This document shows positions 1 through 64,000 of a stretch of 64,000 nt of DNA, in pieces. This stretch comes from Actinoplanes sichuanensis (GTDB lineage Bacteria > Actinomycetota > Actinomycetes > Mycobacteriales > Micromonosporaceae): positions 3,348,001 through 3,412,000 of the forward strand of contig NZ_AP028461.1 of the NCBI RefSeq assembly GCF_033097365.1, written 5' to 3'. The notes beneath the pieces were generated by a model that worked only from the letters and a program-made list of their open reading frames with translations, did no database searches and was not told the DNA's origin. Numbering within the stretch: the stretch's first letter is position 1; the number at the start of each line of letters is the position of its first letter. The translations under genes were made by a program, and so were the position numbers.

Positions 1-1314
1 GTCCAGGTGCTCGCCGACACGCACGGCACGGTCTGGGTGCTGGGCGACCGGGACTGCTCGATCCAGCGCCGCCACCAGAAGGTGGTCGAGGAGGCGCCCG
101 CGCCGAACCTGTCGGACCAGACCCGGGCCGTCCTGCACGATTCGGCCCGGGCCGCCGCGCACGCGGTCGGATATCGCGGCGCCGGCACCGTGGAGTTCCT
201 GGTCGACTCCGAGCGGGTGTACTTCCTCGAGATGAACACCAGGCTCCAGGTCGAACACCCGGTCACCGAATGCGTCACCGGACTGGATCTGGTCGCGCTC
301 CAGATCGCCGTCGCCGAGGGCAGACCCCTGCCCGGCGAGGCCCCCGGCATCGCCGGGCACGCGATCGAGGTACGGCTCTACGCCGAGGATCCGGCCGACG
401 GATTCGCTCCGCAGACCGGTACCGTCCGCACGTTCGACTTCCCGTCCGGGGTCCGGGTCGACTCCGCGGTCGAGGCCGGCAGCGAGGTCGGTGTCCACTA
501 CGACGCCATGCTGGCCAAGGTCATCGTCCACGCCGCCGACCGGGCCGCCGCGATCCGGATCCTCGGCGACAGCCTGCGCCGGGGCCGGGTGCACGGCGTC
601 GTCACCAACCTCGACCTGCTCCGGGCCGTGATCGACGACGACGACTTCGCCGCCGGGCGGATCCACACCACCCTGCTCGACCGACGTCTCGACCGGTGGA
701 CGAGCGGTCCCGAGGAACGGACGGTGGCCAAGGCCGTGCTCGCCGCCGCGATCGGCCAGGCCGGTCAGTCCGCCGCGTCGGCGCCGGTGCTCAACCGGAT
801 CCCGGCCGCCTGGCGCAACGCGAGCGACCAGCCCCGGCGGCGCGTCTACCGGCGCGGGCCGCGGCAGCACACGGTCACCTACTCGTCGGTCGGCCGCCGG
901 CTGGTGTCGGACTTCGTCGACGGCGTCCAGGTCGTCGACGTGCGGGGTGACCTGGTGGTGCTGAGCGACGGCCCGCTGCGGGAGACCTACCGGGTCACCG
1001 TCGCGCACGGGTCGGTCGACGTGGACGGCCCGCACGGCTCGTTCGGGTTCGAGCCGGTGCCCACGTTCGTCGACCCCGCCGAGTCGGTCGCGCAGGGGTC
1101 GCTGCTGGCGCCGATGCCGGCGACGATCACCACGGTCGCCGTCGAGGTCGGCACGGTGGTCGCCAAGGGCGACCCGATCGTCGTCCTGGAAGCCATGAAG
1201 ATGCAGCACACGGTCGCCGCCCCCACGGACGGAACCGTCACCGAACTCACCGCGCGGGTGGGCCGGCAGGTAGTCGCGGGCGCCGTGCTCGCCGTCGTCA
1301 AGGAGGAGCAGTGA
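1..1314 (+). CDS. Biotin-dependent acyl-CoA carboxylase alpha subunit (5' truncated by window edge)
   Basis: This is the C-terminal part of the subunit that carboxylates biotin with ATP and bicarbonate and carries it to an acyl-CoA carboxyltransferase. The biotin-carboxylase signature EMNTRLQVEHPVTE is near residue 78 of the visible part. The biotin-carrier domain at the extreme C-terminus has the biotinylation motif EAMKMQ, the lysine being modified. The frame is open at base 1, so the true start lies upstream. The last bases overlap the next start (GTGA). An acyl-CoA dehydrogenase and an enoyl-CoA hydratase follow, which points to a catabolic enzyme of the methylcrotonyl-, geranyl- or propionyl-CoA carboxylase type rather than to fatty-acid synthesis. 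The exact substrate cannot be read from this part. Confidence 0.93.
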   Translation, partial: VQVLADTHGTVWVLGDRDCSIQRRHQKVVEEAPAPNLSDQTRAVLHDSARAAAHAVGYRGAGTVEFLVDSERVYFLEMNTRLQVEHPVTECVTGLDLVALQIAVAEGRPLPGEAPGIAGHAIEVRLYAEDPADGFAPQTGTVRTFDFPSGVRVDSAVEAGSEVGVHYDAMLAKVIVHAADRAAAIRILGDSLRRGRVHGVVTNLDLLRAVIDDDDFAAGRIHTTLLDRRLDRWTSGPEERTVAKAVLAAAIGQAGQSAASAPVLNRIPAAWRNASDQPRRRVYRRGPRQHTVTYSSVGRRLVSDFVDGVQVVDVRGDLVVLSDGPLRETYRVTVAHGSVDVDGPHGSFGFEPVPTFVDPAESVAQGSLLAPMPATITTVAVEVGTVVAKGDPIVVLEAMKMQHTVAAPTDGTVTELTARVGRQVVAGAVLAVVKEEQ

Positions 1315-2471
1315 CCAACTTCGTCGAGTCCGACGAGCGCCGCGAGCTGCGTCAAGCCGTCTACCAGCTGGGCAGCAGGTACGGCGAGTCGTACTTCTAC
1401 GATGCCGCCGCCCGGGGCGCCAAGACCACCGAGCTGTGGGCGGACGCGGCCAAGGCGGGCTACCTGGGCGTCTCGATCCCGGAGGAGTACGGCGGTGGCG
1501 GCGGCGACATCGGCGACCTGGCCGCCGTCGTGGAGGAACTGGCCACCGCCGGCTGCCCGCTGCTGCTGCTCGTGGTGTCGCCGGCCATCGTCGGCACGAT
1601 CATCGCCAAGTCCGGCACCGACGAGCAGAGACAGCGCTGGCTGCCCGGCCTGGCCAGAGGTGAGGCCCGCTACGCGTTCGGCATCACCGAACCCGACGCC
1701 GGCTCCAACTCCCACCAGATCGTCACCCGCGCCCGCCGCGACGGCGACGACTGGCTGCTGACCGGCCGCAAGACCTACATCAGCGGCATCGACGAGGCGA
1801 GTCACGTCCTGGTCGTGGCCCGGCTGGAGGACGCGCGCACCGGCAAGTTGAAACCCGCGCTGTTCATGGTGCCGACCGACGCGCCCGGCTTCGTGCACCA
1901 GCCGATCGAGACCGGCCTGGTCTCCCCGGAGAAGCAGTTCAGCCTCTTCTTCGACGACGTCCGGCTGCCGTCCGACGCGCTCGTCGGCCGCGAGGACGCC
2001 GGGCTCGACCAGCTGTTCGCCGGTCTCAACCCGGAACGGATCATGGCGGCGTCGCAGGCCACCGGCACCGCGCGGTGGGCGCTGCGCAAGGCCGTCGACT
2101 ACGCGAAGCAACGCGAGGTCTGGGGTGCCCCGATCGGCACACACCAGGCGATCGCCCATCCGCTGGCCCAGATCCACGTCGAAGTCGAGGCGGCCCGGCT
2201 GCTGACCCAGAAGGCCGCGGCCCTCGACGCCGCGGGTGACCTGCTCGCGGCCGGGGAGGCGGCCAACATGGCCAAGTACGCCGCCGGTGAGGTCGCGTGC
2301 AAGGCCGTCGACCAGGCGATCCAGACCCACGGCGGCAACGGGCTGGCCGTCGAGTACGGACTCGTGCAGGCCCTGGCCAACGTACGGCTGTCGCGGATCG
2401 CCCCGGTCAGCCGCGAGATGGCGCTCAACTTCATCGCCCAGTTCTCCCTCAAACTGCCCCGTTCGTACTGA
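1311..2471 (+). CDS. Acyl-CoA dehydrogenase
   Basis: This is a 386-residue FAD-dependent acyl-CoA dehydrogenase, which introduces the alpha-beta double bond into an acyl-CoA. The family pattern FGITEPDAGSNS lies near residue 122, and QTHGGNG near residue 342 belongs to the FAD/dimer region. The C-terminus (RLSRIAPVSREMAL, ending LPRSY) departs from the usual EGTSE-type end. It resembles a subgroup often encoded beside acyl-CoA carboxylases. The GTG start overlaps the carboxylase stop by 4 nt, so the two are probably translationally coupled. Substrate is not determined; branched-chain or terpenoid acyl-CoA is plausible from context. Confidence 0.92.
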   Translation: MTNFVESDERRELRQAVYQLGSRYGESYFYDAAARGAKTTELWADAAKAGYLGVSIPEEYGGGGGDIGDLAAVVEELATAGCPLLLLVVSPAIVGTIIAKSGTDEQRQRWLPGLARGEARYAFGITEPDAGSNSHQIVTRARRDGDDWLLTGRKTYISGIDEASHVLVVARLEDARTGKLKPALFMVPTDAPGFVHQPIETGLVSPEKQFSLFFDDVRLPSDALVGREDAGLDQLFAGLNPERIMAASQATGTARWALRKAVDYAKQREVWGAPIGTHQAIAHPLAQIHVEVEAARLLTQKAAALDAAGDLLAAGEAANMAKYAAGEVACKAVDQAIQTHGGNGLAVEYGLVQALANVRLSRIAPVSREMALNFIAQFSLKLPRSY

Positions 2472-2481
2472 GAGGGTCCCG

Positions 2482-3231
2482 TTGTCCGTCCTCCTGGATA
2501 CCGCCGGTGGCGTCGCCACGATCACGCTGGACAGCCCGCACAACCGCAACGCGCTGAGCCGGCAGCTGATGACCGAGCTCAGCGCCCACCTGGCGGCGGC
2601 GGGGCGGGACCCCGCAGTCCGCGCCGTGCTGCTGCGCTCCAGCGGCCGGGTGTTCTGCTCCGGCGCCGACCTCGGCGAGGCACGGCAGGCGATGACCAGC
2701 GAAGCGCCGCGCGCGCTCGTCGCCCTCCAGCGGCAGATCGCCACACTGCCCCGACCGGTCGTCGTCGAGCTGGCCGGCCCGGTCCGCGCCGGCGGGCTCG
2801 GCCTGGTCGGCGCGGCCGACGTGGTGATCGCGGCCGCCTCGGTGACGTTCGCCCTCACCGAGGTCCGGCTCGGGCTCGCCCCGTCGGCGATCTCGCTGAG
2901 CCTGCTGGAGAAGTTGACGCCCCGGGCGGCCGCCGACGTGTTCCTGTCCGGGCGGACCTTCGACGCCGCCGAGGCCGCCGCGATCGGCCTGGTCACCCGC
3001 GCGGTGCCGGACGATGAACTGCCCGCCGCGGTCGCCGCGACCCTCGCCGAGATGGTCCAGGGCAGCCGGCAGGGCCTGGCCGAGACCAAGCGGCTGCTCA
3101 CCGCCGCCCTGGTCGACCGGATCGACCGGGACGGCGACGCGGCCGCCGAACGGTCCGCCGAGCTGTTCGCCACGCCCGAGGCGCAGCGGGCCATGCAGGC
3201 GTTCCTGACCCGCGCAAAGCCCCCCGGATAG
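2482..3231 (+). CDS. Enoyl-CoA hydratase/isomerase family protein
   Basis: This is a 249-residue crotonase-fold protein that probably hydrates the enoyl-CoA made by the preceding dehydrogenase. The start is the TTG at 2482, preceded by GAGAGGG; it gives the standard N-terminus (MSVLLDTAGGVATITLD). Visible motifs are the oxyanion-hole region FCSGADLGEA and the second catalytic glutamate region TEVRLGLAPS. The position of the first catalytic glutamate reads GPVRAGGLGLVG, so that residue appears absent and the exact reaction is uncertain. It sits 10 nt after the dehydrogenase and is the last gene of this operon. Confidence 0.88.
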   Translation: MSVLLDTAGGVATITLDSPHNRNALSRQLMTELSAHLAAAGRDPAVRAVLLRSSGRVFCSGADLGEARQAMTSEAPRALVALQRQIATLPRPVVVELAGPVRAGGLGLVGAADVVIAAASVTFALTEVRLGLAPSAISLSLLEKLTPRAAADVFLSGRTFDAAEAAAIGLVTRAVPDDELPAAVAATLAEMVQGSRQGLAETKRLLTAALVDRIDRDGDAAAERSAELFATPEAQRAMQAFLTRAKPPG

Positions 3232-3283
3232 GCCGGCCCGCCGTCGCCGGAGGCGGATGTCCGGGCCCCGATCTGACACACTC

Positions 3284-3323
3284 GACATCGACCGCCGTCC
3301 GCTCCGGACTGGCGGTCGATGTC
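3284..3323 (+). terminator. Hairpin terminator after the acyl-CoA operon
   Basis: A perfect 13-bp stem (GACATCGACCGCC with GGCGGTCGATGTC) encloses a 14-nt loop that can itself pair. It lies 52 nt after the hydratase stop. There is no T-tract, as is common for actinobacterial terminators. Confidence 0.7.
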
Positions 3324-3450
3324 TACCGTGGACGCCGGTCGAGGCCTTACATCCAAACGATTTCCAACCCCTTTCCATCGCATGGTCACGGGTGCCCGTA
3401 CGAGACTGAGGTCCTGGGGATGGAAGCGGCACGAAAGGTCGGTGGGGCGA

Positions 3451-4800
3451 ATGGCAGAGACGACGGCGGATGTGTTGCGGACCGCCGCCGGACCGGATCT
3501 CTTCCGACTGAACGCGTTTCGGGTCACCGGCCTGCCGACGGTCGCCGACCATCGGGCGGTCCGGCAGCGCCGACAGCAGGTGGTCGCGGCGATGAGCATG
3601 GGCGCCGACGTCGATCGGATCCCGTCCGACGTGGACGCCGACGACGTCCGGGCGGCGTTCGACAGGCTGCTCGGGGATCCCCGGCACCGGCTGGTGGACG
3701 AGATCTTCTGGCTGTGGGACGTGCCGGGCGCCGACTGCGGCTGCCCGGCCTCCCTGCACAGCGAGCACGACAAGGCGGCCATCGCCCACGGCATGGCCCT
3801 CGACCAGGAGTTCAGCAAGCTGGACCCGCCCGGCGCCGACCGCGCCGACCTGGACCGGCTCTGGTCCGAGGCGGCCCGGCTGTGGGACGGCGTTCTGCGG
3901 CGCAACGCCACCTGGGACCACATGCGGCACCGGGCCGGACGGCTCGGCGACCGGCGGCTCGACGACACGGTCGTCGGCGAACTGCGCGACGGACTGCCCG
4001 CCGCGTTGCTGCGGCCGCTGGTCACCCTGGCCGTCGCGTCGGACAATCCGGAGCCGCTGGCCCGCCTGCTGCACGGCTGGACCGGGCGGGCCGACCTGGC
4101 CGGCGACATGCTGGCCGAGGCGGCCGGGCCGCTCTACGAGACGATCGACACCGGCGTCCGGCAGACACGGGAGCTGCTGGAGGCCGGCGAACTCGACGAG
4201 GCGATCGAGAACACCCGGGGGCTGCCGGTCACCCTGCTGCGGCTGCGGGCACTGCTGCCGCCGAACCGGTTCCGCCGTACGTCCAACGCCTGCGAGCTGG
4301 TCGCGATCGCCTACAACAACTGCGCCAACCGGGTCTTCGAGGAGTGCGGCCCGCTCGACGAGAGATCCGACGAGCTGCTCAACGACGCCGAGGCGCTGGC
4401 GCTCAACCCGCAGACCAGGGCGACCATCCGGGAGAACCGGGAGGCGTTCCGGGAGAACGCGACCGGGCTGGCCGACCTGCTCGACCGGATCACCTACCTG
4501 GCCCGGTCCGGTCAGCACGCGGCGGCCGGCAACCTGGCGGCGCACATGCGGGTCCAACTGGCCGGTCTGCCCGGCGCGGTGGCCGAGATCGACCGGGTCA
4601 CCTCGCAACTGAGAGCGTCCGGCACCCGGGTCACCGCCGGCGCGAACAGCGGCGGCAGCGACGTGCCGTGGGGCGGGATCATCACCATCGGCGCGCTGCT
4701 GCTCGGTGTCTGCTTCGGACTGGCCGACTGCGACAACGACAGCAACTCGGCGCCGCCGATGCCTGCGGTGCGGGTGGAGGCCGTGTGGCCGGCGCCGTAG
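3451..4800 (+). CDS. J-like helical protein of the kinase-Hsp70 operon, C-terminal membrane segment
   Basis: This 449-residue protein has no firmly recognised family. The N-terminus (NAFRVTGLPTVADHRAVRQRRQQ) followed by a D-x-x-R-x-x-x-DEIFWLWD pattern resembles the degenerate J-like helical module of DnaJ-related proteins, but no HPD motif is present. A long helical, probably repeat-type middle follows. Near residue 410 is one hydrophobic segment (GGIITIGALLLGVCFGLADC), which suggests membrane attachment by the C-terminus. The ATG at 3451 is chosen because it follows a purine-rich GGTGGGG and begins the conserved part. The end overlaps the FHA gene by 16 nt. A role as Hsp70 client adaptor is inference from sequence shape and position. 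Confidence 0.6.
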   Translation: MAETTADVLRTAAGPDLFRLNAFRVTGLPTVADHRAVRQRRQQVVAAMSMGADVDRIPSDVDADDVRAAFDRLLGDPRHRLVDEIFWLWDVPGADCGCPASLHSEHDKAAIAHGMALDQEFSKLDPPGADRADLDRLWSEAARLWDGVLRRNATWDHMRHRAGRLGDRRLDDTVVGELRDGLPAALLRPLVTLAVASDNPEPLARLLHGWTGRADLAGDMLAEAAGPLYETIDTGVRQTRELLEAGELDEAIENTRGLPVTLLRLRALLPPNRFRRTSNACELVAIAYNNCANRVFEECGPLDERSDELLNDAEALALNPQTRATIRENREAFRENATGLADLLDRITYLARSGQHAAAGNLAAHMRVQLAGLPGAVAEIDRVTSQLRASGTRVTAGANSGGSDVPWGGIITIGALLLGVCFGLADCDNDSNSAPPMPAVRVEAVWPAP

Positions 4801-5537
4801 CGCTGCGGATCACGTCGCCGGACGGCGTGACCCGCGGCATCGAGCTGGACGGCGACTCGGTGACCATCGGCCGCCGCGCCCCCGAGCAGTCGCCCGACGT
4901 GGCGCTCAGCCCCGACCCGCAGCGCTGGGTGGGCCGCCTGCACTGTTCGCTCGACCTGGTGGAGGGGATGTGGATGGTGACCGACAACGCCAGCGTCAAC
5001 GGCACCCTGCTGCGCTCCCGGGACACCACCGAACGGCTGCTCGGCCGGCGACGCATCCAGCACGGTGACGCCATCCTGATCCTCGGCGACATGACCCCGG
5101 AGGGCGAGCCGCTCTACTGGCAGCTGCTGTTCCTCGACCCGCACACCACCCAGCAGGCACCGGTCGGCGCGCTGCTGCCGGCACCCCGGTCGGTGCCGAC
5201 CCTGCGCTACGACTGGGTGTCGGCGCGTGCCTACCGGATCCTCAACGGGGTCGAGACGCCGGTCAGTGGGCTCCGACCGCAGGGGCATCAGCTGCTGCGT
5301 TACATGGTCGGCCGTAGCGCCGACGGCGCCGCGGTGGCCTGTGACCACGCGGAGCTGATCACCGCCCTGTGGGGCGCCCGGGAGGAGTGGGCGTCGCATC
5401 GGGCGTACACCCGGGTCGACCTGGCCGGGGTGGTCCGGGCCGTGCGCCGCAGCATCGAACCCGACCCGTCCGCGCCGGTGATCCTGGAGACCGTCAAGGG
5501 CATCGGCTACCGCCTCAACGTGAGTGGTGCCTCATGA
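4785..5537 (+). CDS. FHA domain protein with C-terminal OmpR-type winged helix
   Basis: This 250-residue protein has an N-terminal FHA phosphothreonine-binding domain, about residues 5-100. Its motifs include VTIGRRA, a serine/histidine region GRLHCSL, and NASVNGTLL. The C-terminus, about residues 145-247, is a winged-helix domain ending in ETVKGIGYRLN, the wing signature of OmpR/PhoB-type effector domains. There is no receiver domain. The likely input is therefore a phosphothreonine written by the kinase encoded next. The GTG at 4785 lies inside the preceding gene, and the stop overlaps the kinase start as ATGA. Whether it binds DNA or only partner proteins is open. Confidence 0.85.
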   Translation: MAGAVALRITSPDGVTRGIELDGDSVTIGRRAPEQSPDVALSPDPQRWVGRLHCSLDLVEGMWMVTDNASVNGTLLRSRDTTERLLGRRRIQHGDAILILGDMTPEGEPLYWQLLFLDPHTTQQAPVGALLPAPRSVPTLRYDWVSARAYRILNGVETPVSGLRPQGHQLLRYMVGRSADGAAVACDHAELITALWGAREEWASHRAYTRVDLAGVVRAVRRSIEPDPSAPVILETVKGIGYRLNVSGAS

Positions 5538-6601
5538 CCCTGCTGTCCAGCGGTGACCGCGTCACCGACACGCTCGTCATCGACCGGCTGCTCGGCGAGG
5601 GCGCGTACGCCGAGGTGCACCGGGTCCGGCACGAATATCTCGGCTGGCAGGCGATGAAACTGTTCAAACAGGTCGCCTCGTTGGAGAAGACCCGCGAGAT
5701 GCTCGGCGAGGCGCAACTGCTGTCGACGCTCGGGCACCCCAACATCGTGCGGCTGTTCGACGCCAACATCGTCGAGACGGCGGCCGGCCTGCGCGGCTTC
5801 TTCACCATGGAGTACGTGGCCGGTGGCAGCCTGGAACGGCTGTCCCGGTCGTACCACTCCCAGGTCCCGGTCGACCTGGTCGTCGAGATCCTCGAGCAGA
5901 TCGCCGAGGGCCTGGCCGTGGCGCACGCGCAGATCCCGCCGATCGTGCACCGCGACCTGAGCCTGGCCAACATCCTGATCGGCTACGACGGCACCGGCAT
6001 GCGGGTCCGGGTCAGCGACTTCGGACTGGCCAAGCGGGCCGATCCGTTCACCCACCTGGCCAGCGCGCAGGGCACCTACGCGTTCATGGCGCCGGAGGTG
6101 CTCAAACATCAGGGCTACTCGTGCGCCAGTGATGTCTGGTCGGTCGGGACGATCGCGTTCCTGCTGCTCACCAACCACATTCCGTACCACGACGGCGGGC
6201 AGTTCTCGTCGTTCTCGATGGTCCGGTTCCAGCGTCCGCTGCTGCCGCCCAGCGCGTACAACCCGGATGTGGATCCCGCCCTCGACGAGATCCTGCTGGC
6301 CGCCCTCGCGGTGGACCCGAAACAGCGACCACCCACCGGGCGGGCGCTGGCCGACGCACTACGGGCACGCCGGGCCGCGCTGTCGGTGCCGGTGCGGGCG
6401 GTGGACGTACCACCGAAATCCACCGAGAAGCCGGGCGCGCGCGCTCAGGCCCTCGCCGACGAGGCCTTCGCGCTGGCGCGCCGGCCCGGCGCGCTGGAGC
6501 GCGCCGCCGACCTCTTGGAGGAGGCCGTGAACCTGTCACCGCGATTGCGGGACCGACATCTGCACACGCTCACGCTCTGGCGCCGAGGGGTGATCCTGTG
6601 A
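5534..6601 (+). CDS. Soluble Ser/Thr protein kinase with altered catalytic loop
   Basis: This 355-residue Hanks-type kinase has a glycine loop (GEGAYAEVHRV, residues 21-31), ATP lysine K42 (AMKLF), HRD 139-141, catalytic-loop Asn146, DFG 162-164 and an APE-type motif MAPEVL. The lysine normally two residues after HRD (HRDLKPxN) is serine here (HRDLSLAN). No membrane segment is visible, unlike PknB. The C-terminal 60 residues look like a TPR-type helical hairpin. It lies between the FHA reader and the Hsp70 genes with 4-nt overlaps on both sides. It probably phosphorylates partners in this operon; activity with the altered loop is untested. Confidence 0.9.
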   Translation: MTLLSSGDRVTDTLVIDRLLGEGAYAEVHRVRHEYLGWQAMKLFKQVASLEKTREMLGEAQLLSTLGHPNIVRLFDANIVETAAGLRGFFTMEYVAGGSLERLSRSYHSQVPVDLVVEILEQIAEGLAVAHAQIPPIVHRDLSLANILIGYDGTGMRVRVSDFGLAKRADPFTHLASAQGTYAFMAPEVLKHQGYSCASDVWSVGTIAFLLLTNHIPYHDGGQFSSFSMVRFQRPLLPPSAYNPDVDPALDEILLAALAVDPKQRPPTGRALADALRARRAALSVPVRAVDVPPKSTEKPGARAQALADEAFALARRPGALERAADLLEEAVNLSPRLRDRHLHTLTLWRRGVIL

Positions 6602-7113
6602 TCCGTGACCGGCTCGACCGGCTCCGCACCGAGTGGCGGCAGCGGCGGCACCACCGGGCGTTCCGTATCCCGCCGCCGACCTGGCCGGAGACCAGGCACG
6701 ACCGGCTGGCCACGCTGATCGCCGAACTGGACGCCGCCGCGGCCGAACCCGAGACCGACAACAGAGCGCTGGCCACCGCCGCCACCAATCTGTGGCGGGC
6801 CCGGCGGCGGCTGGCCCAGCAGACCGGCGGGGACAGCGCGCAGGCCCGGCAGGCCGGCCGCTACCTGCGGATGTGCCAGGAGGCGCTGGCCGACGCGGGC
6901 CTGGTGGTCCGCGACCACGACGGGGAGACGTTCGACTCCGGGCGCTCGCTGGAGGCGCTGGTCTTCAACGACGACCCGGACGTGCTCACCGAAACCGTGA
7001 CGGAGACCGTACGGCCCTCCGTCTTCCTGCGCGAGGAGCGCATCCAGATGGGACAGGTCATCGTCGGATGCCCCGTCAAGACTGACTCGACCCCGGGGGT
7101 TGGCAATGCGTGA
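6598..7113 (+). CDS. GrpE-like small cochaperone candidate
   Basis: This 171-residue protein has a basic, helical N-terminal two thirds. Its C-terminal module includes DHDGETFDSG, a stretch ending ETVRPSVFLR, and IQMGQVIVGCP. The RPSV...GQVIVG ending is like the beta-domain of GrpE (R-P-x-V...A-x-V-x-V), and the gene is directly upstream of an Hsp70 gene. Nucleotide exchange for that Hsp70 is therefore the best guess. It is not a canonical GrpE: the long dimerising helix is short. The GTG start follows GAGGGG and overlaps the kinase stop. Its stop overlaps the Hsp70 start by 8 nt. Confidence 0.6.
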   Translation: MIRDRLDRLRTEWRQRRHHRAFRIPPPTWPETRHDRLATLIAELDAAAAEPETDNRALATAATNLWRARRRLAQQTGGDSAQARQAGRYLRMCQEALADAGLVVRDHDGETFDSGRSLEALVFNDDPDVLTETVTETVRPSVFLREERIQMGQVIVGCPVKTDSTPGVGNA

Positions 7114-9568
7114 CACGATCGACTTCGGCATCGACCTGGGCACCACCAACAGCGCCATCGCGGTCGTCGAGGACGGCGTGCCGGTGGTCGTCAAGAGCAA
7201 CGACGGCTGGGACATCACCCCGTCGGCGGTGTGGATCCCCAAGCCCGGCGTGGTCCACGTCGGCCGGGCCGCCCGCGACCGGGCCGACCGTGACCCGGCC
7301 AACGCGGCCGGCGAGTTCAAACTGGAGATGGGTCTGGCCGACGCGACCCGGACGTTCGTCGACGGTCAGGTCACCATGGGCCCGGTCCAGCTGTCGGCGG
7401 AGGTGCTCAAGTCGCTGCGCGCCGACGCCGCCCACCACACCGGCGAGGCACCGGACGCCGCGGTGATCACCGTGCCGGCCGCGTTCGCGCTCAACCAGAA
7501 CAAGGCGACCACCGAGGCGGCGTCGTTGGCCGGGTTCTCGGTGGCCTGCCCGCTCGTGCAGGAGCCGACCGCCGCCGCGTTCGCGTACGGCTTCCAGAAG
7601 GCCGACGAGGACGCCTACTGGATGGTGTTCGACTTCGGTGGCGGCACCTTCGACGCGGCGGTGGTCAGCAAGCGCGACGGTGACCTGCGGGTGCTCAACC
7701 ACGCCGGTGACCCGTACCTGGGCGGCAAGCTGATCGACTGGGCGGTGGTCGAGCGGCTGCTGGCCCCGGCACTGATCAACGCGCTCGGCGTCGGCGAGTT
7801 CCGGCGCGACAACCCGCAGTGGCGCGACGCGTTCGCCAAGCTCAAGTCGGCCGCCGAGGAAGCCAAGATCATGCTGTCGCGGCGGCAGACCGCGGACGTG
7901 CTGGTCGACATCACGCTGCCCGGTGGCCGTACCGAGACGTTCGAGCACACGCTGACCCGCGACGGCGTCGACCGGGTCGCCGAGCCGTTCTACGTCCGCG
8001 CGATCAACCTGTGCCGGGGCGCGCTCGCCGAGGGTGGCCTCGACGTCGACGACATCGACAAGCTGCTCCTGGTCGGCGGTGTGACGCTCAGCCCCGGCCT
8101 ACGGGAGCGCCTCGCCGATCCGGGGCACGGGCTGGGCATCGCGCTCGACTACAGCCTCGACCCGACCACCGTGGTGGCCCGGGGAGCGGCGATCTTCGCG
8201 AGCACGCTGCGCCGGCCGTCGACCGGCACACACCAGCCGGCGGTGGGGGAGTTCGCGGTCGAGTTGGCCTATGAGCCGACCACCACCGTCAACACGCCCA
8301 CGGTGGCCGGGCGGCTGGTGTCCACCGGCGACGTCGACTGGTCCGGTTACCGGGTGACGATCAGCAACGCCGACTACCGTACGCCCGCCATCACCCCGAA
8401 CGCGCGGGGTGCGTTCTCCACCGAGGTGTACGTCGACGACCTGCAGGCCGCCCGGTTCACCATCGAGCTGACCTCGGCGTCGGGCGAGCCGCAGCGGCTC
8501 ACCCCGGACGGGCTGACGATCACCCACCGGGCCGTTGAGTTCGGTGGTGTGCGGCTGGCCCACTCGCTCGGCATCCAGCTGGCCGACCAGGCCTTCGCGC
8601 CGCTGGTCCGCAAGGGTGCCACCCTGCCGACCCGGGAGCGGGAGGTGTTCCGCACGTCGACGCCGCTGAACCGGTCGGACGCCGACGCGGTCATCCGCAT
8701 CCCGGTGGTGCAGGGTGAGCGTCCGCGCGGCGACCGCAACCGGCAGGTCGGTGTGCTGGAGATCCGGCCCAAGGACGTCCGCATCGATCTGCCGGCCGGC
8801 AGTGAGGTCGAGGTGACCTTCGAGGTGGACACGTCCAGCCTGGTCACCGTGGTCGCCGACGTGCCGCTGATCCAGACCCAGTTCGAGGCCGAGATCGCCC
8901 TCGACGACGTGCGCACCCCGGACCCGGTGGCGTTGACCACCATGCTGGACGACGCCGAGCGGCGGATGGCGCACCTGCGTGGGGCGGTCGCCTCCGGTGA
9001 CTCCGAGGACGCTCGTGACCGGCTCGCCGCCCTGGACCGGGAGGGCACCATGACCGGCGCCCGCGAGCAGGTGCAGGCGTCCGGGTTCGACGCGGGCGCC
9101 GCCGCCACCGCCGAGGACCGGCTGCGCAACGTGCAGGCCGAACTCGACATCATCGAGGACGCGGTCGGGCTGCCCGACCTGATCCAGCAGCTGGAGGAGG
9201 CGCTGTCCGCGGCCGACGAGATGGCCGCCGACGACGCCGACCGGCGTGAGGTCGGCGAGCTGCGGCGGCGGGCCCGGACCGCGATCGAGGCCCGGGACAG
9301 GTCGGCGATCCAGGCGCAGCTCGAACGGGTGCACGACTTCCTCATGGAGGTCGAGCGCCGGTCGCCCGACTGGCCGGTCAAGGTGTTCTTCATGCTCTGT
9401 GTCGAGCACGAGAAGCTCGGCATCTCGGCCCAGGCCGACGTGCTGATCGCGCAGGGCCGGCAGGCGATCGCCGGGCAGGACGCGCGCGCTCTGGACGCGG
9501 TCAACCAGCGGCTGGTTCGGCTGCTGCCGGTCGAGGTGGCCGGCAAGATCGGTGGCCTGCTGCGATGA
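7106..9568 (+). CDS. Divergent Hsp70 (DnaK-like) protein with long C-terminal helical region
   Basis: This 820-residue protein has a complete Hsp70 ATPase domain: the phosphate-1 motif GIDLGTTNS at residue 8, EPTAAAFAYGF, the phosphate-2 motif VFDFGGGTFD, and the adenosine motif LLVGGVTLSPG. It is longer than DnaK (about 610-640). The part after about residue 380 has little resemblance to the standard peptide-binding domain. It continues into charged helices that lack the DnaK EEVD/EEKK-type tail. ATG 7106 is preferred over TTG 7100 because GGGGGT lies at the right distance. It is probably a dedicated chaperone for proteins controlled by this operon, not the housekeeping DnaK. Confidence 0.9.
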   Translation: MRDTIDFGIDLGTTNSAIAVVEDGVPVVVKSNDGWDITPSAVWIPKPGVVHVGRAARDRADRDPANAAGEFKLEMGLADATRTFVDGQVTMGPVQLSAEVLKSLRADAAHHTGEAPDAAVITVPAAFALNQNKATTEAASLAGFSVACPLVQEPTAAAFAYGFQKADEDAYWMVFDFGGGTFDAAVVSKRDGDLRVLNHAGDPYLGGKLIDWAVVERLLAPALINALGVGEFRRDNPQWRDAFAKLKSAAEEAKIMLSRRQTADVLVDITLPGGRTETFEHTLTRDGVDRVAEPFYVRAINLCRGALAEGGLDVDDIDKLLLVGGVTLSPGLRERLADPGHGLGIALDYSLDPTTVVARGAAIFASTLRRPSTGTHQPAVGEFAVELAYEPTTTVNTPTVAGRLVSTGDVDWSGYRVTISNADYRTPAITPNARGAFSTEVYVDDLQAARFTIELTSASGEPQRLTPDGLTITHRAVEFGGVRLAHSLGIQLADQAFAPLVRKGATLPTREREVFRTSTPLNRSDADAVIRIPVVQGERPRGDRNRQVGVLEIRPKDVRIDLPAGSEVEVTFEVDTSSLVTVVADVPLIQTQFEAEIALDDVRTPDPVALTTMLDDAERRMAHLRGAVASGDSEDARDRLAALDREGTMTGAREQVQASGFDAGAAATAEDRLRNVQAELDIIEDAVGLPDLIQQLEEALSAADEMAADDADRREVGELRRRARTAIEARDRSAIQAQLERVHDFLMEVERRSPDWPVKVFFMLCVEHEKLGISAQADVLIAQGRQAIAGQDARALDAVNQRLVRLLPVEVAGKIGGLLR

Positions 9569-10389
9569 CGACCGCCGGTGTCTCCGAGGAGTTGGCGCTG
9601 GATCGGGCGCGTGCCGCGGCCCGGTCCGGTGACCTCGACGGCGCGCTCGAACTGCTCGGCGGCGACTCGCCGGCGGCGCTCGATCTGCGGGCCCGGGTGC
9701 ACGCGCAGCGTGGCGAGTTCGATGCGGCCGACGCGGCGTGGGCGCGGGTGTTGGCCGCCGATCCGTCGCACGCGGGGGCGGCGGCCGGGCGCCGGGCGAT
9801 CGCCGGGCGCGGCCGTCGCCGGCTGGTGACCGCCGGTGGGGCGGCGCTGGTGGTGCTGGTCCTGGTGTCCGGGGCGGTTCTGCTGGTCGGGCAGCCCGAT
9901 GAGCCGGGGTCCATGTCGGCCCCGGCGACCCCGGTCACGACCGTGCCGTCACCGGCGCCGTCGCCCTCCGTCACGGCTTCGCCCGCCTCCTCCCCGGATC
10001 GGCTCCTGCGCGGGCTGGCCGTCGCCGGGGTCACCGTCCGCGCGCGGGGCGCCGCCACCGAGGTGGTTTTCGACGAGGGCCTCTTCGTACGCGGGGACAC
10101 GCTGCGCACCGGCGCCGGTGCCACGCTCGAGCGGGTCGGGCGGGCCCTGCGCGACGCCGGTGATGTCACGGTCACGGTGGTCGGTCACGCCGTCCCGGTC
10201 ACCGGTGGGCGCACCGCCGGTGGGTCGACCACCGCCCTGGCGCGGGCTCAGGTCGCGGCGGCCCGGCTGGCCCGTGCGAGCGGGCTCCCGTTGACGTCGT
10301 TTCAGCTGGTCAGCGCCGATCAGAAGGACGGTCCGCACGGCTCACCGGAGGGCAATCGCACGGTCACCCTGCTGGTCGCCTCGCGTTAG
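9565..10389 (+). CDS. Membrane-anchored protein with TPR-like N-terminus and OmpA-like C-terminus
   Basis: This is a 274-residue protein. Residues 1-80 form TPR-like helices rich in alanine (LDLRARVHAQRGEFDAADAA). A single membrane span lies near residues 92-112. It is followed by a proline/threonine/serine linker and a C-terminal domain from about residue 145. That domain has the pattern F..G....L..G...LE.....L and VVGHAVPVTGG...ALARAQVAAARL, typical of the OmpA/MotB peptidoglycan-binding fold. The start overlaps the Hsp70 stop (ATGA). The topology would place TPR helices in the cytosol and the OmpA-like domain outside, so it may tether the chaperone to the envelope. This role is inferred. 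Confidence 0.7.
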   Translation: MTTAGVSEELALDRARAAARSGDLDGALELLGGDSPAALDLRARVHAQRGEFDAADAAWARVLAADPSHAGAAAGRRAIAGRGRRRLVTAGGAALVVLVLVSGAVLLVGQPDEPGSMSAPATPVTTVPSPAPSPSVTASPASSPDRLLRGLAVAGVTVRARGAATEVVFDEGLFVRGDTLRTGAGATLERVGRALRDAGDVTVTVVGHAVPVTGGRTAGGSTTALARAQVAAARLARASGLPLTSFQLVSADQKDGPHGSPEGNRTVTLLVASR

Positions 10390-10575
10390 GGTGACGTACA
10401 TCTCAAATTAACCTTCGTCTCCGTGGGTTTGCGCAGGTCGGTGGCGTGTACTCGACGCGGCGCCGGCCCCGGAGTGCCAAAGCTGTTCACCTTCGTGCCA
10501 TACGGTCAGCAACCGTCGCACACGGTTTCATCACGTGAGCGGTGCGTAATGCTGCCTGCTGAGAGGAGCACCACC

Positions 10576-10638
10576 ATGGCGAAGGACAAGAAGAAGGACA
10601 AGAAAGACAAGAAGTCGAAGAAGTCCAAGAAGAAGTAA
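10576..10638 (+). CDS. 20-residue lysine-rich small protein
   Basis: This short gene encodes Met-Ala-Lys-Asp followed almost only by lysine, with a few Asp and Ser (about 14 Lys in 20). Its ribosome site is excellent: AGGAG at 10564-10568, 7 nt before ATG. The TAA stop is followed by a strong hairpin. The reading frame extends upstream to 10423, but that part is not protein-like. It could be a nucleic-acid or ribosome-binding micropeptide; no function is assigned. It may have its own promoter in the 186-nt gap after the OmpA-like gene. Confidence 0.6.
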   Translation: MAKDKKKDKKDKKSKKSKKK

Positions 10639-10648
10639 GTGGTGCAGT

Positions 10649-10675
10649 GGCTCGCCCGGTCCGACCGGGCGAGCC
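10649..10675. terminator. Bidirectional hairpin terminator
   Basis: GGCTCGCCCGGTC and GACCGGGCGAGCC form a perfect inverted repeat with almost no loop (11-bp stem with a 5-nt loop in practice). It lies between the convergent small lysine-rich gene and prfC, 10 nt from each stop. Confidence 0.8.
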
Positions 10676-10683
10676 GCTCCGCA

Positions 10684-12288
10684 TTACAGCCCGGCGTCCA
10701 GTGGCGCGTCGAGCTTCAGATTCGGATGACGGCCGGCCACCGTCCGCATCCGCCAGCGGTGCGCGAACACCGCGAGCAGAGCACCATCGCGGATCCGGGT
10801 CATCACCTCGACCTGCGACTCCCCGCGCAGCATCTCCTTACCCTCGGCGTCGGTGACGGCCGCGATCTCGTACGGCAGGCGGTCCAGATGCACCTTGACC
10901 CCGAACTCGGCCTCCAGGCGGAAACTCGCCACCTCGAACTGCATCGGCCCGACCGCGGCCAGCACCGGCAGGCCGTCCCCACGCAGGTCGGACCGCAGCA
11001 CCTGGACCACACCCTCACCGTCGAGCTGCTCGATGCCCCGACGGAACCGCTTGTAGGCGCCGGTGTCGTCGGTCCGGCAGACCGCGAAATGCTCCGGCGG
11101 GAACGACGGCAGCGCCGGGAACTGGACCGCCTTGTCGGCGTAGAGAGTGTCGCCGATGCCGAGCGCGGTCGCGTTGACCAGGCCCACCACGTCACCGGGG
11201 AACGCCTCGTCGATGGTGTCCCGACCCTGCCCGAAGACCTGCTGCGCGTACTTGGTGGTGAACGGTCGCCCGGTCCCGGCGTGGGTGACGATCATGCCGC
11301 GCTCGAACCGGCCGGAGCAGATCCGCATGAACGCGACCTGGTCGCGGTGCGCCCGGTTCATGTTCGCCTGGATCTTGAAGACGAACCCGGAGAACGGGCT
11401 GTCGACAGGCCGCTCCCCGTCGTCGGCGGTCGGCCGGGCGGTGGCCGGCGGCGCCATCTCGACCAGGATGTTCAGCAGCTGCCGGACACCCAGGTTGGCG
11501 ACCGCGGCGCCGAACAGCACGGGTGTGCTGGTGGCGGCCAGGAACGTCTCCTGATCGTGGTCGGCGCCGGTCATCCCGAGCAGCTCCAGCTCCTCGTTGG
11601 CGGTCACCCACTCGGCGCCGTAGCGCTCCGCGGCCTCGGCGTCGGCCATCTCCTCCTCGATCGCCAGGTCGGCGCCACCGGGGGAACGCTGCATCCGGGT
11701 GAACACCCCGGTCCGCCTGTCGATCACCCCGTGGAAGTGCCCGGCGATCCCGACCGGCCAGGTCAGCGGGGTCGGCTTGAGCCCGATCCGCTGCTCGATC
11801 TCGTCCATCAGCGCGAGCGCCTCGTGACCGGGCCGGTCCCACTTGTTGATGAACGTGATCACCGGGATGCTGCGCTGCCGGCACACCTCGAACAGCTTCA
11901 GCGTCTGCGGCTCCAGGCCCTTGGCCGCGTCGAGCAGCATCACCGCGCTGTCGACGGCGGTCAGTACCCGGTACGTGTCCTCGGAGAAGTCGGCGTGGCC
12001 GGGTGTGTCGAGCAGGTTGATGACCGTATCGCCGTAGGAGAACTGCAACGCCGCCGACGTGACCGAGATGCCACGCTGCTGCTCCATCGCCATCCAGTCG
12101 GAGACGACACCCTTACGATCGCCCTTGCCGTGCACCGCGCCGGCCTGGCCGATCACACGCGCGTGCAGGGCGAGGGCCTCGGTCATCGTCGACTTGCCGG
12201 CGTCCGGGTGGGAGATCACCGCGAACGTACGCCGTCGCGCCGCCTGGGCGGCAACCCCCGCCGCCGATGTCAGCACGTTTTGACTCAC
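10684..12288 (-). CDS. prfC: Peptide chain release factor 3
   Basis: This is a 534-residue translational GTPase that recycles RF1/RF2 from the ribosome after termination. The G1 motif is SHPDAGKST, G3 is DTPGHADF and G4 is NKWD; C-terminal parts match RF3 (FKIQANMN, LFGAAVAN, VLRSDLRGDGLP). The GTG at 12288 is used because it follows GAGGGGTGTG and gives a normal N-terminus. The upstream extension to 12333 is not conserved-looking. It converges on the small lysine-rich gene. Confidence 0.95.
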   Translation of the reverse strand: MSQNVLTSAAGVAAQAARRRTFAVISHPDAGKSTMTEALALHARVIGQAGAVHGKGDRKGVVSDWMAMEQQRGISVTSAALQFSYGDTVINLLDTPGHADFSEDTYRVLTAVDSAVMLLDAAKGLEPQTLKLFEVCRQRSIPVITFINKWDRPGHEALALMDEIEQRIGLKPTPLTWPVGIAGHFHGVIDRRTGVFTRMQRSPGGADLAIEEEMADAEAAERYGAEWVTANEELELLGMTGADHDQETFLAATSTPVLFGAAVANLGVRQLLNILVEMAPPATARPTADDGERPVDSPFSGFVFKIQANMNRAHRDQVAFMRICSGRFERGMIVTHAGTGRPFTTKYAQQVFGQGRDTIDEAFPGDVVGLVNATALGIGDTLYADKAVQFPALPSFPPEHFAVCRTDDTGAYKRFRRGIEQLDGEGVVQVLRSDLRGDGLPVLAAVGPMQFEVASFRLEAEFGVKVHLDRLPYEIAAVTDAEGKEMLRGESQVEVMTRIRDGALLAVFAHRWRMRTVAGRHPNLKLDAPLDAGL

Positions 12289-12347
12289 CGATCCACACCC
12301 CTCACAAAACGGTGGCAGCCAACCGGCCGCCACCCTGCAACCTTAAA

Positions 12348-12821
12348 TCAGGTACGACCGTCGCGTTCCTGTGCCTGTCGCAGCGAGCGTTCGTACGGCA
12401 CCCAGTCGGCCAGCCGGACCGGAAATCCCTCACTCTTCAGCCGTTTCACGACGGCCGGGTCGTCGTCGACGATGACCGCGATCTCCCCGTCCCGGGCGAG
12501 TCGCCGCAGTCGGCTGAGCTTGTAGTCGCGGGCCGGCCGCCGATCGTCCTCGGGCCGCATCAGCAGCCGCCCGGCGGGCAGCCCGTGCTTGGCGAACCAT
12601 TTCTCGGTGACCGGCCGCAGCCACTCCGGCCGCCCGGTCAGCCAGACCAGGTCGTGATCCCGCGCATACCGGTGCACCAGGTCGGTTCCCTCGGACAGCG
12701 GCGGATCCCGGTCGGCGGCCGAGAAGAACCGCGCCCAGTCCTTCGGTGGCCGGGCCACGTGCCGCAGGCGGTGCCTTACGTCGGCGACCACCCCGTCGAC
12801 GTCGAATACTGCGAAAGGCAT
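12348..12821 (-). CDS. HAD-superfamily phosphatase-like protein
   Basis: This 157-residue protein has HAD motif I as FDVDGVVAD near residue 5, motif II (T in VWLTGRPEW), a lysine in DYKLSRL and motif III VIVDDDP. This is the pattern of the small phosphatase domain of the polynucleotide kinase 3'-phosphatase/LNS2 type. It stands alone with no kinase domain, so the substrate is unknown. It lies 4 nt downstream of the membrane-protein gene and 59 nt upstream of prfC. Confidence 0.8.
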   Translation of the reverse strand: MPFAVFDVDGVVADVRHRLRHVARPPKDWARFFSAADRDPPLSEGTDLVHRYARDHDLVWLTGRPEWLRPVTEKWFAKHGLPAGRLLMRPEDDRRPARDYKLSRLRRLARDGEIAVIVDDDPAVVKRLKSEGFPVRLADWVPYERSLRQAQERDGRT

Positions 12822-12825
12822 GTGA

Positions 12826-13518
12826 TCATTCTGCCGCCTTGATCCGGTCGACGATCTTGCGGCGGTCGCTGTCGTCGTTGCCGAGGTCGGCCGACGCCAC
12901 GGCGGCCAGCAGCGTGGCCCGCTCGGCCTCGGTGAAGCGCCGCAGGTTCGTCTCGGCCAGCACGAGCGCCTGATACTGCTCGTTGGCGGTGACCGGCACG
13001 GTGATCGCCTCGGTCAGTGTCGCCGCGTCGACCAGCCGCGGATCGCCCTGCATCAGCCCGAGCAGCAGCACCCGGACCGGTCCGGACGCCGTCGGGAAGA
13101 GTGCCTTGATCTCGTCCGGGTTGAAGGTCCGCTGACTGGCGAACGCCGCCGCCCGGGTGACGAGGTGATCCTGCACCTGCTTGCGGACGGTGTAGAAGGT
13201 GCCGCCGACCAGCTGGGTGTGGATCACCCCGTACGCCTCGGCGATCTCCGCCAGCTCGGTGTTGTTCAGCAGCCGGGCGGTCTCCGGCGCGCCGTGCCGG
13301 GCCATCTGGCGGACCAGCCGCAGCTCGAACCCGTCGGCGCTGATCATCAGCGCCTCCAGATGCGGCAGTAGGAACGGGCTGATCAGCAGCAGCGCGCCGG
13401 TGATCACCACGACGATCAGGGCCGCGCCCGGATCGGGGGAGAAGAAGGTCTTCCAGCCGGCCATCCCCAGGATGACCACTCCGACGCCCCCGACCGCCCA
13501 CAACCACCATCGATTCAT
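12826..13518 (-). CDS. Membrane protein of unknown function
   Basis: This 230-residue protein has two N-terminal membrane helices (about residues 5-23 and 32-54) and a soluble helical region of about 170 residues. That region reads ELRLVRQMARHG, AYGVIHTQLVGGTFY and TEAERATLLAAV. No family is recognised. It begins just after the sugar permease operon on the same strand (16 nt downstream of malG-like) and could be co-transcribed with it and with the HAD gene. Confidence 0.7.
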   Translation of the reverse strand: MNRWWLWAVGGVGVVILGMAGWKTFFSPDPGAALIVVVITGALLLISPFLLPHLEALMISADGFELRLVRQMARHGAPETARLLNNTELAEIAEAYGVIHTQLVGGTFYTVRKQVQDHLVTRAAAFASQRTFNPDEIKALFPTASGPVRVLLLGLMQGDPRLVDAATLTEAITVPVTANEQYQALVLAETNLRRFTEAERATLLAAVASADLGNDDSDRRKIVDRIKAAE

Positions 13519-13534
13519 GCGCAGAACCTATCGC

Positions 13535-14359
13535 TCACCCCTTGAGGCCGGTATGGGCCAAACCTTCGATGAACTGGCGCTGGGCGATCACGAAGACGAT
13601 CAGCACCGGAATCGCGGTCATCGACGCCGCCGACAGCTGCACGTTCCAGAGTTGTCCCTGGTAGGCGTCGGTGAACTGGGTGAGCGCCTGCGGCAGCGTG
13701 TATTTCGTCCGGGACGAGATGTACACCACAGGTTCCAGATACAGGTTCCAGCTGTGCAGGAACGTGAAGATCGCCACCGCGCCGAGCGCCGGGCGGGCCA
13801 GCGGCAGCGCGATCCGCCGGAAGATGGCGGGCCGGCCCAGGCCGTCGATGCGGGCCGCCTCCTCCAGTTCGCCGGGCAACGTGATGAAGAACTGCCGCAT
13901 GATGAACGTCGCCAGCACGCTCGGCGGTCCCAGCATCGGGACCAGGATCAGCGGCCAGTGGGTGTCGACCAGGCCGAGGCTGTTGAACATCCGGAACAGC
14001 GGGACGATCGTCACCTCGCTCGGGATCAGCAGACCGGTCAGCACCACCAGGAAGAGGACGTTCTGCCCGGGGAACCGGATCCGCGCGAACGCGTAGCCGG
14101 CCGTCGACGCCACCACCAGCGTGCCGAGGGTGACCACGACGGCGATGTACGCGCTGTTGAAGTACTGCTGGGCGAACGGCTGCATGGTGAACACCTGCCG
14201 CCACGGTTCGAGCGTCCAGGTGCCGGGCGCGAAGTCGAAGGCGAAGATGTCCGCGTTCGGCTTGAACGAACTGGTGACCATCCACCACGTGGGGAAGACG
14301 AACGGCACACACAGCACCAGCAGCAGCCCGTACAGCAGAAGCCTGTTCTTAGTTTTCAT
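13535..14359 (-). CDS. ABC sugar transporter permease (MalG type)
   Basis: This is a 274-residue inner-membrane permease with six predicted helices. The MalG-type EAA loop (EEAARIDGLGRPAIFRRIALP) contacts the ATPase. The start overlaps the partner permease by 11 nt. No ATP-binding subunit gene is in the locus. As in many actinobacteria, a shared MsiK-type ATPase elsewhere probably powers the transporter. Confidence 0.93.
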   Translation of the reverse strand: MKTKNRLLLYGLLLVLCVPFVFPTWWMVTSSFKPNADIFAFDFAPGTWTLEPWRQVFTMQPFAQQYFNSAYIAVVVTLGTLVVASTAGYAFARIRFPGQNVLFLVVLTGLLIPSEVTIVPLFRMFNSLGLVDTHWPLILVPMLGPPSVLATFIMRQFFITLPGELEEAARIDGLGRPAIFRRIALPLARPALGAVAIFTFLHSWNLYLEPVVYISSRTKYTLPQALTQFTDAYQGQLWNVQLSAASMTAIPVLIVFVIAQRQFIEGLAHTGLKG

Positions 14360-15236
14360 GGAACACCCATTTTTTGCGCATCTGCCATTGGAGAACGGTC
14401 AGCGCCAGCACGATCAGGAACAGCACCACGGACAGGGTCGAGCCGTAGCCGAAGGCGTGGAACTGGAACGCCTGCTGGTACAGGTAGTAGACGAGCACCG
14501 TGGTGGAGGTGCCCGGACCACCCTGGGTGAGGACGCTGATCTGCGCGAACACCTGCAACGACCCGACCACCGTGATGATCGACGTGAGCAGGATCGTCGG
14601 GCTGATCAGCGGCAGCGTGATCCGGCGGAAGACGGTCCACGGGCCGGCGCCGTCGGTGCGGGCCGCCTCGTACAGCTCCTGCGGGACACCCTGCAACGCG
14701 GCCAGGAACAGCACCATGTTGAGACCGACGTTCTTGAACACCTGCACGACCACGACCGAGGCCATCGCCGTGCCCTCGGACCGCAGCCAGTTCGGGCCGT
14801 CGATGCCGACCAGGTCGAGGAACGCGTTGATCCCGCCGTTGTCCTGCAGCAGGAAACCCCACACGATGGTCCAGGCCAGCAGCGACACCACGACCGGCGA
14901 GAAGAACAGCACCCGGAAGACCGTCGTGCCCCGCAACCGCTGGTTGAGCAGAACGGCCAGGACCAGAGCCAGACCCAGATTGAGTACGACCAAGCCCGCC
15001 GAGAACAGCGCGGTGGCCCGGAGCACCCCGGGGACCTGCGGATCCTCGGCCAGCTTGCGATAGTTCTCGGTCCCGACGAAGTCGAACGTGTCGGCGAGCA
15101 CGTTCCACTCGTGCAGGCTGTACCAGACGACCAGCACGAGGGGAACGAATACGAAGGCGACCGCGCCGATCAGGGCCGGGGTGACGAACAGGTAGCCGGT
15201 CAGCAGGTCGCGGCGCCGGGTGGTCCAGTAGTTCAC
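14349..15236 (-). CDS. ABC sugar transporter permease (MalF type)
   Basis: This is a 295-residue partner permease with six helices and an EAA loop (YEAARTDGAGPWTVFRRITLP). The GTG start at 15236 overlaps the binding-protein stop (GTGA). The much longer open frame upstream is not used. It forms a heterodimer with the MalG-type permease downstream. Confidence 0.93.
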   Translation of the reverse strand: MNYWTTRRRDLLTGYLFVTPALIGAVAFVFVPLVLVVWYSLHEWNVLADTFDFVGTENYRKLAEDPQVPGVLRATALFSAGLVVLNLGLALVLAVLLNQRLRGTTVFRVLFFSPVVVSLLAWTIVWGFLLQDNGGINAFLDLVGIDGPNWLRSEGTAMASVVVVQVFKNVGLNMVLFLAALQGVPQELYEAARTDGAGPWTVFRRITLPLISPTILLTSIITVVGSLQVFAQISVLTQGGPGTSTTVLVYYLYQQAFQFHAFGYGSTLSVVLFLIVLALTVLQWQMRKKWVFHEN

Positions 15237-16465
15237 TTGGCGAGCAGCGGGTCGATGGCCGTGCACACCCCGCCGAGAACCGCTGTGACGTCGGCGTCCG
15301 GCTTCCACAGCGGGTCGAGCGCGGACCGGACCGCCTGGTTGATCTCGGCGCTGCCGGTGTGGCTGGGCTTGACCTTGCCGGTGGCGATGCCGTCGATCAC
15401 CACGTTCTGCAGCTGTTCCGGCTTCAGCAGCGGGTTCGCCGTGGCCAGGGTGGCCGCGTTCAGCTGCGACTGCCGGGGCGGCGGGAAGAACCGGGCGAGT
15501 TTCGCCGAGTTGGCCTCGCTGGTGAAGAACTTGACGAACTCGGCGGCGGCGGCCGCGTGCTTGCCCTTCTTGAGCACGCCGAGCCCGCCCTGCCCGATCA
15601 CCGAGTAGGCGCCGGACGGCCCGGACGGCAGCGGGACGAGCGTCCAGGCGAACTTGCCGTCCTTGAGCAGCGACGCCCGTGAGATCTGGGCGATCGTCAT
15701 CGCCGACTCGCCGGCGAAGAAGTCGGCGGCCACCCCGGGCGCGGGCAGCGCCTTGTCGGTGAACACCGCCCGGTGCAGGAAGGTCATCGCGTCGATCATC
15801 GGCTGCTGGTCGAAGCCGCAGGTCTTGCCGTCGGCGCTCCACGCGTCGGCGCCCCAGCCGCGGAAGACGGTGGCCAGGTTGGTCCAGTCCTTGTAGTCGA
15901 AGTCCCGGATGACCAGTCCCTGCTTTCCGGTCTCGGCGGCGGTGGCGCGGGCCACCGCGACCGCGTTCGCCCAGGTCCACTGATCGCCCACGGGAAGCGT
16001 CTGACCGGCCTGCTTGAGCAGATCGGTGTTGACGAACACACCGAACGGCGAGGTGGAGAACGGGTAGCCGATCAGCTTGCCGTCCTGCTTCCACAACGCG
16101 GTGGCGGCCGGGGCCAGGTCGGCGGTGTTCTCGATGCTGTCGTCCAGTGGGGCCAGGGCGCCGGAGGCCACGAAGTCGGGGGCGGCGCCCTCCAGGATCC
16201 AGGCGATGTCGGGTGGGTTGCCACCGGCGATCTGCGTGGTCACCGTGGTGGTGTAGTTCTCCAGCGGCAGCGCCTCGAACGCGACCGTCACGTCCGGGTG
16301 GGTCGTCTTGTAGTCGGCGGCGATCGCGTTGAACAGTTCGACGTGGGCCGGGTTCGCCGACCAGGTGGTCATCCGCAACGTGACCGGGCCGTCGGCGTCG
16401 GACTCGCCGGTGCCACAGGCGGTGAGAAGGAGCAGGAGAGCGGCTATGGGAGCGATCTTGCGCAT
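15233..16465 (-). CDS. ABC sugar-binding lipoprotein
   Basis: This is a 410-residue extracellular solute-binding protein of family 1. A lipoprotein signal ends in LLLLLTACG, the cysteine being the lipidation site. The body has the family features VTLRMTTWSANPAH, VFVNTDLLKQAG and FFAGESAMTI. It captures the substrate for the two permeases downstream. The substrate is probably an oligosaccharide or sugar derivative related to the divergent secreted glycosidase. It begins 12 nt after the FAD oxidoreductase gene, so one transcript is likely. Confidence 0.93.
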   Translation of the reverse strand: MRKIAPIAALLLLLTACGTGESDADGPVTLRMTTWSANPAHVELFNAIAADYKTTHPDVTVAFEALPLENYTTTVTTQIAGGNPPDIAWILEGAAPDFVASGALAPLDDSIENTADLAPAATALWKQDGKLIGYPFSTSPFGVFVNTDLLKQAGQTLPVGDQWTWANAVAVARATAAETGKQGLVIRDFDYKDWTNLATVFRGWGADAWSADGKTCGFDQQPMIDAMTFLHRAVFTDKALPAPGVAADFFAGESAMTIAQISRASLLKDGKFAWTLVPLPSGPSGAYSVIGQGGLGVLKKGKHAAAAAEFVKFFTSEANSAKLARFFPPPRQSQLNAATLATANPLLKPEQLQNVVIDGIATGKVKPSHTGSAEINQAVRSALDPLWKPDADVTAVLGGVCTAIDPLLAK

Positions 16466-16477
16466 GACGTTCCTTTC

Positions 16478-18067
16478 TCAGTAACCGCTGATGTCGGGCC
16501 AGCGCAGCTCGACACCGTCGGCGCTCAGGTGGTTCTGGAACTCGGTGAGCAGTTCCGGGGTGTTGCGGACGGCCCGGGGGGACACCGCCCGGTCGAGGCA
16601 GAAGGCGGCGAGCGCGCCGGCCACCTCGCCGGCGTTCCATTCGACCGGGTGCAGCCGGAACGAGCCGTTGGTGATGTGGGTGGTGCCGATGTTCTTGCCG
16701 GCCGGCAGCAGGTTCTCCATCCGCTGGGGGATCAGCGCGCCGAGCGGGATCTCGAACGGGCAGGACGCCACGTCGATGTAGTTGTCGCCGCCGGTGGACG
16801 GGTGCAGGTCGATCCGGTACATGCCGACACCGACCGCGTCGGGATAGGACACCGCGCCCTTGTCACCGCGGACGGCCAGCGACAGGTCCTGCTCGACGAC
16901 CGTGTATTCGGCGCGGATCCGGCGGGACTCGCGGATGTACGGGGCCATGGCCAGCCCGTCCGGGCTTCCGGTGACGTCGCCGCGCAGTCGCAGCCCGGGC
17001 CGGCCGGTGCCGCCGTCCGGGCGGGGTGCCTCGGTCTGCAGCCAGTAGAGCACCGAGTAGGACAGTTCCCGGGCGGCCCGTTCGACCGCGGCCGGGTCGG
17101 CGGCACCGACGTACGGCTCCTCGAAGTAGTCGATCATCGGCCAGTTGACCAGGCAGATGTCGCTCGGATAGGTGCCGTCGGCGAAGTTGCGGCGGGCGGC
17201 GATCCGGCGGAACGTCCACAGGTTCCCGTCGCCGGGGTCGACCCGTTGGTCGGCCTCGACCAGCCACGGGTCGTCGTCCGGGTTCGGGGTGAACGACCGG
17301 GTGGAGATCTGCAGGGTGCGAGGGTTCGGGGTCTGCCAGGACAGCATCGGCGCGCCCCAGAACGGCGGCTGGTAGGTACGCCAGAAGTCGTACCGTGCGG
17401 GCCTGTCGATGGTGTGGTCCCCGTCGACGTGGTCGATCGCGAAACACACCGACATCGCCTGCATGTTCGCCGGGTCGGCGGTCTCGGCGGCGCTCGGCTC
17501 CCCGGTGTCGGCCTGCGACTCGGCGCCCGTGACGTGTTCGGTTCCGGTCATCGGCAGCAACTCGCCGGTCTCGGTGGCGTCCAGCACGTACGGCGCGGTG
17601 AGCACGACCTGTTCGCCGTGGTGGCGGACGGTGACCGAGACGACCCGGTCGCCGTCGGTCTCCGCCGACACCGGAACGGCCGGTTGCAGCAGCGTGAGCC
17701 GCCCCGAACCACGGTAGGGCGCGAGCATCGCCTCGATCACCGCGACCGCCACCCGCGGCTCGTGACACAGCCGGCTGACGTGCCCGGCGCCCGGGTTCAG
17801 GTCACGGGTGCGGCGGGCCCGATCGGTCAGCGGGTAGTGGGCCCGGTAGTAGTCGCGGATCCCGTCGCGTAGCGCCCGGTAACCGGCCGTCACCCCGAAC
17901 CGCTCGACCCAGCTGTGCTCGTCCGGCGGCACGGCCTGGCTGGTCAGCTGCCCGCCGAGCCACGCGTGCTCCTCGGTCAGCAGCACCGTCCGGCCGGCCC
18001 GCAGCGCGGCCAGCGCCGCCGCCACCCCACCCAGGCCGCCGCCGATCACGACGACGTCGGCATGCAT
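16478..18067 (-). CDS. FAD-dependent oxidoreductase (FAD_oxidored family)
   Basis: This 529-residue flavoprotein has an N-terminal Rossmann motif VVVIGGGLGGVAAALAALRAG and the sequence EHAWLGGQLTSQAVPPDEH. These match the FAD_oxidored family (PF12831-like), often mis-annotated as xanthan lyase and frequent in sugar-utilisation loci. No signal peptide is seen, so it acts in the cytosol. The ATG at 18067 lies one base after the LacI stop. It probably oxidises the imported sugar, polyol or sugar acid; the substrate is not known. Confidence 0.88.
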   Translation of the reverse strand: MHADVVVIGGGLGGVAAALAALRAGRTVLLTEEHAWLGGQLTSQAVPPDEHSWVERFGVTAGYRALRDGIRDYYRAHYPLTDRARRTRDLNPGAGHVSRLCHEPRVAVAVIEAMLAPYRGSGRLTLLQPAVPVSAETDGDRVVSVTVRHHGEQVVLTAPYVLDATETGELLPMTGTEHVTGAESQADTGEPSAAETADPANMQAMSVCFAIDHVDGDHTIDRPARYDFWRTYQPPFWGAPMLSWQTPNPRTLQISTRSFTPNPDDDPWLVEADQRVDPGDGNLWTFRRIAARRNFADGTYPSDICLVNWPMIDYFEEPYVGAADPAAVERAARELSYSVLYWLQTEAPRPDGGTGRPGLRLRGDVTGSPDGLAMAPYIRESRRIRAEYTVVEQDLSLAVRGDKGAVSYPDAVGVGMYRIDLHPSTGGDNYIDVASCPFEIPLGALIPQRMENLLPAGKNIGTTHITNGSFRLHPVEWNAGEVAGALAAFCLDRAVSPRAVRNTPELLTEFQNHLSADGVELRWPDISGY

Positions 18068-18068
18068 C

Positions 18069-19088
18069 TCACGCACGGGCCACCGCCAGCGTCGACCCGG
18101 CCACCGGCTCGCACGGCAGCAGCCGCTGCATCGGCCCGCCGGTTCCGTCCAGGATCGCCGACAGCACCTCGACGGCCTGCCAGCCCATCTCCCGCCGCGG
18201 GATCCGGAAGCCGGTGAACTCCAGGTCGGTGCTCGCTGGCCGGGTCGGATCGCCGAGGGCGATGAAGGACAGATCCTGCGGTACGGCCAGAGCGCGCCGC
18301 CCGGCCTCCTCGGCGAGCACCGCTCCGTCCGCGAACTCTTCCACGAAAATCGCCGTGACCTCCTGCTCCAGTAGTCGATCCAGAACCGTGACGGCGTCGG
18401 TGAACCGCACGTGGGCCCCGCTGATCCCGGCTTGCTCGACGGCCGTGGTGAAGCCGCGCAGCCGGTCGGCGTGCGACTCGGCACCCGCGCCCTCACCGAC
18501 GTAGGCGATCCGCCGGTGTCCCAGCTCCACCGCCCGCCGCACCTGCGCCGCCGTGGCCGTCGGGTAGTCGGCGCCCACATAGGGCACCGGTCCGCCGGCG
18601 TCGTCGCGGCGGCCCACGCTCACGAACGGCTGGCCCTCGGCGATCAGCCGGGCCAGCTCGTCCGGGTCGAGCCAGCGGCCGAGCAGGATGCAGCCGTCGG
18701 CCAGCCGCAGCCGGTTGTCCGAGTGGAAGATCCGCCGCCGCCCGTCGACCACCGGCGCGCTGGTGAACAGCAGCAGGTCACAGCCGATGCTCTCGGCGCA
18801 CTCCTCGATGCCGACCAGGAACGGGTGGTAGAAGTCGCCGAGCCCGGCCGGGAACACCGGTTCGTAGGTGAACACGCCCAGGAACCGGTTGCGCTGCGAG
18901 GCCAGCCGCCGGGCGACCGGGTCGGCCACGTAACCGGTGCGGCGGATCGCGGCGAGCACCCGATCCCGGGTCTCCGGGGCGATCCGGGCCGCGTCCTCCC
19001 GCTCGTTGAGCACCATCGACACGGTGGTCTGGCTGACGCCTGTCATCCGGGCGATGTCCTGTTGCGTGACCCGCTTGACGCTCGACAC
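18069..19088 (-). CDS. LacI-family transcriptional regulator
   Basis: This 339-residue repressor has an N-terminal helix-turn-helix (VTQQDIARMTGVSQTTVSMV) and hinge helix (DPVARRLASQR), then a periplasmic-binding-like sugar sensor domain. It heads the oxidoreductase/ABC operon and is divergent from the secreted glycosidase gene. Two near-identical palindromes in the intergenic region (19111-19122 and 19180-19191) are its likely operators, giving autoregulation and control of both transcripts. Confidence 0.95.
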   Translation of the reverse strand: MSSVKRVTQQDIARMTGVSQTTVSMVLNEREDAARIAPETRDRVLAAIRRTGYVADPVARRLASQRNRFLGVFTYEPVFPAGLGDFYHPFLVGIEECAESIGCDLLLFTSAPVVDGRRRIFHSDNRLRLADGCILLGRWLDPDELARLIAEGQPFVSVGRRDDAGGPVPYVGADYPTATAAQVRRAVELGHRRIAYVGEGAGAESHADRLRGFTTAVEQAGISGAHVRFTDAVTVLDRLLEQEVTAIFVEEFADGAVLAEEAGRRALAVPQDLSFIALGDPTRPASTDLEFTGFRIPRREMGWQAVEVLSAILDGTGGPMQRLLPCEPVAGSTLAVARA

Positions 19089-19110
19089 GGGGTCCCCTTC
19101 AACACGTCGG

Positions 19111-19122
19111 TAATACGCATTA
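19111..19122. promoter_or_regulatory. Predicted LacI operator 1
   Basis: TAATACGCATTA is a near-perfect palindrome with a central CG, as in LacI-family operators. It is 22 bp upstream of the lacI-type start and shares TAATA...ATTA arms with the site 69 bp away. Confidence 0.65.
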
Positions 19123-19179
19123 ACAAACTGGGGAGATCGTGGGACACGGCATCGGCGGGCGTCAAGGAAAGTCCAGCAG

Positions 19180-19191
19180 TAATAGGTATTA
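19180..19191. promoter_or_regulatory. Predicted LacI operator 2
   Basis: TAATAGGTATTA has perfect TAATA/TATTA arms around a GG centre. It is 83 bp upstream of the glycosidase start. The two sites stand out in DNA that otherwise has very few A/T runs. Confidence 0.6.
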
Positions 19192-19274
19192 GCACCTTGA
19201 CCGGCACCGATGGCGATGACGAAACTTCAGGTCATTCGGGGGCTCGTCGTCCGTACCCTAGAAAGGGTTTGATC

Positions 19275-20210
19275 GTGAAACGACGCTCGTTGATCGCCGG
19301 GACCGCCGGACTGTTCGTCGCGGCCGCACCCCGCGCGGCGCAGGCCGCCGGGCCGGCCGGTATGCCCACCTACACCTACCTGCGGGATGCGCTGACCATG
19401 CCGCTCGCCTACAACCCGACCGGGGAGTTCATCTTCCCCTGCATCCGTGGCGTCTACGACAAGATCAGCGGCGCCCGCGGCCGCTACTACCTGTACTACG
19501 CGCCGCACGAGAAGCCCGGCGGCATCTGCGTGGCCTGGGCGAACTCGCTCGCCGGCCCGTTCACCGAGCACACCGCGAACCCGGTGATCGACAACGTGCT
19601 GCCCAGCACGACCGTGTCGCACGTGTCGTCACCGCACGTCACCTGGATTCCGTCGGCCAGGCAGTTCTACCTCTACTACCACGGGGAGAACACCACCACC
19701 CGCGTCGCCCGGTCCTCGGACGGGCTCACCTTCCGTGACGAGACACCGATCCTCAGCACCCGCCTCGTGCCGGGCCTGACCGAGACGTCCTACGCCCGGG
19801 TGTTCGCCCACAGCGGCCGGTACGTGATGGTCTACATGGGTGTGCTCGGTGGCCGGCGGTACATCTACCACGGCTGGTCACCCAACGGCTGGGACCAGTG
19901 GCAGTTCGCCCAGAGCCCGCTGATCAGCCCCGCACCGGACGGACTCACCGACATCTCCGGCCCGCACGTGGTCGAACGCAACGGCACCACCTACGTCGCC
20001 TACCACGGCAACGACGGCAAGATGCGGATCACCGAGGTCGGCGACGCCTTCGACCGGGAGGTCCACCTCGGCGTCTTCCACACCCCGATCGCCTCCGACA
20101 ACGGCCGGACCGCCGCGCCGTCGTTCGGCACCGACGGCGGCGTGCAGTACATGTTCTACGAGGCCGGAGCCCGACTGAACGCCCGCATCTGCATCGCCCG
20201 CGCCTCCTGA
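19275..20210 (+). CDS. Secreted five-bladed beta-propeller glycosidase-like protein
   Basis: This 311-residue protein starts at GTG 19275, after GAAAGGG. The N-terminus KRRSLIAGTAGLFVAAAPRAAQA looks like a Tat-type signal peptide. The mature part has repeated strands (YYLYYAPHEKPGG, FYLYYHGENTTTR, SYARVFAHSGRYVMVY, TTYVAYHGNDGK) typical of the GH43/GH32/GH117 beta-propeller superfamily. Catalytic acids cannot be assigned with confidence. It is divergent from the LacI/ABC operon and probably releases the transported sugar from a polymer outside the cell. Confidence 0.78.
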   Translation: MKRRSLIAGTAGLFVAAAPRAAQAAGPAGMPTYTYLRDALTMPLAYNPTGEFIFPCIRGVYDKISGARGRYYLYYAPHEKPGGICVAWANSLAGPFTEHTANPVIDNVLPSTTVSHVSSPHVTWIPSARQFYLYYHGENTTTRVARSSDGLTFRDETPILSTRLVPGLTETSYARVFAHSGRYVMVYMGVLGGRRYIYHGWSPNGWDQWQFAQSPLISPAPDGLTDISGPHVVERNGTTYVAYHGNDGKMRITEVGDAFDREVHLGVFHTPIASDNGRTAAPSFGTDGGVQYMFYEAGARLNARICIARAS

Positions 20211-20289
20211 TCTCATCATCACGGGGTGACGCGCCCACCCGCCGATCCGTCGAGGCTGTAACGAAGACGGAACGCGGAGGAGTTGCGGG

Positions 20290-20760
20290 TTGAACGTATC
20301 GATCGTCGCGTCGGTCGCGCTGCTGGCGCTGGGTCTGTCACTACTGGTCGCCACCATCTGGGACCGTCGCAGCCGGCGGGCGTTCATCCGCGAGGGCCCG
20401 GTCTTCGCCGCCCGGTTCCGGTGCGCCGGACCCAGCCCGCGGTGCTGGCGCGGCCTGCGCCGCGGCTGGTCCCGCAAGATGTGGGCCTACTGGCGCGACG
20501 ACGTCCTGGTGATCCGCCGGGGCTGGGTCTTCGACCGCCGGCTGCGGATGTTCGCCCAGATCACCCTGGCCGGGGTGTACGGCCTGTCCGGGCAGCGTGG
20601 CGCCATCGCCGTGCACCTGCGCCTCCCGGACGGCGCGCTGCTCGAGGTGACCGCGCCGTCCGGGGACCGGGTGGAACTGGTCGGACCGTATCTCGCGGCC
20701 GGCATCAGCCACCTGCCGCGGGCCCCGCTGCGCCGCCGCGACCGCCGTCGGCGCTCCTGA
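20290..20760 (+). CDS. Small membrane-anchored protein, DUF2550-like
   Basis: This 156-residue protein has one N-terminal membrane helix (residues 3-22). A basic soluble domain follows (RKMWAYWRDDVLVIRRGW, a LAGVYGLSG region, AIAVHLRLPDGALLEV). The layout resembles actinobacterial DUF2550 proteins, but the match is loose. The TTG start follows GGAGGAG. It converges with the protease-NTPase-WD40 gene, 6 nt away; no terminator is visible between them. Confidence 0.65.
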   Translation: MNVSIVASVALLALGLSLLVATIWDRRSRRAFIREGPVFAARFRCAGPSPRCWRGLRRGWSRKMWAYWRDDVLVIRRGWVFDRRLRMFAQITLAGVYGLSGQRGAIAVHLRLPDGALLEVTAPSGDRVELVGPYLAAGISHLPRAPLRRRDRRRRS

Positions 20761-20766
20761 CCGGCA

Positions 20767-23700
20767 TCAGCGGGGCCGGGAGCAGACCGGGTCACCGTCG
20801 TCGCCGGGGTGCAGGTATTCGGCGCGTTCCGTCGGGGTGAGATCACGGCCCAGCCGTTCGCAGATGAGTCCGGCCATCTCCGGTGGTGTCATGCCCGCAC
20901 CCGACCACACCCGTACCGTCTCGTCCTTGCTCGCGCTGGCCAGGTCCCGGCCGTCGGGACTGTAGGCGATCGCGGTCACGGCGTCGGCGTGGCCGGTGAG
21001 GGCGCGGGCCATGCCGGTGGCGAGATCCCAGACCAGCAGGTTCGTATCCCAGCCCGCGCTGGCCACGTGTGTGCCGTCGGGACTGTAGGCGACCGCGGTC
21101 ACGATGTCGTCGTGGCCGCGGAGGACGCGGGAACGGCCGGTGGCCAGGTCCCAGACCCGGACGGTGGTGTCCCAGCCGGCGCTGGCGAGGTGTTCGCCGT
21201 CGGGGCTGAACGCCACCGCCGAAACCCAGCCGGTATGGCCGGTCAGAGTGCGGGATTCGCCGGTGTCCACATTCCACAGGCGGACCGTCTTGTCGGCGAG
21301 GGCACCGGCCAGAAGCTTGCCGTCGGGGCTGAACGCCACCGCGGAAACCCAGCCGGTGCCGCTCTTGAAGATGCGGGATTCGCCGGTGTCCGGATCCTGA
21401 ATTCGTACCGCCTGGTCGTAGCCGGTGCTCGCCAGCTCTGTCCCCTTCGGGCTGTATGCCACCGCGAGCACCGTGGAGGCATGTCCGGCAAGGACCCGGT
21501 ACCTGCCGGTCGTGGTATTCCAGAGTCGGATGGTCCGGTCCTCGCCGGCGCTCGCCAGTCGTGTGCCGTCCGGGTGGTAGGCCATCGCCGTCACCCGGCC
21601 GCGGTGACCGGTGAGGATTCGGGGCCTGCTGTCGACCCGGTCCCACAATCGGACGGTGCCGTCCTCGCCGGCGCCGGTCAGTCCTCCGCCGCGGCGGTAC
21701 GCCACCGCGGTCACCGCGCCGGCATGGCCGTTGAGGGTCGGTGAGGCTCCGGTGGTCAGGTCCCAGACGCGTACGGTCTGGTCGTAGCCGCCGCTGGCCA
21801 GATGTGTTCCGTCCGGGTGATAGGAGAGCGCGGCAACGGTGGCGTTGTGGCCGGTGAGGGTGCGGGCTTCGCCGGTGGCCGGGTCCCATATGCGGATCGT
21901 CTGGTCTTCGCTTGCGCTGGCCAGGTGAGTGCCGTCGGGGCTGTAGGCGATCGCGGTCACCGCACGGGTGTGGCCGCTGAGGGCCCGGGTCCTTCCGGTT
22001 CTCAGGTCCCGGACGAGGATCGTCTCGTCCTTTCCGGCGCTCGCGAGGTGGGTGCCGTCGGGGCTGTAGCTGATCGCGGTCACCGCGCCGTTGTGGCCGG
22101 TGAGGGTGCGGGCTTCGCCGGTGGCCGGGTCCCATATGCGGATCGTCTGGTCTTCGCTTGCGCCGGCCAGGTGAGTGCCGTCGGGGTTGTAAGCGATCGC
22201 GGTCACCGCACGGGTGTGCTCGCTGAAGGTCCGGATCTTGCCGGTTCTCAGGTCCCGGACGAGGATCGTCCCGTCCTCGCTTGCGCTGGCCAGGCGGGTG
22301 CCGTCGGGGCTGTAGGCGATCGCGGTCACCGCACGGGTGTGGCCGCTGAGGGTACGGGATCTTCCGGTCCCCAGCTCCCAGATCCGGATCGTCGTGTCCT
22401 TTCCGGCGGCGGCCAGGTGAGTGCCGCCGGGGTTGTAGGCAATCGTGGTCACGTCGTCGGTGTGGCCGGTGAGACTGCGGGATTCGCCGGTTCGAAGATT
22501 CCAGACTCGGACCCTCGTGTCCGAGTCGGTGCCGGCCAGGTGCATGCCGTCGGGGCTGTAGGCGACTGCGGACACGTCGCCGGCGTCATCGGTGAGGATC
22601 TGGGCGAGGGGCCGGGCGACGACGTCGTGCAGGCTGTCGGCGGCCTCGCTGGTGGGGCTGGTCCGGTAGGCCTGCACGGCGAGCAGGCCGGCGATGTCCG
22701 GGTTGGTGGACAGCAGTGTCGCCGATCGTGCGGCCAGTTGCCGGGACAGCCAGACCTGCTCGGCCCGGAGGGCGGCGTTCGTGGCGGCGAGCGCGGCGTT
22801 GCGCGCGGAGACCGCACTGCGCCACTGCCAGACCGTGGCGCCCGCCAGGACCAGGACGAAGACGATCAGGCCGGCCAGGGTGCCGGTCAGCCAGCGGGTC
22901 AGACGGACCCTGACTTGGTGCCGGTCCTGGCTGGCCCGCAGGAAGGCGGCCACCTCGGGCGGCAGCCGCCGCTGGGTCGCCCACTCGTGGCCCTTGTCGA
23001 GATCGTGGCCTCGCAGCAGGTCGGCCGGGTGTCTGCGTTCGGCCCACTGGTGGCGTCTCTCCTCGGCCCGGTGCAGCCATCGTTGGTAGGCGGTGTCCTG
23101 CTCGGCCCAGGTACGCAGCGTGTACCAGCGGTCGATCAATGCGTCGTGGGCCAGTTCGGCGACCGGCTCGGGGGTGGACTCCGGGCAGCCGGCCACCACG
23201 ATCCGGCCGGCGATCAGGGCGTCGAGGACCCGGCCGCAGTCACCGTCGCCCTGGAGCAGATCCGAGATGCGGCGCCGGCGGCGTACGGCCGGGATGTTGT
23301 GTTCCGGGTCGGCGGGCCGGACGAGCATGGTCAGCAGTGAGCGCGTGACCGGCTCCGGCAGGCCGCTGATCACCTGGTCGCACCAGCTGGTGATGCTGCC
23401 GCTCAAACCGCCGAACCCGTCATAGGCCTGGCGGGTCAGCAGCCCGTCGGACTGGTTCTCCCACAGCTGTTCGAGGGTCACCTCAAGCAGCGGCAGCACG
23501 GTGGTGGCGGCCCGGTCCCGGCCGTCGAGCACGTCGTCGATGATCCGTTCGGCCAGGCCGTCCTGCAGGCAGGCGCGGGCCGATGCGGCCGGGGCGACGA
23601 TGATGTCGTGCAGCTCGTCACGGTCGAGCGTGGCCGGAACGTTGATGATCCGCGGCTTGAGGTGATCGGGCCGCGACGTGCCGAGCAGGCTGGGTGCCTC

Positions 23701-24705
23701 GGCGGCCAGCCGGGCGTAGAAGTCGTCGCGCATCACCAGCAGCACGGTGCGTCCCGGCCGTCCGATCGTGGTGATCTGTTCGGCCAGGGCCGCGGCGGCC
23801 CCAGGTTCGGCGAGGGTCTCCTCGAACTGGTCGACCACCAGCAGGTCGTGGCCGGTCGGTAGCGGCGGGGCGGGGCGTACCACCTCGATCGACCACTGCT
23901 TGCTGCCGGGCAGGTGCCCGGCGGCCAGGGCGGGCAGGACCCCGGCCCGGATCAGTGACGACTTGCCGGAGCCCGAGGGTCCGAGCAGCAGGACCAGGGC
24001 CGGGCGGTCGGCGAGCGCGTCGAGTACGGTGCGCACGGCCCGGTCCCGGCCGTGGAACAGGCCGGCGTCGCCGGTGCCGAACGGCTCGATGCCCCGGTAC
24101 GGGCAGGTGTCGGCGACGGTGAGCGCGGGCCACGCCGCGCGCAGGGCCATCGTGGAGATCGCGTAGCCGATGCCGGTGCCCCGGTCGAGGCGGTCCGGGC
24201 GGGTCACCGCGGTGACCATGCCGATCACCGCCTCGACCGTGTCGTCCCACACCGGCCCGCCGCTGAAGCCTTCGGTCAGGTCGTTGGCGCCGGTCAGTTG
24301 GAGCAGTGACGGGCGTAGCAGGTCACCGGCCTGCCCGTAGCCGAAGTGACCGTCCGAGCCGGCCTGGGCCGGGAAACCGAACGACCGCACCGGGTTACCG
24401 CGGCGCCCGACGGAACCTGCCAGTTGCAGCGGCCGCAGCCCGTCCGGCACCCGGTCGAGGCTGATCAGGGCGATGTCCTGTCCGTCGGACGGCTGCCAGC
24501 CTTCGGCCAGGACCCGTCCCACCACCTCCGGGGCGCCACCGGCGTGCGGGAAGCGGACCAGGACCGGATCGCCGATACCGCTGTCGGCGGCTTCCACCAC
24601 ATGTGCACAGGTGACCAGGACGCAGTCGCCGACCAGGAAACCGGCACCGGCCACGGCGCCCTGCGGGCCGAGGACCTGAGCCACCGAACCGGCCCAAGCG
24701 CTCAT
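20767..24705 (-). CDS. Trypsin-like protease - nSTAND NTPase - WD40 protein
   Basis: This 1312-residue protein begins with a trypsin-like peptidase with triad His35 (TCAHVV), Asp77 (GQDIAL) and Ser148 (GFSGGPVWD). It continues with an nSTAND/AAA-type NTPase (Walker A GPSGSGKSS at 242-250, Walker B region LLVVDQFEE). A hydrophobic segment near 690 (LIVFVLVLAGATVWQW) follows. The C-terminal half holds 14 WD40 repeats, enough for two seven-bladed propellers. A conserved tail (MAGLICERLGR...AEYLHPGD) ends the protein. The start overlaps the small Trypco1-type gene (ATGA). This architecture is that of predicted NTP-dependent conflict systems: the propeller senses, the NTPase switches, and the protease acts. 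Confidence 0.9.
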   Translation of the reverse strand: MSAWAGSVAQVLGPQGAVAGAGFLVGDCVLVTCAHVVEAADSGIGDPVLVRFPHAGGAPEVVGRVLAEGWQPSDGQDIALISLDRVPDGLRPLQLAGSVGRRGNPVRSFGFPAQAGSDGHFGYGQAGDLLRPSLLQLTGANDLTEGFSGGPVWDDTVEAVIGMVTAVTRPDRLDRGTGIGYAISTMALRAAWPALTVADTCPYRGIEPFGTGDAGLFHGRDRAVRTVLDALADRPALVLLLGPSGSGKSSLIRAGVLPALAAGHLPGSKQWSIEVVRPAPPLPTGHDLLVVDQFEETLAEPGAAAALAEQITTIGRPGRTVLLVMRDDFYARLAAEAPSLLGTSRPDHLKPRIINVPATLDRDELHDIIVAPAASARACLQDGLAERIIDDVLDGRDRAATTVLPLLEVTLEQLWENQSDGLLTRQAYDGFGGLSGSITSWCDQVISGLPEPVTRSLLTMLVRPADPEHNIPAVRRRRRISDLLQGDGDCGRVLDALIAGRIVVAGCPESTPEPVAELAHDALIDRWYTLRTWAEQDTAYQRWLHRAEERRHQWAERRHPADLLRGHDLDKGHEWATQRRLPPEVAAFLRASQDRHQVRVRLTRWLTGTLAGLIVFVLVLAGATVWQWRSAVSARNAALAATNAALRAEQVWLSRQLAARSATLLSTNPDIAGLLAVQAYRTSPTSEAADSLHDVVARPLAQILTDDAGDVSAVAYSPDGMHLAGTDSDTRVRVWNLRTGESRSLTGHTDDVTTIAYNPGGTHLAAAGKDTTIRIWELGTGRSRTLSGHTRAVTAIAYSPDGTRLASASEDGTILVRDLRTGKIRTFSEHTRAVTAIAYNPDGTHLAGASEDQTIRIWDPATGEARTLTGHNGAVTAISYSPDGTHLASAGKDETILVRDLRTGRTRALSGHTRAVTAIAYSPDGTHLASASEDQTIRIWDPATGEARTLTGHNATVAALSYHPDGTHLASGGYDQTVRVWDLTTGASPTLNGHAGAVTAVAYRRGGGLTGAGEDGTVRLWDRVDSRPRILTGHRGRVTAMAYHPDGTRLASAGEDRTIRLWNTTTGRYRVLAGHASTVLAVAYSPKGTELASTGYDQAVRIQDPDTGESRIFKSGTGWVSAVAFSPDGKLLAGALADKTVRLWNVDTGESRTLTGHTGWVSAVAFSPDGEHLASAGWDTTVRVWDLATGRSRVLRGHDDIVTAVAYSPDGTHVASAGWDTNLLVWDLATGMARALTGHADAVTAIAYSPDGRDLASASKDETVRVWSGAGMTPPEMAGLICERLGRDLTPTERAEYLHPGDDGDPVCSRPR
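21844..22199 (-). repeat. Near-identical duplicated WD40 repeat DNA
   Basis: A stretch of over 100 bp starting at 21844 recurs almost unchanged at 22090, a 246-bp period equal to two WD40 repeats of 41 residues. The other WD40 repeats differ more. This indicates recent duplication or gene conversion inside the sensor domain. Confidence 0.7.
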
Positions 24706-25067
24706 CCGAGGCGCTCGACGGTTGTGGCCTCGTCCACCGTTGGAGTGTCCAGCCCGTCCCGGCGCCATCTCATCTTGACCTTGAGATTGCCGTTCAGGGC
24801 GGTCCGGGTGATCACCACCCCGGCCTGGGCCGACAAGGCGATGCCGAACTCGATCTCCACCTCGTCCGGCCGGGCCCGGCTGAGCTGGGCCAGTAGCGCT
24901 TCGGACATCTCGGAGACCGGCTGCAACGCCTCCTGCAGAGTCGCCGACACCTCCCGGACCCGGTCGCCCAGCCGCCCGGCCTTGACCGGCCCCTCGTCAC
25001 CGGGCTCAGCGGACTCGACAAGCACCTCACCGCCACCAGCCAGCCGAATTCGAGTCAGCTCAGCCAC
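24702..25067 (-). CDS. Trypsin-co-occurring domain 1 (CU044_2847-type) protein
   Basis: This is a 121-residue protein. A short beta N-terminus (LTRIRLAGGGEVLVES) precedes a helical middle. It ends with VEIEFGIALSAQAGVVITRTALNGNLKVKM (shown here as separate parts: VEIEFGIALSAQ, then ALNGNLKVKM). This matches the Trypco1/CU044_2847 family, known to be encoded with trypsin-like proteases in conflict systems. It overlaps the protease-NTPase-WD40 start by 4 nt, so the two proteins are made together. It is likely a substrate, regulator or effector of the protease; which is unknown. Confidence 0.85.
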   Translation of the reverse strand: MAELTRIRLAGGGEVLVESAEPGDEGPVKAGRLGDRVREVSATLQEALQPVSEMSEALLAQLSRARPDEVEIEFGIALSAQAGVVITRTALNGNLKVKMRWRRDGLDTPTVDEATTVERLG

Positions 25068-25176
25068 CGGGGTCTCCTTACGCGCAAATGGAGTGATTCG
25101 TCCGTTCCAGTGTGATCGGAACGCGGCCCGCGGAATGGCACATCGGTGTCACGACAACCCGAACCGGGTCAGCCGA

Positions 25177-25206
25177 ACGGGCCCGGCATCGCGCTGCCGG
25201 GCCCGT
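25177..25206 (-). terminator. Terminator after the M20 peptidase operon
   Basis: A perfect 12-bp stem (ACGGGCCCGGCA with TGCCGGGCCCGT) encloses a 6-nt loop, 13 nt beyond the peptidase stop on the minus strand. Confidence 0.75.
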
Positions 25207-25218
25207 CCTCTTCCCCCT

Positions 25219-26556
25219 CTACCTGCGGTAGTGCTTCAGGAACAGCGCCTCGGCGTGGGCCAGGCGGGCGATCTCACCCGGGTCGACGCTCTCGTTCGGA
25301 GCGTGGATCGCGGCCAGCGGCTCCTCGACTCCGATCAGGATGATCTCGGCCTCCGGGTAGGTGGCGGCGAACACGTTGCACAGCGGGATCGAGCCGCCCT
25401 GACCGAGGGTGGCCATGTCCCGGCCGAACGCCTCCCGCATCGCCGACTCCAGCGTGCGGTAGGCCGGGCCGCCGGTGCGGGCCTCGAACGGCTGGCCCAG
25501 GGCCTCCGGTTCGACGCTCACCCGTACGCCCCAGGGCGCCGCCGCGTGCAGGTGCGCGATCAGCGCGTCCTGGGCCTTGGCGGCGTCGGTGCCCGGTGGC
25601 ACCCGCAGGTTGAGCCGGGCCCGGGCGTGCGGCTGGATCGCCGCCGCCGAGCCGACCACCGGCGGGCAGTCGATGCCGAGCACGGTGACGGCGGGCCGCG
25701 CCCACACCATGTCGGACACCGTGCCGTCGCCGAGTAGGGCCACCCCGTCGCGTAGCCCGGCGTCGGAGCGGAACTGCTCGGCCGGGTAGGGAGCCCCGCT
25801 CCACGTCTGACCGCTGTCCAGCCCGGTGATCGTGGTGTTGCCGACCCGGTCCCGCAGCGACGACAGGATCTGGATCAGCGCGGCCAGCGCGTCCGGGGCG
25901 GGGCCGCCGAACATGCCGGAATGGACCTCGCCGGCCAGTGCGTCGACGGTCACCACCACGTTGGCCAGCCCGCGTAGCGTCACCGTGGCGGCCGGCACCC
26001 CGACCGCCGCGTTGCCGGTGTCGCAGACCAGGATCGCGTCGGCGGCCAGCAGGTCCGGGTGGCGTTCGACGAAGTCCTCCAGACCGCCGGTGCCCTGTTC
26101 CTCGGAGCCCTCCACGATCAGTTTCAGATTGACGCCGACGTCGTCGCCCAGGGCCCGCAGCGCGGTCAGGTGCATGACGATGTTGCCCTTGCAGTCGGCG
26201 GCGCCCCGGCCGTACCAGCGTCCGTTCACCTCGGTGAGGGTGAACGGCGGGGTGTGCCAGGCCGCCTCGTCCAGCGGTGGCTGCACGTCGTAGTGGGCGT
26301 ACAGCAGCACGGTCGGCGCGTCCGGGTCACCGGAGCGGCGTTGCCCGTACACCGCCTGACTGCCGTCGCTGGTCTCGTGCAGGGCCAGATCGGTGAAGCC
26401 GGCCTCGGCGAAGCGGTCCACCACCCAGTTCGCCGCCTTCACGCACTCCTCGGGCGGGAACTGCCGGGGGTCGGCCACCGACGGGATCGCCACCAGCTCG
26501 GCCAGGTCGGTGCGGGCCCGGCCCATCAGCGCGGCGACGTCCTCGCGCAGCCCCAT
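25219..26556 (-). CDS. M20-family dipeptidase
   Basis: This 445-residue metallopeptidase of the M20 dipeptidase/carnosinase type has metal-binding motifs LLYAHYDVQPP, GRGAADCKGN and EGSEEQGTGG, plus a late His in AAIHAPNESVD. No signal peptide is present, so it acts in the cytosol. ATG 26556 overlaps the stop of the preceding gene by 1 nt (TGATG). It is co-transcribed with an amino-acid permease, which suggests uptake followed by cleavage of dipeptides or modified amino acids. Confidence 0.93.
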   Translation of the reverse strand: MGLREDVAALMGRARTDLAELVAIPSVADPRQFPPEECVKAANWVVDRFAEAGFTDLALHETSDGSQAVYGQRRSGDPDAPTVLLYAHYDVQPPLDEAAWHTPPFTLTEVNGRWYGRGAADCKGNIVMHLTALRALGDDVGVNLKLIVEGSEEQGTGGLEDFVERHPDLLAADAILVCDTGNAAVGVPAATVTLRGLANVVVTVDALAGEVHSGMFGGPAPDALAALIQILSSLRDRVGNTTITGLDSGQTWSGAPYPAEQFRSDAGLRDGVALLGDGTVSDMVWARPAVTVLGIDCPPVVGSAAAIQPHARARLNLRVPPGTDAAKAQDALIAHLHAAAPWGVRVSVEPEALGQPFEARTGGPAYRTLESAMREAFGRDMATLGQGGSIPLCNVFAATYPEAEIILIGVEEPLAAIHAPNESVDPGEIARLAHAEALFLKHYRR

Positions 26557-26969
26557 CAGGCCGCGTCCTCGAGTTTGAGGTCGTCGACGACCTTCTGGAA
26601 CGATTCGAGGTACGTCGGGCAGTACACCTTGATGATCAGCAGCTGGCCCTGGACCACCCGTTTGTCGGCGATCACCGGCCGCTGGCCGGGCCCGCCCGCC
26701 CCGTTGCTGATCATGCCGTAGAGGATGCCCCGGCGCAGCGCGTCGTCCGGGTCGAGGCAGACCGCACCGCCGTCGGCGCCGAGCGTGTTGACGATCTGCT
26801 CGGTCGACGGCACCCGCAGTCCGGCCGCGGAGAGTTCGGCCTGCAGCTGTGCGGCCTTCTCGGCAGCCTTGTCGGCCTGGTAGTCGTTGCTGTAGGTGAT
26901 CAGGCCGATGCCGGCGAACAGCAGGACCGTCACCCCGCAGATGCTGTAGAGCAGTGTGTTGGCTCTCAT
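26556..26969 (-). CDS. Small single-span membrane protein of the permease-peptidase operon
   Basis: This 137-residue protein has one N-terminal membrane helix (LLYSICGVTVLLFAGIGLI), then a short coiled segment and a soluble domain (VVQGQLLIIKVYCPTYLES). Cysteines in AVCLDPDD and KVYCPTY could form a disulfide outside the cell. No family is recognised. It overlaps the permease (4 nt) and the peptidase (1 nt), so it is tightly tied to their function, perhaps as an accessory subunit. Confidence 0.75.
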   Translation of the reverse strand: MRANTLLYSICGVTVLLFAGIGLITYSNDYQADKAAEKAAQLQAELSAAGLRVPSTEQIVNTLGADGGAVCLDPDDALRRGILYGMISNGAGGPGQRPVIADKRVVQGQLLIIKVYCPTYLESFQKVVDDLKLEDAA

Positions 26970-28378
26970 GCCGCCGGGGCCTCCTTCCAGGACGGTTTGC
27001 GCAGGCGGTAGAAGAGGTACGGCACCAGCAGGCCCAGGCCGAGCGCACCACCGGCGACGATCAGCAGGTAGGTGCCGACGCTGCCGGAACCGAACTGCGA
27101 CGGCGGGATGAAGCCGATCAGCAGGGCGGCCAGCGACGCCGCGAACCCGACACCGCAGAGCCCGGTGATCATCGGGGCCCGGTAGCCGCGCGGGTGGTCG
27201 GGCTGGGTCTTGCGCAGCCGCACGGCGGCCACGAACATCAGCAGGTACATGATCAGGTAGACCTGCGTGGTGATCACCGAGAAGATCCAGTACGCGCTGG
27301 ACACGTCCGGGATGAACGCGTACGCCAGCGCGATCACCGTCGTGACCAGACCCTGGACGACCAGGATGTTCTGCTGCACGCCGTGCTTGTTCAGCTTCTG
27401 CAGGAACGGCGGCAGGTAGCCCTCCTGCTTGGAGATCAGCAGCAGACCCTTGGAGGGGCCGGCCAGCCAGGTCAGCATGCCGCCCAGCGACGCGGCGACC
27501 AGCATGATGCCCAGGATCGGGGTCAGCCACTGGGTGCCGAACTCGGCGAACACCGCGTCGAACGCCTGCATGACCCCGGCGGTCAGCGACAGCTGCTCGG
27601 CCGGCACCACCCAGCTGATCGCCAGCGCGGGCAGGATGAAGATCAGCAGGACCAGGCCCATGGACAGGAACATCGCCCGCGGGAACTCCCGGCCCGGGTT
27701 CTTCAGCGAGCTGACGTGGACCGCGTTCATCTCCATGCCCGAGTAGGACAGGAAGTTGTTGACGATCAGCACCAGGCTGGACAGCCCGGCCCAGACCGGC
27801 AGCAGGTGGTCGGAGGTCATCGGGGCGGCCGACTCGTTGCCCTGGCCCAGGAACACCATGCCGAGGATCACCAGCAGGGCACCCGGGATCAGCGTGCCGA
27901 TGATCAGGCCGCCGCTGGCCAGACCGGCGACCCCACTGGTACCGCGCGACGAGATCCACACACCGGTCCAGTAGCAGACCATGATCACGACTGCGGTCCA
28001 GACACCGCTGGAGGCCAGTTCGGGATTGATGACGTACGCCAGCGTGCTGGCCACGAACCCGAGCAGGCTCGGGTAGTAGAAGATCGTCATGGCGAACTGG
28101 CACCACACCGCGAGGAAGCCCAGTGGCTTGTTCAGCCCCTCACTGACCCACTTGTAGACGCCGCCCGACCAGCCGGACGCCAGCTCCGCCGAGACCAGCG
28201 CGGTCGGCAGCAGGAACACGATGGCCGGCACCAGGTACAGGAAGATGCTGGCCAGACCGTAGACGGCCATCGTCGGGGACGGCCGCAGACTGGCCACCGA
28301 ACTCGTGGTCATCAACGCCAGAGCGACCCAGGATATGTAGTTGATGGTCCGCTTGGCGGACACGTCGGTAGAGCTCAA
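26966..28378 (-). CDS. APC-family amino-acid permease
   Basis: This is a 470-residue transporter with about 12 membrane helices. The N-terminus carries a Ser/Ala-rich APC helix 1 (ISWVALALMTTSSVASLR) and the family pattern PTALVSAELASGWSGGVYKWV. It resembles the glutamate:GABA antiporter/YjeM branch. It is first in an operon with the small membrane protein and the M20 peptidase. Substrate is not known. Confidence 0.9.
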   Translation of the reverse strand: MSSTDVSAKRTINYISWVALALMTTSSVASLRPSPTMAVYGLASIFLYLVPAIVFLLPTALVSAELASGWSGGVYKWVSEGLNKPLGFLAVWCQFAMTIFYYPSLLGFVASTLAYVINPELASSGVWTAVVIMVCYWTGVWISSRGTSGVAGLASGGLIIGTLIPGALLVILGMVFLGQGNESAAPMTSDHLLPVWAGLSSLVLIVNNFLSYSGMEMNAVHVSSLKNPGREFPRAMFLSMGLVLLIFILPALAISWVVPAEQLSLTAGVMQAFDAVFAEFGTQWLTPILGIMLVAASLGGMLTWLAGPSKGLLLISKQEGYLPPFLQKLNKHGVQQNILVVQGLVTTVIALAYAFIPDVSSAYWIFSVITTQVYLIMYLLMFVAAVRLRKTQPDHPRGYRAPMITGLCGVGFAASLAALLIGFIPPSQFGSGSVGTYLLIVAGGALGLGLLVPYLFYRLRKPSWKEAPAA

Positions 28379-28462
28379 CGCCGCCTCCCTTCATGACAGA
28401 GCGGCTTCTGGCGGCATCGTCGGTGTTCTGTGGTGGTCGTCGCCTCATCCGTGGAGAGCGGT

Positions 28463-29713
28463 TTACGACCGTTCCTTGCGCAGCAGGCCGGTGCGGCCGA
28501 ACGAGCGGGCCAGCGCCCGGAAGATGGGGTGCCCACAGAGGACGCCGAGCGCCACGGCCACCATCGACCCGGCCGCGCCGAGCAGATCCTCCGAGCCGAG
28601 CGCCGAGCTCTGGGCCAGATACTCGGTCAGCCCGATCAGGCTCAGGGCACCCGGCACCAGCAGCCAGAACCCCGGCAGGAAGGAGACCAACGCGGGTGGC
28701 CCGGAGGGGAACCGTTCGACGATGTACGCCACCACGGTCAGCACCAGCGCGCCCGCGAACCCGCTCAGGTATCCGCCCAGCACGATCCCGCCGAGGTACT
28801 GGCCGATCCAGCCCGCGTAGAGGACGAGACAGAGCCAGCCCAGCGTGCGGGGCGGGCCGGAATAGACCAGATAACAGCCGAGACCGACCACCCCGGCACC
28901 CAGCCACGGCGCCCACATGCCGATCGAGTTCTCCGGGGCACTCACCGGCACCTCGTAGCGGGGCAGGTCGACCACCTGCGCGGCCCCGATGATCCCGAAC
29001 GCGAGCAGCATCAACTGCAGGATCCCGGCGACCAGCCGGCTCGCCCCGGTCACCATCTCGGCCGCGGACAGCTCGACCACCGCCATGGTGAGCATGGCGC
29101 CGGGCAGGAAGGTGGCCAGCGGCGCGACCATGGCCCGCAGGTCGGCGTCCGCCCAGCCACTGTCGGCCAGCAGGAACGTGGTCGCGGCGACCGCGAACGA
29201 CGCGGTCACCGGCATGATCATCTGTACGCTGCTCCACCGCGCCCCGACCGTCTTGAACACCCCGACCAGCGCGCCGAAGATCCCCGCGAGCAGCAGGTCG
29301 GACCAGGTCGGCTGGAGGATCAGGCAGATCCCGGCGGTGAGCACCGCGAAGCCGAGAATCTGCACCGACACGTGGAACCGGGACGGCATCCGGGTGATCG
29401 CCCGCAGCCGCTCGATGCCCTCCTCGGGGGTGATCTCGGTCCGCTCGGCCGCCTTCAGCACGTCGTAGACGGCGGCCGTCTGGTCCAGCCGCAACCCGCC
29501 GTTGAGCAGCCGGGTCGGTTCCATCGTGGCCGGGTGACCCGGTTCCAGGGCGACCACCAGATAGGTCGGCAGCACACTGACCCGGGCCTGCGGGGCACCG
29601 TACGCCCGGGCCACCCGCAGCAGCCGTTCCTCGATCTGGTTGACCGCCTCACCGGCCGAGGTGAGCGCGCTGCCGAGATATTGCAGGAACTCCTGCAGCC
29701 CGACACTCTTCAT
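28463..29713 (-). CDS. Threonine/serine exporter family protein (ThrE type)
   Basis: This 416-residue protein has an N-terminal DUF1212-type domain with about five helices after residue 140, and a C-terminal ThrE_2-type domain with five more, fused in one chain. ATG 29713 is chosen over GTG 29722. It is divergent from the MFS/M24 gene pair. It may relieve amino-acid overload created by peptide breakdown in the neighbouring operons. Confidence 0.85.
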   Translation of the reverse strand: MKSVGLQEFLQYLGSALTSAGEAVNQIEERLLRVARAYGAPQARVSVLPTYLVVALEPGHPATMEPTRLLNGGLRLDQTAAVYDVLKAAERTEITPEEGIERLRAITRMPSRFHVSVQILGFAVLTAGICLILQPTWSDLLLAGIFGALVGVFKTVGARWSSVQMIMPVTASFAVAATTFLLADSGWADADLRAMVAPLATFLPGAMLTMAVVELSAAEMVTGASRLVAGILQLMLLAFGIIGAAQVVDLPRYEVPVSAPENSIGMWAPWLGAGVVGLGCYLVYSGPPRTLGWLCLVLYAGWIGQYLGGIVLGGYLSGFAGALVLTVVAYIVERFPSGPPALVSFLPGFWLLVPGALSLIGLTEYLAQSSALGSEDLLGAAGSMVAVALGVLCGHPIFRALARSFGRTGLLRKERS

Positions 29714-29800
29714 CGGCTGCACGCTAGGTCCACGAACCCGGCCGCGGACTCACCCCGAGCGGGTGATCCAGGACGGCCGGCGAGGCGCGAGGCTACCGAC

Positions 29801-31300
29801 GTGTCCACAGAAGTGCAGTCGAAGAAGGCCGGACTGGGCGTGCTGCTGGCGGCCTGCGTCTCGGCGCTCGTGGTCAACGCCAACACCTCGGCGGTCACCA
29901 TCCTGCTCCCGGCGATCAGCGCCGACCTCGGCGTACCGGTCGACCAGCTGCAGTGGGCGGTGACCGGATACATGCTGGTCGGCGCGGCCGTCATCGTGAC
30001 CTCCGGCGCGCTCGGCGACGTCTTCGGCCGAAGACGGGTGTTCATCGGCGGCCTGCTGCTGTTCGTCGCCTCATGCGCGCTGATCGCCCTGGCCGGCTCC
30101 GGCGCCGGGGTGGTCGCCGGCCGGATGATCCAGGGCGCGGCCGGTTCCACCATCCTGGCCTGCGGCATGAGCCTGCTGTCGGTCGGCTCGGCGGGCGCCG
30201 GGCAGATGAAGGCGATCACCATGTGGGGTGCCGCGTCCGCGGTCGGCGCCGCCGCCGGGCCACTGATCGGTGGCGTCCTGGTCGACTCCACCGGCTGGCA
30301 GGGCCTGTTCTGGATCGACGCCGTCATCGCCGCGATCTGCATCCCGATCGCCCGGTTCACCGTGCGGGAGTCCCGCGACGAGCAGCGCAGCAGGTCGATC
30401 GACGTGCTCGGCACCGTCCTGGTCGCGGTCGCGCTGGCCCCGCTCGTGCTGGCGCTCAGCGAGGGCGGCTCGTGGGGCTGGTTCTCCGCACCGACCATCG
30501 GCTGCCTGGTGCTGGCGGTCGTCGGCGGGTTCGGGTTCGTGGCCGCCGAGAAACGTGCCGCGGCCCCGCTGGTCGACCTGGCGCTGCTGCGCAACCGGGT
30601 GCTGGTCGGCGCGACCATCGCCATCCTGCTGGTGGCCGGGGCCATCAACGCCCTGATGTACCTGCTCAGCCTCTACTTCCAGGATCCGGCCACGTTCGGC
30701 ATGACCCCCCTCGAGGCGGGTCTGGCCACGCTGCCGGCGGCGGCCGCGATGATCGCGATCACCCCGCTGATCACCCCGCTCGCGGTGAGGATCGGCGCCG
30801 GGCGGGCCGTCGCGCTCGGGTTCGGGCTGGCCGCCCTGGCCAGTGCCGCGTTGATCCGGGTCGACGCGGGCTGGACGTACGCCACGTTCGTGCTGCCGCT
30901 GATCGTCATCGCGGTCGGGCTCGGGCTCGCCAACGGCCCGGCGTCGTCGGCGTCCACCTCGGCCGTTCCGGAGGACCAGGTCGGGCAGGCGTCCGGCATC
31001 TCCAACATGGCCCGGTACGTCGGCGGCTCGCTGGCGGTCGCGGCGGTCGCCACGGTGTCCACCGCGGTCACCGACGCCCGTACCGCCGATGGGGTCGCCA
31101 CCGCCGACGCGCTGGCCGCCGGCCTGGCCGGCGCGTCGATCCTGATGACTGTCATGTCCGCCGCCGGGGTCGCCCTTATCGTGTTGATGCGCCGGCACCG
31201 GGCCGAGAAGCCACACGCCGTGCACCTGGCCGCCGCCGCGGCCTCGACCAGCCACACCATCCCGACCCGGCCCGTCCCCATAGGAGGCACCCCGACATGA
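29801..31300 (+). CDS. MFS transporter (DHA2/EmrB-like)
   Basis: This is a 499-residue, 14-helix drug:H+ antiporter-like protein. It has the motif A loop GALGDVFGRRR and the motif C region AASAVGAAAGPLIGG. The GTG start at 29801 gives a short N-terminus before helix 1 (LLAACVSALVVNANTS). Its stop overlaps the M24 peptidase start (ATGA), so export and peptidase activity may serve one pathway. Confidence 0.92.
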   Translation: MSTEVQSKKAGLGVLLAACVSALVVNANTSAVTILLPAISADLGVPVDQLQWAVTGYMLVGAAVIVTSGALGDVFGRRRVFIGGLLLFVASCALIALAGSGAGVVAGRMIQGAAGSTILACGMSLLSVGSAGAGQMKAITMWGAASAVGAAAGPLIGGVLVDSTGWQGLFWIDAVIAAICIPIARFTVRESRDEQRSRSIDVLGTVLVAVALAPLVLALSEGGSWGWFSAPTIGCLVLAVVGGFGFVAAEKRAAAPLVDLALLRNRVLVGATIAILLVAGAINALMYLLSLYFQDPATFGMTPLEAGLATLPAAAAMIAITPLITPLAVRIGAGRAVALGFGLAALASAALIRVDAGWTYATFVLPLIVIAVGLGLANGPASSASTSAVPEDQVGQASGISNMARYVGGSLAVAAVATVSTAVTDARTADGVATADALAAGLAGASILMTVMSAAGVALIVLMRRHRAEKPHAVHLAAAAASTSHTIPTRPVPIGGTPT

Positions 31301-32397
31301 CGGACCTTTTCCGCCACCGGATGGATCGCGCGGTCGTCCAGGCCGCCGAGGCCGGGCTGACCGGCCTGCTCGTCACCCCCGGCCCCGACCTCACGTATTT
31401 CACCGGCTACCGGCCGACCGCGATCACCGAGCGGATCACCATGCTGGTGCTCGACGCCGACCACGACCCGCACCTGATCGTCCCGATCCTGGAACGCCCG
31501 GACGCGGAGCGGGCCGCCGGTGCGGGCGCGGTGACGATCACCGACTGGGCCGACGGCACCGACCCGTTCGCGTCCGCCGCCCGCCTGCTGGATCCGAAGG
31601 GCCGCTACGCGGTCTCCGACAACGCGTGGGCACTGCACCTGCTCGGCCTGCAGGAGGCGCTGCCCGGCTCGGCGTACACGTCGATGACCGGGTCGCTGCC
31701 GATGCTGCGGGCGGTCAAGGACGACGACGAGGTGGCCCGGCTGGCTGCCGCGGGTGCGGCCGCCGACGCGGCCTACGAGCAGATCGTGGGGGTACGGTTC
31801 GCCGGCCGCACCGAACACGAGATCGGCACCAACCTGGCCGTCCTGCTGCGCGAGCACGGTCACTCACAGGTCGACTTCACCGTCGTCGGCTCCGGCCCCA
31901 ACGGCGCCAACCCGCACCACGAGATGGGTGAGCGGGTGATCGCCGAGGGGGACATGGTGGTCCTCGACTTCGGTGGGCTCAAGGACGGCTACGGCTCCGA
32001 CACCACCCGTACCGTGCACGTGGGCGAGCCGACCGTACAGGAGCGGGAGGTGTTCGAGATCGTCCGGGAGGCGCAGCAGGCGGCTTTCGAGGCGGTCCGG
32101 CCCGGGGTGGCGTGCGAACAGATCGACCGGGTGGCCCGGGATGTGATCACCCGGGCCGGGTACGGCGAGTTCTTCATCCACCGCACCGGACACGGGATCG
32201 GGCTGACCACGCACGAGCCGCCGTACCTGGTGGCGGGGGAGCGGCGTCCGCTCGTACCGGGCATGTGTTTCTCGATCGAACCGGGCATCTATCTGCCGGG
32301 CCGGTTCGGGGTGCGGATCGAGGACATCGTCACGGTGACCGCCGACGGTGGCCGGCGGCTCAACAACACCAGCCGGGAGCTACGGATCGTCGCCTGA
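31297..32397 (+). CDS. M24-family Xaa-Pro aminopeptidase
   Basis: This 366-residue creatinase-fold peptidase has an N-terminal domain of about 130 residues (TPGPDLTYFTGY) and a C-terminal metal site. The ligands are in VLDFGGLKDGYGSDTTR (two Asp), HRTGHGIGL (His), SIEPGIYLPG (Glu) and GVRIEDIV (Glu). AGGAGG lies 9 nt before ATG. It would remove an N-terminal residue before proline in the cytosol. Confidence 0.93.
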   Translation: MTDLFRHRMDRAVVQAAEAGLTGLLVTPGPDLTYFTGYRPTAITERITMLVLDADHDPHLIVPILERPDAERAAGAGAVTITDWADGTDPFASAARLLDPKGRYAVSDNAWALHLLGLQEALPGSAYTSMTGSLPMLRAVKDDDEVARLAAAGAAADAAYEQIVGVRFAGRTEHEIGTNLAVLLREHGHSQVDFTVVGSGPNGANPHHEMGERVIAEGDMVVLDFGGLKDGYGSDTTRTVHVGEPTVQEREVFEIVREAQQAAFEAVRPGVACEQIDRVARDVITRAGYGEFFIHRTGHGIGLTTHEPPYLVAGERRPLVPGMCFSIEPGIYLPGRFGVRIEDIVTVTADGGRRLNNTSRELRIVA

Positions 32398-32486
32398 AAT
32401 GTCCCTACCGGCAGGGCGGGTATCACCCTGACCGTTCGGCTGTCAGACATGTGGAGGACCTCACCTGAACCGAACGGGGAACCGAC

Positions 32487-33602
32487 ATGTCCATGGAGCC
32501 GATGGATCTGCGCAGTGACACCCTGAGCCGGCCCGACCCCGCGATGCTGCACGCCATGGCGAACGCCGATCACGGCGACGACCGATACGGCGAGAGCACC
32601 GCGACCACCGAACTCGAGGAACACTGCGCGGCCCTGTTCGGCAAGGAATCCGGACTGTTCATGCCCTCCGCGACGATGAGCAACCAGGTCGCCCTCAAGG
32701 TTCTCGCCACCCGCGGCGGTGATGTGCTGTGCGAGGCGGGCCACCACCTCGACGAGTTCGCGGCGGCCGCGGCGGCCGACCTCGCCGGGGTCACCGTCAA
32801 CGCCGTGACCAGCGCGGACGGCTTCCTCCGGCCGGAGGCCGCGGCCCTCCCGACGACGGGTCTGGTCTGGGTCGAGAACACCATCACCGCCCGGGGCGGC
32901 CGGATCCACCCGCTGCCGCTGCTCACCGCGCTGAAGGAGTGGACCGGCCGGCGCGGCATCCCGGTCTATCTGGACGGGGCCCGGATCATGCACGCCGTCG
33001 CGGCCACCGGCGTCGCCCCCGCCGCGTGGGGCGCCACCAGCGACGCGATGGCCCTCTGCTTCGCCAAGGGACTGGGCGCGCCGTTCGGATCGGTGCTCCT
33101 CGGCACGGCGGACTTCATCCGGGTGGCCCGCCGCTACCGCCGGTGGTACGGCGGCGCGCTGCACCGGTCCGGACCGGCCGCCGCGGCCGCGCTGTGGGCG
33201 CTGCGGCACAACAGCACCCGGCTCGCCGAGGACCACGCCAACGCGGCGCTGTTCGCCGCCATGCTCGCCGAGTCGCCGCACGTCGAGGTCACCCGCCCGG
33301 ACACCAACATCGTGCACGTCGATGTGAGCCGTCTGCACCTGTCGCCGGCCGAGTTCGTGGTCCGGGCGGCTGAAGCCGGGGTCCGGGTGCTCGCCGGGCG
33401 GCGCGGCGAGATCCGTGCCGTCTTCGGTGGCGGCACCTCCCGGCGGCAGGCCATCCGTGCGGCCGAGCGGCTGATCGCCGTGGCCGGGCGGATCGGGCCC
33501 GCCCGAACCCTGACGCTGGGCGGGGTGCCCTGGTGGGACCGGATCGGCCCGTCCTACCCGGTGACGGTGTCCGCCCAGGCGCAGAGCCGCACCTGGCGCT
33601 GA
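32487..33602 (+). CDS. Low-specificity L-threonine aldolase
   Basis: This is a 371-residue PLP enzyme that cleaves threonine or allo-threonine to glycine and acetaldehyde. The N-terminus DLRSDTLSRP and the active-site lysine in CFAKGLGAPFGS are diagnostic. ATG 32487 is used; ATG 32493 is a near alternative. It lies 90 nt after the M24 peptidase and may be transcribed with it. Confidence 0.92.
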   Translation: MSMEPMDLRSDTLSRPDPAMLHAMANADHGDDRYGESTATTELEEHCAALFGKESGLFMPSATMSNQVALKVLATRGGDVLCEAGHHLDEFAAAAAADLAGVTVNAVTSADGFLRPEAAALPTTGLVWVENTITARGGRIHPLPLLTALKEWTGRRGIPVYLDGARIMHAVAATGVAPAAWGATSDAMALCFAKGLGAPFGSVLLGTADFIRVARRYRRWYGGALHRSGPAAAAALWALRHNSTRLAEDHANAALFAAMLAESPHVEVTRPDTNIVHVDVSRLHLSPAEFVVRAAEAGVRVLAGRRGEIRAVFGGGTSRRQAIRAAERLIAVAGRIGPARTLTLGGVPWWDRIGPSYPVTVSAQAQSRTWR

Positions 33603-33618
33603 GCTCGCACCGTCGCGG

Positions 33619-34344
33619 TCACTGGTCGGCGTGCTCGAAGGTCAGGACACTGTGCCGGGGCACGGCGCGCCACAGGTCGTACAGATGCGGATGCTCGGGG
33701 ATCGTGGCCCGGACGGCGGCGAGCGCGGCCGCCCGCGCCGGCCCCGGCGGGGTGCGGTCGAAACCGGTGCCGCCGGTGCTCAGGGTGTGGAACCCGGCGA
33801 ACCGCATGTCCAGGCTGACCTGCCACCATGCCGGGCCACCCGGAGCCGGGAGGGTGAACCGGCGGGTCAGGCCCAGCGTGGCGGTGCGATCCGACCACGA
33901 GTAGCGGCCCCACTGAACCTGGAAACAGTCGTCGCCGAGCCCGTCGAACCCGGTCTGGACGAACTCGGTGAACGCCAGCCACGCCGACTCCACGTCGGTC
34001 ACGCTGTCCGGGTCCACGTGATGGCTCAGCAGCAGCCGCTCGAAGATCTCTCCGGGCGTCTCCGGGCGTACGGCGCCGGCCGCGACCCGGAAGGTGTCGC
34101 GCCCCCGCCGGTCGGTGGCGCCATGACCGAGCCGGATCACCACCGTGTCGTCGTCGCGGCCCACCACGTCACAGCACAGGTCCAGCGGCGTCGGCAGTCG
34201 CGAACCGCGGACGTCGCCGATGTCGATCAGCGGCGCGTGCCCGAGGATCACCGCCGCCGTCCCGTCCCATTCGGCCAGGTGCACCTCGACCCGGACGGGC
34301 CAGTTTCCGGTCATATCGATCGCTGTCGCCGTCACGTAGTGCAC
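33619..34344 (-). CDS. Hypothetical protein
   Basis: This 241-residue soluble protein shows no recognised domain, signal or membrane segment. It is rich in beta-type stretches (VRVEVHLAEWDGTAAVI, TATLGLTRRF) and has a WWQVSLDMRFAGFHT segment. It converges on the threonine aldolase 17 nt away. Confidence 0.6.
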   Translation of the reverse strand: MHYVTATAIDMTGNWPVRVEVHLAEWDGTAAVILGHAPLIDIGDVRGSRLPTPLDLCCDVVGRDDDTVVIRLGHGATDRRGRDTFRVAAGAVRPETPGEIFERLLLSHHVDPDSVTDVESAWLAFTEFVQTGFDGLGDDCFQVQWGRYSWSDRTATLGLTRRFTLPAPGGPAWWQVSLDMRFAGFHTLSTGGTGFDRTPPGPARAAALAAVRATIPEHPHLYDLWRAVPRHSVLTFEHADQ

Positions 34345-34373
34345 CTGACCGATCGTGCCTCATCGGCGCATCC

Positions 34374-34398
34374 CGGGGGCCACCAGGGGCGGCCCCCG
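34374..34398 (-). terminator. Terminator after the xylanase gene
   Basis: CGGGGGCC and GGCCCCCG form an 8-bp stem with a 9-nt loop. It lies just past the xylanase stop. Confidence 0.6.
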
Positions 34399-34408
34399 AG
34401 GACACCGG

Positions 34409-36352
34409 TCAGAGGACCGTGCAGGCGGTTCCGTTCAGAGTGAACGCGGCCGGGACCGGGTTGCCACCGGTCCAGCTACCGAGGAAACCGAACGAGGTGG
34501 AACCACCGGCGGCGATGCCGCCGTTCCAGGCGGCGTTGCCGACCGTCACCGCGGCACCCGACTGTGTGACGGTGCCGCCCCACAGCTGGCTGATCTGCTG
34601 TCCGCCGGTGAACTGCCAGGCCAGCCTCCACGAGGTGAGCGCGGTGCCGCCGGTGTTGGCGACCTTCACGTCACCCTGGAAACCACCCGGCCAGCTGCCG
34701 GTGACCCGGTAGGTGACCGCGCACGCCCCGGTGCCCGGGTCGGTGCTCACACTGGCGCTCGGCGACACGCTCGTACTCGCGCTCGGGCTTGTTCCGATCT
34801 TCGACGGGTCGACCACGCCCCAGTACGCCGACTTGGCCTGCAGCGTGGTGTCGAACAGCAGCGGGGCGTCCTTGCGGGCCACCGGGTAGGTGTCCAGCCA
34901 GGTGTTGTCGTCAGCCAGGCCCCACAGCGTGACCGAGGTGATCTCGCCGGGGTACTGACGGAACAGCGCGAACATGTCGCGGTAGACGTACGCCTGCTTG
35001 AGCAGTCGGTCCGCCGGCGGCGTCGGGAAGCTCTCGCCGCTGCCGGTGTAGATGCTGACGTCCATCTCGGTGACCTGCTGGTCGATGCCGAGCGGCACGA
35101 ACTTGTCGATCATCGCCTTGGTCTCGGCGACGGTCGGCCAGTTGATGTTGATGTGCACCTGGTGACCGACCCCGTCGATCGGCACGCCCTCCGCCTTCAG
35201 CTGCTGCACCAGGCCGAACAGGAAGTCCCGCTTGGCCGCCACGTTCGTGTTGTAGTCGTTGATGTACAGCTTGGCGTGCGGGGCCACCTCACGGGCCACC
35301 CGGAACGCGGTCCGGATGTAGTCCAGACCGGCCACGTTGTACCAGCTGCTGCGGCGCAGGCCGTCCGACTGGCTCTCGTCGATCACCTCGTTGACCACGT
35401 CCCACACACCGATGTCGGTGCCGTAGTGGGCGGCCACGTTGCGGATGTGGTTCTCCAGACGGGCCAGCAGCAGCGTCTTGTCCTCGGCGGTCGCCGTCAT
35501 CGGCTGGCCGTCGGCACCGGTGAACACCCACGAGGGCGTCTGGTTGTGCCACACCAGCGTGTGCCCGCGGATGGCGAGACCGTTCGCCTTCGCGAACGCG
35601 ATCAACGGATCGGCCTGGGCGTACGTGAAGGTGTTCTCGGTCGGCTCGGTGGCGTCCCACTTCAGCGCATTGCCCGGGGTCACCGAGTCGAAGTGCTTGG
35701 TGAGCAGCTGTCCGTGCTGGGTCACGGTCTCCGCGCCGGTGATCGCGGCACCGACCGGGAACTCGGTGACCACGTCCTTGACCGAGGGGATGTCGGTCTG
35801 AATCGGCAGCGCCGGCACGTAATCGGCGGTGACGTCGTCGATGTAGAGGTCGCCGGTGGTCGACGCGGTCTCCACGTAGACGCGCAGGAACTCCACATCG
35901 GTGGCCAGGGTGTACCGGCCGGTCAGGTTCACCCAGGCGCCGGTGGTCACCGCGGTGTTGCCGACCACCTGGTCGTAAGAGGCGACCCCGCCGGTGCGGC
36001 GTTCCACACTGAGGCGGGCGCTGTCCGAGGCGGAGGCCATCCGTACCCACACCGAGATGGTGTAGGCGGTGCCCTTCTCGAACGTGCCGAGCACGTCCAG
36101 CGACGGTCCCTGCCAGGTGGCGGTGCGGCCACCGACCAGCAGACTGGCGGCGCCGCCGTGCGCGACGGTGGTGCTGGTGGCGAGGGTCTCGGCGGACCGG
36201 CCGGCCCAGCCCTGGACGGTGCCGTCCTCGAAGTCACTGGTCAGAACGGTGATGGCGGTGGGCTCGGCGGCGGCGTCGGCGGTCGCGCTGACCACGGCGA
36301 CGGTTGCCAGCGCGGTCAGGGCGGCCAAGGCCAGCCGGGGGAGAGCGCGCAT
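34409..36352 (-). CDS. Secreted GH10 endo-1,4-beta-xylanase with CBM4/9 and CBM2
   Basis: This is a 647-residue secreted enzyme. A signal peptide (MRALPRLALAALTALATV) is followed by a CBM4/9-like domain (about 35-185) and a GH10 catalytic domain (about 195-510). The acid/base Glu is in WDVVNEVIDE and the nucleophile is in QQVTEMDVSI. A Ser/Pro/Thr linker leads to a C-terminal cellulose-binding CBM2. ATG 36352 is selected because AAGGAG lies 7 nt before it; the longer frame to 36394 lacks this. The CebR-type operator 50 bp upstream suggests induction by cello-oligosaccharides. Confidence 0.95.
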   Translation of the reverse strand: MRALPRLALAALTALATVAVVSATADAAAEPTAITVLTSDFEDGTVQGWAGRSAETLATSTTVAHGGAASLLVGGRTATWQGPSLDVLGTFEKGTAYTISVWVRMASASDSARLSVERRTGGVASYDQVVGNTAVTTGAWVNLTGRYTLATDVEFLRVYVETASTTGDLYIDDVTADYVPALPIQTDIPSVKDVVTEFPVGAAITGAETVTQHGQLLTKHFDSVTPGNALKWDATEPTENTFTYAQADPLIAFAKANGLAIRGHTLVWHNQTPSWVFTGADGQPMTATAEDKTLLLARLENHIRNVAAHYGTDIGVWDVVNEVIDESQSDGLRRSSWYNVAGLDYIRTAFRVAREVAPHAKLYINDYNTNVAAKRDFLFGLVQQLKAEGVPIDGVGHQVHININWPTVAETKAMIDKFVPLGIDQQVTEMDVSIYTGSGESFPTPPADRLLKQAYVYRDMFALFRQYPGEITSVTLWGLADDNTWLDTYPVARKDAPLLFDTTLQAKSAYWGVVDPSKIGTSPSASTSVSPSASVSTDPGTGACAVTYRVTGSWPGGFQGDVKVANTGGTALTSWRLAWQFTGGQQISQLWGGTVTQSGAAVTVGNAAWNGGIAAGGSTSFGFLGSWTGGNPVPAAFTLNGTACTVL

Positions 36353-36401
36353 TCGCGGGCTCCTTCGGGGGAGAGGAGGGAGATTGAGCGACATCGTTAC
36401 A

Positions 36402-36415
36402 TGGGAGCGCTCCCA
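36402..36415. promoter_or_regulatory. CebR-type operator
   Basis: TGGGAGCGCTCCCA is a perfect 14-bp palindrome identical to the operator bound by CebR, the cello-oligosaccharide-sensing LacI-family repressor of Streptomyces. It lies 50 bp upstream of the xylanase start and 130 bp upstream of the S66 peptidase gene. Confidence 0.88.
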
Positions 36416-36544
36416 TTACAACGGTGTGACCACCCGATGTCCGGCGCCCACATTGCCCTGCTTGTTGGCCGGCACAAGGAGCACCGCGGACCCGACAACG
36501 CGGTGGGAGAGGGCCGGTGTGCCGAGGCGGATAGAGTCTGGCGG

Positions 36545-37429
36545 ATGCGAGGGCCGAGACTACGTCCTGGTGACCGGGTCCGGGTCGTGTCGCCGGCCAG
36601 CTTTCCCAGTGCGGAGTGGGCCGAGCAGGTGATGGAGACCCTTGCCGGCTGGGGGCTGCGGCCGGAACTCGGCGAGCATGCCCTGGATCGGCGGGGGTTC
36701 CTGGCCGGCTCCGACGAGGACCGGCTCGCCGATGTCAACGCCGCCCTGCGTGATCCGGGGGTGCGGGCGGTCGTCGCGGCTACGGGCGGCGCGGGCGCGT
36801 ACCGGATCGTGGACGGCCTGGACCTGGCCGCCGTGCGGGCCGACCCGAAGCCCGTGGTGGGTTTCAGTGACATCACGAATCTGCACCTGGCGCTGTGGAC
36901 GGCGACGGGGTCGGCGGGGGTGCACGGCTGTGTGGGTACCGGCGGTCGCACCGACGAGTCGTGCCGGCGGTTGCTGTTCGAGACCGAGCCGATCACCCTG
37001 TGGGCCGAGCCGTCCCCGGTGACCGTCGCGGGCCGGGCCACCGGTGTCCTCGTGGGCGGCAACGCCGTCGCGGTGAGCAACTTCCTCGGCGCCGGCCTGC
37101 CGCGCCTCGACGGGGTGATGCTCTGCCTCGAAGGTCCGCAGAACCCGCATTTCGACCGGATGCTCTGGGGCATGTCGCGGGCCGGGCTGCTCGACGGGAT
37201 CCGCGGCGTCGCGATCGGTGACCTCACCGGGCTCGAACCGAGCGTCGCCGAACCGGGCCCCGACCAGGTCGTAGCCGTCGTCTGTGAACGTCTGGGCGGC
37301 TTGGGCGTACCGATTCTCGGCGGGTTGCCCTTCGGACATGTAGCGGACCAGGTGTGCCTTCCGGTAGGCGTCGACGCGACGCTCGACGCGCACGCGGGCA
37401 CGCTGACCGCCGATTCGGCGGTGTGCTGA
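36545..37429 (+). CDS. S66-family LD-carboxypeptidase/MccF-like peptidase
   Basis: This 294-residue serine peptidase is of the LdcA/MccF family, which cleaves muropeptides or detoxifies microcin C-like peptides. The N-terminus has LRPGDRVRVVSPAS; the nucleophile Ser108 is in VVGFSDITN; the C-terminal histidine is in LPFGHVADQVCLPVG. All three regions look intact. The stop overlaps the next start (TGATG), a truncated paralogue. No signal peptide is present, so it acts in the cytosol, for example in wall-peptide recycling. Confidence 0.88.
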   Translation: MRGPRLRPGDRVRVVSPASFPSAEWAEQVMETLAGWGLRPELGEHALDRRGFLAGSDEDRLADVNAALRDPGVRAVVAATGGAGAYRIVDGLDLAAVRADPKPVVGFSDITNLHLALWTATGSAGVHGCVGTGGRTDESCRRLLFETEPITLWAEPSPVTVAGRATGVLVGGNAVAVSNFLGAGLPRLDGVMLCLEGPQNPHFDRMLWGMSRAGLLDGIRGVAIGDLTGLEPSVAEPGPDQVVAVVCERLGGLGVPILGGLPFGHVADQVCLPVGVDATLDAHAGTLTADSAVC

Positions 37430-38064
37430 TGGATACCGTCCTGCCCAACCAGGCCCTGCGTGACCCGACGGTCCGGGGGATCGTCCTCGACGGCGATCAC
37501 CGCCTGCTCGACGGCCTCGACCTCGCAGCGGTTCGGGCCGACCCCAAACCGATCATCGGCACCGGCGGGACCACCTTCGTCCACCTGGAACTGTGGCGCG
37601 AGTGCGGGTTGGTCGGCTACCACGGCGACGGGCCGATCCGGCCCGCTCCGCTGCGGCTCACCGGTACCACCCTGGTGCCCGGCCGCGCCTCCGGCGTTCT
37701 GCTCGGCGGCAGCCTCGGCCCACTGCGGGCGATGATCGGTGCGGGCCTGCCCAGCCTCGACGGCGCGATCCTGCTGCTCACCGGCGAACGTACCCAAGGA
37801 CTGGGCCAGGTCGACCGCCAGTTGACCCATTTGATCCGTGCGGGCGTCTTCGACGGGGTCCGTGGCGTAGCGGTAGGCCACTTCGCCGGCTTCGACGGCC
37901 TCATCGACCGTGACTGGGAACTCGGCGACGTCCTCACCGACCACCTGAGCACTCTCGGCGTACCGGTACTGACCAACCTGCCGATCGGCCAGGGGCGACC
38001 ACCGGTGCCCATCGGTGTCGCCGCCACGATCGACACGGCCGAATCCGTACTGACCGTCGCCTGA
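37429..38064 (+). CDS. Truncated S66-family paralogue lacking catalytic residues
   Basis: This 211-residue protein aligns with the preceding peptidase from about its residue 63 onward; DGLDLAAVRADPKP is shared exactly. The segment holding the nucleophile, GFSD, reads GTGG here, and the C-terminal catalytic histidine region PFGHVADQ reads PIGQGRPP. The N-terminal domain is missing. It is therefore not a working S66 peptidase. It starts in the stop codon of the active copy and keeps an open frame, so it may be a pseudoenzyme subunit or a decaying duplicate. Confidence 0.8.
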   Translation: MDTVLPNQALRDPTVRGIVLDGDHRLLDGLDLAAVRADPKPIIGTGGTTFVHLELWRECGLVGYHGDGPIRPAPLRLTGTTLVPGRASGVLLGGSLGPLRAMIGAGLPSLDGAILLLTGERTQGLGQVDRQLTHLIRAGVFDGVRGVAVGHFAGFDGLIDRDWELGDVLTDHLSTLGVPVLTNLPIGQGRPPVPIGVAATIDTAESVLTVA

Positions 38065-38157
38065 ACGCTTTGTGGAGGTACGAGCCGCGTGACCGAACCT
38101 CATCGCGGCGAATCCGACCGGCCGACGCGATGCCGTGCGCCGGTGGGCGCGCTGTTG

Positions 38158-38484
38158 CTACATCCGGGGAGACATCAGCCGGCTGACGACCAGGCCGGCG
38201 GTGACGAGCAGGAAACCGGTGATCAAGGCGGGGGTGCGAACCCGACGACCGACCAGGCAAGCGGCGAGGCCGGCGAGCAGGCCCGAGAGCACGGCCAGGC
38301 TGGGCAGAGGTCGCGCCCAGTCCGGACCGTTCGCCGGACAGGTATCCATGCCGTTGGGGACGGGGCACGTCGAGGTGAGGTAGGCCGCGTCGATGAACGT
38401 GTATCCGGCGAAGCAGAACAGCAGGGCGAACATCGCCACGGTCCCGAGGAACGCATTTCGGCTGCCGTATCGCTCGGGCTGCAC
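38158..38484 (-). CDS. Small three-span membrane protein
   Basis: This 108-residue protein has three hydrophobic segments (LGTVAMFALLFCFAGYTF, LAVLSGLLAGLAACLVG, ALITGFLLVTAGLVVS). Two cysteines lie in an extracellular-type loop (CPVPNGMDTC). GTG start. No family is recognised. Confidence 0.6.
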   Translation of the reverse strand: MQPERYGSRNAFLGTVAMFALLFCFAGYTFIDAAYLTSTCPVPNGMDTCPANGPDWARPLPSLAVLSGLLAGLAACLVGRRVRTPALITGFLLVTAGLVVSRLMSPRM

Positions 38485-39296
38485 CGCTATGCCTCCGTCC
38501 TTGTCATAACTCTGGATCTAAAGGCCTTCTCTCGACTTCATGATCGAGTTCGCCACCTTGCCACCCAGGAGAATGAGCACGTCGAGGACCGCAAGGAAGA
38601 CCCCGGCCCGTCGAATTCGGCTGCTGACAGACGGTCTGGCGATGACGGATCAAGCCCCGGGCAGCTCGGGGTCAAAGGTGCTGCCGCCACGTCCGAGTCC
38701 TGCACCGCGGTGAGCAGAAACGCGCCGAAGCCCCGCCGATCCGACCCCGCCGTCCGTTCCCGGCCGCTCTGCGCACATGCCACCTACCGACCTCGCCGCG
38801 CCGCTGCGATCCGGGCACGGCTGCGCCGGACCGTATGCCGCACGGCAGAGCAGCATCGACATCCGGGCCGCTGCCGGCTACAGGGTCGACCCCTTTGAAC
38901 TCGCTGCTGCACGCGACCTTCGGTCAACCGCCCCGGTGCAATCCGGCTCGACCTCCTGGCCGCGGTCGTTCGGTCACCGTGAGCGGAGCAGGGTCCGGCG
39001 GCGTGCAGGGGTTTCCGAGGATGTGCGGCTTGTCGGACTGCCTCCATGCGTCCTCGTCGCGGAACGGTACCAGGCTAGAATCCTAGGATGCCCTAGCGGG
39101 CGTGCGGCCGGTCTCGAAATCATTCGGCGGCGGGGCCGCGATCGTCGTCGGTCTTCGGCGGGCCGCCCTCCGCGCCTTCGCCCTCCACGCCTTCACCCTT
39201 CGGACGATCGGGGCGTGTGCTCGCACGCCGGGCGTGTGCCGGGCCGGCGGCTCATGATCGAATCAGGTGAGGATCGATCGATGGTGAGGGGTTCGG
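38485..39296. other. Gene-poor stretch with possible gene remnants
   Basis: No open frame here has a convincing start and protein-like sequence. On the minus strand near 38520-38640 is a start-less fragment (FLAVLDVLILLGGKVANSIM, then a stop) that looks like the tail of a membrane protein, probably a remnant. The first copy of the dispersed repeat is at 39081. Confidence 0.5.
39081..39116 (+). repeat. Dispersed palindromic repeat, degenerate copy A
   Basis: TCCTAGGATGCC, then a TAG and GTGCGGCC, match the first 35 bases of copies B and C. The conserved hairpin after that is lost. An upstream frame ends in TCC TAG at this site, as do the real genes before the other two copies. Confidence 0.55.
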
Positions 39297-39725
39297 ATGA
39301 GTGTCGTCCGGCAGTTCCGGTGGGCTGACTATGAGCGGGTCGTCGCCGTCTGGGAGGCGTCCGGCGCCGCTGTGCTGTCCCGGCCGGAACTCGAGGCCAA
39401 ACTGTTGCGCGACCCGGAGTTGTTCCTGGTGGCGGAATCGGGGGAGGACATCGCCGGGGTGGTGCTGGGTACCTATGACGGGCGGCGGGGCTGGATTTTC
39501 CGGCTCGGTGTGCACCCCGGGTTCCGCCGTCAGGGTGTGGCCACACGCCTCGTCGCCGAACTGGAAAGCCGCCTGCAAGCCCTCGGCTGCCCCCGGATCA
39601 ACCTGCTGGTGATGCCGGACAACGATGCCGGCCTGCGGTTCTGGGCGAGTCTCGGCTATCTGTCCTACCCGGACGTCCTGTGCAGCAAGCCGATGCCCGC
39701 TCCCGCCGGACAGGCATTATCCTAG
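39297..39725 (+). CDS. GNAT-family N-acetyltransferase
   Basis: This 142-residue GNAT protein has the acetyl-CoA-binding motif LGVHPGFRRQGVATRLV near residue 75 and a C-terminal NDAGLRFWASLGY, as in YpeA/RimI-type enzymes. The substrate is unknown. The last codons (TCC TAG) belong to copy B of the dispersed repeat, so the C-terminus is set by the repeat. GGTGAGGGG precedes the ATG. Confidence 0.88.
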   Translation: MSVVRQFRWADYERVVAVWEASGAAVLSRPELEAKLLRDPELFLVAESGEDIAGVVLGTYDGRRGWIFRLGVHPGFRRQGVATRLVAELESRLQALGCPRINLLVMPDNDAGLRFWASLGYLSYPDVLCSKPMPAPAGQALS

Positions 39726-39800
39726 GACGCTGTAGAGGATGTGCGGCAAGCCGCACCGACAACAGAAACGACGGCTTCGCCGACAGAACAGATTTCTTGG
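39720..39800 (+). repeat. Dispersed palindromic repeat, copy B
   Basis: This repeat of about 80 bp begins TCCTAGGA and contains a hairpin GTGCGGC-AA-GCCGCAC and a second small hairpin CGGC-TTC-GCCG. Both hairpins are exactly conserved in copy C, while the DNA between them differs. It overlaps the stop codon of the GNAT gene. Confidence 0.75.
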
Positions 39801-40083
39801 CAGCGGCCGAAGATGGTCGGCTACCGGCAGGCCACGGTCTGGTCGGGCGGGCCACGGTCTGGTCGGCCCGGGCCTGGTCGGGCGGGCCACGGTTCGCTCC
39901 GGATCTGGCGGCGTTCCCGCTCGCGGGGTCCTGACTCGAGGCGGCCGACGCCGGGGCGGTGGCGATCGGCGAAACCGAGTCGCCGGGCTGCCGAGCATGC
40001 GGCAACCTGTATCGCACGGGTCCGTCGAATGCTCACCGCTGTCTCGGCGGCGGTGAGAGTGACCATCTTCGGGAGGACGCGGC
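39801..40083. other. Intergenic DNA with imperfect tandem repeats
   Basis: Around 39831-39899 a unit close to GGTCGGGCGGGCCACGGTCT occurs about three times in imperfect tandem. No gene is seen. GGGAGG near 40071 is the ribosome site of the next gene. Confidence 0.5.
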
Positions 40084-40968
40084 GTGACGCTGCATCAGGG
40101 CGAGATCGTGGTCGGCGAAGAGTTGGTTCGGCGGCTGCTGGGGGAGCAGTGTCCGCAGTGGGCCGGGCTCGAGCTGGTGCCGTCCGGGGCGGGGACCGAG
40201 AACACCATGTTCCGGCTCGGGGCGGATCTGCTGGTGCGGCTTCCCCGTACCGTCGAGAAGGCCGCCGCGTTGCGCAAAGAGCGAGTGTGGCTGCCGCGGC
40301 TGGCGCCGCATCTGCCGTTTCGGGTGCCGGAGCCGGTGTTCACGGGGGAGGCGTCGGCGGTCTTCCCAGCGGAGTGGTCGGTGTTCCGGTGGATCGGCGG
40401 ATCCGAGGCCGGGCCGGGCAGCGTGGCGGATTGGGGCCGGTTCGGGTCGGACCTGGCCGGGTTCGTGCGTGCGCTGCATCGAGTGGATCTGATGGGTGCC
40501 GATTTCAGCTGGTATCGCGGTGGTGACCTCGCGCCGTGTGCCGGCTGGGTATCGGATTCCCTGGAGTCGTGCCGGGCCCTGGTCGGTGCCGAACTCGACA
40601 TCGCCACCGCGGAGTCCTACTGGCGGGCGGGTCTGGCCCAGCCGCCGTCGCCGCATCCGAAGGTGTGGCTGCACGGCGACTTGAAGCCGACGAATCTGCT
40701 GGTCGAGGAGGGTCGGCTGGTCGCGGTGATCGATTTCGGCGCGGTGTCGGTGGGTCGTCCGGACGCCGAACACGCCACGGTGTGGGATCTGCCGTCCGCG
40801 GCCCGGGACGCCTACTGGAACGCCCTGAACCTCGACGAGCCCACCTGGCTGCGCGCCCGGGCGTGGGCGGTCGCGGTGGCGGCGAGTGGCATCGCCTACT
40901 ACTGGGACACGTTCCCGGCCTTCGTGACCGAGTGCCGCACTCGGCTGACCCACATTCTTTCATCCTAG
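40084..40968 (+). CDS. Aminoglycoside-phosphotransferase-fold kinase
   Basis: This is a 294-residue protein of the APH/choline-kinase superfamily. It has a kinase-like N-lobe, catalytic loop LHGDLKPTNLL (Asp acts, Asn binds Mg) and the DFG-like VIDFGAVSVG. The substrate cannot be predicted; many such enzymes act on small metabolites rather than antibiotics. GTG 40084 follows GGGAGG. The reading frame ends in TCC TAG supplied by repeat copy C. Confidence 0.85.
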   Translation: MTLHQGEIVVGEELVRRLLGEQCPQWAGLELVPSGAGTENTMFRLGADLLVRLPRTVEKAAALRKERVWLPRLAPHLPFRVPEPVFTGEASAVFPAEWSVFRWIGGSEAGPGSVADWGRFGSDLAGFVRALHRVDLMGADFSWYRGGDLAPCAGWVSDSLESCRALVGAELDIATAESYWRAGLAQPPSPHPKVWLHGDLKPTNLLVEEGRLVAVIDFGAVSVGRPDAEHATVWDLPSAARDAYWNALNLDEPTWLRARAWAVAVAASGIAYYWDTFPAFVTECRTRLTHILSS

Positions 40969-41047
40969 GATGCCTTAGAGGTAGTGCGGCAAGCCGCACC
41001 TCAAACCCCTTGAAAAGCCGGCTTCGCCGACAGGCAGAAATTCTTTT
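40963..41047 (+). repeat. Dispersed palindromic repeat, copy C
   Basis: This copy begins TCCTAGGATGCC. It has the same GTGCGGC-AA-GCCGCAC hairpin and GGCTTCGCCGACAG segment as copy B, and ends in AAATTCTTTT. It overlaps the stop codon of the phosphotransferase gene, and may also serve as its terminator. Confidence 0.75.
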
Positions 41048-41802
41048 GATCCGGTACGCCCACAGGATCCGGTCCATATGCGGCCTCGGGTTGTGCCCAT
41101 CCCCACGTCGCTCGGGAGGCGTGGTGGGCGTACCCCGAGGGCGGATTTCCGCTCGCAGGCCGATCCCGGCAGGTAACCGGCCTGCGAGGATGCGGTGGGT
41201 GCCCGGCTGGAGACGTCGGGTCCGGCGACCTCTGGGGAGACCGGCGCCCACGATCGCCGAACGTGGACTTCCATCGTTGCTCTGGTCTGGATGACCGCAA
41301 CGTGTGCGGCTGCCCACGCCAGGACGGGGATGAGCGCACACGTGCGCCGGTCGTTGCCGGGTTGGAGCCTCTCGCCGAGTTTCGGTCGACTCAGGCACGA
41401 CATTTCGGATGTCAACTGCAGCCTGGCGGCATGGAGGTGCCGGCGCTTTCGGACGGTCGAGTCGGCCTGATACCCCTGACCGAGTGGAGACGCGTGGTGC
41501 CTGCCGGTTGTCGCCCCTCTCGGGCAGCTCGAAGACGCCGCAGCTGGTGACAGGCTTGCTCCGCCGTCACCTGCCCGGCACAGGCCGGAGCTTTCTCACC
41601 CGGGTCGGGCTGCTGGTCGCCGTGTGTGGGTGGTTGCCGGGCGCGGGGCTTCGGCGTCGTGTCGGAGCGGTCGGTGGCCGGGTGCGGGCTATCGGGGTGC
41701 GGGGCGGTGGGCCGGGGCGGTGTCGAGGATCTGTTCGGGGGTGGGGTCCGGCCGGCCGTCGGTGCCTGTTCACCCGTTGCGTGAGGTTGTTCGGTGTGGC
41801 TG
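41048..41802. other. Long stretch without a supported gene
   Basis: About 755 bases lie between the repeat and the siderophore-side genes. Open frames on both strands lack ribosome sites and have no protein-like sequence. The first 500 bases have ordinary composition; from about 41600 the plus strand turns G-rich as in the adjoining cluster. Confidence 0.5.
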
Positions 41803-42378
41803 TCATCCGACCGGGGTGGGGGTGGTCTGGCGGGTTCGGGTGGTGGTGTGGAGGGGGTGGAGGGCGGCGAGCATCAGTAGGCCGGTCAGGGGCATGAGGT
41901 TGAGGTCGATGGTGGGCAGCAGGACGGCGATGAGCATGGTGGCGGGGCTCCACCAGGGGAGGTTGCGGGTGCGGGCGGCGAGGGCGGCCATGGCGACGAT
42001 GCCGAGGAAGAACAGTAGGGGGCCGATGTCGTAGATGGCGGCTTGGATGCCGGGGATGTCGGTGAGCTGGTGTTGGAGGCGGCGTAGGGAGTCGCGGTCG
42101 GTGGCGGCGAGGGCCAGGAGCATGTCGGCGGTGAATTGGATGACGGTGGTGGTGAGGCCGAGCAGGGTGATGGCGGTGATGAGGTTGCGGCCGGTGGTGA
42201 TGTGTCGGCGGAGGGTGAGGATGACGGGGATGAAGAGGATCATGCCGGTGAGGCCGAGTAGGTGGGCGATCTGCCAGTCGGCGCCGGGGCCGTATTCGCC
42301 GTCGAGGCGGCCGATGATGCGGGTGATGCCGTAGGCGGTCATGGCGAGGGGTGCGGCCACGAGCGGGAGTCTCGTCAT
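41803..42378 (-). CDS. Six-span membrane protein near the siderophore cluster
   Basis: This is a 191-residue protein with about six membrane helices (LPLVAAPLAMTAYGITRII, LLGLTGMILFIPVILTL, and others). The frame is open to 42612, but the upstream part is low-complexity and hydrophilic. ATG 42378 at MTRLPLVAAP is preferred, although no clear ribosome site is seen. It is downstream of the siderophore genes and shares their composition. A transport role is possible but not shown. Confidence 0.6.
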   Translation of the reverse strand: MTRLPLVAAPLAMTAYGITRIIGRLDGEYGPGADWQIAHLLGLTGMILFIPVILTLRRHITTGRNLITAITLLGLTTTVIQFTADMLLALAATDRDSLRRLQHQLTDIPGIQAAIYDIGPLLFFLGIVAMAALAARTRNLPWWSPATMLIAVLLPTIDLNLMPLTGLLMLAALHPLHTTTRTRQTTPTPVG

Positions 42379-42955
42379 ATCGACGATCTTTGTGGTGGTT
42401 GTGGTGGTGGCGCTTCGGGTGGTTCCCGGGTGGTCGTCCCTGAGAGTCCCCTGACGAGGGTGGGGCACGGTGTCAGGGTGTGTCGTGTCCTGGTCCTGGT
42501 GGGGTCCTGGCTTGGTACGGCGACGGTCGGTGGTCCTTTCGGGATGGTCTTCTCGGTTGGCCTCGTCGTTGTCGCTGCGAGGGGCCGGGGTCCGTTGCGG
42601 TCGCCGGTTCATGGTGTTCCGCCGCGGGGGAAGCCGAGGTACTTCCGCAGTGGCCCTGATTTCTCGGGGGTGCGTCGCCGGGTGATCTTGTCGTGTCCGG
42701 GTGCGGATGTGTCGTGGGTGGGCGTCGATCGATGCTCACGGTGGCCGATGGTGTGTGCATCGTCGTCTGGACGGGATCAGCGCGCACGTTGCTTCGATCG
42801 TGAGTGCTCGTCGATGCCGGGACGGCGACGGGCGCACTCGTGGTGGCGTCGTGTGCGCTCGTCATCGCTGTGGCCGGGTCGGCCGCTCGGGTTCGGCGGG
42901 TGGGGTGCCGCTGTGCCCGCGAGTTCGCTGGTTCGGCGGGGGTCTCGGTGGTGGG
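42379..42955. other. Gap between membrane protein and decarboxylase
   Basis: There are 577 bases with no supported gene. Frames on the minus strand are long only because of the strand-skewed composition. No terminator or operator was recognised. Confidence 0.45.
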
Positions 42956-44086
42956 TCAGAGGGTGATGAAGGTCGGGGGTTCGTGGCGGAGGAAGTCGTG
43001 GTGGGAGATGTCCCAGCCGTAGGCGCCGGCGCGGGGGTAGAGGAGGAGGTCGCCGGTGCGGAGGTGGGGGACGTGTTGGTTGCGGGTGAGTACGTCTCGG
43101 GGGGTGCAGAGTTCGCCGACGGCGTCGATGTGGGTGTCGTGGGTGGTGAGGCGGGGGTAGGGGTGGGTCCATTCGTCGATGGGGATGACGGTGAAGGGGT
43201 GGGAGTAGCCCCAGGCTGCGGGTAGGCGGAAGTGGTGGGTGCCGCCGCGGAGGATGGCGAAGGTGCGGCCGTGGGTGGTTTTGAGGTCGAGGACTTCGGT
43301 GGCGTACCAGCCGGCGTCGGCGGTGAGGTAGCGGCCTGGTTCGAGGATGAGTTCGAGGTGGTCGGGGATGGTCACGGTGGAGAGGGGGGTGAGGTCGATG
43401 GTGTCGCCGGTGAGGTAGTCGATGCCGAGGCCGCCGCCGGCGTTGACGATGCGGAGGGGGATGTCGTGGGTGTGGGCGGTGCGGGTGGACCAGTCGATGG
43501 CGTCGGTGAGGAAGCGGGCGTGGGCGTGGCCGTCGAGGTTGTTGGAGACGGCGTGTAGGTGGAAGCCGATGACGCGGAGTCCGGGTGGGATGTCGGCGAG
43601 GACGTGGGGGAGTTGGTTTTCGTCGATGCCGAAGGGGGTGGGGGTGCCGGTCATGGTGTGGCTGCCGGTGAGGGCGGTGGTGGTGCGGTTGATGCGGAGG
43701 CAGATGTCGGCGGTTGCGCCGAGGGCGGCGAGGCGGCGGAGTTCGTGGGGGCTTTCGACGTTGAGTTGGGCGCCGGTTTGGAGGGCGGCGGCGAGTTCGG
43801 TGTCGGTTTTGGCGGGGCCGCCGAAGACGATGCGTTTGGCGTGGGCTTGTCGGGCGAGGGTGAGTTCGCCTCCGGAGGCGACTTCGAGTCCGTCGCATGC
43901 GGTGGCGAGGGTGTGGATGACGTCGGGGTGGCTGTTGGCTTTTACGGCGTACAGGATGGTGGTTTTGGGGGGTAGTGCCGCTTTTAGGGTGGCGGCGCGG
44001 TGGCGGAGTGCGGTGGTGTCGTAGAGGTAGGCGCAGCGGGGGGTGGGGAGGCGGCGCAGTGCGGCGGTGATGCGGGGGTCAGCCAT
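42956..44086 (-). CDS. PLP-dependent decarboxylase (LysA/SbnH/PvsE type)
   Basis: This is a 376-residue fold-III PLP enzyme. The PLP lysine is in LYAVKANSHPDV near residue 50. Other family motifs are GFHLHAVSN, NAGGGLGIDY, LILEPGRYL and ELCTPRDV. In NIS siderophore clusters such enzymes decarboxylate an amino acid or an intermediate (SbnH in staphyloferrin B, PvsE in vibrioferrin). It overlaps the adjacent NIS synthetase by 8 nt, which ties it to siderophore assembly rather than lysine synthesis. Confidence 0.88.
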   Translation of the reverse strand: MADPRITAALRRLPTPRCAYLYDTTALRHRAATLKAALPPKTTILYAVKANSHPDVIHTLATACDGLEVASGGELTLARQAHAKRIVFGGPAKTDTELAAALQTGAQLNVESPHELRRLAALGATADICLRINRTTTALTGSHTMTGTPTPFGIDENQLPHVLADIPPGLRVIGFHLHAVSNNLDGHAHARFLTDAIDWSTRTAHTHDIPLRIVNAGGGLGIDYLTGDTIDLTPLSTVTIPDHLELILEPGRYLTADAGWYATEVLDLKTTHGRTFAILRGGTHHFRLPAAWGYSHPFTVIPIDEWTHPYPRLTTHDTHIDAVGELCTPRDVLTRNQHVPHLRTGDLLLYPRAGAYGWDISHHDFLRHEPPTFITL

Positions 44087-45614
44087 GGAGGGGGTTGTCG
44101 ACGGGGATGTGGATGTCGCCGGTGCCGGCGAGGCGCATGCGGACGAGGGCTTTGTGGGGGACGGTTGCGGCGGTGAGCCAGGTGTGGTCGTCGCGGGTGA
44201 GGCCGTGGTGGAGGGTGTCGTCGAGGACGGTGCGGATGAGGCGCCAGGCGTGTTTTTCGTCGAGGTGGTGGCTGTGGGTGAGGCGGATGACGAGTTCGCC
44301 GAGGTGGGCTTGGAGTGCGGTGTAGGCGAGTTTGGCGCGCAGGGTTTCGGTGTCGGTGGCGGTGATGACGGAGCCGGGCCAGAGGTCGATGGTGTGTCCG
44401 GCGGTGTGGAGGCGTTCGGGGTGGATGCGGAGGCCGGCGAGGTCGCGGAGGGCGAGGCGGTGGGGGTGGCCGTTGATGAAGGTGGGCAGGCAGTTCTGCA
44501 GGTGGGCTTCGAGGGCGATGCCGTGGCCGAGGAGGCGTAGTAGGGGTGGGAGTAGGAGTCGGGTGTAGTCGGTGAGCCAGGTGGCGGGGTTGCCGCCGGT
44601 CTGGTCGACGAGGTCGCCGATGAGTAGGGGTAGTGCGCCGCCGGGGATGGCGGTTTCGTCGGGTTGTAGGCGTCCGGTGAGGCCGGTGCGGGTGATGGCG
44701 GACAGGTCGCGGCCGGTGCCGATGGGGACGGCGGCGGCGGCGGGTTCGGTCATGAGCAGGATGCGGTCGTCGTCGGTGATGAGGCGTTGCAGGAGGGTGG
44801 AGAGGGCGGGGCCGTTGCGGGTGGAGGCGACGCTGATGCTGCGGCGGGTGGAGGTGACCTGGATGTCGAGGCTGAGTTTGAGGTAGCGGCCGTCGGGGAG
44901 CAGCAGGGTGCGGAGGGCGGCGGTGGGGATGGCGTCGAGGTGGCCGTCGACGTGTTGCAGGGTGCCGTCGGTGAATCGGTCGGCGTAGCGGGTGCGGACG
45001 GTGTCGAGTTGCCAGGGGTGGACGGGTTGGATGCGGTAGCCGGGTAGGTGGTGGCCGGTGTCGAGCATGGTGCCGAGGTCGTCGCCGAGGTGGGTGTCGT
45101 CGCGGACGGCGAGGAAGTGGATGCGGGTGTGTCCGGCTTCGAGGTCGTGGGTGAGGACGTCGCCGGTGTCCCAGCCGAGGCGGGTGCGGCCGCAGGGGTG
45201 CAGGTTGTGGCCGGCGACGGCGAGGCGTTCGAGGCGTACGGCGGTGGTGTCGGGGTCGTCGCCGGTGGGCAGGTTGTCGCCGGCGCGGGCGAGGGCGATG
45301 GCGAGGTTGAGGACGGCGTTGCGGATTTCGGCGGCGAAGGTGCCGTGGGTGATGCCGGTGAGTAGGTCGACGGGGTCGGCGACGCCGGCGTCGGGGTATT
45401 CGATGTGGTGGAAGGCGTGGCGGCGGCCGCCGGGGGTTTCGGGGGTGAGGTTTTCGCGGATGAGGGCGGAGCGGAGGCGGCGGCCGACGGTGTCGGCGGC
45501 GGTGGGTAGGTGGTGGGTGAAGGCGTCGGTGAGGTGGGGGGCGTGGACGGCGAGGGCGGCTTCGGTGTGGGCGGCGGCGGTGGCGAGCCGGCTGTTGGTG
45601 GCGATGCGGGTCAT
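44079..45614 (-). CDS. NIS siderophore synthetase (IucA/IucC family), second
   Basis: This is a 511-residue ATP-dependent synthetase that condenses a carboxylate such as citrate with an amine or alcohol. Family motifs are HPCGRTRLGW, VHPWQLD, the ATP-binding KLSLDIQVTSTRRS, ALEAHLQN and RDLAGLRI. GGAAGGA lies before ATG. It is 22 nt downstream of the first synthetase and overlaps the decarboxylase gene. Confidence 0.93.
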   Translation of the reverse strand: MTRIATNSRLATAAAHTEAALAVHAPHLTDAFTHHLPTAADTVGRRLRSALIRENLTPETPGGRRHAFHHIEYPDAGVADPVDLLTGITHGTFAAEIRNAVLNLAIALARAGDNLPTGDDPDTTAVRLERLAVAGHNLHPCGRTRLGWDTGDVLTHDLEAGHTRIHFLAVRDDTHLGDDLGTMLDTGHHLPGYRIQPVHPWQLDTVRTRYADRFTDGTLQHVDGHLDAIPTAALRTLLLPDGRYLKLSLDIQVTSTRRSISVASTRNGPALSTLLQRLITDDDRILLMTEPAAAAVPIGTGRDLSAITRTGLTGRLQPDETAIPGGALPLLIGDLVDQTGGNPATWLTDYTRLLLPPLLRLLGHGIALEAHLQNCLPTFINGHPHRLALRDLAGLRIHPERLHTAGHTIDLWPGSVITATDTETLRAKLAYTALQAHLGELVIRLTHSHHLDEKHAWRLIRTVLDDTLHHGLTRDDHTWLTAATVPHKALVRMRLAGTGDIHIPVDNPLHG

Positions 45615-45636
45615 CGGGGGTCCTTCCGCGGGTGGC

Positions 45637-47112
45637 TCAGGCGTGCGCCGTCATGGGGTTGGGCAGGTGGGTCCAGCGGTCGTGGAGGGGGTCGGCGGCC
45701 AGTCGCATGGCGGTGGTGGCTTTGACCGGTAGTGGGGTGGTGAGTAGGTCGGGGTGGTGGCGTAGGGCGGTGGCGAGGGTGTGCCACAGCGTGTCGGGGT
45801 CGGCGTGGGCGTTGGTGATGAATTGGCGGGCGACGGTGGCGAGGGCGGCGGCGGCGAGTTTGGTGCGCAGTTCGGTGTCGTCGTCGGTGGGTAGGTCGCC
45901 GTGCAGGTCGGGCATGGGGTGGCCGGCGGCGGCGAGGCGTGCGGGGTGGACGCGGACGCCGCCGAGGTCGCGGTAGAGGGTGCGGGTGATGCGGCCGTCG
46001 CGGAGGATGGCGAGGCTGTTCTGGCCGTGGGCTTCGAGGGCGACGCCGCGGTCGAGCAGGCGTGCGAGGGGTGCGAAGAAGACGGTGCCGAGGTCTTTCA
46101 TGAGTTGGTAGGGGTCGCCGAAGCGTCGGGGCTCGTCGGCGAGGATGCCGAGGGGGACCGCGTCGGCGGGGGGTGCTTGGCGGATGAGGTGGGCCAGGCG
46201 CCGGTCGGGTCCGTGGTCGGTGATGACGGCGCCGGCGGTGGTTTCGGCGAGTACGTCGATCGGCAGGTCTCGGGTGAGTTGTTGTAGCAGCCTCGACAGG
46301 AGGGGCCCGTTGTGGACGGCGGCGGGAGAGACGGTGCGTACGGCGGAGGTCATCTGGATGTCGACGGCCGTTTTGATGTGTGGGCCGCCGTCGAGGGGGG
46401 CGACGGTGCGCAGTGACATCAGTGGTCGGACCGGTCCGGTCTGTCCGTCGTCGGTGAGCCAGGGGTATTGCTCGCGGAGTCGGGTGGCCTGCCAGGGGTG
46501 GGCGAGGAGTACGGGTTCGCCGGTTCCGTGCCAGTGCCGGGGTGGTACGCGGAGGCGGTGCAGGGTGAAGGTGGGGCGGTGTTCGGGGGCGTAGGCGAGT
46601 TGGTCGGCGACGGTCATGCCGGTGCGGGTGCGGCAGCAGGGGTGTAGGGGGTGTCCGTCGATGAGGGTTTGTTCGATCTGGCCCGGTTCCGGTCGGTGGG
46701 GCCACGATGGTGTGGGGTTGGCGGCGCGGGCGAGGGCGAGGTTGTCGACGCTGCCGGTGAGTTCGGTGATCAGGGGTGTGTTCGGCCAGAGGTGGGCGGC
46801 GAGGTGGGCGGGGTCGTCGACGGGTCGGCCGTCGAGGGTGACGTGCAGGCCGGTCGGTGGGGTGGTGAAGGGGGTGGCGGCGTCGGTGGGGTAGGTGAGC
46901 AGGGTGTCGCCGAAGCGGACGTGGGTGTGGCCGTGGTGGTGGTGGCGGCTGGTGAGACCGGGTAGTGGTTCGGTTTCGGTGGCGATGAGGAGGCGGGCGA
47001 GGATGGCGGTGCGGGCGGCGGGCAGGGCGGTGTCGTAGGCGTCGAGCAGGTCGGGGCGGATTGCGGTGATCTGGGTGCGGGTGCCGGCGGGTTCGGCGGT
47101 GGGGTGCGGCAC
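45637..47112 (-). CDS. NIS siderophore synthetase (IucA/IucC family), first
   Basis: This is a 491-residue member of the same family with HPCCRTRTGM, LAHPWQATRL, IKTAVDIQMTSAVRTVS, ALEAHGQNSL and YRDLGGVRV. GTG 47112 is the start of the conserved frame. It is the first gene of the cluster; two synthetases and one decarboxylase match the core of vibrioferrin/xanthoferrin-type pathways. No IdeR/DmdR iron box was found by eye in the 140-nt gap upstream. Confidence 0.93.
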   Translation of the reverse strand: MPHPTAEPAGTRTQITAIRPDLLDAYDTALPAARTAILARLLIATETEPLPGLTSRHHHHGHTHVRFGDTLLTYPTDAATPFTTPPTGLHVTLDGRPVDDPAHLAAHLWPNTPLITELTGSVDNLALARAANPTPSWPHRPEPGQIEQTLIDGHPLHPCCRTRTGMTVADQLAYAPEHRPTFTLHRLRVPPRHWHGTGEPVLLAHPWQATRLREQYPWLTDDGQTGPVRPLMSLRTVAPLDGGPHIKTAVDIQMTSAVRTVSPAAVHNGPLLSRLLQQLTRDLPIDVLAETTAGAVITDHGPDRRLAHLIRQAPPADAVPLGILADEPRRFGDPYQLMKDLGTVFFAPLARLLDRGVALEAHGQNSLAILRDGRITRTLYRDLGGVRVHPARLAAAGHPMPDLHGDLPTDDDTELRTKLAAAALATVARQFITNAHADPDTLWHTLATALRHHPDLLTTPLPVKATTAMRLAADPLHDRWTHLPNPMTAHA

Positions 47113-47252
47113 GGGTCCATTGTTGCGGTCGGGGTGGGTGGTGCGCTGGGGGGAGTGGTGGGGGCGTTTCCTGTCACATCGGGGTGTGGGGTGTGTGTTC
47201 CGCGGCCGCTTCGAATCCGATAAATTCTCGTATTCATCCGAGGGGAGTGGCC

Positions 47253-48923
47253 GTGGACGTCGACGTCATCGTGGTCGGGGCGGGGTTGGCCGGGCTGGCC
47301 GCAGCGCATGAGATCACCCGGGCCGGCCGGACGGTCGCCCTGCTCGATCAGGAGAACGCCGCCAACCTGGGCGGGCAGGCGTTCTGGTCGTTCGGTGGGT
47401 TGTTCTTCGTCGGCAGTCCCGAGCAGAAGCGGGCCCGGATCCGGGACAGTGTCGAGCTGGCGTGGGCGGACTGGAGCAACAGTGCCGGGTTCGACCGTCT
47501 CGGTGACGAGGATGCGCAGGCGGTCCAGTGGGCGCGGGCGTATGTGGAGTTCGCCGCCGGGGAGAAACGGTCGTGGCTGTCGTCGTTGGGGATGAGCTGG
47601 CTGCCGTTCGCGGGTTGGGCCGAACGCGGTGATCTGCGTGCCGGTGGGCACGGTAATTCGGTGCCGCGGTTCCACATCACGTGGGGGACCGGTACGGGGG
47701 TGGTGGCGCCGTTCGTGGCGTCGGCGGTGTCCGCGTCGGAGAACGGGCTGCTGCATTTTCGTCACCGGCATCGGGTCGACGAGCTGATCATCGAGGGTGG
47801 CGCGGCGGTCGGCGTACGCGGAACGCTGTTGGCTCCTGATGATGCGGCGCGGGGGGTGTCGTCGAACCGGGATCGGGTCGGTGACTTCGAGATACGGGCG
47901 CAGGCGGTGATCGTGACGACCGGTGGGATCGGCGCGAATCACGACCTGGTGCGCCGGTATTGGCCGGCGCGGCTCGGCACCGCCCCGGGCGTGATGGTGA
48001 CCGGGGTGCCGGCGTATGTGGACGGGCGGATGCTGCAGATCGCCGAGGACGCCGGGGTGCGGCTGGTCAACCGGGACCGGATGTGGCATTACACCGAGGG
48101 TGTGCAGAACTGGAATCCGATCTGGCCCGGTCACGGTATCCGGATCCTGTCGGCGCCGTCACCGTTGTGGTTGGATGCGCTCGGTCGTCGGTTGCCGGCC
48201 CCGTATTTCCCGTCGTATGACACGCTCGGCACTCTCGAGTATCTGCGGACCACTCCGGAGATCGCCGGGTACGACCATTCGTGGTTCGTGTTGACGCAGC
48301 GGATCATCGAGAAGGAGTTCGCCCTGTCCGGGTCGGAGCAGAACCCGGACATCACCGCCTCGGACCGGCGTGGGTTCCTGAAACAGCGGCTGTTCGGTAA
48401 GGGTGCGCCGGGTCCGGTGGAGGCGTTCAAACAGCACGGTGCCGACTTCGTGGTCGCGTCGGGTCTGGATGAGCTGGTGGCGGGTATGAACCGGCTCACC
48501 GACACGCCGCTGTTGGATGTGGCCACGGTGCGGTCGCAGGTGGTGGCCCGGGATTCGCAGATCGCCAACAAGGTGAGCAAGGACGCGCAGATCCAGGGCA
48601 TCCACAATTCGCGGCGGTACATCGGTGATCGGATCGGGCGGACGTCGACTCCGCATCGGCTGCTCGACCCGGCGGCCGGGCCGCTGATCGCGGTGAAACT
48701 GCACGTGCTGACCCGTAAGACGCTCGGCGGGGTGCAGACCGACCTCGATTCGCGGGCGCTGGGTCTGGACGGGGCGCCGATCTCCGGGTTGTATGCGGCC
48801 GGTGAGGTCGCCGGGTTCGGTGGTGGTGGCGTGCACGGCTACAACGCGTTGGAGGGCACGTTCCTCGGTGGGTGTCTGTTCTCCGGGCGGGCCGCCGGCC
48901 GGCACGCCGCCGCGCAGCTATAG
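47253..48923 (+). CDS. FAD-binding dehydrogenase (KsdD/fumarate-reductase-like)
   Basis: This is a 556-residue flavoprotein with the N-terminal dinucleotide motif VIVVGAGLAGLAAAHEI. A C-terminal FAD motif GLYAAGEVAGFGGGGVHGYNALEG follows (given in parts: GLYAAGEVAGFGGGG and VHGYNALEG). It matches the FAD-binding dehydrogenase group (COG3573) related to 3-ketosteroid dehydrogenase. GTG 47253 has AGGGGAG at 5 nt; the GTG at 47247 would be too close. It is divergent from the siderophore genes. The substrate is unknown. Confidence 0.88.
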   Translation: MDVDVIVVGAGLAGLAAAHEITRAGRTVALLDQENAANLGGQAFWSFGGLFFVGSPEQKRARIRDSVELAWADWSNSAGFDRLGDEDAQAVQWARAYVEFAAGEKRSWLSSLGMSWLPFAGWAERGDLRAGGHGNSVPRFHITWGTGTGVVAPFVASAVSASENGLLHFRHRHRVDELIIEGGAAVGVRGTLLAPDDAARGVSSNRDRVGDFEIRAQAVIVTTGGIGANHDLVRRYWPARLGTAPGVMVTGVPAYVDGRMLQIAEDAGVRLVNRDRMWHYTEGVQNWNPIWPGHGIRILSAPSPLWLDALGRRLPAPYFPSYDTLGTLEYLRTTPEIAGYDHSWFVLTQRIIEKEFALSGSEQNPDITASDRRGFLKQRLFGKGAPGPVEAFKQHGADFVVASGLDELVAGMNRLTDTPLLDVATVRSQVVARDSQIANKVSKDAQIQGIHNSRRYIGDRIGRTSTPHRLLDPAAGPLIAVKLHVLTRKTLGGVQTDLDSRALGLDGAPISGLYAAGEVAGFGGGGVHGYNALEGTFLGGCLFSGRAAGRHAAAQL

Positions 48924-49859
48924 CAGGGTCGCCTCGATCTGCGGGTCGAGGCCGACGGCCGGCCGGTCGGCGCGGTGTGGTGCGCCGTCCGGCAGCGATG
49001 TGAGCCACGTCCACGTGTCGGTGATCGTCTCCCGGACCGGCCGGCATCGTAGGCCCGCCGCCAGGGCGGGGGTGACGTCACTGCCGTGCAGGGCGGTGTG
49101 CAGTGGCCCGGGTGGTAGCCACACCGGGAGGTGGGTCCACGGTTGGATGCCGGCGGCGATGATGGTGTCCGGGTCGGTCCACCGCAGGTCGGCGTGGTTT
49201 CCGGTGACCTCGTTGGTGATGTCCAGCAGCTCGCCCATCGTGGTGTGTCCGGGCGGGCTGACCAGGTCGAAGGGGCCGGTCCGGGCGGTGGCGGCGGCGT
49301 CCAGGACGAACGCGGCCAGGTCGCGGGTGTCGATGTATTGCAGCGGCAGATCCCGCGGGCCGGGCGCCAGTGTCGGACCGCCGGCGTGCAGCCGGTTGAG
49401 CCACCACGGTAGGCGGCCGATGTTCTCGTACGGGCCCAGGATCAGCCCCGCCCGGGCCAGCAGCAGCGGCCCGCCGAACCCGGCGGCAGCCAGCTCGCCG
49501 CGGAGTTTGTCACCGGCGTAGCCGGGTTCGTCGTGCGGTACGAGACGGTCCTCGCCGAGGACGTACACCGAACGGCTCGAGATGTAGGTGTAGTGGCCGG
49601 CTCGGCCTTGCAACGCCGTCGCCGCCGCGGCGACCACCGTGGCGTCGGCCGACCAGGTGTCCACGACCGCGTCCCACGTGGCGTCGCCGAGCGCGTCCAG
49701 GCCGCCCGGGGTCTGCCGGTCGCCGGTCAGGGCCCGCACCCGGGGCGGCGGGTCGGCCCGGCCGCGGTTGAGCACGGTCACGTCGTCGCCGCGGGCGGCG
49801 GCGAGTTCGGCGATCGACCGGCCGACGAAACCACTGCCACCCAGCACCAGAATCCGCAT
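48918..49859 (-). CDS. NAD-dependent epimerase/reductase family protein
   Basis: This is a 313-residue extended short-chain dehydrogenase fold with nucleotide motif VLGGSGFVGRS at the N-terminus and YTYISSRSVY. The usual YxxxK is altered (EPGYAGDKLRGE). It resembles isoflavone-reductase/CSP41-like epimerase proteins. Its 3' end overlaps the convergent FAD dehydrogenase by 6 nt. The substrate is not assigned. Confidence 0.82.
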   Translation of the reverse strand: MRILVLGGSGFVGRSIAELAAARGDDVTVLNRGRADPPPRVRALTGDRQTPGGLDALGDATWDAVVDTWSADATVVAAAATALQGRAGHYTYISSRSVYVLGEDRLVPHDEPGYAGDKLRGELAAAGFGGPLLLARAGLILGPYENIGRLPWWLNRLHAGGPTLAPGPRDLPLQYIDTRDLAAFVLDAAATARTGPFDLVSPPGHTTMGELLDITNEVTGNHADLRWTDPDTIIAAGIQPWTHLPVWLPPGPLHTALHGSDVTPALAAGLRCRPVRETITDTWTWLTSLPDGAPHRADRPAVGLDPQIEATLL

Positions 49860-49919
49860 ACCGGCAAGACTGCCCGCGGCCGGTCCGACACGCCCGGTGT
49901 CGTCTGCCGACGGCAGAGT

Positions 49920-50393
49920 TCAGCGGGTCAGGAACGTCTCGATCGCCTCGACCACGAGGGCGTGGTCGTCGGCCTGCGGCAGGCCGGACACGGTCACCAC
50001 TCCGATCACCCCGGCGCCGGGTACCCGTACCGGGAACGCCCCGCCGTGGGCGGCGTAGTCGGCCGGGTCGACGCCCTGGGAGGCGTCCAGTTCGCGGCCC
50101 TTGGCGGCGAGGCGGCGGCCGACCAGGAACGACGACGCCCCGTAGCGGTAGACGACCCGTACCTTCCGGTCGATCCACGTGTCGTTGTCGGCGACCGATC
50201 CGGGTAGCCCGGCGTGGAACAGTTGCTGCGGGCCGCGGCGGATGTCGACGGCCACCGGCAGGCTCCGCTCGGTGGCCAGGTTCACCAGCAGGCAGCCCAG
50301 TGCCCACGCGTCGGCCTCGGTGAAGGTGGGGAACACCAGACGGCGTTCCTGGTCTTCGATGGTGGCGATCAGTTTCGGCAGGTCCTCGCTCAT
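49920..50393 (-). CDS. UPF0303/heme-degrading-domain (GlcG-like) protein
   Basis: This 157-residue protein has the UPF0303 signature pieces EDQERRLVFPTFTEADAW, VAVDIRRGPQQLFHAG, WIDRKVRVVYRYGASSF and GAFPVRVPGAGVIG, related to the HbpS/GlcG fold. ATG 50393 is used; ATG 50402 (three residues longer) is equally possible. Function is uncertain; heme or small-molecule binding is known for relatives. Confidence 0.83.
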   Translation of the reverse strand: MSEDLPKLIATIEDQERRLVFPTFTEADAWALGCLLVNLATERSLPVAVDIRRGPQQLFHAGLPGSVADNDTWIDRKVRVVYRYGASSFLVGRRLAAKGRELDASQGVDPADYAAHGGAFPVRVPGAGVIGVVTVSGLPQADDHALVVEAIETFLTR

Positions 50394-50413
50394 GGCGCCC
50401 ATTGTGCCGTCCG

Positions 50414-51175
50414 TCAGTTCTGCGCCCAGTGTTGGTAGCCGAGTCGGGCGATCAACGCGAGTACCACCACCAGCAGGATGATCCGGACGAACCCGGCGCC
50501 GCGGCGCAGGGCCATCCGGGCGCCGAGGACCGCGCCGATGATGTTGCAGACCGCCATCGCGGCGCCGAGCAGCCACGCGACGTGGCCGGTCGCGGCGAAC
50601 ACCACCAGGGCGCCGAGGTTGGTGGCCGTGTTCACGATCTTCGCCATCGCCGAGCCGTGCACGAAGTCGGCGCCGACGATCGCGGTGAACGCCAGGACCA
50701 GGAACGTGCCGGTGCCGGGTCCGATCAGTCCGTCGTACAGGCCGATCAGCACTCCGGCGACGGTCACGACCACGGCGCGGCGGATCCGGGTGCGTTTGGC
50801 GGGTTGTTCGATCAGGCCCATCTGCGGGCGGGCGGTGACGAACACGGCCACCGCCACCAGTACCCCGATGATGACGGGACGGTACGCGGCCGCGGGTACC
50901 GAACCGGCCAGTGCCGCCCCCGACCCGGCGCACACCAGCGCCAGAGCGGCCGCCGGCCCGGCGACCCCCCAGTCGATCTTGGTGCGGCGGGCGTAGGCGA
51001 CCGCGGCCGTCGACGTGCCGCAGATCGCCGCGAGTTTGTTGGTGCCCAACGCGGTCGCCGTGCCCAGCTGCGGGGCCACCACCAGCAGCGCCGGTAGCAG
51101 CAGCAGCCCGCCGCCGCCGACGACCGCGTCGACCCAGCCCGCCGCCAGCGCGGCGAGCAGGAGCGCGGCGATCAT
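50414..51175 (-). CDS. TSUP-family (TauE/SafE) membrane transporter
   Basis: This is a 253-residue membrane protein with about eight helices and the repeated TSUP motif ([18 protein letters not shown] in the first half, [15 protein letters not shown] in the second). Such proteins export or import sulfite, sulfonates or organic anions. ATG 51175 overlaps the stop of the 32-residue membrane peptide gene by 2 nt. Confidence 0.88.
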
Positions 51176-51270
51176 CGGCGGCGCTGTTTCTGCAGCCAGA
51201 TCCCGAACAGCGCGCCGGCGACGAACAGCAACGACAGGCACAACAACGCCTTGAACAACACGCCCTCCAT
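51172..51270 (-). CDS. 32-residue single-span membrane peptide
   Basis: This short frame runs from ATG at 51270 to TGA at 51172. It encodes one hydrophobic helix ([20 protein letters not shown]) followed by a basic end (QKQRRR), as expected for a membrane micropeptide. Its stop overlaps the start of the TSUP transporter, which suggests coupled translation. No good ribosome site is seen; leaderless translation is possible. Confidence 0.5.
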
Positions 51271-51291
51271 CGGGTTGGCTAGGGTCGGCAC

Positions 51292-52065
51292 GTGCGCCTG
51301 GCCACCTTCAACCTGCTGCACGGCAGATCACTGTCGGACGGCACCGTACACGCCGACCGGATCCACGCCGCCGTCGCCGACCTCGACGCCGACGTGTTGG
51401 GGTTGCAGGAGGTCGACCGGGCGCAGCCGCGGTCGGGGTTGCTGGACCTGACCGCGTTGGCCGCCGACGCGCTCGGCGCGAGGGTGCACCGGTTCGCTGC
51501 GGCGGTCGTCGGTACGCCCGGTCAGACGTGGGAGCCGTGGCATTCCGGGGCCGACATCGGCCACCCGCAGTACGGGATCGCGGTGGTCAGCCGGTTCCCG
51601 GTGCAGCGTTGGCAGATCACCCAGTTGCCCGGTGCGCCGGTGCGGTCGCCGGTGTACGTACCGGACGGGGGTCTGCTGCTGTTGCGTGACGAACCGCGGG
51701 TGCTGCTCGCCGCCGTCCTGGACACCCCGGCCGGGCCGTTGACGGTCGCCACGACCCACCTGTCGTTCGTGCCCGGCTGGAACGTGCGTCAGCTGCGGGC
51801 CGCGGTGCGGGCCCTGCGGGGGCTGCCGGCGCCGCGGGTGCTGCTCGGTGACCTGAACATGCCGGCCGGTCCGGTGCGGGCGTTCACCGGGTGGCGGCCG
51901 CTGGCGCGGGCCGCGACGTTTCCCAACACGGCCCCGAAGACACAGCTCGATCATGTGCTCGCCGACCCGCGCGGCGCCGGCGCTCTGGGCCGGGTCGTGC
52001 AGGTGCGCACCCCGGCGGTGGCCGTGTCCGACCATCGGCCCCTGGTGGTACGTCTCGACCGTTGA
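51292..52065 (+). CDS. Endonuclease/exonuclease/phosphatase family protein
   Basis: This is a 257-residue EEP-fold metal-dependent hydrolase with ATFNLLHG (Asn), VLGLQEVDR (Glu), ATTHLSF, LLGDLNM (Asp/Asn), and C-terminal QLDHVL and VSDHRPLVV (catalytic His). All key residues are present. No signal peptide. The substrate (nucleic acid or phosphoester) is open. GTG 51292 follows AGGG. Confidence 0.88.
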
Positions 52066-52101
52066 TTCCCCCCGGCCTTTTCCGTACAAGGAGGAACACC
52101 C

Positions 52102-52992
52102 GTGTTCACCGGCCTGAGTGCCTTCGCGCTCACCCCGCTCGACGACGACCGCCTCGACGAACACGCCTACGCGAAACTGATCACCCGGTTGGCCGGGTCC
52201 GGTGTCGACAGCATCGGCGCGCTCGGTTCCACCGGTTCCTACGCCTATCTGACCCGCGGCGAACGGGCTCGGGTCGCCGCCCTGGCCGTGCAGAACGCCG
52301 GTGACACCCCGGTGATCGCCGGGATCGGCGCGTTACGCACCCGGCACGTGCTCGAACACGCCGACGACGCCCAGCAGGCCGGTGTTCGTGCGGTGCTGCT
52401 GGCGCCGGTGTCGTATCAGCCGCTGTCCGACGACGAGGTGTATCACCTGTTCGAGCGGGTCACCGCGGGCCTGTCGGTGCCGCTGGTGGTGTACGACAAT
52501 CCGCGGACCACGGGGTTCACGTTCACCGACGACCTGTATGCGGCGGTCGCGAAACTCCCGGGTGTGGCGTCGATCAAAGTGCCGCCGCTGCCGGCGGACC
52601 CGGCGATCGCCCACGATCGGGTCACCGCGCTGCGGACGCTGCTGGCGCCCGAGGTGACCATCGGGGTCTCCGGTGATCAGGTCGCCGCGGTGTCGTTGCG
52701 GGCCGGCTGCGACGCCTGGTATTCGGTGATCGCCGGGACCCTGCCCGATCTGGCCCTGCCGATCGTGCGGGCCTCGTCGCCGGTGGTCGCGAAAGCGGCG
52801 TCGGATCGGCTGCGGCCACTGTTCGAACTGTTCGCCGCGCACGGCAGCCTGCGGGTGGTCGCGGTGATCGCCGAACACCTCGGCCTGACCGGTCCGGCCT
52901 GTCTGCCGCCGCCGTTGCGGCCGCTGGACGCGGCCGCCCACCATGCGGTCCTGCAGGCCCTGGCCACGATCGACGCCACCCCACCGGCCTGA
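52102..52992 (+). CDS. Dihydrodipicolinate synthase family aldolase
   Basis: This is a 296-residue class I aldolase barrel of the DapA/NanA family. The Schiff-base lysine is in VASIKVPPL, and the tyrosine is in VVYDNPRTTGF. The GSTGSYAYL region replaces the GTTGE motif of true DapA, so a catabolic keto-acid substrate is more likely than lysine synthesis. AAGGAGG precedes the GTG start. It ends in a strong bidirectional terminator. Confidence 0.88.
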   Translation: MFTGLSAFALTPLDDDRLDEHAYAKLITRLAGSGVDSIGALGSTGSYAYLTRGERARVAALAVQNAGDTPVIAGIGALRTRHVLEHADDAQQAGVRAVLLAPVSYQPLSDDEVYHLFERVTAGLSVPLVVYDNPRTTGFTFTDDLYAAVAKLPGVASIKVPPLPADPAIAHDRVTALRTLLAPEVTIGVSGDQVAAVSLRAGCDAWYSVIAGTLPDLALPIVRASSPVVAKAASDRLRPLFELFAAHGSLRVVAVIAEHLGLTGPACLPPPLRPLDAAAHHAVLQALATIDATPPA

Positions 52993-52999
52993 GACCCGA

Positions 53000-53042
53000 C
53001 CCCGGTGGCTGCTGCCTGGCCCGCGGGCAGCAGCCACCGGGG
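53000..53042. terminator. Bidirectional terminator
   Basis: A perfect 17-bp stem (CCCCGGTGGCTGCTGCC with GGCAGCAGCCACCGGGG) encloses a 9-nt loop. It fills the space between the convergent aldolase and PadR genes. Confidence 0.88.
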
Positions 53043-53043
53043 G

Positions 53044-53373
53044 TCAGGCCGGACCGGGCGCCAGGCCGCCGCGGGAGCGTAACTGTGCCTCCGCGGCGGC
53101 CGCCCGCCGCCGTAGCCGCTCGGCCTCGACGGCCAGAGTCTGCGCGCCGGTGTCGGTGAGCCGGTAGTAGCGGCGTAGCCGGCCCTCGACGGCCTCCTCG
53201 CGTTCGACGGCGATCAGGGACTGTTCGGCGAGCCGGTCCAGAGCCCCGTACAGGGTGCCCGGCCGTAACGTCACGTCACCGTCGGAGAGGGCGGCGACGG
53301 CCTGGATGATGCCGTAGCCGTGTAGGGGGCGCCCGGCCAGCGCGGTCAGGATCAGAAACGTCGGCTCCTGCAT
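53044..53373 (-). CDS. PadR-family transcriptional regulator
   Basis: This is a 109-residue winged-helix regulator. The N-terminus LILTALAGRPLHGYGIIQAV and the wing region TLYGALDRLAEQSLI are typical of PadR, and the end is a short helical dimer segment. The ATG lies in the stop codon of the upstream membrane-protein gene. It probably controls that gene, and perhaps the divergent ABC-F gene. Confidence 0.92.
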   Translation of the reverse strand: MQEPTFLILTALAGRPLHGYGIIQAVAALSDGDVTLRPGTLYGALDRLAEQSLIAVEREEAVEGRLRRYYRLTDTGAQTLAVEAERLRRRAAAAEAQLRSRGGLAPGPA

Positions 53374-54419
53374 CAGAGCGTCACCTCCCGCACCGTGCGG
53401 GAGCCGGCGGCCGGGAACGCCGCCGCCAGCAGCACCGTCAGCACCGCCAGCACCACGCCTACACCGGTCAGGGCGGCGTTGATCCATGTCACCTGCGGCC
53501 AGATCCACGACAGCCAGGACGGGCCGGACGCATCGACATGGTCCGGCATCAGCCGCCCGTGGACCGTCAGGATGCTCACCCCGGGGTGGCCGTGCAGTTG
53601 GAACGCCATCACCGTGTCGTCGTACAGCGACCACACCGGCGCGAACAGCACCGCGAACGTCACCGCCGCGCCGGCCGCCGCCGGTCTCGACCGGCGGCGT
53701 GCCACCGCCGCCGCGATCAGCCAGCCCGTCACCGCGCCGACGGCCAGGCCGGCGGCGATCAGCGGCAGCAGTAGGCCGGAGTCGTCCGGGGCCAGGTCCA
53801 CCGCCACCGACCCGCCCTCCCCGGTCACGGTGGCCTTGAGCCCGTCCCGGAACGCGTCGAAGCCGTGTTCGGGCGCGCCGGTGCCGGTCTCGAACCGGTC
53901 GGTGGCCTGCAGCGGGCCGACCTGCCAGCCGTCGGCGGCGAGTCGGGCCCGGGCCTGCTCACCGTCCCAGACGGTGCCGTCGGCGCTGCTGTGGGTCCAC
54001 CACATCGGCACCGCCTCGACGCCGGCCGGCACCGGATCACCCATCGCGGCCGTGCCGGCGATCTGCCGGTGCAGGGCCTGGGCCTGCTCGGCCGGCGGCA
54101 GGTCGGCGAACGTGTGCACGCCCGCCCACGATCCGCCGGCGGCGCCGAGCGCGCCGGCGGCGAGCAGGGCCAGAACGGCGGCCGGCCACGCCAGGGGCCG
54201 ACCGGCGGGGAGCCGGAACCGTTGCCGTAACCCGGAGGCCAGCAGATGCAGCACGTCGGCGGGCCGGGGGCGGCGGCGGCCCGGCTCGGCCATCTCCAGC
54301 AGCGTCGTGACGATCTCCGCGCCGTGTCGGCGCCGGTAGGAACCCGGGTAGGCGTGCAGCAACCTGCGGTAGAAGCGTTCCAGGGCGGGGTCGGCCCGCG
54401 GCCAATCAGAGGCTGACAT
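53373..54419 (-). CDS. PadR-associated membrane protein
   Basis: This is a 348-residue protein. Its N-terminal FYRRLLHAYPGSYRRRHGAEIVTTLLE motif (about 30 residues, in parts FYRRLLHAYP and YRRRHGAEIV) recurs in PadR-linked actinobacterial membrane proteins. Four or five membrane helices follow, with one extracellular-type region between the first two. Function unknown. ATG 54419 is used; the frame to 54548 has no conserved sequence. It is translationally coupled to PadR. Confidence 0.78.
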   Translation of the reverse strand: MSASDWPRADPALERFYRRLLHAYPGSYRRRHGAEIVTTLLEMAEPGRRRPRPADVLHLLASGLRQRFRLPAGRPLAWPAAVLALLAAGALGAAGGSWAGVHTFADLPPAEQAQALHRQIAGTAAMGDPVPAGVEAVPMWWTHSSADGTVWDGEQARARLAADGWQVGPLQATDRFETGTGAPEHGFDAFRDGLKATVTGEGGSVAVDLAPDDSGLLLPLIAAGLAVGAVTGWLIAAAVARRRSRPAAAGAAVTFAVLFAPVWSLYDDTVMAFQLHGHPGVSILTVHGRLMPDHVDASGPSWLSWIWPQVTWINAALTGVGVVLAVLTVLLAAAFPAAGSRTVREVTL

Positions 54420-54495
54420 ACCCCACACCGTACGGCCGCCGTCATATATCGTCAACCGAGCAGTAGGCGTGGGTATATCGGGTTGCGGACCGCCG

Positions 54496-54507
54496 TGCTC
54501 GCGAGCA
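54496..54507. promoter_or_regulatory. 12-bp palindrome in divergent promoter region
   Basis: TGCTCGCGAGCA is a perfect palindrome between the PadR-associated gene and the ABC-F gene. Two TATATCG copies, 29 bp apart, lie at 54445 and 54474. Either could be a PadR site or promoter element. Confidence 0.4.
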
Positions 54508-54554
54508 GAGTGGAAGTCCGGAACCACTGCCGAGAAGACCAGGAGCACGTCGCG

Positions 54555-54563
54555 GTGAAGTGA
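54555..54563 (+). promoter_or_regulatory. Possible two-codon upstream ORF (leader) of the ABC-F gene
   Basis: GTG AAG TGA is preceded by AGGAG at 54541-54545, 9 nt upstream, and lies 50 nt before the ABC-F start. Very short leader ORFs are used in ribosome-mediated attenuation of ABC-F resistance genes. This is a weak, inferred call. Confidence 0.3.
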
Positions 54564-54613
54564 GAGACCCCCTGACCGGTGTCCCGTTCTCCCTTCGTCC
54601 CTGGAGCCGCCTC

Positions 54614-56203
54614 ATGCACGTCAAAGCAGTCGACCTCGCCCACGCCCACGACGGTGACCTGCTGTTCTCCGGTCTCGACCTGGTGCTGCGCCCCGGCGAC
54701 CGGATCGGGGTCGTCGGCCCCAACGGCGCCGGCAAGACCACCCTGCTACGGGTGCTGGCCGGCCTTCTGACACCGACGCAGGGACACCTCAGCATCAGCG
54801 GCGGCACCCGCGTCGCGTACGTCCCGCAACGGCTGCCCGACGCCGACGGCACGGTCGGCGCGTTTCTCACCGCCGGTCTCGGCGAACTCGCGGACGTCAC
54901 CGCCACCATGCGTGAGCTGGAGAAACGCCTGGCCGACGGCGAAGACCTCCTGGACGCCTACGCCGACGCGCAGGAACGCTGGACCGCCCTGCAAGGCTGG
55001 ACCGCGCAGACCCGGCTCACCGAGATCCGCCAGCGCCTCGACATCGACCACCTCGACGACGACCTGCCCCTACGGGCCGTCTCCGGCGGCGAACAGGCCC
55101 GGCTGATGCTGGCCCGCGCCCTACTCGACGACCCGGACCTGCTGCTGCTCGACGAACCCACCAACCACCTCGACGCCGAAGGCGCCGCCTGGCTACGACA
55201 CTGGCTGCAGACCTTCCCCGGCGCCGTCCTCGCCGTCAGCCACGACCGGGCGTTCCTCGACGAGGTCGTCACCCGCATCATCGAACTCGACGGCATCGAC
55301 GAACAACCGCACGACTACCCCGGCGGCGGCTACACCCCCTACCGGCAGGAGAAACAACGCCGCTGGGAGAAACTGCTACTCGACTACGAAGCCCAGGAGA
55401 AAGACCGCCGCCGCTGGGAAGCCGACATCGCCACGACCAAGGCCTACGCCCGCGGCACCGAGATCAGCACCCCGGCCGGCGCCGCCGCCCCACACATCAA
55501 ACGCGTCGCCCGGCTCGTCGCCCGCAAGGCCAAAGTCCGCGAACGACGACTACGGCGGCAGATGGCGTCGGTCACCTGGATCGCCCGGCCCCGCACCCGG
55601 CCACCGCTGACCCTCGCGTTCCCCGACGACACCGGCGATCCCGGCGAGACCGTCCTGAAGATCAGAGACCTGACCGTACGCGACCTGCTGCACCACATCG
55701 ACCTCGACGTACACCGCGGCGACCGGATCCTGATCACCGGCCGTAACGGCGCCGGCAAGACCACCCTGCTCAACGCCATCGCCGGCCGGCACCCCGACGT
55801 CGCCGTACTCCCGCAGACCGACGACGGACTCCGCGACGCCACCACCGTCATCGACTTCTTCCGCAACCGGGTCCCGGTCTACGTCGACGACGCCGAAACC
55901 CTGCTGTCCGGCCACCAGTTCGACCCCGACCAGTGGACCCAGCCGGTCGACGACCTGTCCGCCGGCGAACTACGGCGACTGCTGCTGGCCGTACTGGTCA
56001 ACAGCCCGTCACGGATCCTGCTACTCGACGAACCCACCAACTTCCTCGACTTCGCCGCCCTCGACGTCATCGAAGAAGCCCTCCGCCGCTACAAAGGCAC
56101 CCTGATCACCGTCAGCCACGACCGGTACTTCGCCGACGCCGTCGGACACACCCGCCACTGGCATGTCGCACACGGACAGGTGATCGAGAACTTGAGAAAC
56201 TGA
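54614..56203 (+). CDS. ABC-F subfamily ATPase (ribosome-protection type)
   Basis: This is a 529-residue protein with two ABC domains and no membrane span. Walker A motifs are GPNGAGKTTLL and GRNGAGKTTLL; signature motifs are VSGGEQARL and LSAGELRRL; both Walker B motifs are LLLDEPTN. A charged helical linker (about residues 240-325) reaches into the ribosome. Such proteins push antibiotics off the ribosome or tune translation. ATG 54614 is used; GTG 54560 is in frame but gives a non-conserved extension. Confidence 0.9.
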   Translation: MHVKAVDLAHAHDGDLLFSGLDLVLRPGDRIGVVGPNGAGKTTLLRVLAGLLTPTQGHLSISGGTRVAYVPQRLPDADGTVGAFLTAGLGELADVTATMRELEKRLADGEDLLDAYADAQERWTALQGWTAQTRLTEIRQRLDIDHLDDDLPLRAVSGGEQARLMLARALLDDPDLLLLDEPTNHLDAEGAAWLRHWLQTFPGAVLAVSHDRAFLDEVVTRIIELDGIDEQPHDYPGGGYTPYRQEKQRRWEKLLLDYEAQEKDRRRWEADIATTKAYARGTEISTPAGAAAPHIKRVARLVARKAKVRERRLRRQMASVTWIARPRTRPPLTLAFPDDTGDPGETVLKIRDLTVRDLLHHIDLDVHRGDRILITGRNGAGKTTLLNAIAGRHPDVAVLPQTDDGLRDATTVIDFFRNRVPVYVDDAETLLSGHQFDPDQWTQPVDDLSAGELRRLLLAVLVNSPSRILLLDEPTNFLDFAALDVIEEALRRYKGTLITVSHDRYFADAVGHTRHWHVAHGQVIENLRN

Positions 56204-56208
56204 CCGGC

Positions 56209-57138
56209 ATGACAGTGCAGCCGCACCGGATCCCGCTCCCGGCCACCACCGGATCGGCCACCGCGTTCACCGAAGCGTGGCTGGCCAACCGGCGGCTGTC
56301 GGAACACACCCGCGCCGCCTACCGCCGCGACGTCGACTCCTGGCTCACCTGGTGCACCGGCCGCGGCCTCGACCCGCTGCACGCGAGTTTCCTCGACGTC
56401 AACGCCTACGCCCGCGAACTCGAAGCCAGACCACTCGCCCCCGCCTCCGTCGCCCGGAAACTGTCCGGCGTCTCCAGCTGGTACGACTTCCTCGTCAAAC
56501 TCCACGCCGTCACCGCGAACCCGGTCGGCGGCGCCGACCGGCCCCACCTCGACCGCGACCACTCCGCCACCCTCGGCCTGACCCCCACCGAAGTCGACGC
56601 GCTGCTGGCCGCCGCCGCCCGCGCCGGCACCCGCACCCACGCCATGATCACCATGCTGGCCGACCTCGGCCTGCGCGTCGGGGAACTCGTCGGCCTCGAC
56701 CTGATCGACGTCGGCCACGACCGCGGCCACCGCACCGTCCGCTTCACCGGCAAAGGCGGCAAACCCCGCCGCCGGGCCCTGACCCCCGGCGTGTCCACGG
56801 CACTGGACGACTGGCTGGGCGAACGCGGACCACAACCCGGACCGCTGTTCGTCACCGCCACCGGCGCCCGCGTCGACCGGCACGCCGTGTTCCGGCTCGT
56901 GCGCAGGCTGGCCGCCGACGCCGGGATCGCCGAAGCCGACCGGCTGTCACCTCACTCACTGCGCCACGCGTTCGCCACCACCGCCCGCGCCGAAGGCGTC
57001 GCCCTCGAAGACGTCCAGGACGCCATGGGCCACGCCGACCCCCGCACCACCCGCCGCTACGACCGTGACCGATTCAACCTCGACCGTGACCCCGCGTACA
57101 CGATCGCCGCGGCCCGTGCCCGCCGCAACAGCCCGTGA
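56209..57138 (+). CDS. Tyrosine recombinase (XerC/XerD-like)
   Basis: This is a 309-residue site-specific recombinase with an N-terminal SAM-like core-binding domain (FTEAWLANRRLSEHTRAAYRRD, shown in parts: LSEHTRAAYRRD). The catalytic domain has Arg in LGLRVGELVGLD, HSLRHAFAT (His-x-x-Arg), GHADPRTT and Tyr in TRRYDRDR. All five key residues are present. It starts 5 nt after the ABC-F gene. No att site or integron-like array is visible. Confidence 0.92.
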   Translation: MTVQPHRIPLPATTGSATAFTEAWLANRRLSEHTRAAYRRDVDSWLTWCTGRGLDPLHASFLDVNAYARELEARPLAPASVARKLSGVSSWYDFLVKLHAVTANPVGGADRPHLDRDHSATLGLTPTEVDALLAAAARAGTRTHAMITMLADLGLRVGELVGLDLIDVGHDRGHRTVRFTGKGGKPRRRALTPGVSTALDDWLGERGPQPGPLFVTATGARVDRHAVFRLVRRLAADAGIAEADRLSPHSLRHAFATTARAEGVALEDVQDAMGHADPRTTRRYDRDRFNLDRDPAYTIAAARARRNSP

Positions 57139-57186
57139 CCAAGCCCCCTATGCTCTGAACCCGCGGCAACAGAGAGCGGGCGGGTT

Positions 57187-58035
57187 TTGAGCACGGAAAT
57201 GAGCATCGTCGAGGCGGTCATCCTCGGCGCGGTCGAAGGCGTCACGGAGTTCCTCCCGGTGTCGAGCACCGGACACCTGACGATCCTGGAGAAACTGTTC
57301 GGTCACACGATCGACGACCCGGACATCACCGCCTTCACGGTGATCATCCAGTCGGGTGCCGTGCTGGCCACCATCCTGTTCCTGCGTAAAGACATCCTCC
57401 GGGTCGTCCCGGCCTTCTTCAAAGGCCTGTTCAACAAAGCGCACCGCGACCACGAGGACTTCCGGTTCGGATGGGCCGTGCTGCTGGGCTCCATCCCGAT
57501 CGTGATCGCGGCGCTGCTGTTCAAAGACCAGATCGAAGGCACCCTACGCAGCCTCTGGTTCGTCGCCGGTGCCCTGATCATCTGGTCCGGGGTGATGGCC
57601 TTCGCCGACCACGCCGCCACCCAGGTCCGCCACCAGGAGGACGTCGGCTGGAAGGACACCCTCATCATCGGTGTCGTGCAGTGCATGGCCCTGATCCCCG
57701 GCATCTCCCGCTCCGGCGCCACCATGTCGGCCGGTCTGCTACGCGACCTGGACCGGGTCACCGTCACGAAACTGTCGTTCTTCCTGTCGATCCCCGCCCT
57801 GACCGGCGCGTCGATCCTGCAGGGCGTCGAAGAGGCCGACCGGATCGCCAACGGCGTCGGCTGGACCAACACCATCGTCGCGACCGTCGTCAGTTTCGTC
57901 GTCGCCTACGCGTCGGTCACCTGGCTGCTGAAATTCGTGTCGAAACACTCCTACAGCATCTTCATCTTCTACCGGCTCGCCCTCGGCTCGCTGCTGCTGG
58001 TGCTGCTCGCCACCAACACCATCGAAGCCAAGTAG
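57187..58035 (+). CDS. uppP: Undecaprenyl-diphosphatase
   Basis: This is a 282-residue membrane enzyme that removes a phosphate from undecaprenyl diphosphate for reuse in wall synthesis, and gives bacitracin resistance when abundant. The motifs GAVEGVTEFLPVSSTGHL (N-terminal, E/P-rich) and PGISRSGAT are diagnostic. TTG 57187 is used; ATG 57199 is an alternative start. Confidence 0.95.
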   Translation: MSTEMSIVEAVILGAVEGVTEFLPVSSTGHLTILEKLFGHTIDDPDITAFTVIIQSGAVLATILFLRKDILRVVPAFFKGLFNKAHRDHEDFRFGWAVLLGSIPIVIAALLFKDQIEGTLRSLWFVAGALIIWSGVMAFADHAATQVRHQEDVGWKDTLIIGVVQCMALIPGISRSGATMSAGLLRDLDRVTVTKLSFFLSIPALTGASILQGVEEADRIANGVGWTNTIVATVVSFVVAYASVTWLLKFVSKHSYSIFIFYRLALGSLLLVLLATNTIEAK

Positions 58036-58037
58036 AC

Positions 58038-58922
58038 GTGACCCCCGCGGAGAAGGCGCTCGCCCACGTGCGGGCGCGCTTCCCGCACCCCGGGCCGGCC
58101 GTGACCGCCCCGATCACGGTCAACTTCCACCCCGACCGGCTGCTGAGCGACGCACGCACCGTCATCGAACACCTCGCCGCCGACGGCGTCTACCGCACCC
58201 AATACGAGACCGGCATCTCCAACGGCGGTCTCGGCGGAGACCGGCCGCTCTGGGAACGACGCATGTTCGGCGACGGCGGCAGCCGGCCCGTCTACGGCGC
58301 CCTCAACCTGCCCGGCCACCCCGACGGAGCGGCACCCCGCTTCGGCAGCTGCCACCTGCGACTGGCCGCGCACGTCAACGCGCGGGCCACCTACAGCCTC
58401 GGCGACAGCCACACCCTCCCGCAGATCCTCGGCACCGCCGCGACGTTCGGTGCCGTCTGGGACGGACTCCTCGCGCAGGTCACCCGTACCGGAACCGCCT
58501 TGGGGGTGACCGCCACCGACCCGCAACGGTGGCGGCAGGCCGCACTGGCCGCACCCCGCAGCGACGCCGGCCGGACCCTCGACGACTACGTCGAAGCACA
58601 GATCCACGGCGGTGTGAGCATCACCGACGACGTCACCCACCTGATCGCCGACCCGTCGTTTCGCGGCACCCCACACGAGGACACCCTGCGGTCACTGGGC
58701 GTCCCGGTCCGCTGGCACCCCGGCTTCCACCTGCAAGCCGACGCGTTCCCCGACACCCTCCGCGGCCCCGAAACCGCGCACCTGGCCCGCGAGATCGCCG
58801 CCCGCTACCGCCGACCGGTCCTGAACGCCGAGGTCATCGGCCGGGCCGCCCGCGACGGCGACCACCCCCAACTGGTGAAATACCTGTGGCACATCCTGGT
58901 CATGCTCGGCCGGCCAGCCTAG
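58038..58922 (+). CDS. DUF3626 family protein
   Basis: This is a 294-residue protein with the DUF3626 features YRTQYETGISNGG, VYGALNL, FGSCHLRL and VEAQIHGGV. No catalytic role is established for the family. GTG 58038 is 2 nt after uppP stops, so the two are likely co-transcribed. The 3' end overlaps the convergent hydrolase gene by 23 nt. Confidence 0.82.
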   Translation: MTPAEKALAHVRARFPHPGPAVTAPITVNFHPDRLLSDARTVIEHLAADGVYRTQYETGISNGGLGGDRPLWERRMFGDGGSRPVYGALNLPGHPDGAAPRFGSCHLRLAAHVNARATYSLGDSHTLPQILGTAATFGAVWDGLLAQVTRTGTALGVTATDPQRWRQAALAAPRSDAGRTLDDYVEAQIHGGVSITDDVTHLIADPSFRGTPHEDTLRSLGVPVRWHPGFHLQADAFPDTLRGPETAHLAREIAARYRRPVLNAEVIGRAARDGDHPQLVKYLWHILVMLGRPA

Positions 58923-59397
58923 CGACCAGCTTCACCCCGTCCGGCCACGGCCCGAACCCGGAACTCGAATCCAGATGACCCACCGGCCCGGCGTCGAACA
59001 GCTCGGCACCCCAATCACGGGCCAACTGCTCACCGTGGGCGAACGAACCGTGCGGATCATCCCGGCTGGCCACCACGATCGACCGGAACGGCAACACCTC
59101 CCGCGGCACGTCCGGGCCCTCCGGCGGCGTCACCAGCAACGCCGCCGCCACCGGCCCGGTGAACCGCCGCGCCCACCACGCGACCGTCACACAACCGGCG
59201 CTGTGCGCGATCAGGATCGCCGGCTCGTCGGAGGCGGCCACCGCGGTCTGCAACGCGGCCACCCGATCGTCGGCCACATACGGTGGGCCGGGCGGCTCCG
59301 GCGCCCACCGATAGTCACGATGCGCACGCGCCCACTGCCGCGACCAGTGGTTCGGAAACGGCACCCCGCGGCCGGGCACCAGCAGAAAACGGGTCAC
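58900..59397 (-). CDS. RBBP9/YdeN-type alpha/beta hydrolase
   Basis: This is a 165-residue small serine hydrolase. The N-terminus FLLVPGRGVPFPNHW is followed by the nucleophile elbow IAHSAGCVTVAWWA, with Asp in ASRDDPHG and His in VGHLDSSSGFGPWP. These match the RBBP9 family. GTG 59397 gives the conserved start; the upstream extension is not. The physiological ester substrate is unknown. Confidence 0.87.
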   Translation of the reverse strand: MTRFLLVPGRGVPFPNHWSRQWARAHRDYRWAPEPPGPPYVADDRVAALQTAVAASDEPAILIAHSAGCVTVAWWARRFTGPVAAALLVTPPEGPDVPREVLPFRSIVVASRDDPHGSFAHGEQLARDWGAELFDAGPVGHLDSSSGFGPWPDGVKLVARLAGRA

Positions 59398-59462
59398 CCC
59401 CGGCAGCGTAACGGCAAACGTGAATACCTGCCGTGCCGGTCGGCATCGCATAAGGTCGGCGG

Positions 59463-60170
59463 GTGCCCGATCGGAAATTCGCCCACCCCCGGCTCGCCGC
59501 CGTCTACGACACGTTCGACAGCGACCGCGGCGACCTGCAAGCCTACGAGGACATCACCGCCGAACTCGGCGCCCACCACATCCTCGACTACGGCTGCGGC
59601 ACCGGCTGCCTCGCCGTACGGCTGGCCGCCACGTCCCACCGGGTCACCGGCTACGACCCGGCCACCGCGTCGCTGGACGTCGCCCGCGCCAAGACCGACA
59701 CGGTCACCTGGGTCGGCGACCTCGACGGACTGTCCGGTTTCGACCTGGTGACGATGACCGGCAACGTCGCCCAGGTGTTCCTCACCGACACCGACTGGAA
59801 CACCACCCTGCAGACGATCTTCGGGCTGCTGCGCCCCGGCGGGCACCTGGTCTTCGAAACCCGCCGCCCCGAATACCGGGTCTGGGACGAATGGGCCCAC
59901 CGCCGATCCGAGACCCGCGACGTCCCCGGCATCGGAGAAGTCCGACACGACTTCCAGCTCACCGACGTGCGACTGCCGTACGTGTCGTTCCGCGACACCT
60001 ACACGTTCGCCGACGGCGACGTTCTCACCTCCGACTCCACTTTGCGGTTCCGGGACCGCCACGAACTCGACGCCGGCCTCACGGCCGCCGGCTTCCGCAT
60101 CACCGACGTGCGCCAGGCCCCCGACCGGCCCGCCATGCAACGGGTCTTCCTCTGCGAAAAACCATCATGA
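59463..60170 (+). CDS. Class I SAM-dependent methyltransferase
   Basis: This is a 235-residue methyltransferase with motif I ILDYGCGTGCLAVRLA, the acidic residue in VTGYDPATAS, and the post-motif LLRPGGHLVFETRRP. The N-terminus (HPRLAAVYDTFDSDRGD) is common to actinobacterial small-molecule methyltransferases. Substrate unknown. It is divergent from the hydrolase gene. Confidence 0.88.
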   Translation: MPDRKFAHPRLAAVYDTFDSDRGDLQAYEDITAELGAHHILDYGCGTGCLAVRLAATSHRVTGYDPATASLDVARAKTDTVTWVGDLDGLSGFDLVTMTGNVAQVFLTDTDWNTTLQTIFGLLRPGGHLVFETRRPEYRVWDEWAHRRSETRDVPGIGEVRHDFQLTDVRLPYVSFRDTYTFADGDVLTSDSTLRFRDRHELDAGLTAAGFRITDVRQAPDRPAMQRVFLCEKPS

Positions 60171-60319
60171 GGTACGGCCACCGGGAACACTGTTCCCTAC
60201 ACCGCGGCGTCACCGGCCCGTCCCGGCCGGCAACGCGACCGCCGGGCTGAAGGCGACCCTCACCGAATTTCGCCGCCCCGGAGATCGTTCGCCTCAACCG
60301 GACACCACACGCATCATCG

Positions 60320-60966
60320 ATGACCGTGACCAGCCGCTACGTCGCCCTCGGCGACTCCATGTCGATCGACGACCACGCCGGCGGGCCCGGCCGCGGTACC
60401 GCAACCTGAACACCGACTTCCCCGCCTGGGCCGGCCGCGACCTGTCCAGCAACGGCCTCTCCGGCATCGCGTCGTCCGCCAGTGGCTGGAGTCTGGACGT
60501 ACCGGCGCGCGACGGTGCCGTCACCGCCGACTGACCGCGCCGCCCGGCCTGGTCACCATCACCATGGGCGGCAATGACCTGCTCACCGCCTACGGTGACG
60601 ACACCACCGCCGCGGTCATCGGCCGGTTCGCCGCCCAGGCCGAAGCCGTCCTGGCGAGACTGCCCCGCACCACCCGGATCGTGCTCACCACCGTCTACGA
60701 CCCCAGCGACGGCACCGGCACCGCACCCGGGCCAACCCCTGGCCGAACGCGCCGCACTGGATCAACCAGATCAACACCACCCTGGGCCGGGCCCGCCGCC
60801 CGCTACGCGACACTGCCGGCCGACGTGCACGCCGCGTTCACCGGCCACGGCACCACCGCCGGTGACATCGCCGCCGATCCCCGGCCGGAACCTGTGGTTC
60901 TGCGGTGTCATCGAGCCCAACGCCTGGGGCGCCCACACCATCCGCACCGCCTGGTGCAACGCCCTC
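60320..60966 (+). pseudogene. Decayed SGNH (GDSL) hydrolase gene
   Basis: Starting at ATG 60320 the frame reads YVALGDSMSIDDHAGGPGRG, the normal SGNH start, then hits a stop. Later pieces continue in other frames: NTDFPAWAGRDL, then VTITMGGNDLL, YATLPADVH and LWFCGVIEPNAWGAHTIRTAW. Together they cover a whole SGNH esterase, but at least three frameshifts break it. The block III GGND motif survives. No functional enzyme can be made. The 3' end merges with the minus-strand gene. Confidence 0.8.
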
Positions 60967-60968
60967 AC

Positions 60969-61322
60969 TCAGCCGAGCGACAACTCCAGCGTCTCCGGCG
61001 GCGGGAACTCGGCCGGCGACTCGTCGATCCCGGCCCACTCGATGCCACCGAGCAGCTCCCCGCCATCCGCGCCGACGACCGTATAGAGGAACAGACTGCT
61101 GTAGGAACCGTGCGGGTGGCCGTTGACCTTCGGATTCATCCCCGGGGCCGCTGCGGAGACGAAGTGGATCGTCGGGCAGCCACACGCGCAGCCACCGACC
61201 ACCCGCACGGCGGCGGCCTGCTCCCGCAACACCGCCGCACCCTCGAAATCCACCGCCAGCAGTGCGGTCAGCACCGCCCGCTCCCGTTCGGTCAGTTCCC
61301 TGGAATCCACAGACACCATCAT
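60969..61322 (-). CDS. Hypothetical protein with CACGCP motif
   Basis: This is a 117-residue soluble protein. It begins at MMVSVDSRELTERERAVL, has VGGCACGCPTIHFV in the middle (three cysteines that might bind metal), and ends in PPPETLELSLG. It resembles conserved small actinobacterial proteins but no family is assigned. The open frame extends to 61592 without protein-like sequence. Confidence 0.6.
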   Translation of the reverse strand: MMVSVDSRELTERERAVLTALLAVDFEGAAVLREQAAAVRVVGGCACGCPTIHFVSAAAPGMNPKVNGHPHGSYSSLFLYTVVGADGGELLGGIEWAGIDESPAEFPPPETLELSLG

Positions 61323-61973
61323 CACCGACGATGCCCGAGCAGACACGCCACCCCCAGGCTGACGCCCCGCTTGCCGAACCTGCTCCGGCCGGGCAGACCC
61401 ACTGACACCTCCGCCCGATCCGTCGAGCAGTGACACACCGACGAGCCGCAGCCCGACCACCGAAACGGCAACCGGCCGGCCGCCTCCGGGCGCGGCCCGA
61501 CCAGTGATCGGGTGCCTGCTTCCGCGTGCGGCCCGACCGGCGAGCGGCACCCGGTGGCTGCTTCCGGGCTTCAGGTGGTCGCCCGGCGGCACGGTAGGGC
61601 TGCTTCCGGCGCGGTTCAGGGTGCGTAGCGTGCCGCCGACGGCCGCAGAGGTGCTGTTCAGGGTGCGTAGCGTGCCGCCGACGGCCGCAGAGGTGCTGTT
61701 CAGGGTGCGTAGCGTGCCGCTGACAGCCGTAGAAGTGCTGTTCAGGGTTCCTGACGCACCGCTGAGGCCGCGGAAAGTGCTGATGTTGATCTTTCGGCCG
61801 CCGACGGGCGGTCGGGGACCTCGTCGGCGGTGGATCTCCGGCCACGAGGTGCCCTTCGGGGACCGCAGTGCCTGCTCCGGTCGCCTTACGGCAGTGCAGG
61901 GCGGGCACCTGTCGCCTCACGACACCTGCACCGTCGGTGGGCCCGGGTCACCCCGCCCGGCATGGTCGTCGAC
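61323..61973. other. Non-coding stretch with repeats
   Basis: There are 651 bases with no supported gene. Besides the 42-bp tandem array, shorter repeats lie before it: GCGGCCCGACC occurs twice, and GCTGCTTCCGG recurs. The overlapping frames on both strands are repeat-driven. Confidence 0.5.
61614..61781. repeat. Tandem repeat, 4 x 42 bp
   Basis: Four head-to-tail units of 42 bp start GTTCAGGGTGCGTAGCGTGC. Units 1 and 2 are identical, unit 3 has several substitutions, and unit 4 is degenerate. The period is a multiple of three, so frames stay open through it on both strands. Confidence 0.88.
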
Positions 61974-63326
61974 CTACCGGTGGGCCGGCTGCGGCGACGT
62001 GATGGCCGGTACCCGGCGGGGCAGGACGGTGACCGCGATCAGGGCGGCGGCCGCCATCAGCGCGGCACACAGGGTCAGGCCCAGCGCGTACCCCTCGGTG
62101 CCCGGATGTCTGTCGGCGATGGTGCCGAGCACCGCCAGGCCCAGCGCCGCGCCGATCTGCCGGGAGCTGTTGAGCAGCCCCGACGCCGTGCCCGATTCGT
62201 GGTCGGCGACCCCGGCGGTGGCGATCGACACGACCGGGCCCAGACAGAACCCGAACCCGAAACCGGCGATCACCGACGGCGCCAGCACGTCAGCGGTGAA
62301 CGACCCGTCCACACTGATCCGCCCGAACACCGCGAACCCGGCCGCCGTCAGCAGACCACCGGCGATCAGCAGCATCCGGCCCGGCAGCCGGTGACCCAGC
62401 CGTACCGCGACCACCGCACCGGCGACCACGGCCAGCGCGAACGGCAGGAACATCACCCCGGTCAGCGCCGGCCCGTGCCCCAGCACCTGCTGCAGATACA
62501 GCGACGCGAAGTAGAACGCCGACGCCATCGCCGCCCCGGCCAGCAGGTTGAACAGGTTCGCCCCGGCCACCGACCGGTTCGCCGCCAACCCGAACCGGAT
62601 CAGCGGATCCCGCGTCGTGCGCCGTTGCACGACCACGAACCCGGCCAGCAACGCGACGGCGACCGCGACGGGCCGGATGTCGGTACGCACGATGCCGTAC
62701 ACCAGAAGCAGCATCCCGGAGGTGGCCAGCAGTGCCCCCGCCACATCCGGGCCACGGTCGGCGACCGGCGGTGCATCGTCGACCCGCCATGCCATGACCA
62801 GTGCGGCGGCCGCCATCGGGACACTGACGAACATCACCCAGCGCCAGCCCGCGTACTCGGTGAGGACTCCGCCGATCAGCACACCCAGCGCACCGCCGGC
62901 GGCGTTGACGGCCGCCCACACCCCGAACGCCCGCACCCGGGCCCGGCCGTCCGGGAACGCGGCGCTGAGCAGGGCGAGCGCGGCCGGGGCGAGGGCCGCC
63001 GCGCCGATGCCCTGGACGGCTCGGGCGGCGACGAGGTGGCCCGGCTGCTGGGCGAATCCGCCGGCCAGTGACGCCAGCGCGAACACGGTCAGGCCGAGCA
63101 GGAGCAGGAGTCGGCGGCCGTACCGGTCGGCGGCCTTGCCACCGAGCAGCAGCAGACCACCGAACGTGACGGCGTAGGCGTGGATCACCCAGGTCAGGCC
63201 GAGGGTGCTGAATCCGAGTCCGGCGGCGATGCGGGGCAGTCCCACGTTCACGACCGAGAGGTCCAGCGACACCATGAACTGTACGAGAGCGACGGTGGCG
63301 AGAATGACACCCGACTTTCGGAACAT
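61974..63326 (-). CDS. MFS drug exporter (DHA2-like)
   Basis: This is a 450-residue transporter with 14 predicted helices. Motif A is GGKAADRYGRR, and the N-terminal helix LATVALVQFMVSLDLSVVNVGLPR (in part: QFMVSLDLSVVNVGLPR) is typical of EmrB/QacA proteins. ATG 63326 is chosen at the start of the conserved part. It is divergent from a TetR gene, and a 24-bp palindrome covers its start codon, so it is very likely repressed by TetR and induced by an exported compound. Confidence 0.93.
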   Translation of the reverse strand: MFRKSGVILATVALVQFMVSLDLSVVNVGLPRIAAGLGFSTLGLTWVIHAYAVTFGGLLLLGGKAADRYGRRLLLLLGLTVFALASLAGGFAQQPGHLVAARAVQGIGAAALAPAALALLSAAFPDGRARVRAFGVWAAVNAAGGALGVLIGGVLTEYAGWRWVMFVSVPMAAAALVMAWRVDDAPPVADRGPDVAGALLATSGMLLLVYGIVRTDIRPVAVAVALLAGFVVVQRRTTRDPLIRFGLAANRSVAGANLFNLLAGAAMASAFYFASLYLQQVLGHGPALTGVMFLPFALAVVAGAVVAVRLGHRLPGRMLLIAGGLLTAAGFAVFGRISVDGSFTADVLAPSVIAGFGFGFCLGPVVSIATAGVADHESGTASGLLNSSRQIGAALGLAVLGTIADRHPGTEGYALGLTLCAALMAAAALIAVTVLPRRVPAITSPQPAHR

Positions 63327-63337
63327 GTTCCGAAAGT
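63314..63337. promoter_or_regulatory. 24-bp perfect palindrome, predicted TetR operator
   Basis: Each half-site is ACTTTCGGAACA (read inwards from either end). The centre falls between 63325 and 63326, inside the exporter start codon. The TetR start is 33 bp beyond the right end. Confidence 0.82.
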
Positions 63338-63370
63338 AGCAGTGGGACATCCATGCATCAAGATGGTCGG

Positions 63371-64000
63371 GTGCCCGCAACCCCGCGCCGGACCGGCCGG
63401 CCACCGGTGACCTCCCGCCCGCAGATCCTGGCCGCCGCCCGCAGCCTCATCGACGCCGACGGCTGGGAGAAACTCACCGTCCGCCGGCTGGCCGCCGAAC
63501 TCGGGATCGGGCCCACCACCCTGTACCACCACGTGCGGGACAAACAGGACCTGCTGCTCCAACTGCTCAACGAATACGCCGGCCGACTGCCGGTACCGGA
63601 GCTGCCCGACGAACCCCGCGACCGGATCGTGGTGGCCGCCACCGCCATGCACGACGCCCTCACCGGCTGGCCGTGGGCCGCCGAGATCCTGGCCACCGAC
63701 GGGTTCGTCGGCCTGCTCGGCGACCCGGCCCTGCACCTGGTCGACACCATCGTCGGCGCCGCCGTCGACGCCGGGCGCACCCGCGCACAGGCCGTCGCGG
63801 TGTTCCGGAGCATCTGGTACTACACCGTCGGCGAGATCCTGGTCCGTTTCCGATCAGTCGGCCCGGCCGCCTACCGCGACATCGACTTCACCGCGTTCGA
63901 CCCCACCCGGCTCCCGCACCTGGCCGCCATCGGCGACCAGTGGCCCGCCCTGGCCACCACCGACACCTATCCGGCCGGTCTACGCGCCCTGGTCGACGGC
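63371..64000 (+). CDS. TetR-family regulator (3' truncated by window edge)
   Basis: 210 codons are visible without a stop. The N-terminal DNA-binding domain reads ILAAARSLIDADGWEKLTVR, RLAAELGIGPTTLYHHV and RDKQDLLLQLL, with a TetR_C-like ligand domain after it. GTG 63371 is the best start. It is divergent from the MFS exporter and probably represses it through the palindrome at 63314-63337. Confidence 0.93.
   Translation, partial: MPATPRRTGRPPVTSRPQILAAARSLIDADGWEKLTVRRLAAELGIGPTTLYHHVRDKQDLLLQLLNEYAGRLPVPELPDEPRDRIVVAATAMHDALTGWPWAAEILATDGFVGLLGDPALHLVDTIVGAAVDAGRTRAQAVAVFRSIWYYTVGEILVRFRSVGPAAYRDIDFTAFDPTRLPHLAAIGDQWPALATTDTYPAGLRALVDG

Follow-up and report, generated by a model that had tools for sequence, protein, structure and literature searches.

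On balance, we believe that six co-oriented genes on the forward strand of the genome of the soil actinobacterium Actinoplanes sichuanensis constitute a self-contained, mobile operon for a membrane Hsp70 machine, and that a kinase–FHA relay sets transcription of the operon through direct repeats lying ahead of it. The genes occupy positions 3451–10389 of the window, by which we mean the whole 64,000-nucleotide stretch of DNA that was analysed. The J-like, GrpE and Hsp70 proteins (genes 1, 4 and 5) would form a dedicated machine on the cytoplasmic surface of the cell membrane.

Gene 1 (3451–4800) encodes a J-like domain, a helical solenoid and a predicted transmembrane (TM) helix, as judged by profile comparison, AlphaFold and hydropathy. 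It is followed by gene 2 (4785–5537, GTG start), with FHA and OmpR/PhoB-type winged-helix domains, and gene 3 (5534–6601, ATG start), a Ser/Thr protein kinase, both assigned by Pfam; by gene 4 (6598–7113, GTG start), a GrpE homologue with a nucleotide-exchange-factor fold; by gene 5 (7106–9568, ATG start, with TTG at 7100 also possible), a divergent Hsp70 (Pfam); and by gene 6 (9565–10389, ATG start), with TPR, TM and OmpA-like regions (sub-threshold Pfam matches and hydropathy). The starts at 3451, 4785, 5534 and 7106 were chosen within longer open frames, that of gene 1 being open from 3319. Successive genes overlap by 16, 4, 4, 8 and 4 nt, in agreement with the original prediction of a six-gene set joined by overlaps of 4–16 nt.

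The genes travel together to different degrees. At 39 loci carrying gene 4 (its own locus included), Hsp70 adjoined it in 37 and the J gene lay in the cluster in 37, while a co-oriented kinase and gene 6 were each present in 27 and an intact FHA gene in 10. The full set in the order J–FHA–kinase–GrpE–Hsp70–TPR was found in 9/39 loci, from three genera of one family. The constant core is J–GrpE–Hsp70, and the proposal of one six-part machine stands for this dedicated trio, conserved as neighbours at nearly all loci, and not for all six genes, which are not equally bound. These counts do not use an iterated gene 4 profile, which drifted onto Hsp70; they leave out L018 (taken as the L091 locus, its contig being of equal length), L120 (no member above threshold) and L020 (J only), and genome G395 contributes both L118 and L119, on separate contigs. 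In class samples of 394 genomes each, J was found in 13, gene 4 in 14 and both in 12. The FHA gene was not found in 35 genomes from the family of genome G113.

Comparison by blastn of window positions 1–30000 with the 19.5-kb locus L091 of Actinoplanes philippinensis revealed a single similar block, at 3308–10378 (+), with 88.0% identity; the A. philippinensis homologue of window positions 1–3212 sits on another contig. As this block alone is alike, the operon is a discrete and patchily distributed cassette, which probably moves between genomes. No empty insertion site came to light; of the 17 genomes tried, one had an ECH gene match that passed E 1e-60. The neighbouring gene in the window is PrfC, and the flanks of the nine full loci (64 genes) gave one EF-Tu-type match among the 25 of 74 Pfam families listed. 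A purely accidental adjacency of the six genes, or one due to shared regulation only, with no common machine, might be argued from the frequent loss of the FHA, kinase and TPR/TM genes from similar loci. Nevertheless, the genes overlap, their order is kept across three genera, the similarity block matches the operon, and J and gene 4 co-occur; we consider this explanation highly improbable.

The fold of the gene 4 product confirmed it as a GrpE homologue. Its only Pfam match was DUF6415 (E 0.011, below cut-off), and GrpE was not listed in a PDB search with the gene 4 profile. In the Hsp70 (Pfam HSP70, 1.7e-75, best stretch 9–371), an ATPase domain at residues 7–369 is followed by an insert of ∼100 residues at the linker, an SBD-beta at ∼487–585 and a C-terminal region extending to 820; the gene 5 stretch 8213–8575 had no Pfam match. 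Its phosphate loops are intact, with GIDLGTTNS in 37/37 Hsp70s and GGGTFD in 36/37, the remaining one having an ambiguous residue (own included). In contrast, the position of DnaK Arg167 is Pro in 37/37 Hsp70s compared (own included), that of N170 is Gln in the gene 5 protein, and the linker span is 126–135 residues in these Hsp70s against 25 in the genome's own DnaK, with no conserved VLLLD linker. The lack of Arg167 is shared by three of the genome's four further Hsp70-like proteins and is hence no peculiarity of this set; the loci of those four gave no phmmer match to gene 1, 3, 4 or 6. A passage in PMC13012618 holds the Arg167 contact critical for ATPase triggering in DnaK. In the proposed machine, the Hsp70 would hydrolyse ATP and the GrpE homologue would reset it.

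The assignment of the J-like domain (residues ∼18–90) rests on profiles. The gene 1 protein has no match in a Pfam scan, and no DnaJ Pfam match was found among 34 J-like N-termini scanned. Aligned against actinobacterial DnaJ J domains, the N-terminal profile scored 30.4 in hhalign, as compared with 19.2 for the best shuffle (n=199; 200 were made and 199 yielded a score). Twelve rotations served as a further control: half of them (six) still scored ∼30, and the other six, which split the domain, dropped to 18–23. A PDB profile search with the N-termini returned DnaJ-type chains in 17 of 43 rows, the best being 7am2_BS (E 0.0028) and the others weak (0.028–2.4); its top matches were designed armadillo repeats, reached by summing weak repeat matches. 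A fold search with the whole AlphaFold model (pLDDT 91), in which residues 225–340 were tested, gave mainly helical-repeat proteins and listed no J domain, a result uninformative either way. None of the J-like N-termini (0/34) carries the HPD motif between helices II and III; the lone HPD, in L100, sits after helix IV. The original prediction was right to describe the products of genes 1 and 4 as J-like and GrpE-like. Second copies in the genome are not supported, the gene 1 protein having one match there in addition to the negative phmmer result above.

Sequence comparison sets the Hsp70/J pair apart from the textbook cycle, with no HPD, no DnaK Arg167/Asn170 and no conserved linker. A conventional KJE set was rejected because HPD, Arg167 and the linker are all missing. 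The operon shares with DnaK–DnaJ–GrpE an Hsp70 ATPase domain whose phosphate loops are intact, a GrpE-fold partner and a J-related partner; it differs in its HPD-less J-like domain, in an Hsp70 with Pro/Gln at R167/N170, a ∼100-residue insert and no VLLLD linker, and in its coupling to a kinase and an FHA regulator.

After the solenoid, gene 1 ends in a hydrophobic stretch (hydropathy 2.03 at residue 409) modelled as a helix at ∼407–427, with low confidence there, and the protein is probably tail-anchored by this predicted TM helix. The helix would hold the J-like protein at the membrane, and the solenoid would probably bind clients or partner proteins. This TM tail is a second membrane anchor, missing from the earlier description of the operon. 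In gene 6, a TPR region is followed by one TM helix at ∼90–108 (hydropathy 2.60), a Pro/Ser linker and an OmpA-like C-terminus, the TPR_2 and OmpA matches both falling below the Pfam cut-off (OmpA E 0.013–0.018). OmpA-type domains bind their peptidoglycan ligand with Asp and Arg. The Asp after GH is absent in the window's group, and several relatives read GHSD; the label ‘OmpA-like’ is a weak one. The suggested tie of the last protein to the cell wall is weak and at most suggestive, in view of the sub-threshold match and missing Asp. Gene 6 would be a second membrane protein, with its TPR and OmpA-like domains on opposite sides of its TM helix, and would probably pass an envelope signal or a client to the machine.

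Gene 2 matched Pfam FHA at 2.7e-8 and Trans_reg_C at 9.4e-6, 0.1 bit below cut-off; it also matched RegX3 (E 0.008), and both domains are precomputed in many of its 60 homologues. Among these 60, the Arg of GR is kept in 57 and NGT in 59, and the Ser of S-R-x-H is Ser in nine and Gly in 49, as it also is in this protein. In other FHA domains that Ser contacts the phosphate, and since it is Gly here, phosphothreonine binding by the gene 2 protein is not assured. Gene 3 is a kinase by Pfam (Pkinase 2.2e-43) with no clear TM helix by hydropathy, and its catalytic motifs are kept in 26 aligned kinases from the 27 kinase-bearing loci (L099 left out). EmbR and PknH provide a precedent in which a Ser/Thr kinase is paired with an FHA and OmpR-type winged-helix regulator, a pairing also present in this operon. 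Gene 2 differs from EmbR in its reversed order, with FHA first, in lacking a Pfam match to BTAD, and in its predicted target, its own chaperone operon.

Three direct repeats of 11-bp period (ATCCAAACGAT TTCCAACCCCT TTCCATCGCAT), a candidate operator, lie at 3351–3383 (+), and OmpR-family regulators bind 11-bp direct repeats. The repeats match at 14/15 unit positions, a score equalled by 0/300 shuffles; period 11 scores 14 and no other period from 7 to 16 exceeds 11. A possible −10 element, the weak motif GAGACT, can be read at 3402–3407 (+), 29 nt beyond where the third repeat starts, a spacing that by eye is equal in L022 and L087; a generic sigma-70 promoter and terminator scan found nothing.

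The presence of the repeats follows that of the FHA gene. Among 40 loci (10 with intact FHA, one remnant and 29 without FHA), repeats scored above shuffles (p≤0.05) upstream of 10/10 with an intact FHA gene and 0/29 without. With the three unit-defining loci set aside, the count was 7/7 against 0/29 (Fisher 1.2e-7, kinship of the loci ignored), an association inflated because the nine full loci come from three genera of one family, with L022 from another. Cluster starts were set by where the profile matches begin rather than by annotated start codons, and the upstream stretch of L118, among the 29, is only 57 bases. Period 11 was strictly best (range 7–16) in 6/7 test loci (L089 showed a tie) and in 0/29 others; TTCCAWC occurs upstream of 7/7 test loci and 1/29 others (L100). 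The units vary, with the weakest scores in L089 (p=0.05) and L022 (p=0.02), and the best triple in L022, L089 and L092 is shifted upstream by one unit relative to the window's register. In L022, where the FHA gene comes first, the site precedes FHA, and repeats are missing from L106, a degenerate remnant in which FHA is fragmented. Within its own genome the single perfect TTCCAACNNNNTTCCRT is the site ahead of the operon. One-mismatch sites elsewhere numbered five, as compared with one for a control pattern, and one of them, L165, also has three TTCC-like units. A wide regulon is not supported; there may be a second target beyond the operon.

Because a winged helix is combined with repeats tied to the intact FHA gene, the kinase and the FHA protein most likely control transcription. 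We infer that the kinase would phosphorylate a threonine on a partner, that the FHA domain would read it, and that the winged helix would then bind the repeats and turn the operon up or down. The original prediction had phosphorylation gating the chaperone itself; with the repeats found only where FHA is intact, transcription is probably what is gated. In its fuller form, gating of the chaperone would have the kinase act on the J-like protein, Hsp70 or gene 6, with FHA docking as an adaptor and phosphorylation controlling the chaperone cycle. The kinase accompanies J–GrpE–Hsp70 in 27/39 loci with its catalytic motifs intact, and since 17 of these 27 have no intact FHA gene it must have some other role there. 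Nevertheless, an adaptor would need neither the DNA-binding domain of the FHA partner nor the coinciding DNA site, and we regard gating of the chaperone cycle as rather unlikely here.

No description of the full six-gene set was found in the literature searched, in line with the original prediction. The nearest described are the GTPase-centred GAP1-N2 systems, which, in the sections of Kaur et al. (2020, PMC7159879) devoted to them, include HSP70 and GrpE with DnaJ-FNIII or TPR proteins. The operon has in common with them a dedicated Hsp70 and GrpE, a DnaJ- or TPR-bearing partner, membrane-proximal parts and occurrence in actinobacteria; a protein kinase belongs to a separate theme in those sections, and the operon differs in its FHA–winged-helix regulator and candidate operator. 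If the operon were a conflict or immunity system, as these were grouped, the chaperone would set an effector threshold, in keeping with a patchy, movable cassette in multicellular actinobacteria. The six proteins, however, gave no Pfam match to a GTPase model at E up to 1, to FNIII (divergent repeats could escape Pfam) or to a recognisable effector domain, and the Pfam families of neighbouring genes chiefly concern metabolism or transport among the matches listed. Across the 64 flanking genes (of 87) scanned with PADLOC, 10 families were matched, none in more than three genes, and those matching mad3, mad8 and AriA are L019 and L092 proteins resembling ABC ATPases (by partial matches; ABC_tran in three members). 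Within the operon PADLOC matched only the kinase, to kinase models at large, and the kinase reached 142 bits against NCBIfam MAD6, far below the cut-off of 460. We consider an immune function improbable. Single flank matches were to PDC-M45B, PDC-M45C, PDC-M19A, mad2 and Csa3. Anti-phage defence is not supported; no operon gene matched a system-specific PADLOC gene.

HscC, as presented in the relevant part of PMC8215388, is a specialised Hsp70 of patchy distribution whose J partners, DjlB and DjlC, are tail-anchored in the membrane, features shared by the operon, where the tail anchor is predicted. HscC is thought to work without GrpE, and the J domain of DjlB/C is a recognised one, whereas here a GrpE homologue is encoded beside the Hsp70, the J-like domain is unrecognised by Pfam, and kinase and FHA partners, unmentioned for HscC in that part of the source, are present.

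A more far-reaching proposal, which we hold plausible yet would not favour, is that this is a second kind of bacterial Hsp70 machine. The J-like protein, anchored in the membrane and lacking HPD, would drive an Hsp70 devoid of the canonical J-docking Arg and linker by another route, through the inserted domain of the Hsp70, with the supply of the machine being set by the kinase through the FHA–winged-helix protein acting on its own promoter. The operon would offer a natural case in which control of Hsp70 may work without HPD and without Arg167, and a bacterial kinase–FHA pair would gain a predicted direct DNA target in what would be a phospho-to-transcription circuit.

Reading frames in the window confirmed the six genes at the place assigned to them in the original prediction (3451–10389, forward strand), encoding in order a J-like protein, an FHA–winged-helix protein, a kinase, a GrpE-like protein (gene 4), an Hsp70 (gene 5) and a TPR/transmembrane/OmpA-like protein (gene 6). 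Successive genes overlap by 16, 4, 4, 8 and 4 nt, values that depend on the start codons chosen in the analysis. The window (3,348,001–3,412,000) lies in a single contig of 12.14 Mb. Outside the operon, prfC (peptide chain release factor 3; 10684–12333, reverse strand) is the convergent neighbour, and window 42001–48000 differs from the remainder in its strong GC skew (0.34–0.45) and negative AT skew.

A gene 5-type Hsp70 (E 1e-60) was found in 3/67 genomes of the genus, gene 4 (E 1e-8) in 21/300 genomes of the family and 14/394 of the class, and the J protein in 5/60 relatives and 13/394 class genomes; all counts include the organism's own genome and, because few candidates per genome were scored in the larger searches, may be lower bounds. 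J and gene 4 occur together in 12 class genomes, while in G142, a 13th class genome with gene 4, J became visible when its locus, L110, was read. Forty-one loci were read, 39 of them with gene 4. Hsp70 adjoins gene 4 in 37 of the 39 and J lies inside the cluster in 37, the exceptions for one or the other being the decayed remnant L106 and the contig pieces L118 and L119. A co-oriented kinase is present in 27, gene 6 in 27 and an intact FHA in 10; all six genes stand in the window's order in nine (the window, L019 and L087–L093). L106 (7683–8608) retains fragments of FHA, gene 4 and gene 6, with no match for Hsp70, J or kinase. Public contigs were consistent with the gene neighbourhood in the single case examined, Nonomuraea terrae, whose J, FHA and gene 4 proteins are each listed with a 94,987-bp contig, probably one and the same. 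The J-like protein has its nearest homologues in Actinoplanes, at 90% and 87% identity. In many other actinobacteria this protein is longer, with Septum_form (PF13845) after a hydrophobic segment (proteins P0020–P0058; L088:6082–8226, scoring 0.2 bit below the cut-off); the window's copy stops just past the TM helix.

Alignment of upstream regions revealed TTCCA-type units spaced by 11 bp, which form a candidate operator of three direct repeats before the operon (3351–3383). Three units at period 11 were scored (maximum 15) in 435 bases around the cluster start. The unit was defined from the window (14/15), L091 of Actinoplanes philippinensis (14/15) and L019 (13/15), leaving the other seven intact-FHA loci as test loci; these score 10–12 of 15, with shuffle p from 0/300 to 0.05, as against no p ≤0.05 in the 29 loci without FHA (lowest 0.20). 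The best triple is shifted one unit upstream in L022, L089 and L092, and in L022, where FHA comes first in the cluster, the candidate site is located before FHA. Among periods of 7–16, 11 came out strictly best in six of the seven test loci, with a tie in L089, as against none of the 29 others, and TTCCAWC lies upstream in 7/7 as compared with 1/29. Fisher's test of the seven against the 29 gave p = 1.2e-7, to be read with the caveat that the loci are not independent, since the intact-FHA loci other than L022 belong to three genera of a single family. The decayed L106 has no operator repeats. The sole perfect match to TTCCAACNNNNTTCCRT in the organism's own genome is the candidate operator itself; one mismatch gives five sites, as against one for a control pattern. 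Elsewhere in the genome, L165 (G000:C1:8717709–8717725) resembles the candidate operator with one mismatch and carries three TTCC-like units repeating every 11 bp. By eye, the third repeat occupies the −35 position relative to a possible −10 at 3402–3407. Direct repeats of 11-bp spacing are bound by OmpR/PhoB-type winged helices.

The best reading is of a dedicated Hsp70 machine, predicted to be membrane-tethered, in which the kinase, FHA and winged helix would act on the operon's own promoter and so set chaperone production. Where FHA is missing, control may be exerted by other means. The L094 and L095 clusters hold every gene except FHA and have a large, co-oriented regulator upstream: in L094 (12161–15166) it is SARP-type, with BTAD, NB-ARC and TPR, and a homologue occupies the same place in L095 (12597–15845). 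The L094 protein may replace the FHA regulator. A divergent second kinase of about 520–640 aa, its TPR repeats checked in L112 only, lies beside the cluster in nine loci without FHA (L098, L108, L109, L111–L114, L116 and L119).

Comparison of window 1–30000 with L091 gave a single similarity block (3308–10378, 88%), with dissimilar flanks. The homologue of window 1–3212 in A. philippinensis (84.5%) is on a different contig, and the 19.9 kb read around it hold no other match to the window. From the single block, the location of the left-flank homologue on a different contig and the patchy distribution, we infer that the cassette moves between genomes; neither a transposase nor an empty site came to light. 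An imperfect inverted repeat (3277–3296/3311–3330; 20 nt, 85%) straddles its left border at 3308.

According to PMC13012618 and PMC8215388, Asp35 of the HPD motif touches Arg167 of DnaK, and His33 touches Leu391 of the DnaK linker. Here the contact is lost on both sides: the J-like partner lacks HPD, and the Hsp70 lacks both Arg167 and the linker. Taken together, these absences suggest a different mode of docking. The loss of Arg167 should not be over-read, because three of the four other Hsp70-like proteins of the genome also lack Arg at this place (by unaligned motif match).

The six-gene set was undescribed among the matches listed in searches of open-access journal papers and in passages of PMC7159879, PMC8195603, PMC13012618 and PMC8215388. 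Nevertheless, we do not place the operon as categorically new, since relatives are known for every part, and Hsp70/GrpE/DnaJ systems centred on a GTPase have been described (PMC7159879). It is a real, conserved variant Hsp70 system of interest, whose proposed phospho-to-promoter circuit is testable.
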